A stretch of 58,847 nucleotides of DNA from the NCBI GenBank assembly GCA_002707685.1, contig PANQ01000008.1, positions 65,345 to 124,191 of the forward strand, in the 5' to 3' direction. Position numbers and translations under genes: made by a program. Below are positions 1 through 58,847 of this stretch, piece after piece. Numbering within the stretch: position 1 is the first letter of the stretch; every line of letters starts with the position of its first letter. Source of the stretch: Porticoccus sp. Its GTDB lineage: Bacteria; Pseudomonadota; Gammaproteobacteria; Pseudomonadales; Porticoccaceae. A model generated the notes under the pieces. It searched no databases. It saw only the letters and a program-made list of their open reading frames with translations, and was not told the DNA's origin.

Positions 1-2
1 AC

Positions 3-434
3 AACAGCCAGGTGAGCTACGGGCAGACCCGGGTGCAGGTGGTTTGGCAGCGGGTCATCCTACCGGACACCTCCTCGTTCCAACTCGACAACCTCGCCGG
101 TACCGACCCCGCTGGCTACACGGGTCTGGAGGACGGCGTCGACTGGCACTGGGACCGCCTGTTCGCAGGTGCCGCCCTGACCACCCTGCTCGGTGTGGGC
201 GCCGAACTGGCCGCGCCAGAGAATCGCCAGGACGGCGACCGCGTCATCATCGCCGGGCGGGACAGCGCGCAGGACAGCATCAACCAGGTCGGCCAGGAGG
301 TCACCCGCCGCAACCTTAATATTCAGCCCACCTTGACCAGCCGCCCAGGTTTGCCGGTGCGCCTGATCGTTAACCGCGACCTGGTGTTGCGGCCATACCA
401 ACCACTGATCTACCAGCGGGTGACTACGCCATGA
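3..434 (+). CDS. trbI: TrbI/VirB10-type conjugal transfer protein, 3' end only
   Basis: This is the C-terminal part (about 143 residues) of the inner-membrane-anchored channel protein that links the cytoplasmic ATPases of a type IV secretion system to the outer-membrane core. The frame is open to the left edge, so the gene is truncated by the window; the GTG at 12 is unlikely to be the real start. Visible family features are the VILPDTSSFQLDN stretch, the DWHWDRLFAGA segment leading into the periplasmic barrel, and the closing LPVRLIVNRDLVLRPY. The stop overlaps the next start (ATGA). The base composition is clearly GC-richer than the following defence operon. TrbI rather than VirB10 proper is inferred from the sequence type and the DUF2274 neighbour. 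Confidence 0.85.
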   Translation, partial: NSQVSYGQTRVQVVWQRVILPDTSSFQLDNLAGTDPAGYTGLEDGVDWHWDRLFAGAALTTLLGVGAELAAPENRQDGDRVIIAGRDSAQDSINQVGQEVTRRNLNIQPTLTSRPGLPVRLIVNRDLVLRPYQPLIYQRVTTP

Positions 435-700
435 CCACCAACAAGCTGCGACTGGGACCGCTACCCAAGACCGAAACCGTCAAACTGACCTTTGCCTGCC
501 CGGCGACCCTGAAGGCGGATCTGGAGCGCTATGCCGAGCTGCACGCCCAGACCTACGGCGAGCCGGTGGATGCGGTGACGTTGATACCGCATATGCTGGA
601 GGCGTTTATGGCGCGGGATCGCGGGTTTCGGCGGGGTAGGAGGAAGGACGCTCGCTCAACTCCCATCAAGACGGCAGGCCTGCCGGTAGATCGGCCATAG
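431..700 (+). CDS. DUF2274 family protein of the trb conjugation operon
   Basis: This 89-residue protein is translationally coupled to trbI through an ATGA overlap. The recognisable part is the first 65 residues: KLRLGPLPKTETVKLTF followed by an amphipathic helix rich in Leu/Glu (ATLKADLERYAELHA) and LIPHMLEAFMARDRGF. DUF2274 proteins are regularly the last gene of trb-type operons on integrative conjugative elements. No biochemical role is known. The basic tail after residue 66 (RRGRRKDARST) looks poorly conserved, so a changed C-terminus next to the cargo boundary is possible. Confidence 0.8.
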   Translation: MTTNKLRLGPLPKTETVKLTFACPATLKADLERYAELHAQTYGEPVDAVTLIPHMLEAFMARDRGFRRGRRKDARSTPIKTAGLPVDRP

Positions 701-810
701 GGAAAATCATGTCCGAAATTCCGCTCGTCGCGCGGAGATTTGTGCACAAAATGACTTATCAGAGCTTGGTGAACGTGCAAGTTCAAGCGAATACATGGTT
801 AAATGAATGC

Positions 811-833
811 TATAGTCTGTAGCCCTATAGGGC
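811..833 (+). promoter_or_regulatory. Candidate promoter -10 and palindromic operator upstream of the XRE gene
   Basis: A -10-like TATAGT (811-816) is followed by the perfect 12-bp palindrome GCCCTATAGGGC (822-833), ending 16 bp before the XRE start. That position suits autoregulation by the encoded helix-turn-helix protein. No convincing -35 box was seen, and binding is an inference. Confidence 0.4.
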
Positions 834-849
834 GCAATCGGATACTAGC

Positions 850-1170
850 ATGGCGTCATACGGAAACCGAGATAATGCAACGGAGAACTCATTAGGCAAG
901 GCGTTAAAGACAATCAGGAAAGCGCGCGGCCTAAGCCAGGAAGCGTTCTCCAAGGTGTCCAGTCGTACCTATTTGAGTTCTCTGGAGCGAGGCTTGAAGA
1001 ATCCAACACTGAGCAAGATCGACGAACTCTGCCAGGTGATGGAGGTACATCCCCTGACATTGTTGGCATTGGCTTATGCCGGTAGGCGGGAGTTAGATGG
1101 AGCCGATGAAGTTTTAAAGAAAGCAGGACAAGAGTTACGGAATGTATTGAATGAGACAGATATTGTTTGA
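850..1170 (+). CDS. XRE-family helix-turn-helix regulator
   Basis: This is a 106-residue DNA-binding protein. Residues about 15-75 form a Cro/C1-type helix-turn-helix: LGKALKTIRKARGLSQEAFS, then SRTYLSSLERGLKNPTLSKIDELCQVMEVHP. The SxxYLSxLERGxxNPTL pattern is typical of this family. The C-terminal 30 residues are charged and probably helical. It stands alone between the conjugation genes and the DISARM-like operon, in the same direction, 86 bp before the methyltransferase. Small XRE proteins in this position often repress defence operons, so control of the downstream genes and of itself through the 822-833 palindrome is likely but inferred. Confidence 0.8.
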   Translation: MASYGNRDNATENSLGKALKTIRKARGLSQEAFSKVSSRTYLSSLERGLKNPTLSKIDELCQVMEVHPLTLLALAYAGRRELDGADEVLKKAGQELRNVLNETDIV

Positions 1171-1256
1171 GCTTCTCGTTGTAGTACAGGAATTTTCTGA
1201 CAGCACCGGGCGAAGCTGATATGGAATCTATAATAATCGACTGGACGCACTAATCT

Positions 1257-2990
1257 ATGGCTGTACCTAATAAGACCCGTTTCCAGCGATTTGTTCGTTT
1301 ACTAAATCACACCATGTGTGAACGTCAAGTTACAGCTGAAGCCTTAATCGGAGCAGCATTGTCGCGCTGGTGCAAACTGTCATTCCAAGGATTGCCTCGG
1401 TCAGGATTGCCAGCCCCTCTCGTTTTGCAGAACGATGCCACAGTAGTCGATTTTGTTGAGTTCATCAAATCGTATGACTTGTCAGAAGCAACATATTGGT
1501 TGGCGTCTGCTTATGCTCAACTGGTTGGACATATGCATCGCAAACAATTAGCAATGTTCTTTACTCCTCCTTCGCTTACCAAACGTCTGTTAGACGATTT
1601 GGAGGCTGATGGGGTCGATTTTACTGTTAATAGTTTCTGTGACCCTGCTTGCGGCGGAGCCGCTTTCCTGACTCCAATCGCCATGCGAATGCAAGATATG
1701 CTGCGAGCTAAAGGGGCAAGCCCGAAGCAAATTCTTAGGCATGTTCAAAAGCATTTATACGGAACCGATAAAGACAACATCTTATGCCGGCTCTCAAGAC
1801 ATTTTCTGCTCATGGTTTTGCATGAGGAAGTGATTACCTCTGGATTTATCCCAAAATTTCAGATTGCATGCGCCGATTCACTACTCCAAATGTCGCACTT
1901 GGAGGGGAAGTTGGACGTTGTTGTCTGCAATCCGCCGTTTCGTAAAATGAAATCTGAAGAAGTGAAGATGTATATCGATGGGTATTCGAAGATCGTCGAA
2001 GCTCAGCCAAACCTCTATGCGCTTTTTATGGCGCTTTGCGTAAATCTGCTCGCACCTCAAGGCAGATGTGCTCTGGTGACGCCCACGAGTTTTTTGTCGG
2101 GACAATATTTTTCAAAGTTGCGCACTTATCTCATATCCCATACTAAATTGCTTAGTATCGGCATGGTGAGTGATCGTTTGGGCGTTTTCATAGACGTTGA
2201 GCAGGAAACCGCTCTTACTCTTATGCAGCGCCAAGAAGGAGGAAATACCGTTGATGGAGTTGCGAGGGTATGTGTCGTATCTCGAGATGGGAAGTATGTG
2301 AATGTTGGGAAATGCTCGCTACCAAACTCTGGTTCGGCATGGCCCATTCCTCGGTCTGAAAGTGATACTGAACTATTACGTCGAGCGACGAAGTCCAAGT
2401 TTACCATTGTTGATTATGGCTATAAGGCTCGGATTGGAGCATTTGTATGGAACCGTGACCAGCGTCCTACCTATTTATCGGCAAAGAATGTTGCTAAGGC
2501 AAAAGCTATTTCAGCTATTCCACTCCTCTGGTCCAGTGACATAGCTTCTGATGGACGTTTGCGGTTCGATGGGTCCCCTAAGCTCAACAAGGAACCTTGC
2601 TTTGTGGACCTAGGCTCGAAGTCACACCAATCAATAGTTCGACACCCTAGCGTCATCTTGCAACGTGTAACCTCGAATGATCAGTCGAGGCGCTTAATTG
2701 CAGCAACTGTTCCGGATGAAATTCTAGAGACTTACGGTGGATTTGTTGGTGAAAACCATACGGTCATCCTAGAACAAACTGTGCCAGAGCCAGCATTGGC
2801 ACCTGCGCAATTGTCCCTTTTGCTAGGTTTATCAATAATCGATAGGTGTTTTAGGTGTATATCTGGAGCAACGAATGTGTCTATTTTTGAGCTTAAGCAG
2901 TTACCTCTGCCAAACCCCGATAAGTTGAAAAAACTTTTATCGGAGGGGCGTGATTTCGAAGAAGCAGCACAGAGTGCTTTTGGAAATTAG
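1257..2990 (+). CDS. drmMI: N6-adenine DNA methyltransferase of the DISARM-like operon
   Basis: Predicted 577-residue class I SAM-dependent DNA methyltransferase that would mark host DNA by methylating adenine N6. The SAM-binding motif reads DPACGG at residues 129-134, preceded by QLAMFFTPPSLTKRLL, the usual lead-in of N6 methylases. The catalytic motif is NPPF at 225-228. The region after residue 330 resembles a target-recognition segment and lacks motifs I can name. It is the first gene of the operon, 37 bp before the 937-residue gene, and no restriction nuclease is adjacent. In DISARM class 1 the methylase is an adenine methylase (DrmMI); class 2 uses a cytosine-C5 enzyme. The DrmMI assignment rests on motif type and operon position; the short length could mean a distinct subfamily. 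The bases are AT-richer than in the trb genes. Confidence 0.75.
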   Translation: MAVPNKTRFQRFVRLLNHTMCERQVTAEALIGAALSRWCKLSFQGLPRSGLPAPLVLQNDATVVDFVEFIKSYDLSEATYWLASAYAQLVGHMHRKQLAMFFTPPSLTKRLLDDLEADGVDFTVNSFCDPACGGAAFLTPIAMRMQDMLRAKGASPKQILRHVQKHLYGTDKDNILCRLSRHFLLMVLHEEVITSGFIPKFQIACADSLLQMSHLEGKLDVVVCNPPFRKMKSEEVKMYIDGYSKIVEAQPNLYALFMALCVNLLAPQGRCALVTPTSFLSGQYFSKLRTYLISHTKLLSIGMVSDRLGVFIDVEQETALTLMQRQEGGNTVDGVARVCVVSRDGKYVNVGKCSLPNSGSAWPIPRSESDTELLRRATKSKFTIVDYGYKARIGAFVWNRDQRPTYLSAKNVAKAKAISAIPLLWSSDIASDGRLRFDGSPKLNKEPCFVDLGSKSHQSIVRHPSVILQRVTSNDQSRRLIAATVPDEILETYGGFVGENHTVILEQTVPEPALAPAQLSLLLGLSIIDRCFRCISGATNVSIFELKQLPLPNPDKLKKLLSEGRDFEEAAQSAFGN

Positions 2991-3027
2991 TCACTCATAA
3001 GCTACTCCCTATATCAGGACAAGTCCT

Positions 3028-5841
3028 ATGGCGCGTAAAGACAAGTTCAAAGATCTAAAGGAGGCGGAGAAGCAGCGGCAAGAGGCGAAACAAAACGCGC
3101 TGAATTTACTCGCCAGAAAGAAGCAGCGCAATCCTGATCTTGTGTCAAAAACGATAGGCCCATCTCGTAAGAATAAGGAAAAGCAGGAGGGCAAAGAAAA
3201 ACAGAAGCCGAAACCTTTACCTCCGATTATTCGACGAGTCCAGAGTTCGTTGATAGATTTATTTCGAGACGAAGATGAATTCCCGAGTACCCCATCCAGC
3301 ACATTAGTTGAATTGGCAGATTTGTATCTATATGCAGCCGAATATCGCTCACGACACATTGCGCTTGTATGGCCGGCTACGTTGAAGACATTAACATTAG
3401 TGCATGCGTTGGCGACTCTGGCACGTTGGCAAGAAGGAGATAAACAAGGCATCAGAGGGGTTCTTTTTCCAGTAAAGACGAATGTGTTCTATCCCCTTAA
3501 TCATATTCATTTCGATCGAACTGCAGTACTAGATATAGCAAATAGACTGGCCGAGGTGTCCCCCAACAGTTTAGTTAAACGCTCTTTTCCTGATAAAGAT
3601 GCTTACTTCTACTCCTTCAGTGACGCCAGTTTACCAAATGCTGAGGGGAAGCATTTCAATCCAACCATAGGAGAGTTATTGCCTAGCTTTCTTGCTACAC
3701 CTGAGTTTGAAAAATGGGAACCCTGCACTGACAAGCTGCTTGCGCTTATACGTACTAAGTTGGTGAAGCGAGCACATGCTAAGTCCTTGAAGGAGTTGCA
3801 GTGCAAAGTCATAGGGGCCCCGAGGTCGGCTCCAGATGCTTTATTCGCGCTCGATGGCCGAATGTCGGATGAGGAGTTGAATAAGGCGCTCAAAGAACTT
3901 GCTGGTCTCTCTCCACCTGAGGTGGTGCTAATTTCTGCTACACGTGCTGTTCGATTGGAGGCTCCCGGTTGGAAGGGGAGAATTGCACGTTTCTGCATGG
4001 CGCTAGAAGAAGTTTTTTATGAAAAACCTCCCGGTGTGATTGTTGTCACGGATGAGCCTCATTCGGCATATAAGCTGAAGGATGAACTCTGGAAACGTAA
4101 CAATAAGCGTGAGCCAGATCTACGTTGGAAAACACCTCAGCATTTTAAGATTGATGGTTTCCCAAGTACTGTCGGAGCTGAAGGGCTATTGTCTAAAGGG
4201 GTATACGAATGCCTGCATCCCGTTCCAAAGGAGTTCGAAGTCTATATTGTCGATTCGGATGTCGCTAAAGTTGCCAATAAATTGACGCGGATTGCTAGAG
4301 GTACTCCTGGGGGGAGAGAAGGAGCCAAACCCCTAGTGGATGCAGCGGCGTATGTATCACGTATTGCTGCTCTTCCATGCGGTATAAAGCACTTATCCGA
4401 ATACTTATCAGGGCCTGATGTAGCTGCGCACACCCGAGTAGCTTTTGATTGGCTTACTCAAATTAGTGTGCTAAACCAATTTGATCGTGACGTGGGAGTT
4501 GGAGAAAGCCGTTCCGCATTGATGGAATGTATAGATAAAGGCTCTGAGCTGTTCGCCAGCTATCAAGAAGCAACTCCTTTTGCTCACAAATTGGCTGAGA
4601 TCGTAGCAAATGCAATTAAAGGAAAAAAGCACGAGGTCACCGTCGTGTTTACCAGTGCCCTTTATCGTAGATTGGCGGAGCGCTTTCTAGCGGAGTACCG
4701 TCAATATCCAGGGGGTATCTTATTCGATGCCTTCAGAGACCGCGTTCATCTTATTTCAGCTACACATTTTGAAGAACATCTGGGACAGAGTGAGAGGTCT
4801 ACACTTGTCTTTGCAGGTCTGAATGAAGTTTGTCTGAGATTAGTTCTTACCGATGATCGAGTGCCTGCACACTCAGTGATTCTCCTCACACAACGAGCAG
4901 GTCAGTTTTTGCGTGCCTCTCTAAAACCCATTATTGAAAATTTCTCAGAATTTAGATCTTTTAAGCCGCGAATTGAATCAATTCTTCGTCAATTAAAGGA
5001 CCTTCCGAACGATGCATCAGTTTTGTCTACCAGTGACTATACTTTGCCTACCTTTCGTGTAGATCTTTCCGGGGAGGTATCCGCTGAATACAAGGGTATC
5101 GATCCTGATGCATGGATCATTCGACTGGATAATGGCACTACTCAGTATCGACGAGAAAGCTCTGAGGTCTACGTTTACGATCCTACATCATTGCACTCAT
5201 CAGACCGGGGATTCAGAGTCTGCCAAATCAAGTCATTAGAAGTGGGTGACAAGCTGTTTGTTATGTCGGCTGAACTGCGTGAAATGGTTGAGCAAGTGCT
5301 ACGTGAGGCTGGTGTTCCTATTCATACAGATAAGACATTTGAAGAGGCATTGCGCAGCTATCATGAACAAGTACAAAAGCGCTTCACTGAAAAATTCTCG
5401 GAAGGTACGCTTGCCGATAACGCCAGGGAGCTGCGTAAGCGAATCCTCGATACTGATCCTAGGTTGGAAACTGATTTACCGAAGGAGGCGTCAATACGAC
5501 AGTGGATAGATCTGGGTGAATCGCCAAATACTCCTTTCGAGGAGCTTCGACCACAAGCCCCACGAAGTGAAGCAGCCTTCAAAGCATTTGCAGATATTTT
5601 AGGGTTTTCTCCCTTGGAAGCAGCATATCAATGGCAGCGCGTTATCATGGCTGTTCGAAACTCACGCCGACTGGATGGTCGACATATCTCAGATATCTAC
5701 GCTTATATGCTATTGCAGCCCGAGTCAGTCATGACCAACTCCAATATCAAACGACAGACACTTACACTATTGTTCGATCACGCTCGTGAGAGCGTGGCAA
5801 CCATCGAATGGATTAGCTCTGTCAAGGAGCAGAATATATGA
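3028..5841 (+). CDS. Large uncharacterised DISARM-associated protein (possibly DrmE-like)
   Basis: A 937-residue protein I cannot place with certainty. Residues 1-70 are very Lys/Gln/Glu-rich and likely a basic coiled segment. The body has a hydrophobic strand-like stretch (HIALVWPATLKTL, around 111-123), a DEPH tetrad at 342-345 within VIVVTDEPHSAY that resembles a helicase motif II, and a later VTVVFTSALYRRLAERFL segment reminiscent of a second RecA-like lobe. No Walker A GKT/GKS motif is visible, so it is not a SNF2 helicase such as class 1 DrmD. Its stop overlaps the drmA start by four bases, so it is translated with the core genes. Position and size suggest the DrmE role of class 2 DISARM, but that is inferred. 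Confidence 0.6.
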   Translation: MARKDKFKDLKEAEKQRQEAKQNALNLLARKKQRNPDLVSKTIGPSRKNKEKQEGKEKQKPKPLPPIIRRVQSSLIDLFRDEDEFPSTPSSTLVELADLYLYAAEYRSRHIALVWPATLKTLTLVHALATLARWQEGDKQGIRGVLFPVKTNVFYPLNHIHFDRTAVLDIANRLAEVSPNSLVKRSFPDKDAYFYSFSDASLPNAEGKHFNPTIGELLPSFLATPEFEKWEPCTDKLLALIRTKLVKRAHAKSLKELQCKVIGAPRSAPDALFALDGRMSDEELNKALKELAGLSPPEVVLISATRAVRLEAPGWKGRIARFCMALEEVFYEKPPGVIVVTDEPHSAYKLKDELWKRNNKREPDLRWKTPQHFKIDGFPSTVGAEGLLSKGVYECLHPVPKEFEVYIVDSDVAKVANKLTRIARGTPGGREGAKPLVDAAAYVSRIAALPCGIKHLSEYLSGPDVAAHTRVAFDWLTQISVLNQFDRDVGVGESRSALMECIDKGSELFASYQEATPFAHKLAEIVANAIKGKKHEVTVVFTSALYRRLAERFLAEYRQYPGGILFDAFRDRVHLISATHFEEHLGQSERSTLVFAGLNEVCLRLVLTDDRVPAHSVILLTQRAGQFLRASLKPIIENFSEFRSFKPRIESILRQLKDLPNDASVLSTSDYTLPTFRVDLSGEVSAEYKGIDPDAWIIRLDNGTTQYRRESSEVYVYDPTSLHSSDRGFRVCQIKSLEVGDKLFVMSAELREMVEQVLREAGVPIHTDKTFEEALRSYHEQVQKRFTEKFSEGTLADNARELRKRILDTDPRLETDLPKEASIRQWIDLGESPNTPFEELRPQAPRSEAAFKAFADILGFSPLEAAYQWQRVIMAVRNSRRLDGRHISDIYAYMLLQPESVMTNSNIKRQTLTLLFDHARESVATIEWISSVKEQNI

Positions 5842-8800
5842 ATCAATCTGTAGTCCGAGATGACCCCGCCAAGATTTCATCCACCTTGAAGGAAGCAGTG
5901 GTTGATAGCATTCTTAACCTGACTTATGCGCAACTGAGCGGCCAGGGCTCCACGGGGCAGTATTTGTTCGGAGCCCGCCCAAGGGCGCTCTTGAATTCTG
6001 GTTTTCTCTTGCCGCAACGTAACCCGTCTGGCGACGACGAGGTGACTTCACCTATCTGGGTTTCATCACACGGGCTGCAGATGCAGCTAAATGCGACATC
6101 TCCTTCGGTGATAACAATTCAGCCGCAGCTTTCATTGTATGTGCGTGTCTTACCGCATGAAAAGGATCTCAAGCGCCCCAACTGCAGGCCAGTCTTCATG
6201 TTGCGACAAGCTGTGATTGATGAACTCAAAGCCGAGCGTAACAAACGTTTGGATGAAGAGTGGGAGAAGGCCAAAGGCACATACACTTCCAAGTGGAAGC
6301 ATCCGGGCTGGCTCGAAATTCGCAAAAAGGTTGTTGATGAAGTATATGCTGCCAAGGGTATCCCAAGGCATTTGCTGACCTCTGACTTACCACAGGAAGC
6401 TACTGAAACTGAAGCAGGTGGCGATACTGGAGGAGACGAGTCAGGTGATACGCTGAAAGAAGCATTTCCCGTTACCGCGCCTGGAACGCCTCCAATCAAG
6501 GATGAACATTTTGAACCCCTAGCAGTTCCTCACAAGTGGATGCGTTTGGAGGTTGACCTCCCTGCGCTTGAACTGGATACCTCTAGATCCAGTGTTCAAC
6601 TTCAACGCGACGCCGATGAGCATGCTGGGCGTATGAACGATGCCATCGTCAAACGGTTGGATGAATGGGTTCATAGCGATGATCCAGAGACAGGAGGAAA
6701 GGAGTGGGGATATCGTCGCCAGCTCACCATTCCAGCTAGCCAGTACACCAATTGGCTAGACTTCCTCGACAGAGTCCGAAAGTCTGACTTACCAATAGCT
6801 ATTCCAAATATTCAGCTTAATTGGGATATTCAATTTAGTACTGATTGGCTTGATAGTTCGAGGTGCAACTTGTTTGTAGCACTGGAGAATGTTAGCCAGG
6901 CTCCTCGCCAGCATGTCGACGAGACCGAAGAAGCTGTCTTTCTCGTATCACTGCGCTCTCAGTTGCCATCGGCGGATCACCACTCGCTAAGGCTGGAGCG
7001 CATCAAGCCTTCATACCGATTCAACAAATACCTTAACTATCCGGCAATGGGACATAACTGTGGGGTTGTTCGCGTAGAATCAGAGCCTGAACTTTCAGTG
7101 TTAGAAACCACTTGGACTCCACGCTACATACAGCCACGTATCGTGCCGACCAGTGCCAATGGAGTAAAACGGAAAGTGCGCCTGCTTGCGAAGCCTGAAG
7201 GCCTAAAAGGAATAGAGCCGCTCGTGCCAGCCATGCAGGCATGGATGGATACGTTACCTGGTGAGGTGAATCCTAAAGAAGGACTTGATTCATCTGATAG
7301 CGAAGGCATCGCACGAGAGACGGAGGCTTTACGGTCGGATATTGTCAAGTGGGCAGCAGAAATGAACTCGATCGCGGCTGGGCTTGAATGCTTACGAGAG
7401 TCCAAGTCGGTATGGCAAGAACGAGGGCAACAATCGAATCCAAAAGCTATCGTCTACGAAGCTTGGCTTGCAATGAACGAAGCGATGGCTGACTTCATGC
7501 AATCGCGATTCAAGCACGACAATAATGAGTGGCGCCTTTTCCAGCTGGCCTTCATCATTGCTAATATCCCAGCGCTGGCCTCCCGTATCAAAGAGTTTAG
7601 CCATTTCTACGACGAGCGTCGCGATGACGCTGTTACCCTCCTGTACTTTGCCACGGGTGGAGGTAAGTCTGAGGCATTTTTCGGCTTGCTCGTCTTTAAC
7701 CTGATGCTCGACAGGCTACGCGGGAAGCAACGCGGTGTTACCGCATTGATTCGTTATCCATTGCGGTTGCTCACGATTCAGCAGGCACAACGTTGTGCTC
7801 GTGTGCTCGCTTGGGCTGAACGTGTGCGCCGACGGTATGAATACTCTGGTGATAGGTTGTCCATCGGTTTTTGGGTAGGGAGTGGAGGTTCGCCGAACCG
7901 CCACAATACAAAAGGCGTCAAAAGCATCCCTCAAGTCACAACTACGCCGCCAGGGTTGACGGATGAGGAGGGACTTCGGGAGGACGACGCGAAGTACTCC
8001 GCCGCACTGCGCGCTTGGAGAAAGCTGCCCAAGTGCCCGTTTTGCCAGGAAGAAACTGCGCTCCGTCTGTTTGTTGAGCACGGTGACCAGACGCTTGGGC
8101 ACGTCTGTACCGATATTCAGTGCGATTCTAATCAGGGGCAATGGCAGCCGCTGCCGTTCTACATCGTTGATGAAGACATCTATGATCTAGCGCCATCCGT
8201 ACTGCTCGGTACGGTCGATAAACTGGCACTTATTGGACATTCCAGTCGGACCATTCGACGCATTTATGGCATGTTCGGAGCCGCGCCATGGTTCAAACCT
8301 GCCAATGGGCGTCTCTATATCCCTGACAATAAGGAGCTTGCCCTGGGGCCAGAAACCAAAGGTATGGAGGGTGTGTATCCCGCTTATAAATCGGGGCAGA
8401 GGATATTTCATGACCCTTTTCCCAGTCTTACTATTCAGGATGAGGCGCACCTACTTGATGAGTCATTGGGTACTTTCGCGGGGCTATTCGAGTCGACGCT
8501 AGATGCTGTTTTCGAATACCTAGGCAAGCCGCTGAGTGAGTTTGTTGCAGTTGATCCTCAAGGGCGACGTCGACGAGCCAAGATTATCGCTGCATCAGCG
8601 ACGGTTTCAGATCCGGAGCGGCAGCTAGAGCACTTGTACCAACGTTCAATTCCAGCCACGCAGTTTCCTGAGCCAGGGCCTTCGCTATACGGGTCTTTTT
8701 ACGCAGAGCCTGCGGAGGCTGCCGTCGAAGAAGTTGCTCGGCGAGCCAATCCAAATATCGAAGTTGCCAGCCAACAAGCTCGTGTGTATACGGCGTTCAT

Positions 8801-10043
8801 GACTAATGGTAAGCCTCACACCTCGACAAGTGTGGCGGTTCTTTCAGGCTTCCACTTGATCATCACGCGTCTGTTCGACAGCCTTGTGAGTGGCGATGAC
8901 CATCAGCTCAGGTTAGTGCAACAGCAACTGGCCGATCACGTATCGCCGGGGCCAATTCAAGGACTACACAAGGAAGTTCTGTTGGCGGCAAGTGCTTCGG
9001 AACTCGTAACACTCGTCGATTTGCATCGTATCGCACTGACTTATGTAACTAATAAAAAGGGTGGCGATCAGATTATGGCCGCCGAGGCAGAGGAGACACG
9101 TAAGCGTCATCTCAACGAAGGCATCGAACTGGCTGGGATCGACACAAGACTCATTACAGGCTCAGTGGAGCAGGGTGAAATTCAGGCAGTGGTGGACACA
9201 GCTCAGCTGCGCGTGGATCCGGGGCAGCCTCTTTCGCCTATCCGCGAGCAATTACGCTCCGTCATCGCCACATCTGCCATCTCGCATGGTGTTGATGTCG
9301 ATGAGTTCAACTCAATGTTTTTCGCCGGTATGCCCTCAGATATCGCTGAATACATCCAAGCCTCGTCACGTGTCGGGCGTATGCATATCGGCTTCGTTGT
9401 ATTGCTGCCAACGCCACAACGCCGTCGCGACCGTCATATTGTCCATGTCTTTGATATCTTCCATCGTTTTCTTGAGCGTATGGTTCAGCCCGCGGCTATT
9501 GATCGCTGGGCAGAACGTGCCATTGAACGTGTGTTTCCGAGCCTTTTTCAGGCATATATGCTTGGAGTATTGCCAAGTCACGAATTGCTACGTCTTCCGG
9601 AGAATGAAAAGAATAAGACACCGGACTTCACCATCATTCCGAATGTGCGAAGAGAGCTCTCCAGAAGAGGAGACGCTCTCATTGACGAAATCAACCGATT
9701 TATCGAACTTGCGGTAGGTCTGCGAGGTGGTTTCGCTCCCGAAGGAGAAGATCACTATCGTCAACGAATCGACCAGCGTACGCGGAGCCTTATCGTGGAT
9801 ACATGGAGCAGCCCGCTCTGGGGTAGTGGCACGATGGACGGCTATTTCAAGAGTCAGACAGATTTGTTATTAAAGCCGATGACGTCGCTACGAGATGTCG
9901 ATCAAGGAGGCATCATTCAAGTTTCATCCCGCGACGGGGGAGGGCGTAAGCAGTTGTCAGGCGAAGTTCAGATGGTGATGGACTTGATTCGTCACGGTGT
10001 CGCTAACAACGATGGCACGGATAACTCACAGGCAGGAGACTGA
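5838..10043 (+). CDS. drmA: DrmA-type superfamily 2 helicase (DISARM core)
   Basis: This 1401-residue helicase is the largest core component of DISARM and acts with DrmB on incoming unmodified DNA. The N-terminal 580 residues are family-specific. The helicase core follows: Walker A ATGGGKS at 605-611, DEAH at 868-871 inside IQDEAHLL, SAT at 920-922, and motif VI QASSRVGR at 1174-1181. A CPFC...HVCTDIQC cluster between motifs I and II is a probable zinc-binding insertion of a kind seen in DrmA/DUF1998-associated helicases. It starts inside the stop of the preceding gene (ATGA) and ends one base before the drmB start, so the operon is tightly coupled. DruE of Druantia also combines a helicase with DUF1998, but here the two are separate proteins, which fits DISARM. 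Confidence 0.88.
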   Translation: MNQSVVRDDPAKISSTLKEAVVDSILNLTYAQLSGQGSTGQYLFGARPRALLNSGFLLPQRNPSGDDEVTSPIWVSSHGLQMQLNATSPSVITIQPQLSLYVRVLPHEKDLKRPNCRPVFMLRQAVIDELKAERNKRLDEEWEKAKGTYTSKWKHPGWLEIRKKVVDEVYAAKGIPRHLLTSDLPQEATETEAGGDTGGDESGDTLKEAFPVTAPGTPPIKDEHFEPLAVPHKWMRLEVDLPALELDTSRSSVQLQRDADEHAGRMNDAIVKRLDEWVHSDDPETGGKEWGYRRQLTIPASQYTNWLDFLDRVRKSDLPIAIPNIQLNWDIQFSTDWLDSSRCNLFVALENVSQAPRQHVDETEEAVFLVSLRSQLPSADHHSLRLERIKPSYRFNKYLNYPAMGHNCGVVRVESEPELSVLETTWTPRYIQPRIVPTSANGVKRKVRLLAKPEGLKGIEPLVPAMQAWMDTLPGEVNPKEGLDSSDSEGIARETEALRSDIVKWAAEMNSIAAGLECLRESKSVWQERGQQSNPKAIVYEAWLAMNEAMADFMQSRFKHDNNEWRLFQLAFIIANIPALASRIKEFSHFYDERRDDAVTLLYFATGGGKSEAFFGLLVFNLMLDRLRGKQRGVTALIRYPLRLLTIQQAQRCARVLAWAERVRRRYEYSGDRLSIGFWVGSGGSPNRHNTKGVKSIPQVTTTPPGLTDEEGLREDDAKYSAALRAWRKLPKCPFCQEETALRLFVEHGDQTLGHVCTDIQCDSNQGQWQPLPFYIVDEDIYDLAPSVLLGTVDKLALIGHSSRTIRRIYGMFGAAPWFKPANGRLYIPDNKELALGPETKGMEGVYPAYKSGQRIFHDPFPSLTIQDEAHLLDESLGTFAGLFESTLDAVFEYLGKPLSEFVAVDPQGRRRRAKIIAASATVSDPERQLEHLYQRSIPATQFPEPGPSLYGSFYAEPAEAAVEEVARRANPNIEVASQQARVYTAFMTNGKPHTSTSVAVLSGFHLIITRLFDSLVSGDDHQLRLVQQQLADHVSPGPIQGLHKEVLLAASASELVTLVDLHRIALTYVTNKKGGDQIMAAEAEETRKRHLNEGIELAGIDTRLITGSVEQGEIQAVVDTAQLRVDPGQPLSPIREQLRSVIATSAISHGVDVDEFNSMFFAGMPSDIAEYIQASSRVGRMHIGFVVLLPTPQRRRDRHIVHVFDIFHRFLERMVQPAAIDRWAERAIERVFPSLFQAYMLGVLPSHELLRLPENEKNKTPDFTIIPNVRRELSRRGDALIDEINRFIELAVGLRGGFAPEGEDHYRQRIDQRTRSLIVDTWSSPLWGSGTMDGYFKSQTDLLLKPMTSLRDVDQGGIIQVSSRDGGGRKQLSGEVQMVMDLIRHGVANNDGTDNSQAGD

Positions 10044-10044
10044 T

Positions 10045-12270
10045 ATGGCGACAAGAAGAACATTTCTCGCATCGGAGGATGACGAGAAGGCACTTAGCGC
10101 TCCTACGATGGCTCGTTCGCGCAACCAGCTGGGGTCCGCGTACGCGCCTGGGGCGTTCTTTACCTTCGAAGGGGGGCTTGGCGCATGTATATCAATTCCC
10201 GACCTCTCGGCATCCGTCGACGATGCGCCGATCAGACCTGAGACCAAGGCGCAAATCATTCTTCGCCTGCAGGAGGTCTGGCAGAGCTGGTTCGCTCGCG
10301 CCTACTCAATGAGTACCTCTGATCGACAAATCGATCCGCATCAATGCCTCGATGAGGCGCTTCTCAGTGGTACTTCTGTGGTGCCGCTTGCTGGTGATCG
10401 TCTAGCATTCCTAAGTCCGCTTCGGATGGGCTATGCTCCTGCTCCGCTGACCTTTGTGTGTAACAAGTGTCATCTGTTTAAGAGATTCGAGTCGGCCTCT
10501 GATCTGTCCAAAAACATAGGTTCTCTCCGCAATACTCAATGCACTGCAGCGGGAGCAACCGGTCCATGCCAATGGCGCCAGCTTGACGTAATTTTTGTGC
10601 ACTGGTCAGGTGAATGGATGCCCGCTACCCCTGGGCGCTGGGAGTGGAACAATCGCACCGACGACGCGTGGTTGTATGGAGAGGAATGCACGGTATGTGG
10701 GGGTAAAGCCTTTAAACTTAATACCGATTCACCAAGAATTGGTCAGTGGCACTTCTACTGTGCTAATCCGACTTGCGGGCATAAGGGTAGCAACGAATGG
10801 CGCCAGAATGACCGATTCACTACAGGAGTCTTCCGCGATCGTGCTGGTGCGCGAATCGGAGAGCGCCGCATGGAACCAATCTCCTACCGCGCGTCATCAG
10901 CATATTATCCCCAAGCCGAGCAGTTTGTGCTCTTTCCTGAGACGGAGCACCAACTCATAACTCTTCTTGAGCCACAGATGCATGCTGAGTTGGCTGCCTT
11001 TATTGCGACCAAGTTTCACTTTGGTGGCGCGGAGCTTACGCCCGACGAGATGAAGGAGGCTCTACTGGCGGCAGGCAAGGCTAGCGAGTGGGAGTCCTAC
11101 GAAACTATCGACCGCATGCGAAGAGACGCTGAAGCCAGGGGTGATACTGAAGTGCTCAATCTCATGAATGGTGAGCTCCGAAAGCTGGTTACTCGCTGGA
11201 CTACAAGCGACCCACCATTAGTGCGACCCAGCGTCGATTTGCCTTCTGCCGTGATGGTGCAACTGGCGAATCGCAGTGAATATACTAGTCGGTTCGATCC
11301 GTTTGTCTTGGCTGTGGAACATGAAGCACTTAATCGGGGAAAACTTTCGGCTGCACCCGATGGGGGGCGATCTCCGTTTGTGCGCTTTAATCATCTCGAT
11401 AACGACTTGGCGCCGAAGGATGCAACTGTCAAGCATGCCCAGGAAGCGGAGACACAACACCTGATGGATAAGCTCGGGTTGGACGACCTCGGACTGATTC
11501 GCGAATTTGACTTGTGTCGTTTCACGCACGGTTACACGAGGGTGTCGACAACGCCCACCTTTGAAAAACGTGGGCAGAATATGCCGGTTCGGTTACGACT
11601 ATTTGAGCCTCTACGCAATGGACAGCGGCCGATTTACGTTGTGACCCAGGCCAATGAGGCTCTGTACGTCCGGCTGGACCCTAAAGTCGTATACACGTGG
11701 TTACAGGCAGTTGGTGTGCACGATCTGCCAGAGTGGGACGGTGACGAGTCGCTACTGTTGGGTGGACGACTGTTACAAGTGGCGCAGCCATTCGGACGGT
11801 ACTTCTCCTTGCTCAGAGAGGATGATGCATCGACCTATCGATATGTTTACACGTTGTTGCATACATATGCACACGTGCTTATGAAGAATGTCGCGGAGCT
11901 GTCTGGACTGGACCTAGGCTCGATGGGTGAATACATTTTCCCGTTGGATCTGGCATTTGTCGTATACCGGAATGGTACGACGATGGACCTTGGAAACCTG
12001 TCCTCTCTGTGGCGTAACGAGAACAACCGTTTTCTGTCGCGGTTGCTTGAGACTTCTACACACCGCTGCAACTCTGGAAGACTTTGCGATGGTGCTGGTG
12101 GAGCATGCCCGGACTGCATAATGATTCCCGAGACCTCGTGTGTTGCGCAGAACCAGCTATTGTCACGCGCCGTGCTCAAAGGCGGACCAGCACCACGGGA
12201 AGATGCAACCCACAAGGGACAGCGGATCCGAGGTTTTCTAGAAGTAGTCAACGAAGATTATGAAAACTGA
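10045..12270 (+). CDS. drmB: DrmB-type DUF1998 protein (DISARM core)
   Basis: DrmB (741 residues from this start) is the DUF1998 partner of DrmA; the two form the DNA-engaging DISARM core. A longer frame opens at 9997 inside drmA, but the ATG at 10045 has an AGGAG site 7-11 bases upstream and follows the drmA stop directly. Cysteine pairs suggest zinc sites: VCNKC (C139, C142), ECTVCGG, and FYCANPTCGH. The DUF1998 C-terminal signature is clear, with four cysteines at 675, 681, 688 and 691 (HRCNSGRLC ... CPDC). The stop lies inside drmC by an 11-base overlap. Assignment is by domain plus gene order helicase-DUF1998-PLD, which is diagnostic for DISARM. Confidence 0.87.
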   Translation: MATRRTFLASEDDEKALSAPTMARSRNQLGSAYAPGAFFTFEGGLGACISIPDLSASVDDAPIRPETKAQIILRLQEVWQSWFARAYSMSTSDRQIDPHQCLDEALLSGTSVVPLAGDRLAFLSPLRMGYAPAPLTFVCNKCHLFKRFESASDLSKNIGSLRNTQCTAAGATGPCQWRQLDVIFVHWSGEWMPATPGRWEWNNRTDDAWLYGEECTVCGGKAFKLNTDSPRIGQWHFYCANPTCGHKGSNEWRQNDRFTTGVFRDRAGARIGERRMEPISYRASSAYYPQAEQFVLFPETEHQLITLLEPQMHAELAAFIATKFHFGGAELTPDEMKEALLAAGKASEWESYETIDRMRRDAEARGDTEVLNLMNGELRKLVTRWTTSDPPLVRPSVDLPSAVMVQLANRSEYTSRFDPFVLAVEHEALNRGKLSAAPDGGRSPFVRFNHLDNDLAPKDATVKHAQEAETQHLMDKLGLDDLGLIREFDLCRFTHGYTRVSTTPTFEKRGQNMPVRLRLFEPLRNGQRPIYVVTQANEALYVRLDPKVVYTWLQAVGVHDLPEWDGDESLLLGGRLLQVAQPFGRYFSLLREDDASTYRYVYTLLHTYAHVLMKNVAELSGLDLGSMGEYIFPLDLAFVVYRNGTTMDLGNLSSLWRNENNRFLSRLLETSTHRCNSGRLCDGAGGACPDCIMIPETSCVAQNQLLSRAVLKGGPAPREDATHKGQRIRGFLEVVNEDYEN

Positions 12271-13108
12271 TCTGCTAGCCGCCTTCGATGCTCTTGCTCC
12301 TCTGTGCGAGGTGGGGGCTCCACTCTGTGAGATGGCTAGTGTTGATGCACTTGATATGCCGTTAGAACTGAGGGCTATCTGTACGCGCATCGGTTTACCA
12401 CACGCTCGTGCAGGCGATGTTGAACGCGCTCTGATAGCTGGGCAGGCGGTAGGAATATTTTCAAAAGCGACAGAACTAACGTGGCGCGTGCATGAGAAAT
12501 CTCTAGCTTCGCAGATTGCTCCACTATTGCGTGGCGCGTATCTCTACCGTAGCAGGGTTCATTGCGACGAAGACCGGGTCGATGTGGTGCTAACAAAGCC
12601 ACCGGCACCAAGTCAGGTATCTGTTCAGCTTGAGGGCATGCTCTCAGGAAGTTGGGGGCTAAGGGATACAAAGCAATTGCTACCTGCTATAGCTGAGTCT
12701 GCACACTCGTCTTTTGTTGTCATGACTCCATATCTTGATGATGTTGGAGCTGTAATCGTGCTCAACCTATTCGAACGAGCCAATGTGTCGGACATGTGTC
12801 TCATCCTACGAGCGACCTCAGAAGGCCATGCTCCGCCAGGTCTTACTGGCGTACAAGATGCGTTGCATGACCTGGGTGTCACAGTGTTAAACTTTCGTCT
12901 TGAGCGGCCAGGCGCTTTGGGTAATGAAACGTTTCATGCAAAGGTGGTACTTGCAGACAACGTATCGGCTTATGTGGGGTCATCCAACATGCACAGATGG
13001 TCATTCGAATATTCGCTCGAGCTTGGTTTACATGTACGTGGCGGCGCAGCGAAACGCATTGCCGATATACTTCAGTCTGTTAGGGTAGTCTCGAGCGTGA
13101 TGCCGTAA
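12260..13108 (+). CDS. drmC: DrmC-type phospholipase-D-family protein (DISARM)
   Basis: A 282-residue phospholipase-D-superfamily protein, the third core DISARM gene. The single HxK motif is FHAKVVLADN (H226, K228), followed by AYVGSSNM with N243, the typical second half of a PLD active site. Upstream, SSFVVMTPYLDDVGA marks the first strand of the fold. Only one HKD half-site is present, so activity would require a dimer, as in other one-domain PLD nucleases. The start overlaps drmB. DrmC is described as dispensable for protection in the Bacillus system, so its role may be accessory. No further gene follows in this direction, so it probably ends the operon. Confidence 0.85.
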   Translation: MKTDLLAAFDALAPLCEVGAPLCEMASVDALDMPLELRAICTRIGLPHARAGDVERALIAGQAVGIFSKATELTWRVHEKSLASQIAPLLRGAYLYRSRVHCDEDRVDVVLTKPPAPSQVSVQLEGMLSGSWGLRDTKQLLPAIAESAHSSFVVMTPYLDDVGAVIVLNLFERANVSDMCLILRATSEGHAPPGLTGVQDALHDLGVTVLNFRLERPGALGNETFHAKVVLADNVSAYVGSSNMHRWSFEYSLELGLHVRGGAAKRIADILQSVRVVSSVMP

Positions 13109-13407
13109 TGTCAGCGGCTATACGGGAAAAGTACTCGTCTGAGGTATGGATTTTAGTAGAAGCACCTTTGTTTGAAGTAGGACCGTGACGGTATTTTTCC
13201 GACGGTAAAGCCGATAGTCAGCCATTTTTAAATCCTTTACCTTCAATGGGTTAGACCCCTCGTTGATGATTGAGTGGGCCATGTCTATCGGCAAGTCGTT
13301 TTTATACCAGTATCTAGGTTGGCCGCGTTTCCGGTTATGACATTTGACTTCCCGTTGCGCGCATAGGCTGGGTCGTCGATATCGATAGCTCACGGCGCCC
13401 CCAATCT
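13109..13407. other. Intergenic stretch between convergent drmC and abiEii
   Basis: About 300 bases with no gene I can support. The minus strand has an open frame of 91 codons (13118-13393, GTG start) with no recognisable domain and no ribosome binding site. A decayed gene or the convergent terminator region of the two operons would both fit. Confidence 0.4.
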
Positions 13408-14439
13408 CTACTTTGTACCTGTTGTGGATTCGTTGATGGCTTTTTCGATGGCGGCACAGGCCTCCAGCAGTGCATCAAATGGCAGTGCTTCTCCAACCAT
13501 GACGTCGTCAGCCATCATGGCTTCATAATCCTTGGCAAGTGCGGTTTTCGCATCGCCGTCTGGAACAATTTTCAGCCTTCCCGTTGTCGCGGCGATATAG
13601 TCAATGACTTCGCCTTCTGTGTCTTTTTCGATGAAGAAGTGCGCCTTGTGCTGCGCGACAGTTGACGCGACAGTGTGGTCTGATATGACCGTAGTGTAAT
13701 GGTGGCTTCGACTGATCGCAGCCAGATCGTGCCAATGTCGAGCATACCGCTCTCCACGAAGACGGCCCTGGGCGCAGAACACGTGGGCAGCCGTCGCTTT
13801 TTCCCAGAACGTTCTGGCCAGGCTCATGACCTGTGGTGATGCACTGGGGAATTCGATCTCAGCCAAGTGCTCGGCAATGTCGCATTCTACGGAGTGTATT
13901 TCGTGCGGTTCACCGGTTGCCCTACCGCCGAATTCCAGTGTGACAACCGGGGCAATATACCCTGTGCCCTTGGTGAGGGCGGGGTAGCGGAGCATCAGTT
14001 TGTCGTTATCCTTGCCGCCCTGCTCAAGTTGCGCTTGGAGTCCCTCTTTGGCCAGTGCGGCTTCTATGACAGGTTGAATATGTGTCGTGATCCAATCGGG
14101 TAGACGATGACGCACAGCTTTCGTCCACTTGCCGGCCTGGCTGCGACTGCGAGGTAGCTCACCGCTTTCACCTGTCAGGTCGGGAATCAATTTGCGGATG
14201 TCGTAAGTCAGGTCGATGTCTTCTGAAAAGCGGTCAATGACCTTGTAGGCCTTGGAGAGGGATGTGCCACCCTTGAAGGTTAGGTCAGCGCCTATTGCCG
14301 CGTCGAATAGTGTGCGAAGTGTCCATACCACCCAGATATCCTTTTCTAATAGATGGGCAGGGCGCCCGGTTTCCGCTCGCGCGTATTCAATCGCCTCTCT
14401 TTGGTCTTTCTGGCTAAGCTCAAAAAAACTTTCAGGCAT
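13408..14439 (-). CDS. abiEii: AbiEii nucleotidyltransferase toxin
   Basis: Toxin of a type IV toxin-antitoxin / abortive infection pair. AbiEii proteins are nucleotidyltransferases of the polymerase-beta fold. The hallmarks are TFKGGTSLSKAYKVIDRFSED: the GGTSLSK loop, then SEDIDLTYD carrying the paired acidic residues. From the ATG at 14439 the product has 343 residues, and this start (MPESFFELS) overlaps the abiEi stop by eight bases, as usual for the pair. The frame extends upstream to 14490 without support. Antitoxin first, toxin second on the minus strand is the canonical order. It sits between the DISARM-like operon and the integrase, in a defence cargo zone. Confidence 0.88.
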   Translation of the reverse strand: MPESFFELSQKDQREAIEYARAETGRPAHLLEKDIWVVWTLRTLFDAAIGADLTFKGGTSLSKAYKVIDRFSEDIDLTYDIRKLIPDLTGESGELPRSRSQAGKWTKAVRHRLPDWITTHIQPVIEAALAKEGLQAQLEQGGKDNDKLMLRYPALTKGTGYIAPVVTLEFGGRATGEPHEIHSVECDIAEHLAEIEFPSASPQVMSLARTFWEKATAAHVFCAQGRLRGERYARHWHDLAAISRSHHYTTVISDHTVASTVAQHKAHFFIEKDTEGEVIDYIAATTGRLKIVPDGDAKTALAKDYEAMMADDVMVGEALPFDALLEACAAIEKAINESTTGTK

Positions 14440-15028
14440 GTGCCGCTTCCTTCCCAATTGCCTGTGCCATCCAGGAAGGCAGGGCAGCACGAGCCGAGGC
14501 CAGTGCCTTCCATTCAGCCGGGGGAAGGGTGCGATGCAGCGATGCCAGGGATGTATCGGCGTGTGCCGATCCGATCCAGGCCAGTGCTCTCACGGCTTCG
14601 CCGGCAGGCCGGGTTCCCAGGACCAGCATCCAGCGCGGGGCGTGTTTGACCAAAATTTCCCCCTTGCCCAGCTTGAGTTTTCGAGTGCGGCCGGAGGTCA
14701 GGTAAACCTCTTTGATGGGTACCTGTTGGGTCAGACCCAGGGCGTTGGCTGAATTGGCGCCGTGTCGAACGACGATTTCCCCACTTCGCTTCGCCAGCGA
14801 GCTTATGACTTTTTCAGGGGAGGGCGCGCGCGATCCAAACCTGCTGGATACCGGGGCAACGTAGGTGCCACGCGCCACGCGCATCAGTTTGCCTTCCTTG
14901 GTCAGCCGTGAGAACGCCTGATCGACGGCGGCCCGGCTTCCCAGGTGCAAGAATTCTTTGGGCGACAGCACACCACCCTCGGGGAGGGAGCGGGCACGTC
15001 GAAGGATGGTTTCTGGCAAAGTCTTCAT
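14432..15028 (-). CDS. abiEi: AbiEi-type antitoxin / transcriptional repressor (DUF6088-like)
   Basis: The antitoxin of the AbiE pair. The N-terminal region PETILRRARSLPEGGVLSPKEFLHLGSRAAVDQAFSRLTKEGKL is a winged-helix DNA-binding domain, followed by RGTYVAP and a C-terminal antitoxin domain with IVVRHGANSANALGL. AbiEi proteins repress their own operon and neutralise AbiEii without a stable complex. I place the start at 15028 (MKTLPETI, 198 residues) rather than the upstream ATG at 15079. A -10 box TATACT (15060-15055) and an inverted repeat (15042-15080) lie between them, so the upstream ATG would sit outside the transcript. No strong Shine-Dalgarno is visible at either start. Confidence 0.83.
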   Translation of the reverse strand: MKTLPETILRRARSLPEGGVLSPKEFLHLGSRAAVDQAFSRLTKEGKLMRVARGTYVAPVSSRFGSRAPSPEKVISSLAKRSGEIVVRHGANSANALGLTQQVPIKEVYLTSGRTRKLKLGKGEILVKHAPRWMLVLGTRPAGEAVRALAWIGSAHADTSLASLHRTLPPAEWKALASARAALPSWMAQAIGKEAAHA

Positions 15029-15041
15029 TGGTGGCGCCTCT

Positions 15042-15080
15042 ACATGATGTAAGAAGTATAACTCAGTTTCTGACATCATG
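15042..15080 (-). promoter_or_regulatory. Candidate abiE promoter with an inverted-repeat operator
   Basis: Perfect 8-bp arms CATGATGT (15043-15050) and ACATCATG (15073-15080) lie 30 bp apart centre to centre, about three helical turns. A minus-strand -10 box TATACT lies between them (15060-15055). AbiEi of Streptococcus is known to bind inverted repeats in its own promoter, so this is a likely autoregulatory site. Binding here is inferred. Confidence 0.5.
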
Positions 15081-15159
15081 GAACCGAGATAACCTGGAAC
15101 TACTATCAGGAGGAGCGCTTCGTGAAGCGATGATTTGGGCAGTACAGCGTGCTGTGTTG

Positions 15160-16356
15160 TTAGATTTCCGTATTACCTGATTTGAACCCGGTTATGATCT
15201 GGCGTCGGTTTGCCACCAGTTCGGCGGCTTCCCGCACCGGATCATCCTCGACATGAACGTATCGCATGAACATGGTCACGGTTTTGTGGGCAGTCAACGC
15301 CATACCCACTTTGATCGGGACACCTGAATTGGCAATGTCGGTGGCAGCGCGATGCCGTATGCCATGTGTGCCAACAAGGGGGATGCCGGCCCTTTTCAGT
15401 ATGCGGCGCCAGGCGCCATAGTAGGCATTTTGGGTCAACGGCTTGTTGGGATCTTCCAGGGCAGGGCAGACGTACGGCGATTTGCTGTGGATTGCGGCAT
15501 CAGAGAGCAGTTCGTAGGCTTCCGAGCTGATAGGTTTGGACATGTCACCGGTTTTGCTGTCGGGCCAGACGACTCGGCGACCGACCAGGTCTACCCACTC
15601 CCATTGTAGCGCCAGGATTTCTGACATCCTGGCGGCAAAGGCAAACTGGAGTCGGATGCCGAGAATTGGGGAAGGGTGTTCAAGCTCCTCTTTTTCCGCT
15701 TTATCCAGCTGCCTGAATAGCTGGATCATCTCTTTGTCGGTAAGCAGTCGGGTTTTGCCTTTCTCGGGGAACTTGGTCACGTGTCGGCAAGGATTGGTGC
15801 CATCCGGGCGGTACCCCCAAAGTTCAGCCAGGTTGAACATTTTGCGAACACAAGCCAGTATCCGGTTAGCCTGGGTGGGTGTTTTTTCCAGGCGCTTCAT
15901 GAGCGCCAAAATATCTGCCCGTTCCACCTCGTGGACTTTCAGGGTGCCCATGGAGGGGAGAAGATATTTATCGATATGGTACTGGTTTTTCTTTTGGGTA
16001 AGTGGTTTGTTGTGCGGTATACAGTGATCTTCCATAAAGCGTTTGCATAGATCCTTAACCGTCGGGGCTTGCCGATCCCTGGCTTTTTGGCCTGAAGGGT
16101 CATTGCCCCGGCGTACGTCCGCCAGCAAATCCTGAGCGAGGGTGCGGGCCTGTTCGACAGTCAGCTCGCCAAACAGGCCAAGAGACGGCTTGCGTCGCTT
16201 GCCACTGTTTGTGCGATACTGGAGCATGAAAACCTTGCGTCCGGTTGGGGTGATTTTGCAGAAAAATCCGGGGACGAGGGTATCCCTCAATTCAATGTCG
16301 GTCTCTCCCGGTTGGGCACCGGCAACGATGGTTTTTGTGAGCTTTACTCGCGGCAT
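15160..16356 (-). CDS. int: Tyrosine recombinase / site-specific integrase (DUF4102, P4-type)
   Basis: This 398-residue integrase excises and inserts the island at a tRNA gene. Residues 1-95 match the DUF4102 arm-binding domain (LTKTIVAGAQPGETDIELRD, then GRKVFMLQYRT and KPSLGLFGELTVEQAR). Residues 100-195 are the core-binding SAM-like domain. The catalytic domain has the full set R243 (FAARMSEILALQW), H331 and R334 (GTHGIRHRAA), H357 and the nucleophile Y366 (MRYVHVE). It is not an integron integrase: the IntI-specific insertion is absent and the architecture is phage/island type. It lies next to the tRNA-Leu fragment it probably recognises, and its transcription runs into the island, away from that junction. 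Confidence 0.92.
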   Translation of the reverse strand: MPRVKLTKTIVAGAQPGETDIELRDTLVPGFFCKITPTGRKVFMLQYRTNSGKRRKPSLGLFGELTVEQARTLAQDLLADVRRGNDPSGQKARDRQAPTVKDLCKRFMEDHCIPHNKPLTQKKNQYHIDKYLLPSMGTLKVHEVERADILALMKRLEKTPTQANRILACVRKMFNLAELWGYRPDGTNPCRHVTKFPEKGKTRLLTDKEMIQLFRQLDKAEKEELEHPSPILGIRLQFAFAARMSEILALQWEWVDLVGRRVVWPDSKTGDMSKPISSEAYELLSDAAIHSKSPYVCPALEDPNKPLTQNAYYGAWRRILKRAGIPLVGTHGIRHRAATDIANSGVPIKVGMALTAHKTVTMFMRYVHVEDDPVREAAELVANRRQIITGFKSGNTEI

Positions 16357-16543
16357 TTCTGGACTCCTGAAACCTCCGGTTCCAGGTCTTATCCAAGGAG
16401 CAAATAGGAGCCTCGGGAGAGTGAACCAGAGCGATTAGCGTCAAACTCCGGCATATGATCCCTTTTTGTAAGTCTCTGAAAAACCTGCTGAATCGCGCTG
16501 TATACAAGCAGGGAGTACCCCGGAGTTGAAGCCAGACTACCGC

Positions 16544-16599
16544 TTAAAATCCCTCGGAGGGTAACCTCCGTGCCGGTTCGACCCCGGCTCCGGGCACCA
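16544..16599 (+). other. 3' fragment of tRNA-Leu(UAA), island attachment site
   Basis: The segment begins in the anticodon loop (TTAAAATCCC). It continues through a long class II variable arm (CGGAGG-GTAA-CCTCCG) and a T arm (GCCGG-TTCGACC-CCGGC), and ends in CTCCGGGCACCA. It corresponds to the 3' half of tRNA-Leu(UAA). The matching 5' half, including GGGA of the anticodon stem, is missing, so this is the displaced 3' end left by integration. The crossover is expected in or near the anticodon loop. Oddly, CCCGGAG at 16519-16525 could pair with CTCCGGG at 16588-16594 like an acceptor stem. Confidence 0.8.
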
Positions 16600-17009
16600 T
16601 TAAACTCAAATGGTTATACCTGCCTTCCCTGCTTTGGGAAGGCGCGTAAATTATCCTTTTATTTTCCCTGTAATCGGTCCAATGGGCTGGCTTTCCTCGT
16701 GTAATGTTGTCAAATCGAGACCACGGTTTATACTCGGTCCATGCTCGTTATCCAGCCGGTTGCCTAAACATGATTGAAAAACAAGGGGCTAGCAGTAAGA
16801 AGGATATAATGAGGTCCTATTATTTTGGATAATAGGAAAAACTCGCTTTATTCAGAAGGGAATCGGATATGTCTCAATTTTCTATTCTGTATCAATCCGT
16901 TATCAAAAAGTGCCGAATATCAGATTCGGCAGAGCGCGCGTGCGCGATATACAAATGTTATACGTAATACTTCGACATACTTAATAAAATTCATCACAAG
17001 GAAATAGTT
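16600..17009. other. 410-bp intergenic region between the tRNA fragment and cassette 1
   Basis: No convincing gene; a 60-codon frame at 16825-17007 has no homology signal. Visible elements are the tRNA terminator hairpin, a -10-like TATAAT (16805-16810) directly before a perfect inverted repeat CCTATTAT-TTTGG-ATAATAGG (16816-16836), a second hairpin TGCCGAAT/ATTCGGCA (16911-16931), a GCGC-rich run, and the cassette boundary GTTATAC at 16957-16963. The bases are AT-rich compared with both flanks. Confidence 0.5.
16622..16643. terminator. Hairpin downstream of the tRNA-Leu fragment
   Basis: GCCTTCCC pairs with GGGAAGGC around a six-base loop (TGCTTT), 23 bp after the CCA end. This is probably the original terminator of the tRNA-Leu gene. 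The T-rich stretch (CCTTTTATTTT) is 12 bp further, so it is not a textbook terminator. Confidence 0.5.
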
Positions 17010-17702
17010 ATGGCGGATTCACATCCATATATATCTGGTCCCGGCAATATCAGTCTGATGGTTTCTCAGCTAAGGAAGTCTTTCCCAACAAAGGTGAATT
17101 CAGATACCGTCAAAAAGCTGGGACTCGCACCCAACAATGAAAGTCACTTAATAAATGCCCTCCAATTTATTGGCTTGCTTGATAGCGAAGGAACAAAGAC
17201 CTCGCAAGCCTCTTCTGTGTTTTCTCATCATAAAGACGAAGAGTTTTCAAAAGCATTCTCGGAGTTGGTGGAAGCAGCGTACTCGGCACTGTTTGAGCTG
17301 CATGGAGAATCCACATGGGGTCTCGATAACGATGATCTCATAACTTTCTTTAGGCAGAACGACCAGACCGGAGATGCTATCGGACGACGTCAAGCAAATA
17401 CATTTAAGGTGTTTGCTGCATTATCTGGTCATGGAGAGGTCCCTGTTAAACGGGGAGGCAACAAGAATGGAAGTTCAACCGAAAATAAAAAAACAAAATC
17501 AAAACCAAAACCAAAAAGCAAGGCAAACCCAAGCACGCCATTGTCTGTAGATCTAGGTAAGAATTCTGGCGCTGGACAAAAAAATGGAAATCGGGATATA
17601 GGTCTTACAGTCAGGGTAGAGATCAATCTCCCTGCTGATGGAACCAAGGAAACCTATGATGCAATCTTTAAAAGCATTAAAGAAAATCTAATCGATGCAT
17701 AA
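17010..17702 (+). CDS. DUF5343 domain protein (cassette 1, first gene)
   Basis: A 230-residue protein whose first 150 residues match the DUF5343 pattern: PGNISLMVSQLRKSFPTKVN, a winged-helix-like NESHLINALQFIGLLDSEG, then FSELVEAAYSALFELHGES and RRQANTFKVFAALSGHGEVPV. The linker at about 150-180 is low-complexity Lys/Pro/Ser/Asn, ending in a short strand-rich C-terminus (RDIGLTVRVEINLPADGTKETYDAIFKSI is typical wording of such tails, quoted here only in part: VRVEINLPADG). Function is unknown; DUF5343 genes recur in accessory regions next to TIGR02391 genes, as here. The downstream gene overlaps by eight bases. AT-rich codon use differs from the chromosome, consistent with recent gain as a cassette. 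Confidence 0.75.
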   Translation: MADSHPYISGPGNISLMVSQLRKSFPTKVNSDTVKKLGLAPNNESHLINALQFIGLLDSEGTKTSQASSVFSHHKDEEFSKAFSELVEAAYSALFELHGESTWGLDNDDLITFFRQNDQTGDAIGRRQANTFKVFAALSGHGEVPVKRGGNKNGSSTENKKTKSKPKPKSKANPSTPLSVDLGKNSGAGQKNGNRDIGLTVRVEINLPADGTKETYDAIFKSIKENLIDA

Positions 17703-18165
17703 AATGCTAGATAAATTCGAGAAAATTGTACGTGCATCTGCGCCGTTCGCTAGATCATCAAAAGTTAGTACAGAAATGCATCCTTTCGATGAGCGGAACA
17801 TTCATCCAGAAATCGCTACCATAACATCAAAACTGTTTGATGATGGACATTATGCCCAAGCTACTTTTGAAGCATACAAGTATATTGATAAGAGGGTTCA
17901 GAATCTTTCGGGGGAATCAGATAGTGGGTATAAACTAATGATGAAGGCTTTTAGCGACACTTCACCATTAATTCAACTGACCCCTTTGAGCACAGCTAGC
18001 GAAATTGATGAGCAAAAGGGATTTCAGTTTATTTTTGCTGGATCGGTAATGGCCATACGGAATCCGCGTGGGCATGAGTATTCTTTCCCTGAAACCCTTG
18101 ATCAATGTTTAGATAATTTAAGCTTAGCCTCGTTATTAATGCGCCGCCTAGATCATCATGTATAA
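17695..18165 (+). CDS. TIGR02391 (Ymh) family protein (cassette 1, second gene)
   Basis: A 156-residue protein with the TIGR02391 fingerprint: IHPEIATITSKLFDDGHYAQ, a following EAYKYIDKRVQNLSG helix, LMMKAFSDTSPLIQL, and GFQFIFAGSVMAIRNPRGHE. The last block (AIRNPRxHE) is the family hallmark and resembles HEPN-like Rx4-6H arrangements, which suggests a possible RNase or nucleic-acid role, but no activity is established. An alternative ATG at 17704 would follow the previous stop directly. The stop TAA lies inside the attC R'' box, a common arrangement in integron cassettes. The pair with DUF5343 may act as a two-protein defence module, which is an inference. Confidence 0.8.
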   Translation: MHKMLDKFEKIVRASAPFARSSKVSTEMHPFDERNIHPEIATITSKLFDDGHYAQATFEAYKYIDKRVQNLSGESDSGYKLMMKAFSDTSPLIQLTPLSTASEIDEQKGFQFIFAGSVMAIRNPRGHEYSFPETLDQCLDNLSLASLLMRRLDHHV

Positions 18166-18249
18166 CAATCCGCTCAAATTCGTTACGGCCACAAAATACG
18201 TGGCCTTCACCGGACTCGCGACCGCTCGCCGTTTAGCGGGGCGTTATGC
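18160..18249 (+). repeat. attC site of cassette 1
   Basis: The site is 90 bp long. R'' is GTATAAC (18160-18166) and R' is GTTATGC (18243-18249). The inner boxes CGCTCAAA and TTTAGCG pair with one unpaired C, matching the extrahelical base typical of attC bottom strands. The centre contains a GGCCAC/GTGGCC hairpin. Recombination would occur between G18243 and T18244. Confidence 0.8.
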
Positions 18250-18267
18250 AGTCATTCTCAAGCCTTA

Positions 18268-18296
18268 TTGACATGTGTCACGTGACACAATACACT
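18268..18296 (+). promoter_or_regulatory. higBA promoter with an operator palindrome in the spacer
   Basis: A perfect -35 TTGACA (18268-18273), a 17-bp spacer and a -10 TACACT (18291-18296) precede higB by eight bases. The spacer holds a 16-bp perfect palindrome, TGTGTCACGTGACACA (18274-18289). This is an ideal place for HigA or the HigBA complex to block RNA polymerase. The cassette therefore carries its own regulated promoter. Confidence 0.7.
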
Positions 18297-18303
18297 TCGA
18301 TGC

Positions 18304-18585
18304 ATGATCAAATCCTTCGCTGACAAACGAACCCAAGAGCTTTACTCCAGGGGCAAGGCAAAGAAATTTCCTGCGGATGTTGCACCGAGAGCCGCTAGAA
18401 AACTTGAATACGTGGATCTGGCCGTACAGCTGGAGGATTTGAAAGTGCCGCCCGGCAATCGCCTTCACCCGCTGGCGGGAAACAGGCAGGGGCAGCACGC
18501 AATTTCAATAAATGATCAGTGGCGTATCTGTTTTCGTTTTGAAGATGGCGATGCGTATGAGGTCGAAGTGTGTGACTACCACTGA
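18304..18585 (+). CDS. higB: HigB-type (RelE-fold) mRNA interferase toxin
   Basis: A 93-residue toxin of a HigBA type II system, predicted to cleave mRNA on the ribosome. The pattern is family-typical: MIKSFADKRTQELYSRGKAK at the start, a central LEDLKVPPGNRLHPLAG, and the C-terminal ISINDQWRICFRFEDGDAYEVEVCDYH, in which NDQWRICF and the terminal DYH are characteristic. Toxin-first order with HigA 14 bp downstream is the standard higBA layout. It is the first gene of cassette 2, which gives a reason for array stability: loss would leave free toxin. Confidence 0.92.
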   Translation: MIKSFADKRTQELYSRGKAKKFPADVAPRAARKLEYVDLAVQLEDLKVPPGNRLHPLAGNRQGQHAISINDQWRICFRFEDGDAYEVEVCDYH

Positions 18586-18599
18586 GTGAGGTGATAACT

Positions 18600-18914
18600 A
18601 TGGCTATTCTTAATACTGCCGGCATGCAGCGCAAGCCGACTCATCCTGGCGAGATGCTGAGGGAGGATTTCCTTCCGGACTATGGCCTGTCCGTTGCCGG
18701 GTTGGCTGAATCTCTGGGTGTTTCTCGCCAGTCAGTTAATGAATTACTTCGCGAACGTCGTGCTGTCAGTCCTGAAATGGCGCTCCGGCTTGCCCGTTTG
18801 TTTGGTAATTCGCCGGAATTCTGGCTGAATGCGCAGCGATCTGTTGATCTTTGGACGGCTGCTCAGTCGGTCAAGGAAGAAGTGGCTCGGATCAAACCGC
18901 TACATGCTGCATAA
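18600..18914 (+). CDS. higA: HigA-type antitoxin, XRE fold
   Basis: A 104-residue antitoxin and autorepressor. It opens with the HigA signature KPTHPGEMLREDFLPDYGLS, followed by the helix-turn-helix VAGLAESLGVSRQSVNELL and MALRLARLFGNSPEFWLNAQ. The ATG at 18600 is preferred over the GTG at 18591 because GAGGTG at 18588-18593 then lies six bases upstream as a ribosome binding site. Its stop codon falls in the R'' box of the next attC. It probably binds the palindrome at 18274-18289. Confidence 0.92.
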   Translation: MAILNTAGMQRKPTHPGEMLREDFLPDYGLSVAGLAESLGVSRQSVNELLRERRAVSPEMALRLARLFGNSPEFWLNAQRSVDLWTAAQSVKEEVARIKPLHAA

Positions 18915-18986
18915 CCATGTCATGCACCGGAGGCCAAAACCTCCGCCTCGTTGAGGTTTTGTCGCCAGTGTTGGCCGGCGTTATAA
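18909..18986 (+). repeat. attC site of cassette 2
   Basis: The site is 78 bp long. R'' is GCATAAC (18909-18915), an exact reverse complement of the cassette's own opening GTTATGC, and R' is GTTATAA (18980-18986). The centre holds AAAACCTC/GAGGTTTT, an 8-bp hairpin, and CCGG...GGCC elements for imperfect inner boxes. It is less regular than the upstream site, and the inner pairing is imperfect. Confidence 0.65.
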
Positions 18987-19002
18987 GACTACGAGGTGAA
19001 CT

Positions 19003-19350
19003 GTGACATCTGAAAAGATCAACTATATCGAATTGCCGGCGAGTAACCTCGAAGGCACAAAGAGGTTCTTCTCGGATGCTTTCGGCTGGCAGTTCGTAGA
19101 TTATGGCCCTGATTATGTTGCGATCCAGAATGCCGGCCTTGATGGGGGTTTTTACCGATCACCTCTAGTGGCTGAGGTTGGGAAGGGTAGTGCCCTTGTT
19201 GTTCTTTACAGTTCCGACCTTGAGGCGTCTCTTAATAAAGTGGAGCAAGCCGGGGGTAAAATCGTGAAATCAATTTTTAGCTTCCCCGGTGGTCGCAGGT
19301 TTCATTTTAGCGACCCAAGTGGCAATGAGTATGCCGTCTGGTCAGAGTGA
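19003..19350 (+). CDS. VOC-superfamily (glyoxalase/bleomycin-resistance fold) protein
   Basis: A 115-residue single-module vicinal-oxygen-chelate protein starting at GTG with GAGGTG eight bases ahead. The fold shows in INYIELPASNLEGTKRFFSDAFGW at the start (the YIELPA strand and the FY-type helix) and SFPGGRRFHFSDPSGNEYAVW at the end. Metal-ligand candidates are the late His/Glu in FHFSDPSGNEY; the first-strand ligand is Glu. Its substrate cannot be named: such cassette-borne VOC proteins include antibiotic-binding and lyase types. It starts 16 bp after an attC R' box, so it is a cassette gene, but no attC follows it. Confidence 0.82.
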   Translation: MTSEKINYIELPASNLEGTKRFFSDAFGWQFVDYGPDYVAIQNAGLDGGFYRSPLVAEVGKGSALVVLYSSDLEASLNKVEQAGGKIVKSIFSFPGGRRFHFSDPSGNEYAVWSE

Positions 19351-19367
19351 TACTTTAAACCAATTGA

Positions 19368-19610
19368 TTTCCAGGTGCTGAGGTCGCAATAGCCGCACTG
19401 GAAAAGCAGGCTATTTTCCAAGCGAGATTGATTGCCGTGGCAGCAAGCAAGGCCAATTCAGATAATCTATGGCAATGGGGGCTTATCGATGAGTAAAAAA
19501 GAAAATTGCCCTCATCGACCTCCCAGCGGGCTAAAGATTCTCAAGTCCACATTGACCGCATTCGTACCATGCTGAAGGCTACCGACAACGATTCAAGCGT
19601 TTCACAGTGA
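19368..19610 (+). pseudogene. Decayed gene remnant of unknown family
   Basis: A frame without a start codon reads PGAEVAIAALEKQAIFQ..., has an in-frame TAA at 19494, and continues as KRKLPSSTSQRAKDSQ... to a TGA at 19608. The amino-acid composition is protein-like (an amphipathic Ala/Glu/Lys/Gln helix, then NLWQWGLIDE). I do not recognise the family. It lies in the decayed zone after the last cassette. Confidence 0.3.
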
Positions 19611-19831
19611 AAGCAGCCATCGCCGGCAATGCTGGATGTGGGGTTACCCGCGCGTATACTGGCTTACAAATACCCGGGTTCTTTAGTGGAGTTCTTGTGG
19701 ATTTCAGTGTTTCCTTCCTGTTCCAGGTTCAAACACATGATGACTCAACAAGATACAATGAAAAAAACATCGCCTGGGATCAATCGATGAATGCCAGGTT
19801 ATTACTTGTTTAAATAGAAAGGAGTAGGGAT
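19611..19831. other. Intergenic region upstream of lemA
   Basis: No gene is supported here. Just before lemA there is an AAAGGAG ribosome binding site at 19818-19824. The short frames present look like noise. This may be where cassette debris meets the old chromosome. Confidence 0.4.
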
Positions 19832-20410
19832 ATGGAGTGGGTATTACTGGGAATTCTTGGCGTACTGATTTTATATGTAATCCTGGAATACAATAAGTTG
19901 GTTCGACTTCGCAATGTATTTCAAAATGCATTCAAACAGATAGACGTCACGCTCAAACAACGACATGACATGATTCCGCAACTGGTCAACACCGTAAAAG
20001 GCTATGCCAAGCACGAACAGGCCACGTTGACCGGCGTTATTGATGCCCGGAATCAAGCTGAAAAATTACGCGGTCAAAGCGACTCGGGCGACGCAGGATC
20101 AATGCTGGCACTGGGACAGGCCGAAGGCCTCCTCGGTAAAGCGATGGGCGGGATTTTTGCCTTGTCAGAAGCCTATCCCGATCTTAAGGCCGATGGCGCT
20201 TTTCGTGATTTGATGGAGCAATTGACCACTATTGAAAACAAGGTTGCCGCATCGCGTCGTGGCTACAACAACACCGTGCTTGAATACAATAATGTGCTGG
20301 AAACCTTCCCGACCAATATCCTGGCGAACATGTTTACCTTTAAGCGTGCATCAGAACTGGATTTTGACGATCGTGAAGCCATTCAAAATGCCCCTGAAGT
20401 TGAGTTCTAG
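19832..20410 (+). CDS. lemA: LemA family membrane protein
   Basis: A 192-residue protein with one N-terminal membrane segment (WVLLGILGVLILYVILEYN), then the family block NKLVRLRNVFQNAFKQIDVTLKQRHDMIPQLVNTVKGY. The rest is a helical bundle exposed outside the cytoplasm according to family topology. LemA proteins are widespread, with no defined enzyme activity. The next gene starts two bases after the stop and encodes an M48 protease, a pairing seen in many bacteria. A good AAAGGAG site lies seven bases before the start. Confidence 0.92.
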   Translation: MEWVLLGILGVLILYVILEYNKLVRLRNVFQNAFKQIDVTLKQRHDMIPQLVNTVKGYAKHEQATLTGVIDARNQAEKLRGQSDSGDAGSMLALGQAEGLLGKAMGGIFALSEAYPDLKADGAFRDLMEQLTTIENKVAASRRGYNNTVLEYNNVLETFPTNILANMFTFKRASELDFDDREAIQNAPEVEF

Positions 20411-20412
20411 GC

Positions 20413-21450
20413 ATGGCTGAAATGAGTATGTATCGGCATGGCGCGAATGCCCGCAAGCAAAGCCTGCTGATTACCTCCTTGTTCATTTTTTCAGTACTGC
20501 TGATCGCCGTGCTGATTGCGTCATTGGCCTCGGTGCGTTTAACCCCGGAAACAGTAAATCAGGCCAACCAGATCGTTGTCGACTGGCGGTTGTTTGTTTA
20601 TGTCGCTTTGGCAGTAGCCGGCGTGATTGTTTTAACATCACTCTGGAAAATGGTCAGTATGGGCGGGGATGGTGCCAAAGTAGCCCGTTCTCTGGGCGCT
20701 ACCGATGTCAGTGATGAGACTGGCGACCCGCTGATTACCCGGTACAAAAACATTGTTGAAGAAGTGGCCCTCGGTGCCAGCATGCAAGCCCCCCGCATTT
20801 TTGTGCTCGAAAACGAACCGGGGATCAATGCTTTTGCCGCCGGCAGCTCGCCTGACAAGGCGGCTATTGCCGTTACGCGCGGTGCTTTAAAGCTGTTAAA
20901 CCGCGGTGAACTGGCGGCTGTTGTCGCCCATGAGTTTGCACATATTCGCAACCTGGATATGCGTTTGAATGTACGGGTTATCGGCCTGATTCATGGCTTG
21001 ATGGTCCTCTATGTTGTGGGTCGTATCCTGATGCATTCCGGTGGTCGCAGCAGAAAAGGCGGGGCGCAAATAGCGTTAATAGGCATTGCCATCATCCTGT
21101 TAGGGTTGTTGGGGGCCTTTATGGGCAAAATCATGCAGGCAGCCATTTCACGGCAACGTGAATATTTAGCTGATGCGGATTCCGCACGTTATACCGGTGA
21201 TCCGGACTCCCTGGCCGGTGCGCTGAAAAAAATCGGCGGACTCCAGCATAGTGGCATGAAAGAAGCCGTGCATGATGAACTGGAAGAGGCCAGGCATATG
21301 ATGTTTGCCGAGCTCTCGGTCAAAATGTCTGGCCTGATGTCGACACATCCGCCGTTGGTCAAGCGTATACAAGCCTTGGACCCCAGCTTTGATCCAGACC
21401 AAAATGGCTGGCCTTCGATGGAAAACGCCGAGGTAGCAAAAGAGGCGTAG
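20413..21450 (+). CDS. M48 family (HtpX-like) membrane metalloprotease
   Basis: This 345-residue zinc protease is anchored by two N-terminal membrane helices (about 20-45 and 58-75) and a second hydrophobic pair after the active site (GLIHGLMVLYVVG and ALIGIAIILLGLLGAF). The HExxH motif is VAHEFAHIRN; the third ligand is expected in REYLADADSARYTGD. HtpX-type enzymes help degrade misfolded membrane proteins. It is coupled to lemA in one transcription unit. It is longer than E. coli HtpX and closer to the lemA-linked M48 group, so I give no symbol. Confidence 0.9.
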   Translation: MAEMSMYRHGANARKQSLLITSLFIFSVLLIAVLIASLASVRLTPETVNQANQIVVDWRLFVYVALAVAGVIVLTSLWKMVSMGGDGAKVARSLGATDVSDETGDPLITRYKNIVEEVALGASMQAPRIFVLENEPGINAFAAGSSPDKAAIAVTRGALKLLNRGELAAVVAHEFAHIRNLDMRLNVRVIGLIHGLMVLYVVGRILMHSGGRSRKGGAQIALIGIAIILLGLLGAFMGKIMQAAISRQREYLADADSARYTGDPDSLAGALKKIGGLQHSGMKEAVHDELEEARHMMFAELSVKMSGLMSTHPPLVKRIQALDPSFDPDQNGWPSMENAEVAKEA

Positions 21451-21621
21451 TCAATTGAAAGCGTATAAAAATACGTGGCAATAAATGGGCTCAGATACAA
21501 ATTTTATAGCATGTGCCGCAAAGGTAATGGTTGGGATAATACACCAATGAAATCGTTCTTCTGGACTTACCCCGAATAGCCAGACACTTCTGGGCTACGT
21601 TTGTATTTGCTCCAACTTCCA

Positions 21622-22911
21622 CTACACCTCAACCCTATTTCTACCACGCTCTTTTGCCCGATAGAGTGCTTCATCGACCCGTTGGGCCAATGATTTGGCC
21701 TTTTCATGGGGGGCAAACTCTACCACTCCGAAACTGGCCGTGATGCTGCCGAGCTTGTTGAATTGATGGTTGGCAATGGTTTGTCGTAACTTCTCGGCGA
21801 CGTCTTTCGCCGTGCTTAACCCGGTTTGCGGCAGCAATACCATAAACTCCTCGCCACCCCAGCGCCCATGGATATCAATGCTGCGGATGTTATCGTTGAC
21901 CAGGCTGGTAACTGTTTTCAATGCCGTGTCACCGGTATTGTGGCCGAAGCGATCGTTGACCTGCTTGAAGTGATCGAGGTCATACATGAGCAGTGAAAGC
22001 GGGGTATGGTAGCGGTTGGCACGTTCTATTTCGTGTTCCAGCAGGCGGTCGAACTCCTGCCGGTTATTAATGCCGGTGAGGCCGTCCGTAATGGCCATAA
22101 TTCGTACCTGTTCTTCGGCCTGGATGCGTTGAGTAATATCCAGAAGTATTCCAGTCCAGATAATAGAGCCGTCCGCTTCCTTCTCCGGTGTGGAGCGGCA
22201 CTCGATCCAGCGAATGGAGCCATCATTATGTCGGATGCGGAACTCTGCATGGTAATGCGACAGGTTTTGTGCAGATACCTGGGCTTTACTCTCGATATCG
22301 GCGGCATCCTCAGGAAGAATGCGGGACATGATGTTGTCCTCGTCTGTACCGGATAATTCTTCGTGCTTCAGACCGCCCAGTTCGGCGAGGCCCTCACTGA
22401 AATAGGGCAAGCTGCGCGTACCATCCGGGGCCATACGGTATTGGTACAGTGCGCCGGGTACCTGGGCGGCGACCCGCTCAAGCAATTCTTTATTCTTTCG
22501 AAGCCGCTCCTCGGTGTATTTGCGTTCCGTGGTGTCCCTGACAATGCAGAAAATCAGCTTTTCGCCCCTATAGAGGGCGCCATTGGTACTGACCTCTGCA
22601 TCCGTAATAGTGCCGTCCTTGCGGCGGTGCCGGGTATCAAAATGCGCACTGGTATTATCAGCGGCCAGTAGCATTTCCTTGAGTTTCTGTTTGCTGAAAT
22701 GGATATCCCAGTCCCACACGTGAAGGCGGCTCAACTCTTCGGGGGAATAGCCCAGCATGTCGACATAACGCTGGTTGGCCCGATACACACTGCCATCTCG
22801 CCTGAGTACCACCATGGCATCTCCGGATTGTTCGAACAGGACGGTCCAGAGTACAGTTTCTATCGTTTGGTCGTCTGTGGATGGTTTCATGCTCAGACCC
22901 TGTTCGTCCAA
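21622..22911 (-). CDS. PAS-PAS-GGDEF diguanylate cyclase
   Basis: A 429-residue signalling enzyme that would make cyclic di-GMP from two GTP. Residues about 20-135 form a PAS domain (SGDAMVVLRRDGSVYRANQ, then RRKDGTITDAEV). Residues 155-270 form a second PAS/PAC unit ending in GILLDITQRIQAEEQ. GGDEF follows, with GGEEF at 352-356. An inhibitory I-site RSID (343-346) lies five residues before GGEEF, so product inhibition is likely. No membrane segment is seen, so it is cytoplasmic. An internal ATG at 22890 (MKPSTDD) is an alternative start. It is monocistronic and converges with the M48 gene. Confidence 0.92.
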   Translation of the reverse strand: MDEQGLSMKPSTDDQTIETVLWTVLFEQSGDAMVVLRRDGSVYRANQRYVDMLGYSPEELSRLHVWDWDIHFSKQKLKEMLLAADNTSAHFDTRHRRKDGTITDAEVSTNGALYRGEKLIFCIVRDTTERKYTEERLRKNKELLERVAAQVPGALYQYRMAPDGTRSLPYFSEGLAELGGLKHEELSGTDEDNIMSRILPEDAADIESKAQVSAQNLSHYHAEFRIRHNDGSIRWIECRSTPEKEADGSIIWTGILLDITQRIQAEEQVRIMAITDGLTGINNRQEFDRLLEHEIERANRYHTPLSLLMYDLDHFKQVNDRFGHNTGDTALKTVTSLVNDNIRSIDIHGRWGGEEFMVLLPQTGLSTAKDVAEKLRQTIANHQFNKLGSITASFGVVEFAPHEKAKSLAQRVDEALYRAKERGRNRVEV

Positions 22912-23113
22912 AATTCATTCCTGTAGAGCTCAAGTCTGCGTTGTCATTCGAGGATATACAATCAGTAAAGTACAAAGTACTTACCAGGAACAGAGCACTA
23001 AAGTCCGTTTTTTGGCCTGATTGTCCACACCCTGACACGTCTCGCGATGCGTAGCTTCTTGTTAGTGTTCTTAGTCTGGTACTCTGACTTTGCCATTCTT
23101 GGAGGATCCGGTG

Positions 23114-23908
23114 ATGCAACTGCCCAGCTCTCTATTTATCTCGCACGGCGGTGGACCGTTACCGTTATTGGGAGATTCTGGACATGTTGAGATGGTGTCC
23201 TGCCTGCAGGGTATTGCGGCGACCATACCTAAACCCGACGCGCTTGTGGTTGTCAGCGCCCACTGGGAAGAAAAAATGCCAACGATTACGGCAGGGCGCT
23301 TTCCCACCTTGATATATGATTACTACGGATTTCCGCCGGAGTCTTACGATATCAGGTATCCCTGTGCTGGCGACCCTTCTCTGGCGGCTGACATTTATCG
23401 GATGCTGGGTAATTGGGGAATAGCAGCCCATCTGGATGAAGAGAGGGGTTTCGATCACGGTGTTTTCGTGCCCCTCAAAATTATGTATCCGGAGGCCGAT
23501 GTGCCATGTGTTCAGCTGTCTCTGGTAAACAGTCTGGATGCTTCGCTTCACATCAATATTGGATCCGCACTCCAGGGACTGAAAAAGCAGAATGTATTGG
23601 TCATCGGTTCCGGTTTTTCCTTTCATAATCTGAAAGCCTTTTTCGCGCCCGATAGTGCCGAATCCCGACAACTCAATCACTCATTTGAAAAGTGGTTGTG
23701 CGATGTTTGTGGCGGTGATCAATATTTGGAAGAGGAGAGGCGAGATCTGTTGATTGGTTGGGAAAATGCCCCTGGTGCCCGATTTTGCCACCCGAGAGAA
23801 GAGCATCTTTTGCCACTTCACGTGTGCTATGGCCTCTCTCAAACCCGCTGTACAGAACGATTTGAACTCACTGTCATGAACAGGGCGTCGAGCATGTATC
23901 TATGGTGA
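23114..23908 (+). CDS. ygiD: DODA-type extradiol ring-opening dioxygenase
   Basis: A 264-residue LigB-superfamily dioxygenase related to 4,5-DOPA extradiol dioxygenase, a mononuclear metal enzyme. The N-terminal SLFISHGGGPLPLLGD supplies the first His ligand, and LVVVSAHWEEKMPTI the second; ERGFDHGVFVPLKIMYPEADVP is the central signature, and HPREEHLLPLHVCYG carries C-terminal ligand and acid-base residues. The start at 23114 (MQLPSS) is chosen because GGAGGA lies eight bases upstream; an in-frame ATG at 23090 lacks this. It is a single gene. The true substrate is unknown for most bacterial members. Confidence 0.9.
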   Translation: MQLPSSLFISHGGGPLPLLGDSGHVEMVSCLQGIAATIPKPDALVVVSAHWEEKMPTITAGRFPTLIYDYYGFPPESYDIRYPCAGDPSLAADIYRMLGNWGIAAHLDEERGFDHGVFVPLKIMYPEADVPCVQLSLVNSLDASLHINIGSALQGLKKQNVLVIGSGFSFHNLKAFFAPDSAESRQLNHSFEKWLCDVCGGDQYLEEERRDLLIGWENAPGARFCHPREEHLLPLHVCYGLSQTRCTERFELTVMNRASSMYLW

Positions 23909-24023
23909 TCCGTCTTTTGACTGGATGTTACTGATAGCCAATTTTCTATTGCACGGCAAATTTGCCGATGGGCGGACTATTGGGCATATTACGACCCCCA
24001 TCGACTGTTGAAGGAAATCGCGA

Positions 24024-24476
24024 GTGACGAGCAACCACAGTTTCTATTTATATGCCGCAGTGATGCTGCTGGCTGGTTTGGGTATCCCCGTCATGGCAGC
24101 ATTGAACAGCGTGCTGGGCACAAAATTACAAAACCCGGCCTTGGCAACAACCATTCTTTTTGTGGTGGGTGGCGTGCTATCCATTGTTTACCTGCTTGCT
24201 TCTGGCAGCCTGCCAAAGTCTATGCCAGGCCATATCCCGGTTTATTACTATCTCGGTGGTGCCTTCGTCATTTTTTATATATTAACCATCACTTGGGTTG
24301 CGCCAAAATTTGGTGTGGGCAATGCCGTTTCATTCGTCTTGCTGGGGCAGGTTGTTTCGATGGCAGTCATTGATCATTTCAGGCTTTTAGGTGCGCCGTA
24401 CAACCCGGTAAATCTGATCCGGTTTGTCGGTCTGGTCCTGATGGTAATTGGCGTTTTTCTTGCTGTTCGGCGTTAG
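24024..24476 (+). CDS. DMT-superfamily membrane transporter (DUF606/YdcZ type)
   Basis: A 150-residue integral membrane protein with five hydrophobic segments (LYAAVMLLAGLGIPVMAAL; TTILFVVGGVLSIVYLLA; YYYLGGAFVIFYILTI; AVSFVLLGQVVSMAVID; LIRFVGLVLMVIGVFLAV). The GIPVMAALNSVLG...NPALATTILFVVGG pattern is the hallmark of DUF606 half-size drug/metabolite transporters, which work as dimers. The substrate is unknown. It starts with GTG at 24024. It is preceded by 115 bp of non-coding sequence and does not look operonic. Confidence 0.87.
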   Translation: MTSNHSFYLYAAVMLLAGLGIPVMAALNSVLGTKLQNPALATTILFVVGGVLSIVYLLASGSLPKSMPGHIPVYYYLGGAFVIFYILTITWVAPKFGVGNAVSFVLLGQVVSMAVIDHFRLLGAPYNPVNLIRFVGLVLMVIGVFLAVRR

Positions 24477-24608
24477 CTGCAATAAGTGAGATCAGAGATT
24501 AAGTGGAGTCGGGTTAAACCTAACCTGTTTCTACTTGTGGCCAAGTGGGTTTATGGCCCACGATGTTGAATTAAATCGGTCACTTACATCGCTTTTGGAG
24601 TTTGCTAA

Positions 24609-25574
24609 ATGCGTGTTTTTGCCAATCCGGTTGGTGCCGGCTCTCTCTGGTTCGACAACCTTGCCACGGCTGACGGAACCCCCGTCGCTTATGATCCCCA
24701 GGCGCGGGCTTTTCTGCCGATGCCACCGTTCTGTGCCAACCGAGACAAGATTGGCTGCAACTGGATAGCGCCGGACGAGGGGGCATTCTGTCGGTCCTGT
24801 GCCATGACGGCGCTGGCACCTGATCCTTCGATCCCTAATGCCATCCCCAACTGGGCACAGACCGAGGCGGCCAAGCGGTGGGCGCTGGATAATCTGGGGC
24901 GCTGGCATTGGTTTCGTCCGGAGGATCCGGGTGCGCGGCCGGTATTTCATATGCTCGCTGAAGGACCGACCCCTGTTGCGATGGGGCATGTTGAAGGTGT
25001 GGTGACGATTAGTGTGGCAGAGGTGGATCCCGTGCTGCTCACTACCCGTCGTGAAGCGCTGGAGGAGCCTTATCGCACCATGATAGGCCACATGCGCCAC
25101 GAAATTGCCCACATGCTCTGGTGGCGGCTGAGTCTTCGCGAGGATTTTCTCGATGCATTCCGGGAGATGTTTGGCGATGAGCGGGTGGACTATGTCGGGG
25201 CGCTTCAATACCACTACGAGAATGGCCCTCCGCCGAATTGGAGACAGCACTACCTGACCAGTTACGCCTCCACTCATCCCCATGAAGATTGGGCAGAAAC
25301 GGTGGCACACCTGCTGCATCTGACGGACATTGCCGACAGCTTCGTGGCCACCGGCCTGTCATCGCCGCAGATACCTCACACTGGCTGGGACCCGTATTCT
25401 GAGCCCGATGCCGAACGGCTGATCCAGATTGCGGCAGCGCTTACCGTGGGCGTCAATCACGTCAATCGTTCCATGGGTCTATCGGATATTTATCCGTTCG
25501 TGTTGTCGGACCACGCCCGTTACAAGCTGGCATTTGTTCATAACTGGCTGCGACGGGGTGCCCAGGGCCTTTGA
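24609..25574 (+). CDS. Putative zinc-binding metallopeptidase (DUF2248/Peptidase_Mx)
   Basis: A 321-residue cytoplasmic protein. The N-terminal 70 residues carry a zinc ribbon with CANRDKIGC and CRSC. The peptidase domain has HMRHEIAHMLWWRL with HEIAH as HExxH, and a later HEDWAETVAHLLHL that provides the third ligand. This pairing of ribbon and gluzincin-like motif identifies the family, for which no substrate is known. A second HEDWAETVAH-like fragment lies 100 bp after the stop (25677-25772), so the locus once held a related copy. It ends at the 49-bp palindrome shared with convergent metY. Confidence 0.9.
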   Translation: MRVFANPVGAGSLWFDNLATADGTPVAYDPQARAFLPMPPFCANRDKIGCNWIAPDEGAFCRSCAMTALAPDPSIPNAIPNWAQTEAAKRWALDNLGRWHWFRPEDPGARPVFHMLAEGPTPVAMGHVEGVVTISVAEVDPVLLTTRREALEEPYRTMIGHMRHEIAHMLWWRLSLREDFLDAFREMFGDERVDYVGALQYHYENGPPPNWRQHYLTSYASTHPHEDWAETVAHLLHLTDIADSFVATGLSSPQIPHTGWDPYSEPDAERLIQIAAALTVGVNHVNRSMGLSDIYPFVLSDHARYKLAFVHNWLRRGAQGL

Positions 25575-25611
25575 CTGCCGTTAGCGTGACAGGTCCGTGA
25601 GAAAGCGTGAG

Positions 25612-25660
25612 AAAGGGGTCGGAGTGAATAAATTTTAAATTTATTCACTCCGACCCCTTT
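25612..25660. repeat. 49-bp perfect palindrome (REP/MITE-like)
   Basis: Each arm is 24 bases (25612-25635 and 25637-25660) around a single central T. The outer half is GC-rich (AAAGGGGTCGGAGTGAA) and the inner half AT-rich (TAAATTT). GGGGTCGGAGTGA-type palindromes resemble the repeats that REP-associated tyrosine transposases mobilise. It also sits between convergent genes and could act as a two-way terminator. Confidence 0.8.
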
Positions 25661-25676
25661 GGTTCCTGAATATTAG

Positions 25677-25772
25677 GCAGAAACGGTGGCACACCTGTTG
25701 CACCTGACGGATATTGCCGACAGTTTCACCAACCTGCCTGGTGTGTGCTTGTTCAAAGGTCGCCAGTATTAA
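25677..25772 (+). pseudogene. Fragment of a second zinc metallopeptidase copy
   Basis: This frame reads AETVAHLLHLTDIADSF followed by an unrelated tail, with no start. The first 17 codons match 25293-25343 of the complete gene, with only four C/T changes, all at synonymous positions. It therefore comes from a diverged paralogue or a tandem duplicate, not a recent copying error. Its TAA overlaps the metY stop on the other strand. Confidence 0.65.
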
Positions 25773-27043
25773 CCCACGGACTTTTCGAGTGCCTGGTCGA
25801 TGTCTGCCATCAGGTCGTCAACGTGTTCGATACCAATTGACAGTCGAACCATGTCGGCGCTGACACCGGCCGCTTTCAGTTCGTCGTCATTCAACTGGCG
25901 GTGGGTGGTCGATGCGGGTATGGCGGCACAGCTTTTTGCATCGCCGATGTTTACCAATCGCAATATCAACGCCAGGGCATCGTAGAAACGGGCCCCGGCT
26001 TCGCGGCCACCCTCGATGCCAAAGCTGAGGATCCCCGAGGCTTTACCCTTCATGTACTTTTGTGCCAGCGCGTGGTCTTTGTGGTTAGGCAAACCCGCAT
26101 AGTTGACCCAGCTGACTCGAGGGTGCTGCTGCAGGTATTCGGCTATTTTCTGGGTGTTTTCGCACACGCGCTCGATCCGCAGTGCGAGAGTTTCCAGCCC
26201 CTGCAGCAGGTTCCAGGCGGCCTGAGCCGACAGAACCGCACCCATATTCCGAAGGGGTACAACCCGCGCCCGGGTAATAAAGGCGGCTTCCCCCACATCG
26301 CGGGTGTAGCTGACGCCGTGATAAGACACATCCGGCTCATTCAGCAGTGCAAAGCGCTTGGGCTGGTCAGCCCAGGGGAATGTGCCAGAATCAACGATTA
26401 CACCACCCATCGTGGTGCCGTGCCCACCCATGTATTTGGTGGCTGAGTGCACGACAATGTCGGCACCCTGTTCAATCGGCCGCCACAGGAAGGGGGTGGC
26501 TACAGTGTTATCGACAACCAGCGGAATACCCGCAGCGTGAGCGATGTCAGCCAGACGTTTGATATCCACAACGCTGCCCGACGGATTGCCAATCGATTCG
26601 CAGTAAAGCACCTTGGTGCGGTCATCGATCAGGGCTTCAATACCGGCAAAATCGTCTTTGTCGGCAAAACGGGTTTCAATTCCCTGGCGGGGCAGGGTGT
26701 GGGCGAGCAGGTTGTAGGTGCCGCCATACAATTCACTGATCGAAACAAGGTTGTCGCCCGTTTCGCTGATTGTCTGAATGGCGTAGGTAATGGCCGCCAT
26801 GCCGGAGGCGACTGCCAGGGCCCCGATGCCACCCTCGAGCGCTGCGATTCTCTGTTCGAGGACGGCGCAGGTCGGGTTCATAATGCGTGAGTAGATGTTG
26901 CCGGCAACTTTCAGGTCAAACAAATCCGCACCGTGTTGGGCATTGTCAAAGGAGAAAGAAGTTGTTTGATGAATGGGTACTGCAACCGCGTGCTGGTTGT
27001 CGGCCTCATAGCCGTGGTGCAAGGCAATGGTTTCGGGTTTCAT
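25769..27043 (-). CDS. metY: O-acetylhomoserine sulfhydrylase (MetY)
   Basis: A 424-residue PLP enzyme of the Cys/Met metabolism family that makes homocysteine from O-acetylhomoserine and sulfide. It begins ETIALHHGYEADNQHAVAVP, typical of MetY; the ASGMAAI phosphate-binding loop and HSATKYMGGHGTTMGGV carry the PLP lysine. The start at 27043 is supported by AAGGA seven bases upstream on the minus strand; the frame runs to 27100 without support. It stands alone, divergent from the GNAT gene. Cystathionine gamma-lyase or synthase is less likely, given the length and the N-terminal block. Confidence 0.93.
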   Translation of the reverse strand: MKPETIALHHGYEADNQHAVAVPIHQTTSFSFDNAQHGADLFDLKVAGNIYSRIMNPTCAVLEQRIAALEGGIGALAVASGMAAITYAIQTISETGDNLVSISELYGGTYNLLAHTLPRQGIETRFADKDDFAGIEALIDDRTKVLYCESIGNPSGSVVDIKRLADIAHAAGIPLVVDNTVATPFLWRPIEQGADIVVHSATKYMGGHGTTMGGVIVDSGTFPWADQPKRFALLNEPDVSYHGVSYTRDVGEAAFITRARVVPLRNMGAVLSAQAAWNLLQGLETLALRIERVCENTQKIAEYLQQHPRVSWVNYAGLPNHKDHALAQKYMKGKASGILSFGIEGGREAGARFYDALALILRLVNIGDAKSCAAIPASTTHRQLNDDELKAAGVSADMVRLSIGIEHVDDLMADIDQALEKSVG

Positions 27044-27255
27044 GGATGAGTCCTTTTTCGCCGGATGAATGCATGTTAGCTCGGGTAAGCAGGATGACAA
27101 GCGAACACAAGCAATACACGGAATCGTTCATTATTATAGTGCCAGAGTCCGTGAGTGGTGTAGTCTGGGATTTTCTCGGTATTGCCGGGATAAAGGAAAA
27201 ACTCCGATCAGGTATAACTTCCAACTTTTCCATACGTGTCTGAGACGTTAAGCAA

Positions 27256-27798
27256 ATGGTCATAACCAGAGACAATGCCGGCAACTTCAGGATACGCAAA
27301 GCGGTGCAAGCCGACCTGCCTGTGCTTGTCGATTTCCTTGCCAGACTGGCACTTCACGTTGCAGGGGAACCACCTCACACCCTTAAGAAAGAGGAGCGAA
27401 AACGGCTGATGGCAACGCTGCGCTCGTCTCTTTCAGATCCGGGTAAGCTGCTTGTTGTGGCCGAGGCGGGCGATGCCAGGTTGGTGGGGATGGGCTATTT
27501 ATACGTGTGGCGTAATCAGGGTATCTGGGAACAGTCTGGAGACATTGAGTGCAAGTCCGGCATTATTGATGATGTTTGGGTGGAGCCGAATTTTCGTAAA
27601 CTTGGCGTTTCCAGTGCCATACTTCGGGAGTTGGTTGCATTTGCGGAGAGTCAGGGTATCGATGAGTTGATCCTCGAATACGCCGCTTCCAACAAGGAGG
27701 CAGCGGCGACCTGGAGTAAGCTGGGGTTCAAGCCTACGGGAGTCCGTGCTGCGGCCTTCACAACGGTCGTGCAGAGCGCTCTGGCAAAACGGCGATGA
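27256..27798 (+). CDS. GNAT-family N-acetyltransferase
   Basis: A 180-residue acetyltransferase. The N-terminal FRIRKAVQADLPVLVDFLARLALHVAG opens the GNAT fold. The acetyl-CoA-binding motif A is IDDVWVEPNFRKLGVSSAILRELVAFAE (the R/KxxGxx/A version here reads RKLGVS), and motif B is EYAASNKEAAATWSKLGFKPTG. The substrate cannot be predicted. It is followed 48 bp later by the deacetylase-fold gene in the same direction, so the two may be cotranscribed. An acetylation/deacetylation pairing is tempting but unproven. Confidence 0.88.
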   Translation: MVITRDNAGNFRIRKAVQADLPVLVDFLARLALHVAGEPPHTLKKEERKRLMATLRSSLSDPGKLLVVAEAGDARLVGMGYLYVWRNQGIWEQSGDIECKSGIIDDVWVEPNFRKLGVSSAILRELVAFAESQGIDELILEYAASNKEAAATWSKLGFKPTGVRAAAFTTVVQSALAKRR

Positions 27799-27846
27799 GC
27801 TCGTAATCTGTAAGCAGACAGTTTCGAACAGTCAAAGGGGAATTGG

Positions 27847-28947
27847 GTGATAGGCGATCGCAAGGTAGATGTCTTTTTTGACGAGGTGATGCTGGGCCAT
27901 GACCCACAGGTGGATTTGCCTTTTATCCCCAGTCGGGTGGAAAAACATGTCAGAACCATCCTGCAAGAACTGGACTTTAAATGGAGCTATCCGGAACATC
28001 CCGGACGGCTGAGTGCGATCAAGACGTACCTTGACGAGAACCCGATTCAAGGCATCCATTTGACGTCGGGTGCCAGTGCCACATACAAGCAGCTGAGCCG
28101 CGTTCATACCACGTCATATCTCGATCATATTTTCTCCCTGGCAGGAAAAAGCGCCTGGCTGGATAGTGATACCACTGCTGTGTCACCCGACAGTATCAAG
28201 GCAGCCATCGCCGCAGCCGGTAATGCCATCGCAGCGGTGGAAAGCGTGGTCAATAAAAAGTCAAAAAGTGCCTTTGCGTTGGTTCGCCCCCCGGGTCATC
28301 ACGCTGAGCCGGTCCGGGCCAGAGGTTTCTGTTTGCTGAATAATGTTGCAGTGGCGGCAGCCCATGCCCAGGCGAAGTTGAATTGTGAGCGAATCCTAAT
28401 CGTTGACTGGGATGCACACCATGGCAATGGTACCCAGGAAATATTCTGGGCGGACCCCGATGTGCTGTTTTTCGATACCCACTGTGCCGCACCTTTTTAT
28501 CCCGGTTCGGGCCATCTTGACGAAGTCGGTGCCGGACTCGGCGAAGGTTACACGATTAACGTACCGCTCCCTGAAGCTGCCGGTGACATTGCTATTGAGA
28601 AAGCTTTTCGTGAAATACTGCTCCCGGCCGTCGAGCGCTTTAAACCCGATCTGGTTCTGGTCTCGGCTGGCTTTGACCCGCATCACAATGATATGGCCAT
28701 GAATATGACCTATAACGGTTTCAAGGTCCTCACGCGCATCGTTCAGGATATTGCCGACCAATACTGCGATGGCAGGCTGGCGCTTGTTCTGGAAGGCGGC
28801 TACAACCTGACATCGCTTTCCCGTGGGGTGCACGCTGTGCTGGAGGTGTTGGCGGGAGGTGATGTGCCAGAATTGCTGGAGTGTGGGGTGAAGGAAGTGA
28901 CGGAAGCGGCGGAATTCCATCGCACGGCATTTATCGACGATGACTGA
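27847..28947 (+). CDS. Histone-deacetylase-family amidohydrolase
   Basis: A 366-residue zinc hydrolase of the arginase/deacetylase fold (class II HDAC-like, as in acetylpolyamine amidohydrolases). Diagnostic blocks are the RPPGHHAEP active-site His pair, GFCLLNNVAVAAAHA, the IVDWDAHHGNGTQEIF zinc site (Asp and His ligands), SAGFDPHHND and LEGGYNLTSLS. The GTG at 27847 is the likely start. The substrate is probably an acetylated small molecule or polyamine, or a protein lysine; which one cannot be told. A strong hairpin terminator follows eight bases after the stop. Confidence 0.92.
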   Translation: MIGDRKVDVFFDEVMLGHDPQVDLPFIPSRVEKHVRTILQELDFKWSYPEHPGRLSAIKTYLDENPIQGIHLTSGASATYKQLSRVHTTSYLDHIFSLAGKSAWLDSDTTAVSPDSIKAAIAAAGNAIAAVESVVNKKSKSAFALVRPPGHHAEPVRARGFCLLNNVAVAAAHAQAKLNCERILIVDWDAHHGNGTQEIFWADPDVLFFDTHCAAPFYPGSGHLDEVGAGLGEGYTINVPLPEAAGDIAIEKAFREILLPAVERFKPDLVLVSAGFDPHHNDMAMNMTYNGFKVLTRIVQDIADQYCDGRLALVLEGGYNLTSLSRGVHAVLEVLAGGDVPELLECGVKEVTEAAEFHRTAFIDDD

Positions 28948-28956
28948 AATGAAAGC

Positions 28957-29009
28957 CGCGGCCAGGTACAACTTTCGAGGTAAAAAAGTCGTACCTGGCC
29001 GCAGTTTTT
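28957..29009. terminator. Strong bidirectional terminator
   Basis: GCGGCCAGGTAC (28958-28969) pairs perfectly with GTACCTGGCCGC (28991-29002), extended by an ACTTT/AAAGT pair inside, and is followed by AGTTTTT on the plus strand. It lies between convergent genes and should stop the deacetylase transcript on the plus side and that of hmp on the minus side. Confidence 0.85.
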
Positions 29010-30180
29010 ACAGCTCTTCCAGTGGCCCGAAGAATTCATAGCGAATGCGGTCGAGAGGAATTTTCAATTCATTGAGCGCACGATAACAGGCCTGCATAAA
29101 GGGTTTTGGCCCGAGGAAATACACGTCTATTTCCCCATGGGCAGGCAACAGTCCCGCCAGGCGTTCGCGATCAAAAAATCCGCTGTGCTGGTCTTTGTCC
29201 TGGGGCAGGGGGTCGCTGTAACAGTAGTAGCGGTGCAGGTTTTCGTAGTTGTGGGCCATTTCCTCAACCAGATCCTTGAATGCGTGGCAATCGCTGTTCA
29301 GGGCCCCATGCAGGAAATGTACCTGGCGGCCACTGTCCAATGCGGGCTGCAGCATGCTGACGGTGGGTGTGATACCGACGCCACCACTCAGTAATACCAG
29401 CGGCCGCTGGGCGTCGTTGAGAACAAAGTCGCCACAGGGTGCGGTCAGTTTGATGTGATCGTTGACGCTGAACTGATCGTGCAGATAGTTCGAGACCAGC
29501 CCGCCGGGTTCGCGCTTTACACTGATCCGGTAATACGGCTTGCCGGGGCTGTCCGACAGCGAATAATTACGGCGGACAGCCTGCCCGTCAATGTCGAGTA
29601 TCAGGGTGATGTACTGACCGGGCTTGAAGCCGGCAATGGGTTTGCCGTCGGCCGGTTCAAAGTAGAATGATGTGATGACATCGCTTTCACGAATTTTTTT
29701 CACCAGCACGAAGCCGCGTTCACCGCGCCAGCCACCGGGTTTCTCCTGGTTGGCCTGATAAACCTGCTCTTCGGCGTTGATCAGTAGCTCTGCCAGTTGA
29801 CCATAGGCTTCACCCCAGGCTGAGAGGACCTCTTCTGTGGCTGCATCGCCCAGTGTTTCCTTAATGGCTGCCAGCAGGCATTCGCCGACGATGGGGTAGT
29901 GCTCCGGCAGGATATTCAGCGAGACGTGCTTTTGCACAATGAGTCCTACGGCATCGCCGAGCACTTCCAGACGATCCAGGTTGCTGGCATAGGCGACCAC
30001 GGCATTGGCCAGCGCCCGTGGCTGCGTACCTGTTGCCTGGTGGGCCTGGTTGAAATAGTCCCTGACGGCCGGGTAGCGGTCGAACATCAGCGGATAAAAG
30101 ACCTCGGTGATTTGATTCACGTGCTCGCCCACGATGGGCAGGGTGGCATCAATAATGTCTCTGGACTGTTGTGAAAGCAT
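29008..30180 (-). CDS. hmp: Flavohemoglobin / nitric oxide dioxygenase (Hmp)
   Basis: A 390-residue enzyme that oxidises nitric oxide to nitrate with O2 and NAD(P)H. The globin domain (1-135) includes VGEHVNQITEVFYPLMFDRYP and the proximal-His region ALANAVVAYASNLD...VQKHVSLNILPEHYPIVGE. The FAD domain has RNYSLSD, and the NAD domain VLLSGGVGITPTVSML plus the closing FFGPLEEL. The start at 30180 (MLSQQSRD) has GGAGT about six bases upstream; the frame to 30273 would run through the promoter. It is divergent from norR, and a sigma-54 promoter 67 bases upstream argues for NO-responsive control. Confidence 0.96.
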   Translation of the reverse strand: MLSQQSRDIIDATLPIVGEHVNQITEVFYPLMFDRYPAVRDYFNQAHQATGTQPRALANAVVAYASNLDRLEVLGDAVGLIVQKHVSLNILPEHYPIVGECLLAAIKETLGDAATEEVLSAWGEAYGQLAELLINAEEQVYQANQEKPGGWRGERGFVLVKKIRESDVITSFYFEPADGKPIAGFKPGQYITLILDIDGQAVRRNYSLSDSPGKPYYRISVKREPGGLVSNYLHDQFSVNDHIKLTAPCGDFVLNDAQRPLVLLSGGVGITPTVSMLQPALDSGRQVHFLHGALNSDCHAFKDLVEEMAHNYENLHRYYCYSDPLPQDKDQHSGFFDRERLAGLLPAHGEIDVYFLGPKPFMQACYRALNELKIPLDRIRYEFFGPLEEL

Positions 30181-30246
30181 AACGTACTCCATTCTCTGCT
30201 GTGAGTGCTGTTCGGATATAAAAAGCTGCTCAGGTACAAGAGATAA

Positions 30247-30263
30247 GGCATTTATTGTGCCAA
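30247..30263 (-). promoter_or_regulatory. Sigma-54 promoter of hmp
   Basis: On the minus strand the sequence reads TTGGCAC-AATAAA-TGCC: the -24 element matches the consensus completely, GG and GC are 12 bases apart, and the -12 element has ATGC instead of TTGC. It lies 67 bases before the hmp start. A NorR-type activator gene is divergent and adjacent, which strongly supports the call. Confidence 0.8.
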
Positions 30264-30266
30264 CAT

Positions 30267-30285
30267 ATAACACTATGAATGTTAT
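30267..30285. promoter_or_regulatory. Inverted repeat in the hmp-norR interval, possible regulator site
   Basis: ATAACA-N7-TGTTAT lies just upstream of the -24 element. NorR sites have a GT-N7-AC core, which this repeat approximates. Its closeness to the promoter is unusual for an enhancer site, so it could instead be a repressor site. The whole interval up to norR is AT-rich with related half-sites. Confidence 0.35.
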
Positions 30286-30355
30286 AAAAATAATTTTTAT
30301 GCTGTTAAAGTGATACCATTCGTAATGATGTTAAATAAACAATAATGGTGTATTT

Positions 30356-31927
30356 ATGACAGCAAGTAATGTGCCTGAGGTCATGCTGGAGATTCTTGCG
30401 GACCTGTGCCGGGAAATGTCGCCTGAACAGCGCTATGCCCGCTTGCTGACGGCGCTGAATCAGGTCTTTCCCTGCGATGCTGCCGCCCTGTTGAAGTTGC
30501 AGGGCTCCACGTTGCAACCCATGGCGGTCAACGGGCTCAGCGAGGACGCGATGGGACGTACCTTCGTGGTGGATGAGCAGCCGCGGCTGGCGAAAATTTT
30601 ATTGAGTCGCGAGCCGGTGCGATTCCTGGCGGATTCGGAATTATCCGATCCCTATGACGGGCTGATTGATGGCACCAGTGACAGCCTGCATGTGCATGAC
30701 TGTCTCGGCGTGTCTCTCTACATCGATGACATTCCCTGGGGGGTTCTGACAATGGATGCTTTGCAGCCCGGCGTATTCGACGATATTGATACGCTGGCGC
30801 TGCGCACGTTCATTCGTCTCACTGAGGCAACCATCAGAATCATTAATCTGATTGGTGGACTACAGGCTCGCGCCGAGCGGGAACATCTTGTGGCGCAGGC
30901 CGTAGTGGCGGATCAGGGGCAGTCACAGCTGATTGGTGACAGCAAGGCGATGAAACTGCTTTACCAGGATATCAATGTGGTCGCGCGATCTGATCTGGCG
31001 GTGCTGATCACTGGAGAAACCGGTGTGGGCAAAGAGTTGGTGGCCCGTCATCTTCACCTCAGTTCGGCACGTGCGGACTTTCCGCTGGTGTATGTGAATT
31101 GCGCTGCATTGCCGGAAAATCTGGTGGAAAGCGAGCTGTTTGGCCATACCCAGGGGGCATTCTCCGGTGCGTCGCAGGCCCGTGCCGGTAAGTTTGAGCT
31201 GGCCCATGGCGGCACATTGTTTCTCGATGAGGTGGGCGAGTTGCCGCTGGCTGTCCAGCCAAAGCTTTTGCGCGCTCTGCAAAGTGGCGAAATACAGCGT
31301 CCGGGTAGCGATGCCGTCCACCGGGTGGATGTGAGAATTATCGCTGCCACCAATCGGGATCTGAGTCGTGAGGTGGCGACCGGCCATTTTCGCGCGGATC
31401 TGTATCACCGTTTGGGTGTTTACCCCATCCAGGTCCCGGCATTGCGCGAACGTCATCGCGATGTGCTGGTATTGGCCGGGCACTTTCTTGAGCTGAATCG
31501 GCGTCGTCTAGGCCTGCGGGGTATAAGGCTGGATAGCAGTGCGCGGGAAGCCCTGCTGCATTATGACTGGCCGGGCAATGTCCGGGAGCTGGAGCATCTG
31601 ATCAGCCGGGCTGTGCTGCGGGCGCGGGCGCGTTTTCCACAGGAGGTTGGCTCGCGTAAATTGCTCAGCATCGGCCTGGAGGTGCTGGATCTGTCGGCGC
31701 CCGAAACCTGCTCAAGTCCCGCTGACGATCTAGCACTGACACCCTCTGATACTGTCAGCTCGCCGAACCTGCGGGAGGCCACTGCGAATTTCCAGCGGCG
31801 TCTGGTCAGTGATACATTGCACCGCTGTGATGGTAATCAGTCGCGGGCTGCGCGGGAGTTGGGACTGGACCGCGGCAATTTCAGCCGCCTGATTAAACGA
31901 CTGGGAGTAAACGGCCAGCGGCTTTAG
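30356..31927 (+). CDS. norR: NorR-type sigma-54-dependent NO-responsive activator
   Basis: A 523-residue enhancer-binding protein. Residues 1-180 form a GAF domain that in NorR holds a non-haem iron sensing NO. The AAA+ domain has Walker A GETGVGKE (220-227), Walker B GGTLFLDEVGELP, and the sigma-54-contacting loop as GAFSGA at 267-272 instead of the consensus GAFTGA. The C-terminal Fis-type helix-turn-helix is NQSRAARELGLDRGNFSRLIKRLG. It is divergent from hmp, whose sigma-54 promoter it presumably activates. The Thr-to-Ser change is conservative and occurs in some activators. Confidence 0.93.
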   Translation: MTASNVPEVMLEILADLCREMSPEQRYARLLTALNQVFPCDAAALLKLQGSTLQPMAVNGLSEDAMGRTFVVDEQPRLAKILLSREPVRFLADSELSDPYDGLIDGTSDSLHVHDCLGVSLYIDDIPWGVLTMDALQPGVFDDIDTLALRTFIRLTEATIRIINLIGGLQARAEREHLVAQAVVADQGQSQLIGDSKAMKLLYQDINVVARSDLAVLITGETGVGKELVARHLHLSSARADFPLVYVNCAALPENLVESELFGHTQGAFSGASQARAGKFELAHGGTLFLDEVGELPLAVQPKLLRALQSGEIQRPGSDAVHRVDVRIIAATNRDLSREVATGHFRADLYHRLGVYPIQVPALRERHRDVLVLAGHFLELNRRRLGLRGIRLDSSAREALLHYDWPGNVRELEHLISRAVLRARARFPQEVGSRKLLSIGLEVLDLSAPETCSSPADDLALTPSDTVSSPNLREATANFQRRLVSDTLHRCDGNQSRAARELGLDRGNFSRLIKRLGVNGQRL

Positions 31928-31985
31928 TGATAAGCTCTGGCTCAGCCAAAGACAACATCGCCAATGACTTAACCAGAGAAGCATC

Positions 31986-32360
31986 ATGATGAAATGGGCC
32001 ATTCTGTTCCTCGTTGTAGCATTCACACCTTACAGTGCGCTGGCCAACGATATTTGCGATTGCGAAGGTTCCAAAAAACCGGGCGGACCCTGCTATGCAG
32101 GCAAAGGCGGCCCAGCTTATGCCGGTCCCGGCGGGCCGGCCAACGCCGGTATTGGTGGGCCCTGTTATACCGGTAAAGGCGGCGCTCGCTACGAGGGGCC
32201 GGGCGGTCCGGCCTACAAAGGTTACGGCGGTGCCAGGTACGATGGTCTCGGTGGTCCGGCCTATAAAGGTTTGGGTGGCGCCTGCTATGCGGGAAAGGGT
32301 GGCCCCTGCAATCCGGCGAATAAAGGTGGCAAGCATTGCCCTGCAGTCTGTGAAGATTAG
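31986..32360 (+). CDS. Secreted glycine-rich octapeptide-repeat protein of unknown function
   Basis: A 124-residue protein with a clear signal peptide (MMKWAILFLVVAFTPYSALA, cleavage near NDIC). The mature part starts with CDCEG and then holds about ten octapeptides of the form GG(P/A)xYxGx: GGPCYAGK, GGPAYAGP, GGPANAGI, GGPCYTGK, GGARYEGP, GGPAYKGY, GGARYDGL, GGPAYKGL, GGACYAGK, GGPCNPAN, ending KHCPAVCED. Cysteine falls in a fixed repeat position in four units. I recognise no characterised family. It follows norR by 58 bp and precedes phzF by 34 bp. Cell-surface, metal-binding or structural roles are possible. Confidence 0.75.
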   Translation: MMKWAILFLVVAFTPYSALANDICDCEGSKKPGGPCYAGKGGPAYAGPGGPANAGIGGPCYTGKGGARYEGPGGPAYKGYGGARYDGLGGPAYKGLGGACYAGKGGPCNPANKGGKHCPAVCED

Positions 32361-32394
32361 CAGTTGAGCACCTGCGATCTTTTGGTGAACTGAC

Positions 32395-33174
32395 GTGAAA
32401 CTTCAGCAATATCAGGTCGATGCGTTTACCGACCGAATTTTTGGCGGCAACCCCGCTGCGGTGGTGCCACTGGCTTCATGGCTGGACGACAGCCTGCTGC
32501 AGGCCATTGCAGAGGAGAACAACCTCTCCGAAACGGCTTTTTTTGTCCCTTCCCACAATGGCTTTTCGCTGCGCTGGTTTACTCCGCTGGCTGAAGTCGA
32601 GTTGTGTGGTCATGCCACATTGGCGGCAGCCCATGTGATTTTTGTGCACAGTGACTACCGGCAAAACCGGATCACTTTTACCACGCGCAGTGGTGAGCTG
32701 ACAGTTGAGAGATCAGATGGTCAGCTGCAAATGGATTTTCCGGCCTGCGTGCCAAAACCCTGTGAACTACCTGATTTGCTCTACCAGGCCCTGGGACAAA
32801 AACCGGTTCAGTTATTGGCGGCTGATGACTATCTGGCGGTGTTCGATAACGAGTCAAAGGTCCGTGCTGTCAAACCTGACCAGGGTCTGCTCAGCAAGGT
32901 GGGATTGCGTGGTGTAATCATCACTGCGCCCGGTGATACCGTGGATTTTGTCAGCCGTTTCTTTGCGCCCAAATTGGGTATACCGGAGGATCCTGTGACC
33001 GGCTCTACGCACTGTGCGCTGGCACCTTTCTGGGCCGAAAGGTTTAGCAAGTCCATACTGACGGCGAAGCAGCTGTCTCGTCGTGGCGGTGATATCATCT
33101 GTGAAGTGCGTGGCGACAGGGTGAGATTAACGGGTTCAGCCGTCACTTTTATGGAAGCCGAAATCCACCTCTAG
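32395..33174 (+). CDS. PhzF-family isomerase-like protein
   Basis: A 259-residue protein of the PhzF/diaminopimelate-epimerase fold. The start block QQYQVDAFTDRIFGGNPAAVVPL, the catalytic Glu in NLSETAFF, the central ELCGHATLAAAHV and the closing EDPVTGSTHCALAPFWAERF are all diagnostic. PhzF itself isomerises a phenazine precursor; most members outside phenazine clusters have unknown substrates, and no phenazine genes are near. The start at 32395 uses GTG. Cotranscription with the repeat protein is possible. Confidence 0.92.
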   Translation: MKLQQYQVDAFTDRIFGGNPAAVVPLASWLDDSLLQAIAEENNLSETAFFVPSHNGFSLRWFTPLAEVELCGHATLAAAHVIFVHSDYRQNRITFTTRSGELTVERSDGQLQMDFPACVPKPCELPDLLYQALGQKPVQLLAADDYLAVFDNESKVRAVKPDQGLLSKVGLRGVIITAPGDTVDFVSRFFAPKLGIPEDPVTGSTHCALAPFWAERFSKSILTAKQLSRRGGDIICEVRGDRVRLTGSAVTFMEAEIHL

Positions 33175-33259
33175 CAATCCTCTATTCGGCGTGGTTTTCG
33201 ATGCAATTCTTTTCTTCAGCGTATATTCCGCTTAACTCTTTGTCCTTTATCTGTTTCCT

Positions 33260-34204
33260 TCACTTGTTGTTCTTGGCTGAAACTCCGTCGCGGTAACGGA
33301 TGTAATCCCGGGCAGTCCGGCGGGGTGCCTCCAGCATGGGCAGATGACCAATATCGGGCATCATCTGAATCTCGCTGTTCGGCAGCAATGATTGCAGAGC
33401 GGCAGCACCGGCAGGGTGCAGGACCTGATCTTCGTCCCCCCAGACAATTAGTGCGGGCGTGTCGATTTTTTTGAACTGTGTTTCCAGCATGGGCGATGCG
33501 ATGAATTGCCGCATGATCTCGCTGTGCAAGGCGAAATCGGCGGCGCTTCGTCGGGCCAGCATGTATTTCAGGGAGTAGGGCAAATAGGGAGGGTGTCTGG
33601 TTGTCACCTGCAGCAGCCGGTCAAAGTCACTGGCCGAACGCAACAACATGGGCAGTTCGCCAGTGGCGATATAGCGTTTCAGGATATCCGATTCGAAGGC
33701 GGGCTGGGTGCCGGCAGCATCCAGGAGCCACAGGCTGGCAACCCGTTCGGGCTGCTCAGCGGCAAATTGACAGGCAATAAAGCCGCCCATGGAGTTGCCC
33801 CCCAGATGAATCCGCTTGAGGCCGAGCACATTCAGAAACTCGCACAGGCTTTTTGCCTGATCGGTGACCTGATAGCTGGCATCCGGGTCCCGACTGGCGT
33901 CACCAAAGCCCGGCAGGTCCGGGATGATCAGGCGATAATGGGGGGAGAGGAAACGTGCGATGCGGGTGAAGTTGTCCTTGTCACCGCCAAAGCCGTGAAT
34001 CAGTACCAGCGGCTCACCGCAACCACCCTCCAGGTAGGGCATAGTGGCACCGGGAATGGTGGCTATTTTGCTGTCGAGGCATGAACGCCAGCGTTCCAGG
34101 CCAATACCGGTCTTTGCTGCCTGACGGGGAAATACCCGGTTCAATATGACCCAGGCAATAACCAGGGCAAAGATCGCGAGCAGAAAGGCAAAGATCGGAT
34201 TCAT
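33260..34204 (-). CDS. Alpha/beta-fold hydrolase
   Basis: A 314-residue serine hydrolase. An N-terminal hydrophobic segment (FAFLLAIFALVIAWVILNRVF) should anchor it to the inner membrane or act as an uncleaved signal. The oxyanion region is LVLIHGFGGDKDN, the nucleophile elbow GNSMGGF, the acid in ALIVWGDEDQVLHP, and the His in MPDIGHLPMLEAP. It could be a lipase or esterase, or a ring-cleavage hydrolase-like enzyme. It lies 40 bp downstream of the monooxygenase gene on the same strand, so the two are probably one unit handling a hydrophobic substrate: an ester made by Baeyer-Villiger oxidation would be a natural substrate. Confidence 0.88.
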   Translation of the reverse strand: MNPIFAFLLAIFALVIAWVILNRVFPRQAAKTGIGLERWRSCLDSKIATIPGATMPYLEGGCGEPLVLIHGFGGDKDNFTRIARFLSPHYRLIIPDLPGFGDASRDPDASYQVTDQAKSLCEFLNVLGLKRIHLGGNSMGGFIACQFAAEQPERVASLWLLDAAGTQPAFESDILKRYIATGELPMLLRSASDFDRLLQVTTRHPPYLPYSLKYMLARRSAADFALHSEIMRQFIASPMLETQFKKIDTPALIVWGDEDQVLHPAGAAALQSLLPNSEIQMMPDIGHLPMLEAPRRTARDYIRYRDGVSAKNNK

Positions 34205-34244
34205 TGGTGAATCATCTCAACGGCTTTGTGGGAATGGACTGTAT

Positions 34245-35702
<1,458 letters not shown>

Positions 35703-35824
35703 AGGGGCTCTCTCTGCGGGCCGGGCGCTGTTCCGGTCATAAAATTACATGGCCATTCCACAATATTTTCGAATGACCTCAACATCGTTCCGGATGTCGA
35801 CTGCATGTTGGTCGGTTGCCAGCC

Positions 35825-36571
35825 TCAGGACGAAAATTTCTTCATGATGTCGACGGGCAGTGGAAACACGATTGTGGAACTCTTGTCACCGGCAATTTCC
35901 ACCAGGGTTTGCAGGTAACGCAATTGAATAGCGGATTCCTCTGTGGCCAGTATTTTTGACGCTTCTGCCAGTTTCTCTGCCGCTTCGGCCTCACCCATGG
36001 CGTGAATGACTTTTGCACGACGCTCTCTTTCGGCTTCCGCCTGTTTGGCGATGGCGCGGATCATGGATTCGTTCAGATCAACGTGCTTGATTTCCACGTT
36101 GGCCACTTTGACACCCCAAGCCTCGGTCTGTTTATCGAGAATGGTCTGCACGTCGGCATTGAGGCGGTCGCGTTCTGCCAGCATGTCATCGAGCTCGTGC
36201 TGCCCCAGCACCGAACGAAGGGTGGTCTGCGACAGTTGACTGGTGGCTTCGAGGTAATTTTCCACCTGGATGATGGCCCGCTCGGGGTCCATGACCCGGA
36301 GATAAATGACCGCATTGACCTGGACAGAGACATTGTCTCTGGATATGACGTCCTGGGTCGGCACATCCATCACCAGCGTGCGTAAATCCACCCGTACCAT
36401 CTGTTGCAACACGGGGATGATGATGATCAAACCGGGGCCCTTCACCTTGTAGAAACGGCCCAGCATAAACACCACGCCGCGTTCATATTCCCGCAAAATA
36501 CGGAACATGGAGGCCAGTAATACGACCACCAATACCAGCAGTATCCCGAAAAATGTTTGCATCTCGAACAT
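35825..36571 (-). CDS. Slipin (SPFH/stomatin-like) membrane protein
   Basis: A 248-residue SPFH-domain protein with an N-terminal membrane helix ([20 protein letters not shown]). The stomatin block is [26 protein letters not shown], followed by [35 protein letters not shown] and a long Ala/Glu coiled coil ending [15 protein letters not shown]. Slipins form membrane microdomain scaffolds and work with NfeD proteins. The start codon overlaps the nfeD stop by one base, so both are translated from one message. Confidence 0.93.
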
Positions 36572-37965
36572 CAGTATTCTCCTTCAGTGGGTTTGCTGAC
36601 CACAGCGGTCAGCCCGTCAATAGCCGTTACCCTTACCTGTTCATTCAATTGCAGGGGTGATTCTGACCGGGCATGCCAGAGTTCTCCCTCGAGCCAAACC
36701 CAGGCATTTACACCGTCGACCCGTCCCACCGTTGCCATGCTTCCGATCAGATGCTCCGTGCCGGTGACTACTTTGCGATGTCGTGCCTTAACCAGCATGC
36801 TCAGGGCAAACACTAACAGGCCGAGACTGAACACTGTCAATGCAATGATCATCGGTAGGGCAATCTGGTAGGCAGGTAAGTTGGTGTCCATCAACATGAT
36901 CGAGCCGGTCAAAAAGGTGATCGCTCCACTGATTCCCATGAGACCGAAACTGGGGGCAAAAGCCTCTGCTGTCATCAGGGCGATGCCCAGCAGGATCAAG
37001 CCCATCCCCGCATAGCTGATTGGTAGCATTTGCAGGGCATACATGGCAATCAGCAGACTGGCTGCTCCGACAATACCCGGCAGGCCAATACCCGGGTTGT
37101 AGAACTCAATAATCAGGCCATAGATGCCGACCATGAGTAGGATGTAGGCGATATTGGGGTTGGTGATAACTGCCAGGAATTCGCTGTGCCAGTCCACTGA
37201 CTGGTAGTGGACGGTTTCCCCGGCAGTGGACAGCGTCACGGATTTTTTATCCAGCGTCACTTGACGGTCATCCAGTTGCGTCAGCAGATTTTCCATGGAG
37301 TCTGCAACCAACTCGATAACGCCCTGTCCAAGGGCATCGTTTGCCGAGAGACTGACCCCTTCACGCACTGCGCGTTCCGCCCAGTCACCGTTGCGGCTTC
37401 TGAGTTGTGCCAGACTGCGGATATAGGCCACGGCATCATTCACCACCTTTCGCTCCATGGCATCGCCTGCCGGGGCAGCTTCTGTGTTTTCCTTGCTTTC
37501 TCCCCCGGATTTGCCATCTTTGGCATCATCTTTACCCGGCATGCTTGGCAATCCCGGTGATCCACCGCCCAACTGAACTGGCGTTGCTGCCCCGAGATTG
37601 GTGCCGGGAGCCATGGCTGCCAGATGTGTGGCGTACAACAGGTAGGTGCCAGCACTGGCGGCCCTTGCTCCACTGGGAGACACATAACCAATGACTGGCA
37701 GAGGAGAAGCCAGGATGACCTTGATCATCTCCCGCATGGCCATATCCAGGCCACCCGGCGTATCAATACGCAGTACAATCATGCCGGCCTCAGCTGTGAT
37801 GGCTTTCTCCATAGACCGTTCCATATGGTCAGCTGTTGCTGGTCCTATGGCTCCTTCGATATCAATAACCCATACCTCTGCCCGGAGAACTGCAGAGAAG
37901 AGCAAAAGGCATATCAGCAGACAACTGCGAGGGAGGTAACTCGTGCAACATGACAAAAGTTTCAT
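36571..37965 (-). CDS. nfeD: NfeD family membrane serine protease (long form)
   Basis: A 464-residue NfeD1b-type protein. The start at 37965 ([11 protein letters not shown]) gives a signal peptide ending near LRAEVWVID; the frame to 38070 lacks support. The ClpP-like protease half has [36 protein letters not shown] with the catalytic Ser, and GAATPV. Several membrane helices follow ([53 protein letters not shown]), then the soluble OB-fold NfeD domain [27 protein letters not shown]. The archaeal homologue cleaves a stomatin tail, consistent with the coupled slipin gene. Confidence 0.93.
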
Positions 37966-38127
37966 GCTGCCAGTATAGAACAGACAATCGGCACTGTTCA
38001 TGTTTAACGGGCCTGATTGCCAGGTAAGCAGCGCTGCCAATTGTCTTTGCCGGCGGTTAGACTGAGTCAATAGGGCGTAACCAGATGAACATGCCCGGAT
38101 GATGTGAAAACGCAGAAAAGAGCATTA

Positions 38128-38247
38128 ATGAGGACTTTTGTTGGAAAGGACGTGATTGCTACTGGTGTAATTGCCGGGTTGGGGGAAGCCGCTACCTTGA
38201 AATTTACCCGTGAAGGGGCAGGTTTTGTGAGCGGTGCTTACCGGTAG
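38128..38247 (+). pseudogene. Short-chain dehydrogenase-like N-terminal remnant
   Basis: A 39-codon frame reads KDVIATGVIAGLGEAATLKFTREGAGFV. This parallels the SDR cofactor-binding start VVITGGSSGIGEATALKFAREGA but has lost the glycine pattern and stops early. It is probably the decayed beginning of an SDR gene; no downstream part remains. The surrounding 38071-38382 has no other gene. Confidence 0.4.
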
Positions 38248-38382
38248 ACGGTGGTGTTACCACGCGCTTTAAATTAACGAAACTCTATTAGTATTAGTGC
38301 AAAATTTTATTGGCTGTCGAATAGACGGCAGTGGTCAGCCAAAACTGAAAAGTTGTTATCACACTCTGAACAGGTTGTTTTT

Positions 38383-38661
38383 ATGAAAATGGTATTTCGC
38401 AAAATCTTCTGGCCTATCCTACGTGTTTTCGAGCGCAATGCGCCTGCGCAGGGCTATCGTCCCCTGAATCGAAAAATCCTGCTTTTTGTGGGCATTCTTT
38501 TTTTGATGCTGACCGGCATATCCCTCTATTTTGTGATTGCAGCAGCAGTCATGGGTGGGCTGATTCCTGTAATAGGCTTTTTGGTTGCTGGCACTGTTTG
38601 TCTTGTGGTTGCCCTGCTGGGCAGCGATGGGGCCGTGGTGAAAATCTGGGGAAGCAGGTAG
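38383..38661 (+). CDS. Small two-helix membrane protein of unknown function
   Basis: A 92-residue protein from the ATG at 38383 (MKMVFRKIFW). It has a basic N-terminus and two adjacent membrane helices (ILLFVGILFLMLTGISLYFVI and VMGGLIPVIGFLVAGTVCLVVALLG). I do not recognise the family. It is monocistronic: a strong terminator follows 25 bp after the stop. The in-frame TTG at 38353 is a less likely start. Confidence 0.6.
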   Translation: MKMVFRKIFWPILRVFERNAPAQGYRPLNRKILLFVGILFLMLTGISLYFVIAAAVMGGLIPVIGFLVAGTVCLVVALLGSDGAVVKIWGSR

Positions 38662-38685
38662 GTCTATTGAAAGAGTGACAGCCAT

Positions 38686-38714
38686 AAAAAAAGGGGCTGA
38701 ATGCCCCTTTTTTT
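38686..38714. terminator. Bidirectional intrinsic terminator
   Basis: Seven A, GGGGC, a five-base loop, GCCCC and seven T: a textbook rho-independent terminator in both directions. It ends the small membrane protein gene (plus) and the secreted protein gene at 38737 (minus). Confidence 0.95.
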
Positions 38715-38736
38715 ATGGTATTTGAACAATGTTACA

Positions 38737-39342
38737 TCAGATTTTCTGGCCTTTCGGAAGGTTTTCATAGACCTCGTCATCGGGCGTGGCATTCAGGATT
38801 GCCTTGAAATAGCTGCTGGGCAGTTTGATCTGGTAAGTGCGATTGCCTGTGATGGTGAGATCCATTCCCATATTGGCGCTGTCAAAGAAATTGATAAATG
38901 AGATCGGCAGGGCGATTCGCTCTTCGTAGCGGCAATTGGCTGCCTCGCAGACATTTTCATCTTTCGACATGGGTACCAGGCGAAGCTCGCCATCCTTGGT
39001 GGTCGCCTTGTTATAGGAGCGCCAGCCTTCATCATTGTACTGAGCTGTGACGTAGAGAATGTACTGGTCTTCACCTTCAAGGTCTACAGCGCGCACCAAG
39101 TAGATCTCGGAAAAATTCTCGGACAGCTTTTTTTCCGAGAGGGCAAAGTTCGGTCCGTAGGTGATTTCACCGTTCACGGGATCCATTTTGTATTCGATCA
39201 GGGTGCTGATTTCCTCCGGGGACTGCCAATTGATTTTGGCTTCTTTGGAAGATTCCTGGGAGACAGGTTCACTGTTTGAGCCGGCGTGTACCTGCAGGGA
39301 AGCCAGTGCCAGCAGGGCAAGGATCTGTGGAATTATTTTCAT
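38737..39342 (-). CDS. Secreted protein of unknown function
   Basis: A 201-residue protein starting at 39342 (MKIIPQILALLALASLQVHA), a good signal peptide with cleavage after VHA. The earlier frame to 39495 is not supported. The mature part has EEISTLIEYKMDPVNGEITYGP, EIYLVRAVDLEGEDQYILYVTAQYNDEGWRSYN and a single Cys pair (CEAANC), suggesting a periplasmic beta-rich fold with one disulfide. No characterised family is recognised. A shared terminator at 38686-38714 ends it. Confidence 0.7.
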   Translation of the reverse strand: MKIIPQILALLALASLQVHAGSNSEPVSQESSKEAKINWQSPEEISTLIEYKMDPVNGEITYGPNFALSEKKLSENFSEIYLVRAVDLEGEDQYILYVTAQYNDEGWRSYNKATTKDGELRLVPMSKDENVCEAANCRYEERIALPISFINFFDSANMGMDLTITGNRTYQIKLPSSYFKAILNATPDDEVYENLPKGQKI

Positions 39343-39742
39343 GTGTGACTCCATGGTATTGATGAGTACTTGACGCGTTGATTTTTTAGTGGTCGGTATG
39401 CTTGCGCTTTTGCCCATGCATTTCAACCTGTTTATTACTGTAAAACGTTTCAGCATGGTCTTTATGGCCGTTCTGCTAGTCGTACGATTAAGCACGTTTG
39501 TTATCGACGCATTGGCAACTATGATTACTTCAGCTATCGATGGTTCCTGAACAGGGCTATTTTCATTGCGGCTGGTGCAAGAACTTTTCGTGGATAATTA
39601 TTACGTGGGGGATGGCTATCTGGATCAGCGAAAACCGAGCAGTGTCCGAGTGGGCTCTGTTTTTTCAGGATTGCCGTGTTCTCAATGAATAGTGCCAACT
39701 ATGCTAAGATGCGGGGTTTGCGATTGATGAATACAGCCTGTT
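39343..39742. other. 400-bp intergenic region
   Basis: The region separates the minus-strand secreted protein from the plus-strand hydrolase, so it should hold both promoters. A TATGCTAAGAT stretch near 39700 is a possible -10 for the hydrolase. I see no gene, RNA or repeat. Confidence 0.4.
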
Positions 39743-40384
39743 ATGAGCCAAGCGACACCCTATATCGTTCGAACCTTTCCAGTGGGGCCGTTGCAGTGTA
39801 ACTGCACGGTCATAGGTGACCCGGCCACCCGTCGGGCTCTGGTGATTGATCCCGGTGGCAATGCCGCAGATATTCAGGCCATTCTGGCAGAACTGCAATT
39901 GGTGGTTGTGGCAATTATTCATACCCACGCGCATCTGGATCATATTCTCGCCGCCGGTGAGATCAAAAAGACCACTGGTGCACCCATTTATCTGCACCGT
40001 CAGGACATGTTTCTGTGGCGTGGTGTCGCGGAACAATGTGCCATGTTTGGCGTGCCGCTGGTGACTCTTCCCGATCCTGATCATTATTTTGAGGATGACC
40101 ATGATCTGGGATGTTGTGGCGGGGTGGCAATGCATACGCCGGGGCACACACCGGGTTCTACCAGTTTCTGGTTCGAGCCGGCCGCTTTGTTGATCGCCGG
40201 AGATACCCTGTTTCGCAGTGGTATCGGCCGCACCGATTTGCCCGGTGGCAATCACGGTCAGATCGTCAAATCCATTCGCGAGCGGCTCTATACCCTGGAT
40301 GACAATGTGGCCGTGGTCACCGGGCACGGGCCGGGTACCACGATTGGTGATGAGAAGTACAACAACAGGTTCGTGCGGGCCTGA
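39743..40384 (+). CDS. Metallo-beta-lactamase-fold hydrolase (glyoxalase II-like, YcbL type)
   Basis: A 213-residue single-domain MBL hydrolase with the dinuclear metal motif THAHLDH and further ligands in HTPGHTPGS, LLIAGDTLFRSGIGRTDLPGG and VTGHGPGTTI. It is shorter than classic glyoxalase II and lacks its C-terminal glutathione-binding helices, fitting the YcbL-type thioesterase group. It begins a short cluster followed by the dUTPase gene. Confidence 0.9.
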   Translation: MSQATPYIVRTFPVGPLQCNCTVIGDPATRRALVIDPGGNAADIQAILAELQLVVVAIIHTHAHLDHILAAGEIKKTTGAPIYLHRQDMFLWRGVAEQCAMFGVPLVTLPDPDHYFEDDHDLGCCGGVAMHTPGHTPGSTSFWFEPAALLIAGDTLFRSGIGRTDLPGGNHGQIVKSIRERLYTLDDNVAVVTGHGPGTTIGDEKYNNRFVRA

Positions 40385-40417
40385 ATGCCCGCTTCCCCCA
40401 ACAGAGACGGAGTGCTT

Positions 40418-41038
40418 ATGAAGCAACAGATACTGGCGATGCTGGAGTTGCAGAATGCGATGAATAGCAGGGTGAATGAGAACTGGGCCGAGCAGCATTT
40501 TGCATGGTATCGGGCGATATGGGTGGAATGTGCCGAATTGCTTGATCACTATGGTTGGAAGTGGTGGAAAAAACAGACGCCGGATGCAAACCAGGTAAAA
40601 CTGGAGCTGGTGGATATCTGGCATTTCGGCCTCAGTATTCTGCTGCTGGAATCCCGGAACCACCATGGAGATATAGCCCGGTTGGTGGAGCGGCAGCTGG
40701 CGAATGCCAAGCCTTCCGGTGATTTTCGTGAAGACCTCGAGGCATTTACCCTGAGCACCCTGCAAACTAAAAAGTTTGATGTGGCCGGGTTCGGTGCCTT
40801 GATGGCGGGGGTAGGGTTGAGTTTTGATGAGCTTTACACCCGCTATGTCGGTAAAAATGTGCTGAACTTTTTTCGCCAGGACCACGGTTACCAGGATGGT
40901 AGCTACCGCAAGCAGTGGGGGAACAAGGAAGATAACGAACACTTGGTGGAAGCGGTTGCGGAACTTGATCATCGTTGCCCTGAATTCAAGGATGATCTCT
41001 ATCAGGCCCTGCAGAACCGCTATGCCGACAGCGCCTGA
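40418..41038 (+). CDS. Dimeric (all-alpha) dUTP diphosphatase
   Basis: A 206-residue all-alpha NTP pyrophosphohydrolase of the dUTPase_2 type, which removes dUTP and gives dUMP. The metal-binding pattern is AIWVECAELLDHYGWKWWKK (ExxxE) with KLELVDIWHFGLS (ExxD), and a second set lies around FDELYTRYVGKNVLNFFRQDHGY. The start at 40418 has GGAG nine bases before; an in-frame ATG at 40385 is directly after the previous stop and lacks a site. The trimeric dut fold is absent. Confidence 0.87.
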   Translation: MKQQILAMLELQNAMNSRVNENWAEQHFAWYRAIWVECAELLDHYGWKWWKKQTPDANQVKLELVDIWHFGLSILLLESRNHHGDIARLVERQLANAKPSGDFREDLEAFTLSTLQTKKFDVAGFGALMAGVGLSFDELYTRYVGKNVLNFFRQDHGYQDGSYRKQWGNKEDNEHLVEAVAELDHRCPEFKDDLYQALQNRYADSA

Positions 41039-41123
41039 CCCGTTTGGGCGTCTGTGCTAAAACCGATAGAATGGCCTCTTCTCTGAGTGGTTCCACAACC
41101 CAAAAAACTGTTACAAGACAATC

Positions 41124-41990
41124 ATGATTGATTTCGATACTCGCAAACAGCGACTGGAATTCAACAAGCTGCAAAAACGCCTACGCCGCAATGTGGGCAA
41201 GGCCATTGCCGACTTCAATATGATTGAAGAGGGTGACAAGGTGATGGTCTGCCTGTCCGGCGGAAAAGATTCCTACGGTATGCTGGATATTTTGCTCGGC
41301 CTGCAGAAAACCGCACCGGTCAGCTTTGAGCTGGTCGCCGTCAATCTCGACCAGAAACAACCCGGCTTTCCGCCTGAGGTGTTGCCCCGTTATTTGACCG
41401 AACTGGGGGTTCCCTTTCATATTCTGGAAAAGGACACCTACAGTGTTGTCACCGAGTTGATTCCTGAGGGCAAGACCTACTGCAGTCTTTGTTCGCGTTT
41501 ACGGCGGGGGACCTTGTACGGCTTTGCCGAGCAGATCGGTGCCACCAGGATTGCCCTTGGCCACCATCGCGATGACATGATTGAAACCCTGTTTCTGAAT
41601 ATGTTCTACGGTGGAAAACTGAAGTCCATGCCGCCAAAACTACTCAGCGATGACAAGCAGAATATGGTGATACGCCCACTTGCCTACTGCAAGGAAAGCG
41701 ACCTGGAGCGCTATGCCATAGCCAAGCAGTTCCCGATTATTCCCTGTAATCTGTGCGGTTCTCAGGATGGCTTGCAGCGCAAGGTCATCAAGGACATGTT
41801 GCAAACTTGGGAGAAAGAGCATCCCGGACGTCTGGAAACGATTTTTAGTGCCATTCAGTCCGTTGAGCCATCACAGCTGGCCGATGTCTCCCTGTTTGAT
41901 TTCGCGGATTTAAAGCTGGATCGGTCGCCGCGCATCGGGGCGGTCAATCTCTGGGATGCCGACAGCGATGCTGTCCGCGAGCCCGCCTGA
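41124..41990 (+). CDS. ttcA: tRNA 2-thiocytidine(32) synthetase TtcA
   Basis: A 288-residue tRNA thiolase that makes s2C32 with a 4Fe-4S cluster. The PP-loop is [13 protein letters not shown] (SGGKDS), and the two CxxC pairs that hold the cluster are [10 protein letters not shown] and CNLCGSQDG. The TtcA-specific [20 protein letters not shown] is also present. It stands alone between the dUTPase and dnaX. Length matches the family. Confidence 0.95.
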
Positions 41991-42060
41991 TGCGCTACGG
42001 CTTTCGGTGCCGGAGTGATCACCCTATAATCATTCCTTTCAGCAAGGCGGATACTGCCCC

Positions 42061-44079
42061 ATGAGTTATCAGGTTCTGGCCCGCAAGTGGCGCCCTCGCA
42101 ATTTTAGCGAGATGGTTGGGCAGGAGCATGTGTTGCGGGCCCTGATCAATGCCCTCGATAACAACCGGCTGCACCATGCCTATCTGTTTACCGGTACCCG
42201 GGGTGTGGGGAAAACCACTATTGCCCGTATTCTGGCCAAATGCCTCAATTGTGATACGGGCATCAGCTCTAAGCCCTGTGGTACATGCAGTGCCTGTGTG
42301 TCGATCGCAGAGAATCGATTCGTTGATCTGATAGAAGTGGATGCGGCTTCCCGTACCAAGGTCGAGGACACCCGGGAGCTGCTGGACAACGTTCAATACG
42401 CACCGACGGCGGGGCGCTTTAAAGTCTACCTGATCGACGAGGTGCATATGCTCTCGGGTCACAGCTTTAACGCACTGCTGAAAACCCTTGAAGAACCACC
42501 ACCTCACGTGAAATTTTTGCTGGCCACCACGGATCCGCAAAAACTGCCGGTGACAATTCTGTCGCGCTGCCTGCAATTCAACCTCAAACACCTGAGTCCT
42601 GAACGAATTGTGGAGCATCTGCAGTTTGTATTGGGTGAGGAAAAGGTCCCTTGCGAAGAGGCCGGTCTCTGGGCTCTGGCCCGCTCTGCCGACGGCAGTA
42701 TGCGCGACGCCCTGAGTCTAACTGATCAGGCCATTGCTCACGGTGGTGGCAAAATCACCGAGGCGGAAGTCTATGACATGCTTGGTGCCATTGACCTTGG
42801 GGCCATCGCCGATATTGCCAGAGCGCTGGCTAACCGGGATGCGGTGGATGTCCTGGCGGTGGTAGGGCGTATGGCGGAGCATGCTCCGGATTTTGGTGCC
42901 GCATTGGCCGATCTGCTTTCAGTCTGGCACCGGGTTGCCATCGCGCAAACCGTTCCCGATGCACTGGACAATCGACATGGTGATGACCCATTGGTGCGCG
43001 AGTTGGCAAAAGCACTCAGTCCCGAAGATGTTCAGTTGTTTTACCAGATAGCCCTGTTGGGGCGACGGGATCTGCCACTGGCACCGGAACCCCGAATCGG
43101 CTTTGAAATGGCTCTGCTGAGAATGCTGGCATTTCAGCCGGTGGCAGACAGTGCTGTACAACCCCCCCCGGTACAAGCGGGTGACCCTGCTGTGTCCGTC
43201 CCTCCGACCGCAGAGGGGGCGGAGGAGTCGCCAAAAAAGTCCCTATCCAGTGATCGCGACAGCACGCTGTCAGCAACTGTGCGGGCGGATTCTCTAGAAA
43301 CATTCAAGCCGGCTCTGGATCGATCATCAGTTGAATCGGTCCCCGAGATGGAGGTGGTTTCCGCCATTGCCGATGAGGTGTCGGAAACGCTGTCGGTTAA
43401 CCCGGCACCACTGGATATCACTCCCAAGCCATCAACTGGAGATGATATGGCGGTAACGTCCATTGAGCCGGCGCCTTGGGTTGAGTCGGAGACGCTGGCC
43501 TCATTTTCCCGTCAGGCCCGATATCAGACGGCTGTTGAGAGCAACACTGTTGAGAATAAAACGGAGGCCGTATCGAGCGAGCAGTCAGGGGTAACTTGTG
43601 ATTTGACGTCGGCGGTGCAGAAGGAAGAGGTGGTGCCTGAGGTTGCTGAACGCGCGAATCCTTTAATAGCCGTGAACCCGGTGCCGTTGGCTGAGGCGGT
43701 ACCGGACCGCTGGATTGAAATTTACCAGGGACTTCAGGTGGCTGGTTTGTTGCAAAATATTGCCGCCAATTTGTGCCTGGTGGATGCCGATGGTCCAACG
43801 TTACACTTTGTGCTGGATATCGCCAGTAGTTCGCTGTATGAGGAATCGCATCAACAGCGCCTCGCCGATGTCCTCACAGAATACTTTGGCGAGCCAGTGA
43901 CCGTGCAGATTGAAGTAGGTGCAGTCGCTACTGAAACCCCTTTGGCCCGCACTGAAAGACTGCGCCGTGAGCGCCAGTCGCAGGCGGTGGAGCAGCTGCG
44001 GCTGGATCCCAATGTTCGGCGAATCACCGAGCTGTTTAATGGCATTTTGCTGGAAAATACAATTAAACCAATAGATTAA
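42061..44079 (+). CDS. dnaX: DNA polymerase III subunits gamma and tau
   Basis: A 672-residue clamp-loader ATPase (tau) that joins polymerase cores and helicase. The AAA+ part has [16 protein letters not shown], the zinc site CLNC...[16 protein letters not shown] and the SRC sensor (LSRCLQF). Residues 350-530 are a variable acidic/proline linker; the C-terminal domain of tau is at 540-670. An A-AAA-AAG heptamer in frame at 43233-43239, with GGAGGAG upstream and a stop four codons later in the -1 frame, indicates a programmed frameshift making a gamma of about 397 residues. It is followed by ybaB 17 bp downstream. Confidence 0.96.
43221..43271 (+). promoter_or_regulatory. Programmed -1 ribosomal frameshift signal in dnaX
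   Basis: An internal Shine-Dalgarno-like GGAGGAG (43221-43227), the slippery A AAA AAG (43233-43239; AAA is codon 392) and a GACAG/CTGTC hairpin (43258-43271). After a -1 shift, translation reads V-P-I-Q and stops at TGA 43251-43253. These are the same parts as in the well-studied E. coli signal; the hairpin spacing is longer here. Confidence 0.75.
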
Positions 44080-44096
44080 TTAATATCGGTAACTAT

Positions 44097-44414
44097 ATGA
44101 ATATAAATGAATTGATGAAGCAAGCTCAAGACATGCAAACAAAGATGCAGCAACTGCAGGCCGAGGCGGCCAAAACAGAGGTCACCGGGGAAGCGGGTGC
44201 CGGTCTGGTACAGGTGGTGATGAATGGTCGCCACGATGTGCGCAAGGTCAATCTGGATCCATCCCTGCTCACTGAAGAAAAAGGCTTCCTGGAAGATCTG
44301 CTGGCAGCGGCTGTCAACGATGCCGTCAGAAAGGTCGAGGAAGACCAGCGCAAACAGATGGAAAAACTCACCGGTGGCATGCAGATGCCGCCGGGTTTCC
44401 AGATGCCTTTTTGA
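44097..44414 (+). CDS. ybaB: YbaB/EbfC nucleoid-associated protein
   Basis: A 105-residue DNA-binding protein of the YbaB/EbfC family, working as a dimer. Typical are [23 protein letters not shown] at the start and [18 protein letters not shown] in the core, ending in a Gly/Met/Pro-rich tail ([13 protein letters not shown]). Its place between dnaX and recR is conserved across gammaproteobacteria. Short spacing (17 bp) to dnaX suggests cotranscription. Confidence 0.95.
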
Positions 44415-44494
44415 GCCGTTGCTCAGATAGCAAGACAGGGCGCGCCTTGATGAAGGGTGTGTTCGAATGATTCCCGAGAGATTGGAAACAGACT

Positions 44495-45088
44495 GTGTTC
44501 AGCCCTTTGATAGACGAATTGATTGATGCCTTGCGCTGTCTGCCCGGTGTTGGCCCAAAGTCCGCCCAGCGAATGGCGCTGCAGCTGCTGGAGCGCAACC
44601 GCGATGGCGCCGTTCGTCTTTCCAGTGCGCTGAATCAGGCTGCTGAGCACGTGCGGCGTTGCCGGATGTGCCGGACGTTGACGGAAGCCGACCTGTGTGA
44701 AATATGCAGTAACGGGCGTCGCGACATCCATCAGTTATGCGTGGTGGAAACACCGGCCGATATGTTTGCTATTGAGCACAGTGGCAGCTATCGGGGGCGT
44801 TATTTTGTCCTGCTGGGCCATCTTTCGCCGATTGATGGTATTGGGCCGGATGCCATCGGTGTCGATCATCTGATGTCCCGGTTGGCCGAAGAAGAGATCA
44901 ATGAGTTGATTCTGGCCACGAATCTCACCGTCGAGGGCGAAACCACGGCCCATTACATCAGTGAAAGAGCCAGAATGCTCAATGTGACCGTGAGTCGTAT
45001 CGCCCACGGGGTGCCAATGGGTGGCGAGCTTGAATATGTGGATGGCGGAACTCTGTCCCATGCCTTTACCAGCCGCAAACAACTATAG
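44495..45088 (+). CDS. recR: Recombination mediator RecR
   Basis: A 197-residue protein that with RecO/RecF loads RecA at gaps. The helix-hairpin-helix region is [24 protein letters not shown], the four-cysteine zinc finger [18 protein letters not shown], and the Toprim domain spans [24 protein letters not shown] to [15 protein letters not shown]. The start is GTG at 44495, matching the usual length. It belongs to the dnaX-ybaB-recR operon. Confidence 0.96.
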
Positions 45089-45145
45089 TGGGTCTGCCAA
45101 TTCATGCCGCAGATTTCTTAATGACCTTTGTAACGGGAAGCACTG

Positions 45146-46318
45146 ATGTCTGAACAAATGCCGTCACCGATTCTGGTGGCTGACAGTGCCGCTTTGAGCC
45201 ACTGCGTCGAAGTGCTGCATGAATCCGATGTGCTGGCCGTTGACACCGAGTTTATGCGAACCGATACGTTTTACCCGATACTGGGTTTGATCCAGATATT
45301 TGACGGGCAGCAATGCTGGCTTATTGATCCCGTGGCACTGGATTCACTCGATGAGCTGGGCAGCGTTTTTAAAAACCCGGCAATTATCAAGGTATTCCAC
45401 TCCTGTTCTGAGGATCTGGAGGTGCTGCAGCATGTGATGGGTACTCTGCCTCAACCGCTGTTTGATACCCAGATTGCGGCGGCATTGTCCGGTTTCGGGT
45501 TCTCCCGGGGCTATGCCGCTTTGGTGGATGACCTGTTGGGTCATCACGTGCCCAAGGGCGAGACCCGCTCAGACTGGCTGCAGCGGCCTCTCAGTGAGGC
45601 GCAACTGGGTTATGCGGCGTCCGATGTCTATTTCCTGCTGCCTGTTTATCATTTGTTGGTGGCGGCGCTGGAAAAACTCGATCGGACGGCATGGATGGAC
45701 GAGGAAATGACGACATTGGTCGATCGTTCGCTTCAGACCGATGACACGGCAGACTATTATCGCAAGGTTAAGGGTGCCTGGAAGTTGGAAGCGAAAGCAC
45801 TGCAGGTATTGCAGGCAATTTGCCAGTGGCGGGAAGTCGAGGCGCGGCAGCGCAATCGTCCGCGCAACCGCCTGATAGCTGATCGGACCCTGCTGGATAT
45901 CGCCATCGCGCAACCGGCCAACAAGCAGTCACTGGCCGGTATCGAAGGCATTTTCCCGGGTTTTTTACGCCGTTATGGTGACGATCTTCTGTCACTGATT
46001 CATCGGGCGCAGAGCGATCATGTATCAAATCCCAGGCCGTTGCCGCCGCTGGATGCGCCTTTGCCAAAAGCGGCCCGGGATATGGCGAAGGAACTTAAGG
46101 CGGTGGCCAGCGAATGCGCAGAATCCCGGAACCTGTCGGTTGAAATGCTGGTCAGAAAGCGCGATATCGAAGAGTTGGTGCGTTCGGCGGTCGATACCGG
46201 CAAGCCCGTCCTCTCCGCTGCATTGCGGGAAGGCTGGCGCTATGACCTGATCGGACAGGTGCTTCTTGCTGAAGTCTGTCGTCTTTTGTCATCCAGGGCG
46301 AGTATCGTCAATGAGTAA
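45146..46318 (+). CDS. rnd: Ribonuclease D
   Basis: A 390-residue 3'-5' exoribonuclease for tRNA maturation. The DEDD exonuclease motifs are VDTEFMRTDTFYP (motif I, D-x-E), FHSCSEDLEVL (motif II) and GYAASDVYFLLPVY (motif III with Tyr), after FDTQIAAAL. Two HRDC domains follow (about 215-295 and 305-385). The last codons overlap the ycgL start. The order rnd-ycgL-ycgN is common in Pseudomonas-like genomes. Confidence 0.95.
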   Translation: MSEQMPSPILVADSAALSHCVEVLHESDVLAVDTEFMRTDTFYPILGLIQIFDGQQCWLIDPVALDSLDELGSVFKNPAIIKVFHSCSEDLEVLQHVMGTLPQPLFDTQIAAALSGFGFSRGYAALVDDLLGHHVPKGETRSDWLQRPLSEAQLGYAASDVYFLLPVYHLLVAALEKLDRTAWMDEEMTTLVDRSLQTDDTADYYRKVKGAWKLEAKALQVLQAICQWREVEARQRNRPRNRLIADRTLLDIAIAQPANKQSLAGIEGIFPGFLRRYGDDLLSLIHRAQSDHVSNPRPLPPLDAPLPKAARDMAKELKAVASECAESRNLSVEMLVRKRDIEELVRSAVDTGKPVLSAALREGWRYDLIGQVLLAEVCRLLSSRASIVNE

Positions 46319-46595
46319 ACAAATCTGCAAAATCTATCGCAGCTCGAAAAATGAAGCCATGTATCTCTATGTCGATCATCAGGAGGATCTGGACCGAATC
46401 CCTGAGCCGTTGTTACAGCGATTCGGCAAACCCAAACTGGCAATGACCCTGGCACTGTCTTTGGATAAAAAGCTGGCCAGAGCCGATGTCGCCAAGGTGC
46501 TCGAAGCGATCAGAGAGCAGGGTTATTACCTGCAGTTGCCACCAAGTCCCGAGGCGTATATGCAGGAATTGCGTAATAAAAACGATAAGCTTTAA
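46311..46595 (+). CDS. ycgL: YcgL domain protein
   Basis: A 94-residue protein of the YcgL family: CKIYRSSKNEAMYLYVDHQEDLDRIPEPLLQRFGKP and YYLQLPPSPEAYM. The start at 46311 overlaps the rnd stop by eight bases. Its function is not established. Genomic pairing with rnd and ycgN suggests a link to RNA metabolism, which is inferred. Confidence 0.93.
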   Translation: MSKQICKIYRSSKNEAMYLYVDHQEDLDRIPEPLLQRFGKPKLAMTLALSLDKKLARADVAKVLEAIREQGYYLQLPPSPEAYMQELRNKNDKL

Positions 46596-46606
46596 AGGGT
46601 AAGTGA

Positions 46607-47053
46607 TTGAGTAAAAAACCTTTTTGGGAAGAAAAATCTCTGGCAGAAATGAGTCGCGATGAATGGGAGCAGCTCTGTGATGGTTGCGCCCGGTGTTGTC
46701 TGCACAAGCTCGAAGATGAGGAGAATGGCGATATCTTTTATACGGATGTTGCCTGTCAGTTGCTCGACCAGACCAGCTGCCGTTGCGTCGATTACCGGCA
46801 TCGGTTGGCAAAAGTGCCGGATTGTCTGGCCCTGTCACCCGAAAAAATAGATCAATTCCACTGGTTGCCAGATACCTGCGCTTATCGCCTACTGGCTGCT
46901 GGCCGCCGATTGAAAGCCTGGCATCCGCTGGTTTCCGGCGATCCTGAATCAGTACACCGGGCAGGCATTTCAGTCCGGGGCAGGGTGGTTGAAGAATTTT
47001 CCGTAGCAGAGCAGGATATGGAGGACCATGTGATCCACTGGGTGAGCAGTTGA
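46607..47053 (+). CDS. ycgN: YcgN/UPF0260 cysteine cluster protein
   Basis: A 148-residue protein with the family cysteine cluster CDGCARCCLHKLEDE near the N-terminus and CRCVDYRHRLAKVPDCLAL later. Cysteine clusters of this kind probably bind metal or an Fe-S cluster. The start is TTG at 46607, 11 bp after ycgL, which is acceptable because the family begins with the FWEEKSL block. No activity is known. Confidence 0.93.
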   Translation: MSKKPFWEEKSLAEMSRDEWEQLCDGCARCCLHKLEDEENGDIFYTDVACQLLDQTSCRCVDYRHRLAKVPDCLALSPEKIDQFHWLPDTCAYRLLAAGRRLKAWHPLVSGDPESVHRAGISVRGRVVEEFSVAEQDMEDHVIHWVSS

Positions 47054-47220
47054 TCCGGTTTTCTTGAGTTCTCTTTGACATCTTCTGCCAACTGGTTTTT
47101 AGTGGCGGCCTCTGCTTTTCAGAGGGTGAGTCAAAACATCTCGGGCAATCATCACCATTAGGTTATACTCGCCGGTCACGGATTGAATAACGGACGTATC
47201 AAAGGGAAAGGAGCGTATTT

Positions 47221-47592
47221 ATGTATTCAGACGAAAACTATCTTTGGGGACTGGTCGCCTATTATGTCGGTAGTGGGCTGGTGTTGCTGTTTTTATGGCG
47301 GTTCCGCGAGCTGTTACCCGGTAGGCATTTTCGCAATGTGCTGCTGCTGTTGATCAGTGCCACTTTACTGGTGCCTATCAAGGCCTACCCCGACCTCCAC
47401 TATCTGGCCCCGGCCTGGTTTGTCAGCTTGTATGAGGGGCTAACGAGTGCTTCGGATCAGGGTTATTTGCGTGGCGCGCTGCCCATCTTCGTCTGCTTTT
47501 TTGCAGCATTGCTGGTTTATACTGGTGGGCAGCTGATTGCCGGTCAGTTTGTTCGATCCTCCAGGACTGCAGACCACGAAGTGAATTCCTAG
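47221..47592 (+). CDS. Conserved membrane protein of unknown function
   Basis: A 123-residue membrane protein with three hydrophobic helices: LVAYYVGSGLVLLFLWRF, NVLLLLISATLLVPIKAY and LPIFVCFFAALLVYTGGQLI. AAAGGAG lies 9-15 bases before the start. The N-terminal YSDENYLWGLVAYYVG block recurs in proteins near ycgN in related genomes, as far as I can recall. The stop overlaps the end of the convergent ABC-F gene by four bases. Confidence 0.75.
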   Translation: MYSDENYLWGLVAYYVGSGLVLLFLWRFRELLPGRHFRNVLLLLISATLLVPIKAYPDLHYLAPAWFVSLYEGLTSASDQGYLRGALPIFVCFFAALLVYTGGQLIAGQFVRSSRTADHEVNS

Positions 47593-49490
47593 AGAGTCAA
47601 AGCGACTTCAAGTGTTTCCAGCTGCTCGGCCAGTTCCAGCCATTGAATTTCAACTGCCTCTCGCTGCTGTTTGAGCTGACTCTGTTCAAACAGCAGTGAC
47701 TGCAGCGCCTCTTTGTGCTCGGGTTGATAAATTGCCGGGTCGGCAAGACGATTTTCAACATCATTGACCGCCACATCCAGCTTGTTCATGCGCATTTCTG
47801 CTTCACTCAGGGCCTTCTTGAGCGGACGCAGCTGTTGCCGGATTTCAGCCCCTTCACGGCGTTGCTGTTTGCGCTGTATAGCAGGCCCGGGTGCGGAGGA
47901 TGTTTGTTCGCCTTTGTCGCGCAAATGTGACAGTAGCCAGTGGGTGTAGCTGTCGAGGTCGCCAGCAAAAGGCGCCACTTCCTCAGCGTTTACCAGCAAT
48001 AGGTCATCAACGGTATTCCGGATCAAATGCCGATCATGGGAAATCAGTACCACAGCACCGGCAAAGTCCTGTAACGCCATGGTCAGCGCATGGCGCATTT
48101 CGAGATCCAGGTGGTTGGTGGGTTCGTCGAGTAACAGCAGGTTGGGCTTTAGCCAGACGATGATCGCCAGAGCCAGTCGTGCCTTTTCACCACCTGAGAA
48201 ATGCTCGATCACATCCAGTGCCATGTCGCCACGGAAATCAAAGCGACCCAGAAAATTGCGCATGCTTTGTTCAGTGGCGCTCGGCGTCAGTCGCTGTAAA
48301 TGCAGCAGGGGACTGGCGGATATATCGAGAGCATCGAGTTGGTGTTGGGTGAAATAGCCGATGGAGAGGTGTTCCCCCGCAACGCGCTCACCACCGAGAG
48401 GCCGTAAATCACCGGCCAGGGTTTTAATCAGCGTCGATTTGCCGGCGCCGTTGGCGCCGAGCAGTGCGATTCGGCTACCCGGATGCAAGGTCAGGTTGAC
48501 TTCGCTGAGGATAGGTTTGTCGGGATAACCCGCCACAGTTTTACTGAGTGATAGCAGCGGATCGCTGATTCGTTCCGGTGGGAAAAATTCAAAGTCGAAC
48601 GGTGAATCAATATGCGCGGGCGCGACGGTTGCCATTCGCTCCAGTTCCTTCAGGCGGCTCTGGGCCTGTCGGGCCTTGGTGGCCTGAGCCCTGAAGCGAG
48701 CGACGAATCGATTGATTTCTCCGATACGGCGTTGCTGCTTTTCATAAACAGCCTGCTGTTGGGTGAGTCGCTCGCTGCGCTGGCGCTCAAATGCCGAGTA
48801 GTTGCCGCGGTAGCTGAGCAGGCTGGCGTGTTCGATATGAAAAATTTCTTCGCAGACGTTGTCGATAAAATCCCGATCGTGGGAAATCAACAAAACGGTA
48901 CCCGGGTAATTCTGCAGCCATCGTTCCAACCAGAGAGTCGTATCCATATCCAGGTGGTTGGTAGGCTCGTCTAGCATCAGAAAATCGGATGGGCACATCA
49001 ATGCTCTGGCCAGATTCAGGCGAATCCGCCAGCCACCTGAAAAACGGCTCACTGGGGAAGCTCTTTCCTCTGCAGAAAAGCCCAGCCCCTCCAGCAATTG
49101 TTCCGCCCGTAGCGGAGCGGTATAACCATCGATCTCGTCCAGTGCCTGATGCAGGTTGGCCAGCCGGTCGTTGGCCTGATCGGTTTCGGCCCGGGCGATG
49201 TCTGCCTCCAGCTTGCGCAGGGTCTCGTCACCATCAATGACAAAGTCGAGCGCAGCCCGGTCGGTTGTCTGTATCTCCTGTGCCATATGGGCCATGCGCC
49301 ATTGACCGGGGATCTGCAGCGTGCCTTCCTCCACTGTCAACTCCCCCAGAAGCAGGCTGAAAAGGCTCGATTTGCCAGCGCCATTGGCACCAATCAATGC
49401 TATTTTTCGACCCGGGTGGATGGTTGCGCTGGTTTTTTCCAGTAGCCGTTTGGTGCCCCGCTGCAGGGTAATATTTTCCAGAATGATCAT
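47589..49490 (-). CDS. yheS: ABC-F ATPase (YheS-like)
   Basis: A 633-residue soluble protein with two ABC domains and no membrane part; ABC-F proteins act on the ribosome. The first nucleotide site is LIGANGAGKSSLFSLLLG with the signature RFSGGWRIRLNLARAL and DEPTNHLDMDTTLWLE; the second is LLGANGAGKSTLIKTLAG with HFSGGEKARLALAI and DEPTNHLDLEMRHAL. The interdomain linker and a C-terminal coiled coil (QLRPLKKALSEAEMRMNKLD) match YheS. The start at 49490 (MIILENITLQ) is the family start; upstream Met codons at 49535 and 49529 are unlikely. Confidence 0.93.
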   Translation of the reverse strand: MIILENITLQRGTKRLLEKTSATIHPGRKIALIGANGAGKSSLFSLLLGELTVEEGTLQIPGQWRMAHMAQEIQTTDRAALDFVIDGDETLRKLEADIARAETDQANDRLANLHQALDEIDGYTAPLRAEQLLEGLGFSAEERASPVSRFSGGWRIRLNLARALMCPSDFLMLDEPTNHLDMDTTLWLERWLQNYPGTVLLISHDRDFIDNVCEEIFHIEHASLLSYRGNYSAFERQRSERLTQQQAVYEKQQRRIGEINRFVARFRAQATKARQAQSRLKELERMATVAPAHIDSPFDFEFFPPERISDPLLSLSKTVAGYPDKPILSEVNLTLHPGSRIALLGANGAGKSTLIKTLAGDLRPLGGERVAGEHLSIGYFTQHQLDALDISASPLLHLQRLTPSATEQSMRNFLGRFDFRGDMALDVIEHFSGGEKARLALAIIVWLKPNLLLLDEPTNHLDLEMRHALTMALQDFAGAVVLISHDRHLIRNTVDDLLLVNAEEVAPFAGDLDSYTHWLLSHLRDKGEQTSSAPGPAIQRKQQRREGAEIRQQLRPLKKALSEAEMRMNKLDVAVNDVENRLADPAIYQPEHKEALQSLLFEQSQLKQQREAVEIQWLELAEQLETLEVALTL

Positions 49491-49700
49491 GGCCGGCATT
49501 ATGACGGATTTGTGGTCTTTAAGCCGCATTGGCATGCGTCGTTTGGGTTACTTTTGGCAATTAATTTAGTGGTGGTCAACAAACCGCCACAAGTTCTGTT
49601 GTACGTCCGCCGGGCATTTGGTTAGCATTGGTTATCGGGCTAAAACCATTGCAGAATGACCCGTGCGGTAAAAAACATAACAATCCCGGGGGGGTGAGCA

Positions 49701-51383
49701 ATGTCTGAGAATCAGCAGCCAATGGATGTGAACGAAGCAGTACGAAAATCGTGGGAACACTTTGGATTGCCTGCGGAGTTGCCGCCCTGTGATTTTCAGT
49801 CACTTCTGGATGTGCTGGAGGATGCGGTATCGCACTTTCCGGATAACCCGGCGGTGACGTCCTTGGGTGGCACGTTAAGCTTTGCTGAGCTGGATACCCT
49901 TTCTACCCGGTTTGCCGCCTATTTGCAGCAACACACCCAGCTAAAGCCCGGTGACCGTCTGGCCATTCAGATGCCCAGCCTGATTCAGTACCTGGTGGTG
50001 GCCTACGGTGCTTTTAAAGCCGGATTAGTGGTGGTGAATATCAACCCAATGTATACCGAGGTGGAGCTCGACTATCAGCTCAATCACGCCGGGGTGAAGG
50101 CCGTGGTGGTGTTTGATCGCTTCCTGGGTATCGTGGAAGCCGTACGCGATCAGACACCGGTGGAAACCGTGTTTGTCACCAGCCCCTTCGATCTTCATTC
50201 ACCCCTTAAACGTCGGTTGATGAGCGTGGTGCTTAAACTGATGGGTAAAGCGGTGAAGCCCGGCCGTGCAATCCCTTTGCAGCAGGTATTTGCCGAGACT
50301 GCCGACGTCGCATATCAACCGGTTGAGCTGACACTGGACGATATGGCGCTGTTGCAATACACCGGCGGGACAACCGGTGTCTCCAAACCCGCCATCATCA
50401 GTCACGGCAATATGGTCGATGTCACTCGCCAGGCTTGGGCATTGCTTGAGATGTCGGGTCTGGAGCGGGGCAAAGAACGGATTGTTTCACCGTTGCCGCT
50501 CTATCATATCTATGCCTTTGCGCTCTCTGTAACCACCGGCGTGTATATCGGGGCTCACTCGCTGTTGGTGCCAAATCCGAGGGATATCAAGGGCTTCGTC
50601 AAGCTGTTGAGGCGCTGGCCCGCCACACTGTTTTCCGGGCTGAACACCCTGTTTGTGGCATTGCTCAAGCATCCCGACTTTACCCGCATTGATTTTTCCG
50701 GTCTGAAAATTACCCTGTCGGGCGGTTCCGCTCTGGCCAGTGACACCGGTAAGGCCTGGCAGGACAAGACCGGCTGCGAGATCAGCGAAGCCTATGGTCT
50801 TACCGAGGCTTCGCCGATCGTGTCATTTTCTCCGCGGGGTTCCGGCAAGGCCGGCTCTGTGGGTATTGCTGTTCCTGAGACAGAGTTGCGAATTGTCGAT
50901 GACGAGGGAAAGGCATTAACCGTTGATGAACACGGCGAACTCTGGGTGCGGGGTCCGCAGGTGATGTCCGGCTATCTGGATTTCCCTGAAGAGACAGCCA
51001 AAACCATTACTGACGACGGTTGGCTGAAAACCGGTGACATCGCATCAGTGGACCGGGATGGGTTTCTCCGCATTCACGACCGCAAAAAAGACATGATCAG
51101 TGTGTCGGGTTTTAACGTCTATCCCAATGAGATTGAAAACGTGGTGTCGCATCATCCCGACATCAGTTACTGCGCGGTCGTTGGCGTGCCAGACGAGCAC
51201 TCGGGTGAAGCGGTCAAGTTGTATCTGGTCAGCACCAATCCCGAGCTGACCGCGGACGACATGCACGATTACTGTGCGAAGCAACTGGCCCGTTATAAAT
51301 TACCAAAATACATTGAGTTTCGGGATGAGCTGCCGCTCTCCAACGTCGGTAAGGTTTTGCGTCGAGAGTTGCGTGATAGCTGA
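49701..51383 (+). CDS. fadD: Long-chain fatty acid-CoA ligase FadD
   Basis: A 560-residue acyl-CoA synthetase that activates fatty acids at the inner membrane for beta-oxidation or lipid synthesis. The AMP-binding signature is YTGGTTGVSKPAIISHGN, and DGWLKTGDIASVDRDGFLRIHDRKKDMISVSGFNVYPNEIE contains the adenylate-forming C-terminal core. The ending LPLSNVGKVLRRELR carries the catalytic Lys. A possible DivL/FadD-like head (ENQQPMDVNEAVRKSWEHFG) is unusual compared with E. coli FadD. The gene stands alone, 22 bp upstream of hrpA. Confidence 0.94.
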   Translation: MSENQQPMDVNEAVRKSWEHFGLPAELPPCDFQSLLDVLEDAVSHFPDNPAVTSLGGTLSFAELDTLSTRFAAYLQQHTQLKPGDRLAIQMPSLIQYLVVAYGAFKAGLVVVNINPMYTEVELDYQLNHAGVKAVVVFDRFLGIVEAVRDQTPVETVFVTSPFDLHSPLKRRLMSVVLKLMGKAVKPGRAIPLQQVFAETADVAYQPVELTLDDMALLQYTGGTTGVSKPAIISHGNMVDVTRQAWALLEMSGLERGKERIVSPLPLYHIYAFALSVTTGVYIGAHSLLVPNPRDIKGFVKLLRRWPATLFSGLNTLFVALLKHPDFTRIDFSGLKITLSGGSALASDTGKAWQDKTGCEISEAYGLTEASPIVSFSPRGSGKAGSVGIAVPETELRIVDDEGKALTVDEHGELWVRGPQVMSGYLDFPEETAKTITDDGWLKTGDIASVDRDGFLRIHDRKKDMISVSGFNVYPNEIENVVSHHPDISYCAVVGVPDEHSGEAVKLYLVSTNPELTADDMHDYCAKQLARYKLPKYIEFRDELPLSNVGKVLRRELRDS

Positions 51384-51404
51384 CCGGATGGCACGAATGC
51401 AACG

Positions 51405-54400
51405 ATGACGGACGATGTTTCACAATGGCGGGACAGGGTTGCGCTGTGCCTCGGGGTTGACCGTGGGCCGCTGAACCGGCAACTGGACAAGATTGCTCGA
51501 CGGGCTGCGCAGGGCAAGCCGTTTGACCGGGAGATGAAGGCATTTTTGGCGCGGCTGGAAAAATCCAGCCAACAGTATCATGCGCGTCGGGCCAGTGTGC
51601 CGTCTCTGACATATCCGGAAGACCTGCCCATTGCGGCCCGTCGTGAAGATCTTCGCAAAGCAATTGCCGACCACCAGGTGGTGATTGTGGCCGGGGAAAC
51701 CGGTTCCGGTAAAACCACCCAGTTACCCAAAATCTGTCTTGAGCTCGGTCGCGGCGTCGCCGGCATGATCGGCCACACCCAGCCGCGTCGCATTGCGGCC
51801 CGGACGGTAGCCAACCGTATCACTAAGGAGTTGCAGCAACCACTTGGCGAAACGGTCGGTTATCAGGTTCGTTTCAGTGAGCAGATCGGCGATAACACGC
51901 TGGTTAAACTGATGACTGACGGTATTCTGCTCGCCGATATTCAGAATGACCGACTGCTGCACCGCTACGATACCCTGATTATCGACGAGGCCCATGAACG
52001 GAGCCTGAATATCGACTTCCTGCTCGGCTATCTGAAAAATATTCTCCCCCAGCGCCCCGACCTGAAAGTGGTTATCACCTCTGCGACCATCGATGTAGAG
52101 CGTTTCTCGCAGCACTTCGATGATGCACCGATTATTGAGGTATCCGGCCGCACCTATCCCGTGGACGTTGAATACCGTCCCGCCGAGGAAGACCGGGATC
52201 TGTCGCTGCAGGTGCTGGATACGGTAGAAGAGATTCTGACGTTGCCAAAGCGGGGTGACATCCTGGTGTTCCTCAGCGGCGAGCGCGAGATTCGCGAAAC
52301 GGCCAATCTGTTGCGCAAGGCGCAACTGCCTCACCTCGAGGTGGTGCCACTCTATGCCCGTTTGAGTCTGGCGGAGCAGGGCCGGGTATTTTTGCCCCAC
52401 AAGGGTGTACGGGTGGTACTGGCCACCAATGTGGCGGAAACCTCCCTGACAGTGCCCGGCATCCGTTATGTGATTGACCCGGGCACGGCCAGAATCAGTC
52501 GCTACAGTTATCGCACCAAGGTACAACGACTGCCAATAGAACCGGTTTCTCAGGCCAGTGCCAACCAGCGCAAGGGGCGCTGTGGCCGGGTCAGTGAAGG
52601 GGTTTGTTTTCGCCTCTACAGCGAAGCGGACTTCAATAACCGTCCGGCCTATACCGATCCCGAAATTGTCCGCACCAACCTGGCTTCAGTGATTCTACAA
52701 ATGCTGCAGTTGAAAATTGGTGATATCCGTGACTTTCCGTTTGTCGAGGCCCCGGACCAGCGGCTGATCAACGACGGTTTCAGTCTGTTGCAGGAGTTGC
52801 ATGCAGTTACTCCGCAGGGCGAGTTGACCGAGACAGGGCGGCAACTCTCCCGTATTCCGGCCGATCCGAGGTTGGGCAGGATGTTGCTTGCGGCCGGAAA
52901 AGAAGGCGCCCTGCGTGAATTGCTGGTTATCGTCTCCGCACTCAGTGTTCAGGATCCCCGGGAGCGGCCCGCCGACAAGCAGCAGGCCGCCGACGAAAAA
53001 CATCGCCAGTGGCAGGATAAACACTCGGATTTCACGGCGCTGTTAAACCTCTGGAATACGATGGAAGACCAGCGCCAGGCATTGGGCCGCAACCCGTTTG
53101 ACAGATATTGCCGACAGCAGTTTGTATCGCCCCTGCGAATCAGGGAATGGCGGGATTTGCATCACCAGTTGCACCGTTATTGTCGTGAGCTGAAGTTACC
53201 CGAAAACCGTGATCCAGCGGACTATCCGGCGATCCACCGAGCCCTGTTAACCGGTTTGCTGGGGCAAGTGGGATTCCGCCACGATGAACGGGAATTTCTC
53301 GGCCCGCGCAATCGCAAGTTCCATGTTTTTCCCGCCTCTGGACTGTTTAAAAAACCGCCCAAGTGGCTAATGGCAGCAGAAATTATTGAGACGTCAAAAC
53401 TGTACAGTCATGTCAACGCCGCGATTGAACCTGAATGGCTGCAGGAGCTGGCGGCACATCTGGTCAAGAAAAGTTATAGCGAACCTCATTACAGTGCCCG
53501 GCGAGGGCAGGTGATGGCTTTTGAGCAACAGACGTTGTATGGACTGCCGATTCTCACGAGAAAACCCTGTAACTACAGTGCGATTGATCCATCCGTGTGT
53601 CGCGACATCTTCATTCGTGCCGCACTGGTGGAGGGCGAGTATCGGGGTAAGGGTGCATTTTTCGACCACAATCAAGCAATGCAGGAAAATCTCGAGGATA
53701 TGGAATCGCGAATCCGTCGTCGCGATGTGCTGGTGGATGATGAGGTGATGTACCAGTTTTATCAGGAGCGCTTGCCCCTCCATATTGTTAATCTGAAAGG
53801 CTTTGAAAAATGGCGCACCGAGGCAGAAAAAAAGGACCCCAAGCTGTTGTGGATGGACGAGTCCCTATTGATCCAGCGGGAGCTTGATGAAGACCTTGAG
53901 ACCCAATACCCGGATCATCTGGAGTGGCAGGGCACAGCCTATCCACTGAGTTACCATTTCGAGCCGGGGCATCCCGAAGACGGGGTGAGTGTGACGGTTC
54001 CTGTCAGTATCCTCCACCAGTTGCCAAACTACCGTTTTGAGTGGTTGGTGCCGGGTATGCTGAGGGATAAGTGTATTGCTTTAATCAAGGGGTTGCCGAA
54101 ATCACTGCGCCGTCATTTCGTGCCGGTTCCCGGTTTTGTGGACAAGGCGCTGGCGGGCTTGAAGGCGGATGATTTCCCTCTTGCCGAGTCCCTTGGACAG
54201 CAGTTGAAAAGGCTTTCCGGTGTGACAGTTGCCGATGGGCAGTGGCAGCAGGTTGAGTTGGAGCCCATTTATTCCGTTAATATTCGCCTGACCGATGAGC
54301 AGGGCGAGCTGTTGGCGATGGGCCGCAACCTGACCGAGCTTAAAGCGACCTACCGGGGGCGGGTCTCCCAAACGATCAATGAGTCCTCTGTCGACAGCAT

Positions 54401-55283
54401 CGAGAAAAAAGACCTTTCCGGTTGGACATTTGATGAGTTGCCAACGAGTTTCACCATCCGGCAGCAGGGGCTGGCTATTCGCACCTATCCGGCGCTGGTT
54501 TGTGACGGAAACCGGGTGGATTTGAAGTTACTGGATAATCCGGCTAGAGCCGCCAATGAAACGGTCAGGGGGTTGTTGAAGCTCTATCAGTTGAGCTATC
54601 CGCAGGGGGTGAAATACCTGCGCAAAACGTTGCTGAAGGGCTGTGATTTGTCGTTGAAAGCCGCCCATTTCCAGGGTCGAGAGCAGCTGCTCGGTTCGCT
54701 GATAGATGCAGCCTATTACCGTTCGTTGATCGAGGGCAACGCTGTACCGCGAAACCGCCAAGCCTTTGAGCAGCAACTTCTGGAGGGCAAGGCGGAGATT
54801 GCCGGTGCCGCCCTGGAACTCGAAAAGCTGGTTCTCAGCTGTCTGCCCCTGCGGGCAGATGTGTATCGAGTCATTAAAAAACTCGGGTTCGTTGTTTTGC
54901 CCGCGGTGTCAGATATAAATCGGCAGATTGATGGTCTGTTCCGCGACGGTTTTTTGCTGGATGTGCCTGCGGAATGGTTGCAGCAATACCCGCGCTATTT
55001 AAAGGCGATCCTGGCGCGACTGGAAAAACTGCCGGGCCAGCCGGAAAAAGATCGACAGACACTACAGCAGCTGACAAAACTGGAGGATCGTCTCTATCCC
55101 TGCTTTGGCAAATGGGACGATCTCGCCGATGACGTTCGCAAAGAGATGTGGCAACACTACTTTATGTTGCAGGAATACCGTGTTTCACTATTTGCTCAGC
55201 AACTGGGTACGCGTATGCCTGTTTCAGAGAAACGGATAACTGCCCACTGGTTCGAGTTGGAGTCAATGCTGGCAGGGACCTGA
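51405..55283 (+). CDS. hrpA: ATP-dependent RNA helicase HrpA
   Basis: A 1292-residue DEAH-box helicase. Motif I is VAGETGSGKTTQLPKICLE, motif II DEAHERSLN, motif III TSATID, and the conserved motif VI is QRKGRCGR. HA2 and OB-fold domains follow to about residue 700, then the HrpA-specific C-terminal extension to the end, matching the E. coli protein's size. It acts on stalled ribosomes and mRNA processing. It starts 22 bp after fadD, so cotranscription is possible. No frameshift is seen. Confidence 0.96.
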   Translation: MTDDVSQWRDRVALCLGVDRGPLNRQLDKIARRAAQGKPFDREMKAFLARLEKSSQQYHARRASVPSLTYPEDLPIAARREDLRKAIADHQVVIVAGETGSGKTTQLPKICLELGRGVAGMIGHTQPRRIAARTVANRITKELQQPLGETVGYQVRFSEQIGDNTLVKLMTDGILLADIQNDRLLHRYDTLIIDEAHERSLNIDFLLGYLKNILPQRPDLKVVITSATIDVERFSQHFDDAPIIEVSGRTYPVDVEYRPAEEDRDLSLQVLDTVEEILTLPKRGDILVFLSGEREIRETANLLRKAQLPHLEVVPLYARLSLAEQGRVFLPHKGVRVVLATNVAETSLTVPGIRYVIDPGTARISRYSYRTKVQRLPIEPVSQASANQRKGRCGRVSEGVCFRLYSEADFNNRPAYTDPEIVRTNLASVILQMLQLKIGDIRDFPFVEAPDQRLINDGFSLLQELHAVTPQGELTETGRQLSRIPADPRLGRMLLAAGKEGALRELLVIVSALSVQDPRERPADKQQAADEKHRQWQDKHSDFTALLNLWNTMEDQRQALGRNPFDRYCRQQFVSPLRIREWRDLHHQLHRYCRELKLPENRDPADYPAIHRALLTGLLGQVGFRHDEREFLGPRNRKFHVFPASGLFKKPPKWLMAAEIIETSKLYSHVNAAIEPEWLQELAAHLVKKSYSEPHYSARRGQVMAFEQQTLYGLPILTRKPCNYSAIDPSVCRDIFIRAALVEGEYRGKGAFFDHNQAMQENLEDMESRIRRRDVLVDDEVMYQFYQERLPLHIVNLKGFEKWRTEAEKKDPKLLWMDESLLIQRELDEDLETQYPDHLEWQGTAYPLSYHFEPGHPEDGVSVTVPVSILHQLPNYRFEWLVPGMLRDKCIALIKGLPKSLRRHFVPVPGFVDKALAGLKADDFPLAESLGQQLKRLSGVTVADGQWQQVELEPIYSVNIRLTDEQGELLAMGRNLTELKATYRGRVSQTINESSVDSIEKKDLSGWTFDELPTSFTIRQQGLAIRTYPALVCDGNRVDLKLLDNPARAANETVRGLLKLYQLSYPQGVKYLRKTLLKGCDLSLKAAHFQGREQLLGSLIDAAYYRSLIEGNAVPRNRQAFEQQLLEGKAEIAGAALELEKLVLSCLPLRADVYRVIKKLGFVVLPAVSDINRQIDGLFRDGFLLDVPAEWLQQYPRYLKAILARLEKLPGQPEKDRQTLQQLTKLEDRLYPCFGKWDDLADDVRKEMWQHYFMLQEYRVSLFAQQLGTRMPVSEKRITAHWFELESMLAGT

Positions 55284-55416
55284 TTTGGTGTGGTTTTTTG
55301 AATAATCCTGTATTAAAAATAGATCGGGAAACTTATTCTGTGGCATCCAGTCTGATTTTAGAGCCTTTCGTTTACGGTCGAGTATTCTTTCGGCCAACTA
55401 ACCTAAATGGAGATTA

Positions 55417-55713
55417 ATGATGAGCAAGCGTAACTTGAATCCACTGGCAGCGGCAGTTGGCGCCGCATTTATGGCATCCGTTGCCATTTCCCCAATGGCA
55501 TCTGCCACCGAGAATCCCTTTCAGGCCACTGAGCTGGGTGCAGGCTATAAATTGGCCGGTAACCATGGCGAAGGCAAATGTGGTGAAGGGAAATGCGGTG
55601 AAGGTGAAAAGGGAGATAAAGAAGGTAAATGCGGTGAAGGTAAATGTGGTGAGGGCGACAAAGGCAATAAGGAAGGTAAATGCGGCGAAGGCAAGTGCGG
55701 TGGTCAAGGGTAA
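55417..55713 (+). CDS. hvfA: EGKCG-repeat RiPP precursor (HvfA/bufferin-type)
   Basis: A 98-residue precursor peptide. Residues 1-32 are a Sec-type signal (LAAAVGAAFMASVAISPMASA), followed by a short linker and a low-complexity core with six EGKCG units interrupted by EKGDKEGK and DKGNKEGK. Family knowledge: such precursors (HvfA, bufferin/oxazolin type) have their cysteines converted by the MNIO enzyme to thiooxazole or oxazolone-thioamide groups and are exported to sequester copper. GGAG lies before the tandem ATG ATG start, so 55420 is an alternative. It is the first gene of a three-gene operon. Confidence 0.9.
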   Translation: MMSKRNLNPLAAAVGAAFMASVAISPMASATENPFQATELGAGYKLAGNHGEGKCGEGKCGEGEKGDKEGKCGEGKCGEGDKGNKEGKCGEGKCGGQG

Positions 55714-55733
55714 GTTGAGTAGCCTGTACGGCC

Positions 55734-56594
55734 ATGTTTGATCGCCAATACCCCGTCCAGGGGGCTGGTCTGGGATTGCGGCGAGCACTGATGGGTTCGC
55801 TGTGGTCCCAATCACCTGAAAATATCGATTTTATGGAGGTGGCCCCGGAAAACTGGATTGGAGTGGGTGGTCGCCTTGGCCATCAGTTCCGCGCCTATAC
55901 GGAGCGCTGCCCTTTTGTTTGTCATGGTCTCTCTCTGTCAATCGGTTCCCCCGCGCCGCTGGATTTTGAACTGCTGTCGAGAGTTAAAACCTTCCTAGAT
56001 CAACATCAGGTGCGTTACTACACTGAACATTTGAGTTATTGCAGTGATCACGGGCATCTCTATGACCTGATGCCCATTCCCTTCACTGAATCGGCTGTTC
56101 ACTACGTGTCTGGAAGAATTCGCCAGGTTCAGGATTTTCTCGGCCGGCGTATCGCAATGGAGAACGTCTCCTACTATGCGGCGCCCCAACAGGAAATGTC
56201 TGAAATTGACTTTATCAATGCGGTGATCGCAGAGGCCGACTGCGATCTGTTGCTGGATGTGAACAACATCTACGTGAACAGTATCAATCATCGCTACAAC
56301 GCAGAGGAGTTCCTCGCGCAATTGCCCGGAGAGCGGGTGGTCTATGCCCATATTGCCGGCCACTACAAAGAGGCGGACGATCTGCGAGTCGATACCCACG
56401 GCGCGGATGTTATTGACCCTGTATGGCATCTCCTCGATGTGGCCTATCAACAGTTTGGCATTGTGCCAACCCTGCTGGAACGGGACTTCAACATACCACC
56501 CGTGCCTGTCTTGCTGGAGGAGGTGGCGCGTATCCGACAGTCGCAGCAGTCAGCCCTGCAGACCGGGGAGCGTGGAAGAGTAGCCAATGTCTGA
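55734..56594 (+). CDS. hvfB: DUF692 MNIO enzyme (HvfB/BufB-type)
   Basis: A 286-residue multinuclear non-haem iron dependent oxidative enzyme. The TIM-barrel iron-binding pattern shows in [96 protein letters not shown] and a final [13 protein letters not shown]692 proteins modify cysteines of the adjacent precursor. The partner DUF2063 gene overlaps by eight bases, as usual. Confidence 0.93.
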
Positions 56595-57360
56595 ATCATC
56601 CCTCGAATCATCAACCCTGCCGATGTTTCAGCAAACCCAATATGCATTTGCTGCACACCTGCGGGACCCGGATGCTAACCCAGCTCCCCCGGATATTGAA
56701 GACCGGCGTATGAAGATCTATCGGGAGCTGGTTTACAACAACATAGAATCGTTCATTGCAACCGGTTTCCCCGTGTTGAGGCAGTTGATCGCTGACCAGC
56801 AGTGGCATGCCCTGGTTCGCGACTTTGTCAGCCGGCATTGTAGCCATTCACCTTATTTTCTGGAGATCAGTCAGGAGTTTCTCAAGTACCTTCAGGAAGA
56901 GCGCCAGCCACTGGTAACGGATCCTCCATTTCTGCTGGAACTGGCCCATTATGAATGGGTAGAACTGGCACTTGATGTCGCCGAAGGCGATCTACCGGAG
57001 TTGCCCTATGTTCCTGTTGACGTGATGGCTGAGTCGCTGCAGGTTTCGCCACTGGCGTGGCGGCTATCCTATGAATATCCGGTTCATTTGATTGGACAGG
57101 AATACCAGCCAGCAGAACCGCCCGAGCAGCCGACATTTCTGGTGGTGTATCGTAACCGGGAACACAGCGTGAAGTTTCTTGAGAGCAACGCGGTGACAAT
57201 TCGGCTGTTGCAGTTGCTGGAGGCACGTCATTGCACCGGCCTGGATGCGCTGCAAGCTATTGCCACGGAGTTGGGGCATGACAACCCCGACGCCGTTATC
57301 GCTCACGGTGCGCAATTGCTTGAGCGGCTTTATCAACTGGATATTTTGATTTCACCATGA
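56587..57360 (+). CDS. hvfC: DUF2063 protein, MNIO partner (HvfC/BufC-type)
   Basis: A 257-residue protein with the DUF2063 N-terminal [55 protein letters not shown], where YRELVYNN and FP are diagnostic, and the C-terminal winged-helix-like part. These proteins recognise the precursor leader and present it to the MNIO enzyme. It ends the operon; no DoxX-type HvfD follows in this window. The opposing gene begins after about 100 bp. Confidence 0.92.
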
Positions 57361-57366
57361 CTACAG

Positions 57367-57407
57367 AGGAAGTGGCTAATGACGGCTATCAAGTTAAGTC
57401 ACTTCCC
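57367..57407. terminator. Weak inverted repeat after the RiPP operon
   Basis: GGAAGTG (57368-57374) pairs with CACTTCC (57400-57406) around a 25-base loop. It sits just after hvfC and before the convergent gene, so it may work as a terminator. No T-run follows directly. Confidence 0.3.
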
Positions 57408-57462
57408 CCGTATTTAAAAACTCCATGCCATGCTGTTGAAAATTTGTGATTTAAAGTTCTTG

Positions 57463-58847
57463 TCAAAGGTTTTGATAGGCTTGAATGGATTTTTTCAAAA
57501 CTGCCATTGCTTCTATATGGTCTCCAAAGCCTTGGCTTTCCATGTCGCCGTTTGGCCCCTTATAACTCTCGAACCAAATCCTGATGATATCCAATACTCC
57601 GGGAAATTGGCTATTCAATTGCGAGATGGACTCAACACCGGAGAATGGGCTGTCTTCTGAGATAACAGCAATCAGCTTGTCATCTTGCTCACCACCATCA
57701 AGCATTTTTAGCACAGCAATTAAGCGAACTGAGATAACCTCGCCGCGCGGAATTGATTGCCCCAGAACCAAAACATCAAGAGGGTCACCATCTCCACCCA
57801 ATTCTTTAGGCATTGCAGTGCTAGGGATGGTGCCGTAATTACCTGGATAGCCCAAGTAATTAACAATACGAGGTTTGTCGTTTTTGAGTTCCCAAATAAT
57901 TTGATGCGTATTGTGCCTATTCAGTTCCCATTTTGCCGATGTGCCTGTGGGTATTTCGATCAACGCATTGACTTCATTCGAGATGTTCATAGCTGGTATC
58001 TTCATCAAATCAGTAGTAGAAAAAAGGGTCGTCTGATCTCTAAAGATAAGATTAACGCTATGATTTACAGCTTTATCAAAGCTAAGCCCCTTGCCTGAGG
58101 CCTGCTTTTTGTAGAGAAGCATATAATCCAGTTTTTTGCCTTTTCTCGCGAGCTTCTCAAATTCCTTTTTATCAAAACCATCGTACTGCCCCATTTGCTT
58201 TGCGGATTTTCCGATACCTCCGATATTGTTACTATCAATGGACAAAATCAGCTCACTCACATCTTTAACGGCTTTTTGATAACCCTTCATTGAGTTCAAA
58301 TCATATTTATTGAGATTGATTTTATCGTGGATTTCTTTACCCCAGTAAAATTCCACAAAGTTAATCGCTGGCTTGGGTTTTTCCCAGGCAATTTTTCTAG
58401 AGAAATACATTAATGCACGATAAACGTTGTTATGAAAGTTCTCCAAGCCCAGTGATTCGGGCAGTGTTCTATGTGCAATTTTTTTAAATTTTTCATCGTA
58501 AAGCCAAAGATTATTTGCCGCTTCCATTTTTAGCCAGAAATCTTCCATTGTGGGAGTATCACGATAGTCGTCGGCAACAACAACATTGACTTCGAAGTCG
58601 GCTCCACCATCCTCCATATGCCAAAATACGTTAAATGTGTGATGTCCGTCCGTTAAATACAATTGATGGTCAGGGCCAATAACCACAGTTTTCATATCCA
58701 TTTTGTGAGTCCCAATGGGGTCAGTGCATTCAAATGAACTGGCAACAGAGGCTGTGGACTTGGCTGAAACAGTAACGATTGACTTTTGGCCATTAGTTTC
58801 ACAGATTTCATCAAATTTCTTTTCTCTGTCATGTTGATAACGACCAA
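57463..58847 (-). CDS. ParB-like domain fused to inorganic pyrophosphatase (5' end missing)
   Basis: The frame stays open to the right edge, so the N-terminus lies outside; the ATG at 58701 is internal, since YQHDREKKFDEICETNGQKS reads through upstream of it. The N-terminal part resembles a ParB-like nuclease/sulfiredoxin-type domain (LYLTDGHHTFNVFWHMEDGG). The C-terminal part is a family I pyrophosphatase: YPGNYGTIPSTAMPKELGG then DGDPLDVLVLG with the catalytic aspartates. Such a fusion is unusual; no activity is known. The middle (about 120-240 from 58701) is helical and Lys-rich. A secreted or exported state cannot be judged because the start is missing. It converges with the RiPP operon. 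Confidence 0.82.
   Translation of the reverse strand, partial: GRYQHDREKKFDEICETNGQKSIVTVSAKSTASVASSFECTDPIGTHKMDMKTVVIGPDHQLYLTDGHHTFNVFWHMEDGGADFEVNVVVADDYRDTPTMEDFWLKMEAANNLWLYDEKFKKIAHRTLPESLGLENFHNNVYRALMYFSRKIAWEKPKPAINFVEFYWGKEIHDKINLNKYDLNSMKGYQKAVKDVSELILSIDSNNIGGIGKSAKQMGQYDGFDKKEFEKLARKGKKLDYMLLYKKQASGKGLSFDKAVNHSVNLIFRDQTTLFSTTDLMKIPAMNISNEVNALIEIPTGTSAKWELNRHNTHQIIWELKNDKPRIVNYLGYPGNYGTIPSTAMPKELGGDGDPLDVLVLGQSIPRGEVISVRLIAVLKMLDGGEQDDKLIAVISEDSPFSGVESISQLNSQFPGVLDIIRIWFESYKGPNGDMESQGFGDHIEAMAVLKKSIQAYQNL

Follow-up and report, generated by a model that had tools for sequence, protein, structure and literature searches.

A DISARM-type operon of Porticoccus sp. with a compact adenine-type methylase and a likely divergent DrmE

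Introduction

A five-gene operon at positions 1257-13108 of a 58,847-nucleotide stretch of Porticoccus sp. DNA (the window hereafter) raises the question of which DISARM class, if any, it belongs to. According to the accessible part of PMC9252829, type I consists of DrmA, DrmB, DrmC, DrmD and DrmMI, and type II of DrmA, DrmB, DrmC, DrmE and DrmMII. The class definitions used here combine that paper with general background on DISARM. A preliminary description of the operon had proposed a DISARM core (DrmABC) joined to an adenine methylase and a large non-SNF2 protein of 937 residues, and hence a hybrid of classes 1 and 2 or a third arrangement. Adenine methylation within a DISARM operon has already been published for Serratia (PMC9142583) and a Nitrospirae bin (PMC6329791); in the parts of these papers available to us, both systems have an adenine and a cytosine methylase, whereas the adenine enzyme is the only methylase of the window operon.

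Results

The open reading frame list showed an intact, tightly packed operon encoding, in this order, an N6-type DNA methylase, a 937-aa product that we call P3, DrmA, DrmB and DrmC. The methylase and P3 genes are separated by 37 bp, P3 and drmA overlap by 4 bp, drmA and drmB are 1 bp apart if DrmB starts at the ATG at 10045, and drmB and drmC overlap by 11 bp. The contacts of 4, 1 and 11 bp were as first described; co-translation had been read from them, but such overlaps only suggest translational coupling.

P3, drmA and drmB were present together in all 13 distinct loci (window counted in), with an N6-type methylase gene immediately upstream of P3 in 12 and a PLD-type drmC in nine, drmC being broken, lost or swapped in the other four. 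Because those three genes recur in 13 of 13 loci and all five are intact in eight, the operon is more than a chance grouping. The hosts are gamma-, beta- and alphaproteobacteria, and six of the loci lie on plasmids (plasmid candidates were the best 60 of 84 records with a DrmA-like match, and 7 of the 9 of those covering 80% of DrmA). The existence of plasmid and chromosomal sister copies suggests that this class-mixing operon is a stable, separate lineage.

P3 (3028..5841, plus strand) has a basic N-terminal tail and a DrmE-like C-terminal region at about residues 693-896. The preliminary description had proposed searching the five proteins against DISARM profiles; DrmA, DrmB and DrmC were matched in this way, but P3 was missed by the library models. 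At E<=1, PADLOC had no family for P3 of the window or for any of six relatives; NCBIfam had none for window P3 at E<=0.01 and no DrmE for the six relatives at E<=1; Pfam DrmE_C was unmatched by all 11 P3 members at E<=1, and library models found no DrmE candidate in the whole genome of the window. Profile-profile comparison gave a different picture. The P3 profile matched five DrmE-slot proteins with hhalign at 93.6% (P 2e-7) and nine of them at 96.3% (P 1.6e-9, about 170 columns), and subsets of P3 gave 95.2% and 89.9%. Among the nine DrmE-slot proteins, eight matched DrmE in NCBIfam or Pfam, and that of L037 did so in neither. Control values were 0.2-0.4% for reversed profiles, at most 0.2% for the methylase, DrmA and DrmB, and 0.1% for the L073 protein, a UvrD helicase (Pfam 6e-25) in the DrmE slot. 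Our own nine-protein DrmE model scored window P3 at 9.7 bits (E 2.4e-4 among 22 sequences searched), the highest score of any P3 being 15.0 bits.

Since P3 occupies the DrmE slot before drmA and profiles link its C-terminal part to DrmE, it is most likely, judging from sequence, a very divergent DrmE, and the operon would therefore have a class-2-like backbone rather than a new fifth gene. The idea of a third arrangement thus holds in that neither class's part list is matched, and fails in that the fifth gene is most likely a remote DrmE and not an unknown one. A protein unrelated to DrmE could have taken the same slot, which would add a new subunit and make this a genuine third class of DISARM; P3 lies beyond all library DrmE models, its strongest match is restricted to its C-terminal part, and L073 illustrates that an unrelated helicase can fill the position. 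We consider this unlikely, however, as the match at 96.3% stands against at most 0.4% in every control, P3 and DrmE are alike in length and slot, and five of the six loci sister to the P3 loci in the DrmA tree have DrmE or a DrmE-slot protein (none was seen in L035).

DrmD was also rejected as the identity of P3 (hhalign 0.1% against two DrmD), in keeping with the initial reading of P3 as non-SNF2, and no SNF2-like DrmD was found among the five products in Pfam, NCBIfam or, among the matches listed, PADLOC. The sole Pfam match of window P3, to HAD, fell below the cut-off, and a HAD fold was discarded. Searching PDB sequences with the P3 profile returned nothing below E 0.88. The two AlphaFold models of P3 had low confidence (pLDDT 45.4 and 49.7), and Foldseek, run on the latter model only, gave nothing at E<=1e-3 (best E 0.18, with an uninterpretable list). 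By eye, the middle of P3 resembles a degenerate RecA pair, to which we attach no claim. Relatives of P3 in two scans of viral contigs, and of the L029 DrmE in one, were not found by searches whose short-peptide-pattern start can miss distant relatives.

The first gene (1257..2990, plus strand) encodes a 577-aa N6-adenine DNA methylase, as had been proposed, with matches to Pfam N6_Mtase (9.6e-17) and Eco57I (1.3e-15), DPACGG and NPPF motifs, and a match to the generic PADLOC family MTase_II (1.4e-164). We take it to be of the gamma type, the class being assigned by motif order. The motif I pattern was unmatched in four of 12 loci. Eleven slot methylases, that of the window included, are clear relatives of one another, and that of L010 is a distant one (21.8% identity over 372 aa). 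DrmMI was not assigned to the window methylase by NCBIfam or among the best 25 of 60 PADLOC matches. Its size (DrmMI has 1340-1533 aa), a BLAST E of 0.004 at best against seven DrmMI-slot proteins, and a profile match limited to 118 columns of the methylase core ruled it out as a class 1 DrmMI; the term hybrid is therefore true of chemistry and not of descent. The operon contains no cytosine-C5 methylase; in the whole genome a single C5 methylase was matched, on a different contig (C13).

The methylase might instead be an Alw26I/Eco31I-like restriction-module enzyme lying by chance before the DISARM core, outside the defence complex. Its top NCBIfam match is indeed to that family, at 70.1 bits against a cut-off of 353.5; L009 has no upstream methylase and a different N6 methylase downstream, only the distant relative occupies the slot in L010, and the methylase tracks DrmA less tightly (r 0.89) than P3, DrmA and DrmB covary in pairwise identity (r 0.99, 11 loci). 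Nevertheless, the N6-type gene stands straight before P3 in all loci but one, with the short gap given above, and no separate restriction enzyme family was matched by any of the five products in Pfam, NCBIfam or the PADLOC matches listed. This explanation appears unlikely, at a level close to that of an unrelated P3.

DrmA (5838..10043, plus strand) is a YprA-like SF2 helicase of 1401 aa that matched PADLOC DrmA (1.2e-83), the DrmA of PDB 7s9v (2.1e-43) and NCBIfam DISARM_DrmAS (2e-104; 350.6 bits, below the 950-bit cut-off). It carries helicase motifs I, II, III and VI, an acidic loop at about residues 184-220 and a four-Cys zinc module (C733/C736/C757/C762). The Cys residues and motif VI were kept in 13 of 13 DrmA and DEAH in 12, the DEAH pattern being unmatched in one and that of motif I in three. 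According to the accessible part of PMC12458937, the YprA family, DrmA included, is common to DISARM, ARMADA, Druantia, Dpd and BRIGADE. Weak matches to PglX were also obtained for the window methylase (PADLOC 1.4e-13; NCBIfam 50.8 bits, cut-off 500). It is nonetheless very improbable that the operon is a YprA-type system other than DISARM: the helicase scored as DrmA at 279 bits (PADLOC) and 351 bits (NCBIfam), far above DruE (20 bits) and DpdJ (12 bits), a BrxHII-like helicase is absent from the five products, and the layout (helicase and DUF1998 split, a PLD nuclease on its own gene, and a zinc module ahead of motif II) is that of DISARM in the same source.

In the DrmA tree, the 13 P3-locus sequences formed a single clade (100/100), which grouped with the six sister sequences (joint set 100/100), while class 1 sequences stood elsewhere in a clade of their own (5 sequences, 100/99); the topology was unchanged after removal of four long sequences. 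The phylogeny suggested in the preliminary description thus placed the operon with mostly drmE loci and apart from class 1.

DrmB and DrmC complete the core, whose initial recognition is supported by PADLOC and NCBIfam matches and by conserved motifs. The drmB reading frame (9997-12270) opens with GTG, and the ATG at 10045, behind GCAGGAG, is the likelier start, giving a separate DUF1998-type partner of 741 aa (10045..12270, plus strand). It matched PADLOC DrmB (1.9e-17) and, below the cut-off, NCBIfam DrmB_fam (5.3e-14), and no Pfam family. Its C-terminal cluster (C675/C681/C688/C691/C699) corresponds to DUF1998-type Cys found in 13 of 13 DrmB compared, that is, 12 of the loci plus L071, L011 being excluded for its split drmB. 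DrmC (12260..13108, plus strand; 282 aa) is a PLD-type nuclease that matched PADLOC DrmC (2.2e-11), Pfam PLDc_2 (2.5e-7) and, below the cut-off, NCBIfam DISARM_DrmC_I (1.2e-12). It has a single HxKx4D motif, at residue 226, and the HKD motif was found in 10 of 10 PLD DrmC. Damage in relatives (IS66 elements splitting drmC in L005 and drmB in L011, a frameshifted drmC remnant in L004) would fit a functionless, decaying remnant, but all five window reading frames are intact, and another Porticoccus genome carries a 15-kb stretch that contains them at 99.7% identity, which makes decay highly improbable.

The operon adjoins conjugation genes. The 3' end of trbI (12..434, plus strand), the last gene of a conjugation cluster left of the window, was recognised on L081 at 14487-15776 (TrbI 8.1e-60), window position 1 being L081 position 15346. 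A 106-aa XRE-type HTH regulator (850..1170, plus strand; Pfam HTH_3 1.1e-10, PADLOC HTH_VI 3.2e-13) precedes the methylase; no relative was found at BLAST E 0.01 among reading frames of at least 60 aa in the other 11 loci with an upstream methylase. Being present only at the window among the 12 loci compared, it was rejected as a module member and is probably a local addition. On the minus strand follow an AbiEi/AbiEii type IV toxin-antitoxin pair (13408..15079; PADLOC AbiEii 3e-99, AbiEi 6.4e-66) and a tyrosine integrase (15160..16356; Pfam Phage_integrase 2.7e-20). No tRNA gene marking an integration site was found in the window or L081.

Discussion

The operon belongs to neither class as defined, as the preliminary description had anticipated: it appears to have a class-2-like backbone in which the C5 methylase is replaced by a compact, non-DrmMI adenine-type methylase. 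With class 2 it shares a DrmE-slot protein straight before drmA, then drmB, plus a PLD drmC. It differs in its methylase, in a putative DrmE beyond the PADLOC, NCBIfam and Pfam models, and in a DrmA of about 1400 aa that forms its own clade. Loci of class 2 type with a C5 methylase were found complete in L040 and L019, without a listed PLD gene in L037, and in L029, which has an extra P-loop protein between DrmE and DrmA. With class 1 (cryo-EM structure 7s9v) it shares adenine-type methylation, split DrmA and DrmB, a PLD DrmC and an acidic DrmA loop positioned like the trigger loop described, in the part of the source available, at residues 176-232 of Serratia DrmA; in contrast, it lacks DrmD and a DrmMI of class 1 length, and its DrmA falls outside the class 1 clade.

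A YprA-family helicase and an adenine methylase also occur together in ARMADA types I and II. As ARMADA is defined in the accessible part of PMC12458937, however, the window operon lacks its BrxHII-like helicase and GajB-like protein; moreover, its methylase is far below PglX length, helicase and DUF1998 are on separate genes, and the nuclease is PLD and not Vsr. No ARMADA model appeared among the matches listed from PADLOC and NCBIfam, libraries that may hold none. A Streptomyces cellulosae plasmid locus (L015) shares a non-cytosine methylase (N6_N4_Mtase), a DrmE-slot protein (DrmE_C 1.2e-14) and DrmABC, but its methylase is from another family and divergently transcribed, and its DrmA lies in the sister set, outside the P3 clade. 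At abstract level, among the matches listed from open-licence literature, we recognised no description of the N6 methylase-P3-DrmABC arrangement.

On sequence grounds, we think it quite probable that the operon encodes a DISARM-type system of a distinct lineage, acting against phages and mobile DNA by methylase self-marking, DrmAB loading and DrmC degradation, with P3 as a divergent DrmE. By analogy with published DISARM work, the adenine methylase would mark host DNA, and the ATP-driven helicase complex presumably formed by DrmA and DrmB would be kept off it by methylation and the acidic trigger-like loop (autoinhibition), loading instead onto phage DNA that is entering or replicating and has single strands exposed; the basis for loading and autoinhibition is the accessible part of Bravo 2022 (PMC9142583). 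Loaded DrmAB might then block replication and recruit DrmC, or a Shedu nuclease in one relative, for degradation. P3, a constant accessory, could be a DNA-binding adaptor joining DrmAB to targets or to the methylation readout.

As the lineage satisfies neither part list, we expect type I/II rules to leave it unclassified, yet it recurs across three proteobacterial classes. Its probable DrmE backbone, uncoupled from cytosine methylation, makes it possible to test directly whether the kind of methylation or its mere presence is what DISARM reads. More tentatively, and as a possibility that we would not favour, these loci may form a third DISARM class, dispersed among Proteobacteria on plasmids and conjugative elements, in which DrmABC is accompanied by a strongly diverged DrmE and a dedicated adenine methylase, and in which the N-terminal part of DrmC is a docking module able to take either PLD or Shedu, two unrelated nucleases. 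What DISARM senses would then be a lack of m5C or of m6A, and its nuclease would be an exchangeable warhead.

A DrmC-Shedu fusion was not recognised in open-licence literature, among the matches listed at abstract level. It occurs in one of the 13 loci, L007, where an SduA_C (Shedu) nuclease domain replaces the PLD part behind the DrmC N-terminal part, suggesting a purpose for the latter; the window itself has a PLD DrmC.

Organisation and class of the operon

The methylase-P3-drmABC operon is genuine: a DISARM variant whose genes are all intact and which recurs at other loci. Five intact ORFs, all on the + strand (window 1257-13108), encode an N6-type DNA methylase (1257-2990), the 937-aa protein P3 (3028-5841), DrmA (5838-10043), DrmB and DrmC. 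The methylase and P3 genes are separated by 37 bp, and P3/drmA and drmB/drmC overlap by 4 and 11 bp, respectively. The DrmB ORF begins with GTG at 9997; the ATG at 10045, downstream of a GCAGGAG ribosome site, is the likelier start, and with it the contacts of 4, 1 and 11 bp given in the preliminary description were reproduced.

PADLOC models matched DrmA (1.2e-83), DrmB (1.9e-17) and DrmC (2.2e-11); the methylase matched a generic type II model (1.4e-164) and P3 matched none. NCBIfam models for DrmA, the DrmB family and DrmC also matched, each below its curated cut-off, which would fit an outlying lineage; together with PADLOC they bear out the DrmABC core first proposed by eye. The sole match in a PDB sequence search was DrmA from the cryo-EM complex 7s9v (2.1e-43). 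Compared with the definitions, the operon has the DISARM core and corresponds neither to class 1 (DrmD and the adenine methylase DrmMI) nor to class 2 as defined (DrmE and the cytosine-C5 methylase DrmMII), as the preliminary description had held, and no description of this arrangement was recognised among the open-licence papers listed by literature searches. The operon is quite likely to act like DISARM.

P3 as a probable divergent DrmE

P3 is probably a DrmE. Named drmE genes lie directly before drmA (comparison loci L014 and L040), and the P3 gene occupies the same position. When a profile of 13 P3 proteins was aligned with five DrmE-slot proteins using hhalign, a probability of 93.6% was obtained (P 2e-7, 344 columns), and with nine DrmE-slot proteins it was 96.3% (P 1.6e-9, 171 columns, P3 residues ~693-896); two separate P3 subsets gave 95.2% and 89.9%. 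Controls scored 0.2 and 0.4% (reversed DrmE), 0.2% (reversed P3), 0.1% (methylase), 0.0% (DrmB), 0.2% (DrmA) and 0.1% (the UvrD helicase that L073 has in place of DrmE). P3 was initially taken for a non-SNF2 protein and this stood, as its score against DrmD was 0.1%. Among the nine reference proteins, those of L014, L029, L030 and L040 passed the NCBIfam DrmE_fam cut-off and those of L015 and L019 fell below it; the Pfam DrmE_C cut-off was passed by L014, L015, L039 and L040, with L036 below, and the ninth protein (L037), matching neither model, was chosen by gene slot and neighbours. Three results count against the DrmE reading: no library model (PADLOC, NCBIfam, Pfam) reaches P3, its N-terminal half showed no match, and structure prediction gave no usable model, probably owing to too few diverse sequences.

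In L073 (7219-9732) the helicase directly before drmA matched Pfam UvrD at 6e-25. Three small genes precede drmA on a Priestia plasmid (L018:5585-8056), the last with a DrmE_C match (1.2e-6), and look like a DrmE divided over several genes. The 1792-aa protein of L030 (4613-9991), with weak N-terminal AAA matches under the cut-off and a C-terminal DrmE match, is a DrmE carrying an additional ATPase-like part.

The methylase

The window methylase is adenine-type by family and motif, as first described. Its identity with the class 1 methylase DrmMI was rejected on size (577 versus 1340-1533 aa), BLAST (best E 0.004 against seven DrmMI-slot proteins) and profile, the match covering 118 columns of the methylase core. 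No cytosine methylase was found in the operon, and the single C5 methylase match of the genome lies on a different contig. Across 11 loci, divergence of the methylase correlated with that of the core at r 0.89, less tightly than P3, DrmA and DrmB did among themselves (0.99). Adenine methylation within DISARM is already known, being a feature of class 1. Passages of two papers describe DISARM with both methylase kinds, adenine and cytosine in a Serratia operon (PMC9142583) and both kinds in a Nitrospirae bin (PMC6329791). A Streptomyces plasmid (L015:3351-20541) carries a DrmE-slot protein and DrmABC with an N6_N4 methylase from another family, from which it seems that the cytosine methylase was replaced more than once; these genes lie near TnsA-like and transposase genes.

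Recurrence and conserved motifs

Relatives were found at five loci in genome contigs and, on plasmids, in four records through P3 and in at least six through near-full-length DrmA (36-51% identity). Such loci were present in 2/369 genomes of the class sample and 3/398 of the phylum sample, the window's own genome being counted in each. A DrmA match above 200 bits occurred in 15 of the 398 phylum-sample genomes, four of them of the present type (G000, G741, G659 and, by DrmABC alone, G452). After dropping the near-identical L003 and repeat views of one locus, 13 distinct loci remained (window, L004-L013, L027 and L028).

All 13 loci have P3-drmA-drmB, with drmB interrupted by IS66 genes in L011. 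In 12 of them P3 is immediately preceded by an N6-type methylase, which is a clear relative of the window methylase in 11 (window included) and a distant one in L010 (21.8% over 372 aa; Pfam Eco57I 1.8e-20; missed by BLAST at 1e-3). In L009, a Rhizobium phaseoli plasmid, no methylase precedes P3, and another N6 methylase (425 aa) lies downstream on the opposite strand, behind transposase-like ORFs recognised by eye. PLD-type drmC is present in nine loci, annotated at merely 186 aa in L012 and 175 aa in L013; L004 retains a frameshifted remnant of it, in L005 an IS66 element interrupts the gene, in L007 it is swapped, and in L011 it was not found. The five genes are all together and unbroken in eight loci. 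The DrmA, DrmB and DrmC of a further locus, L071, whose contig ends short of the P3 slot, are 55, 52 and 35% identical.

DrmA motif VI was found in 13/13 loci, DEAH in 12/13, motif I in 10/13 (pattern search), and a zinc module of four cysteines between motifs I and II in all 13. The C-terminal cysteine cluster of DrmB was present in 13/13 compared (12 loci plus L071, leaving out the split DrmB of L011), HxKx4D in 10/10 PLD-type DrmC (nine loci plus L071), and in the methylase NPPF/Y in 12/12 and motif I in 8/12 (pattern search). An acidic stretch of the window DrmA (~residues 184-220) has counterparts in relatives which vary in length and sequence and are mostly acidic, except that of L009 (7 acidic, 8 basic). 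Its resemblance to the trigger loop of Serratia DrmA, placed near the same position (residues 176-232) in a passage of PMC9142583, is suggestive only.

By analogy with published DISARM, the methylase would mark self DNA, and DrmAB, held back by the trigger loop and methylation, would load where single strands are exposed on incoming or replicating DNA and would stop replication or pass the DNA to DrmC. P3, the probable DrmE, would be a putative DNA-binding adaptor, a proposal for which we cite its first 66 residues (21 K/R versus 9 D/E).

In the P3-type operon of Pseudomonas sp. 2FG (L007:19182-20363), a DrmC-Shedu fusion has ~99 N-terminal residues of DrmC (62.6% identical) followed by SduA_C (4.1e-23) in place of PLD. 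This swap and the drmC losses elsewhere appear to agree with a dispensable, exchangeable nuclease; Bravo et al. (PMC9142583) give DrmC as non-essential and propose recruitment of other nucleases.

DrmA phylogeny

Maximum-likelihood analysis of 31 DrmA gave a midpoint-rooted tree with several long branches, in which the 13 P3-type rows formed a single clade (100/100), grouped at 100/100 with a six-row branch (94/98). Five rows of this branch (L014, L015, L019, L036 and L040) were assigned to drmE from slot or annotation; the sixth, L035, showed no DrmE. Class 1 DrmA formed a separate clade (100/99) placed among other drmE loci; its five rows are labelled drmD, DrmD being absent from the fetched stretch of L033. 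The picture was unchanged without four long rows.

Mobile setting

Left of the window, matches to a T4SS coupling protein, a T2SSE-type ATPase, TrbL, VirB8, CagX and TrbI were found, the trbI gene running to window 434. Porticoccus sp. NORP89 (L003) shares window 1-15089 at 99.7% identity, and the similarity extends leftward across the conjugation genes (95.0% over 14,090 bp, a match which reaches into the start of the window and contains masked bases; the whole left sequence has 126 of these). In contrast, window 24-34 kb is merely 83-94% identical to the NORP89 genome, so that the operon and the conjugation genes very likely moved together, in a recent transfer, within an integrative conjugative element. 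Mis-binning is a possible alternative, because the NORP89 genome is a draft assembly with 86% completeness and 5% contamination. The NORP89 match ends at 15089, just short of the integrase gene; an AbiE toxin-antitoxin pair and this tyrosine integrase lie directly downstream of the operon (window 13408-16356).
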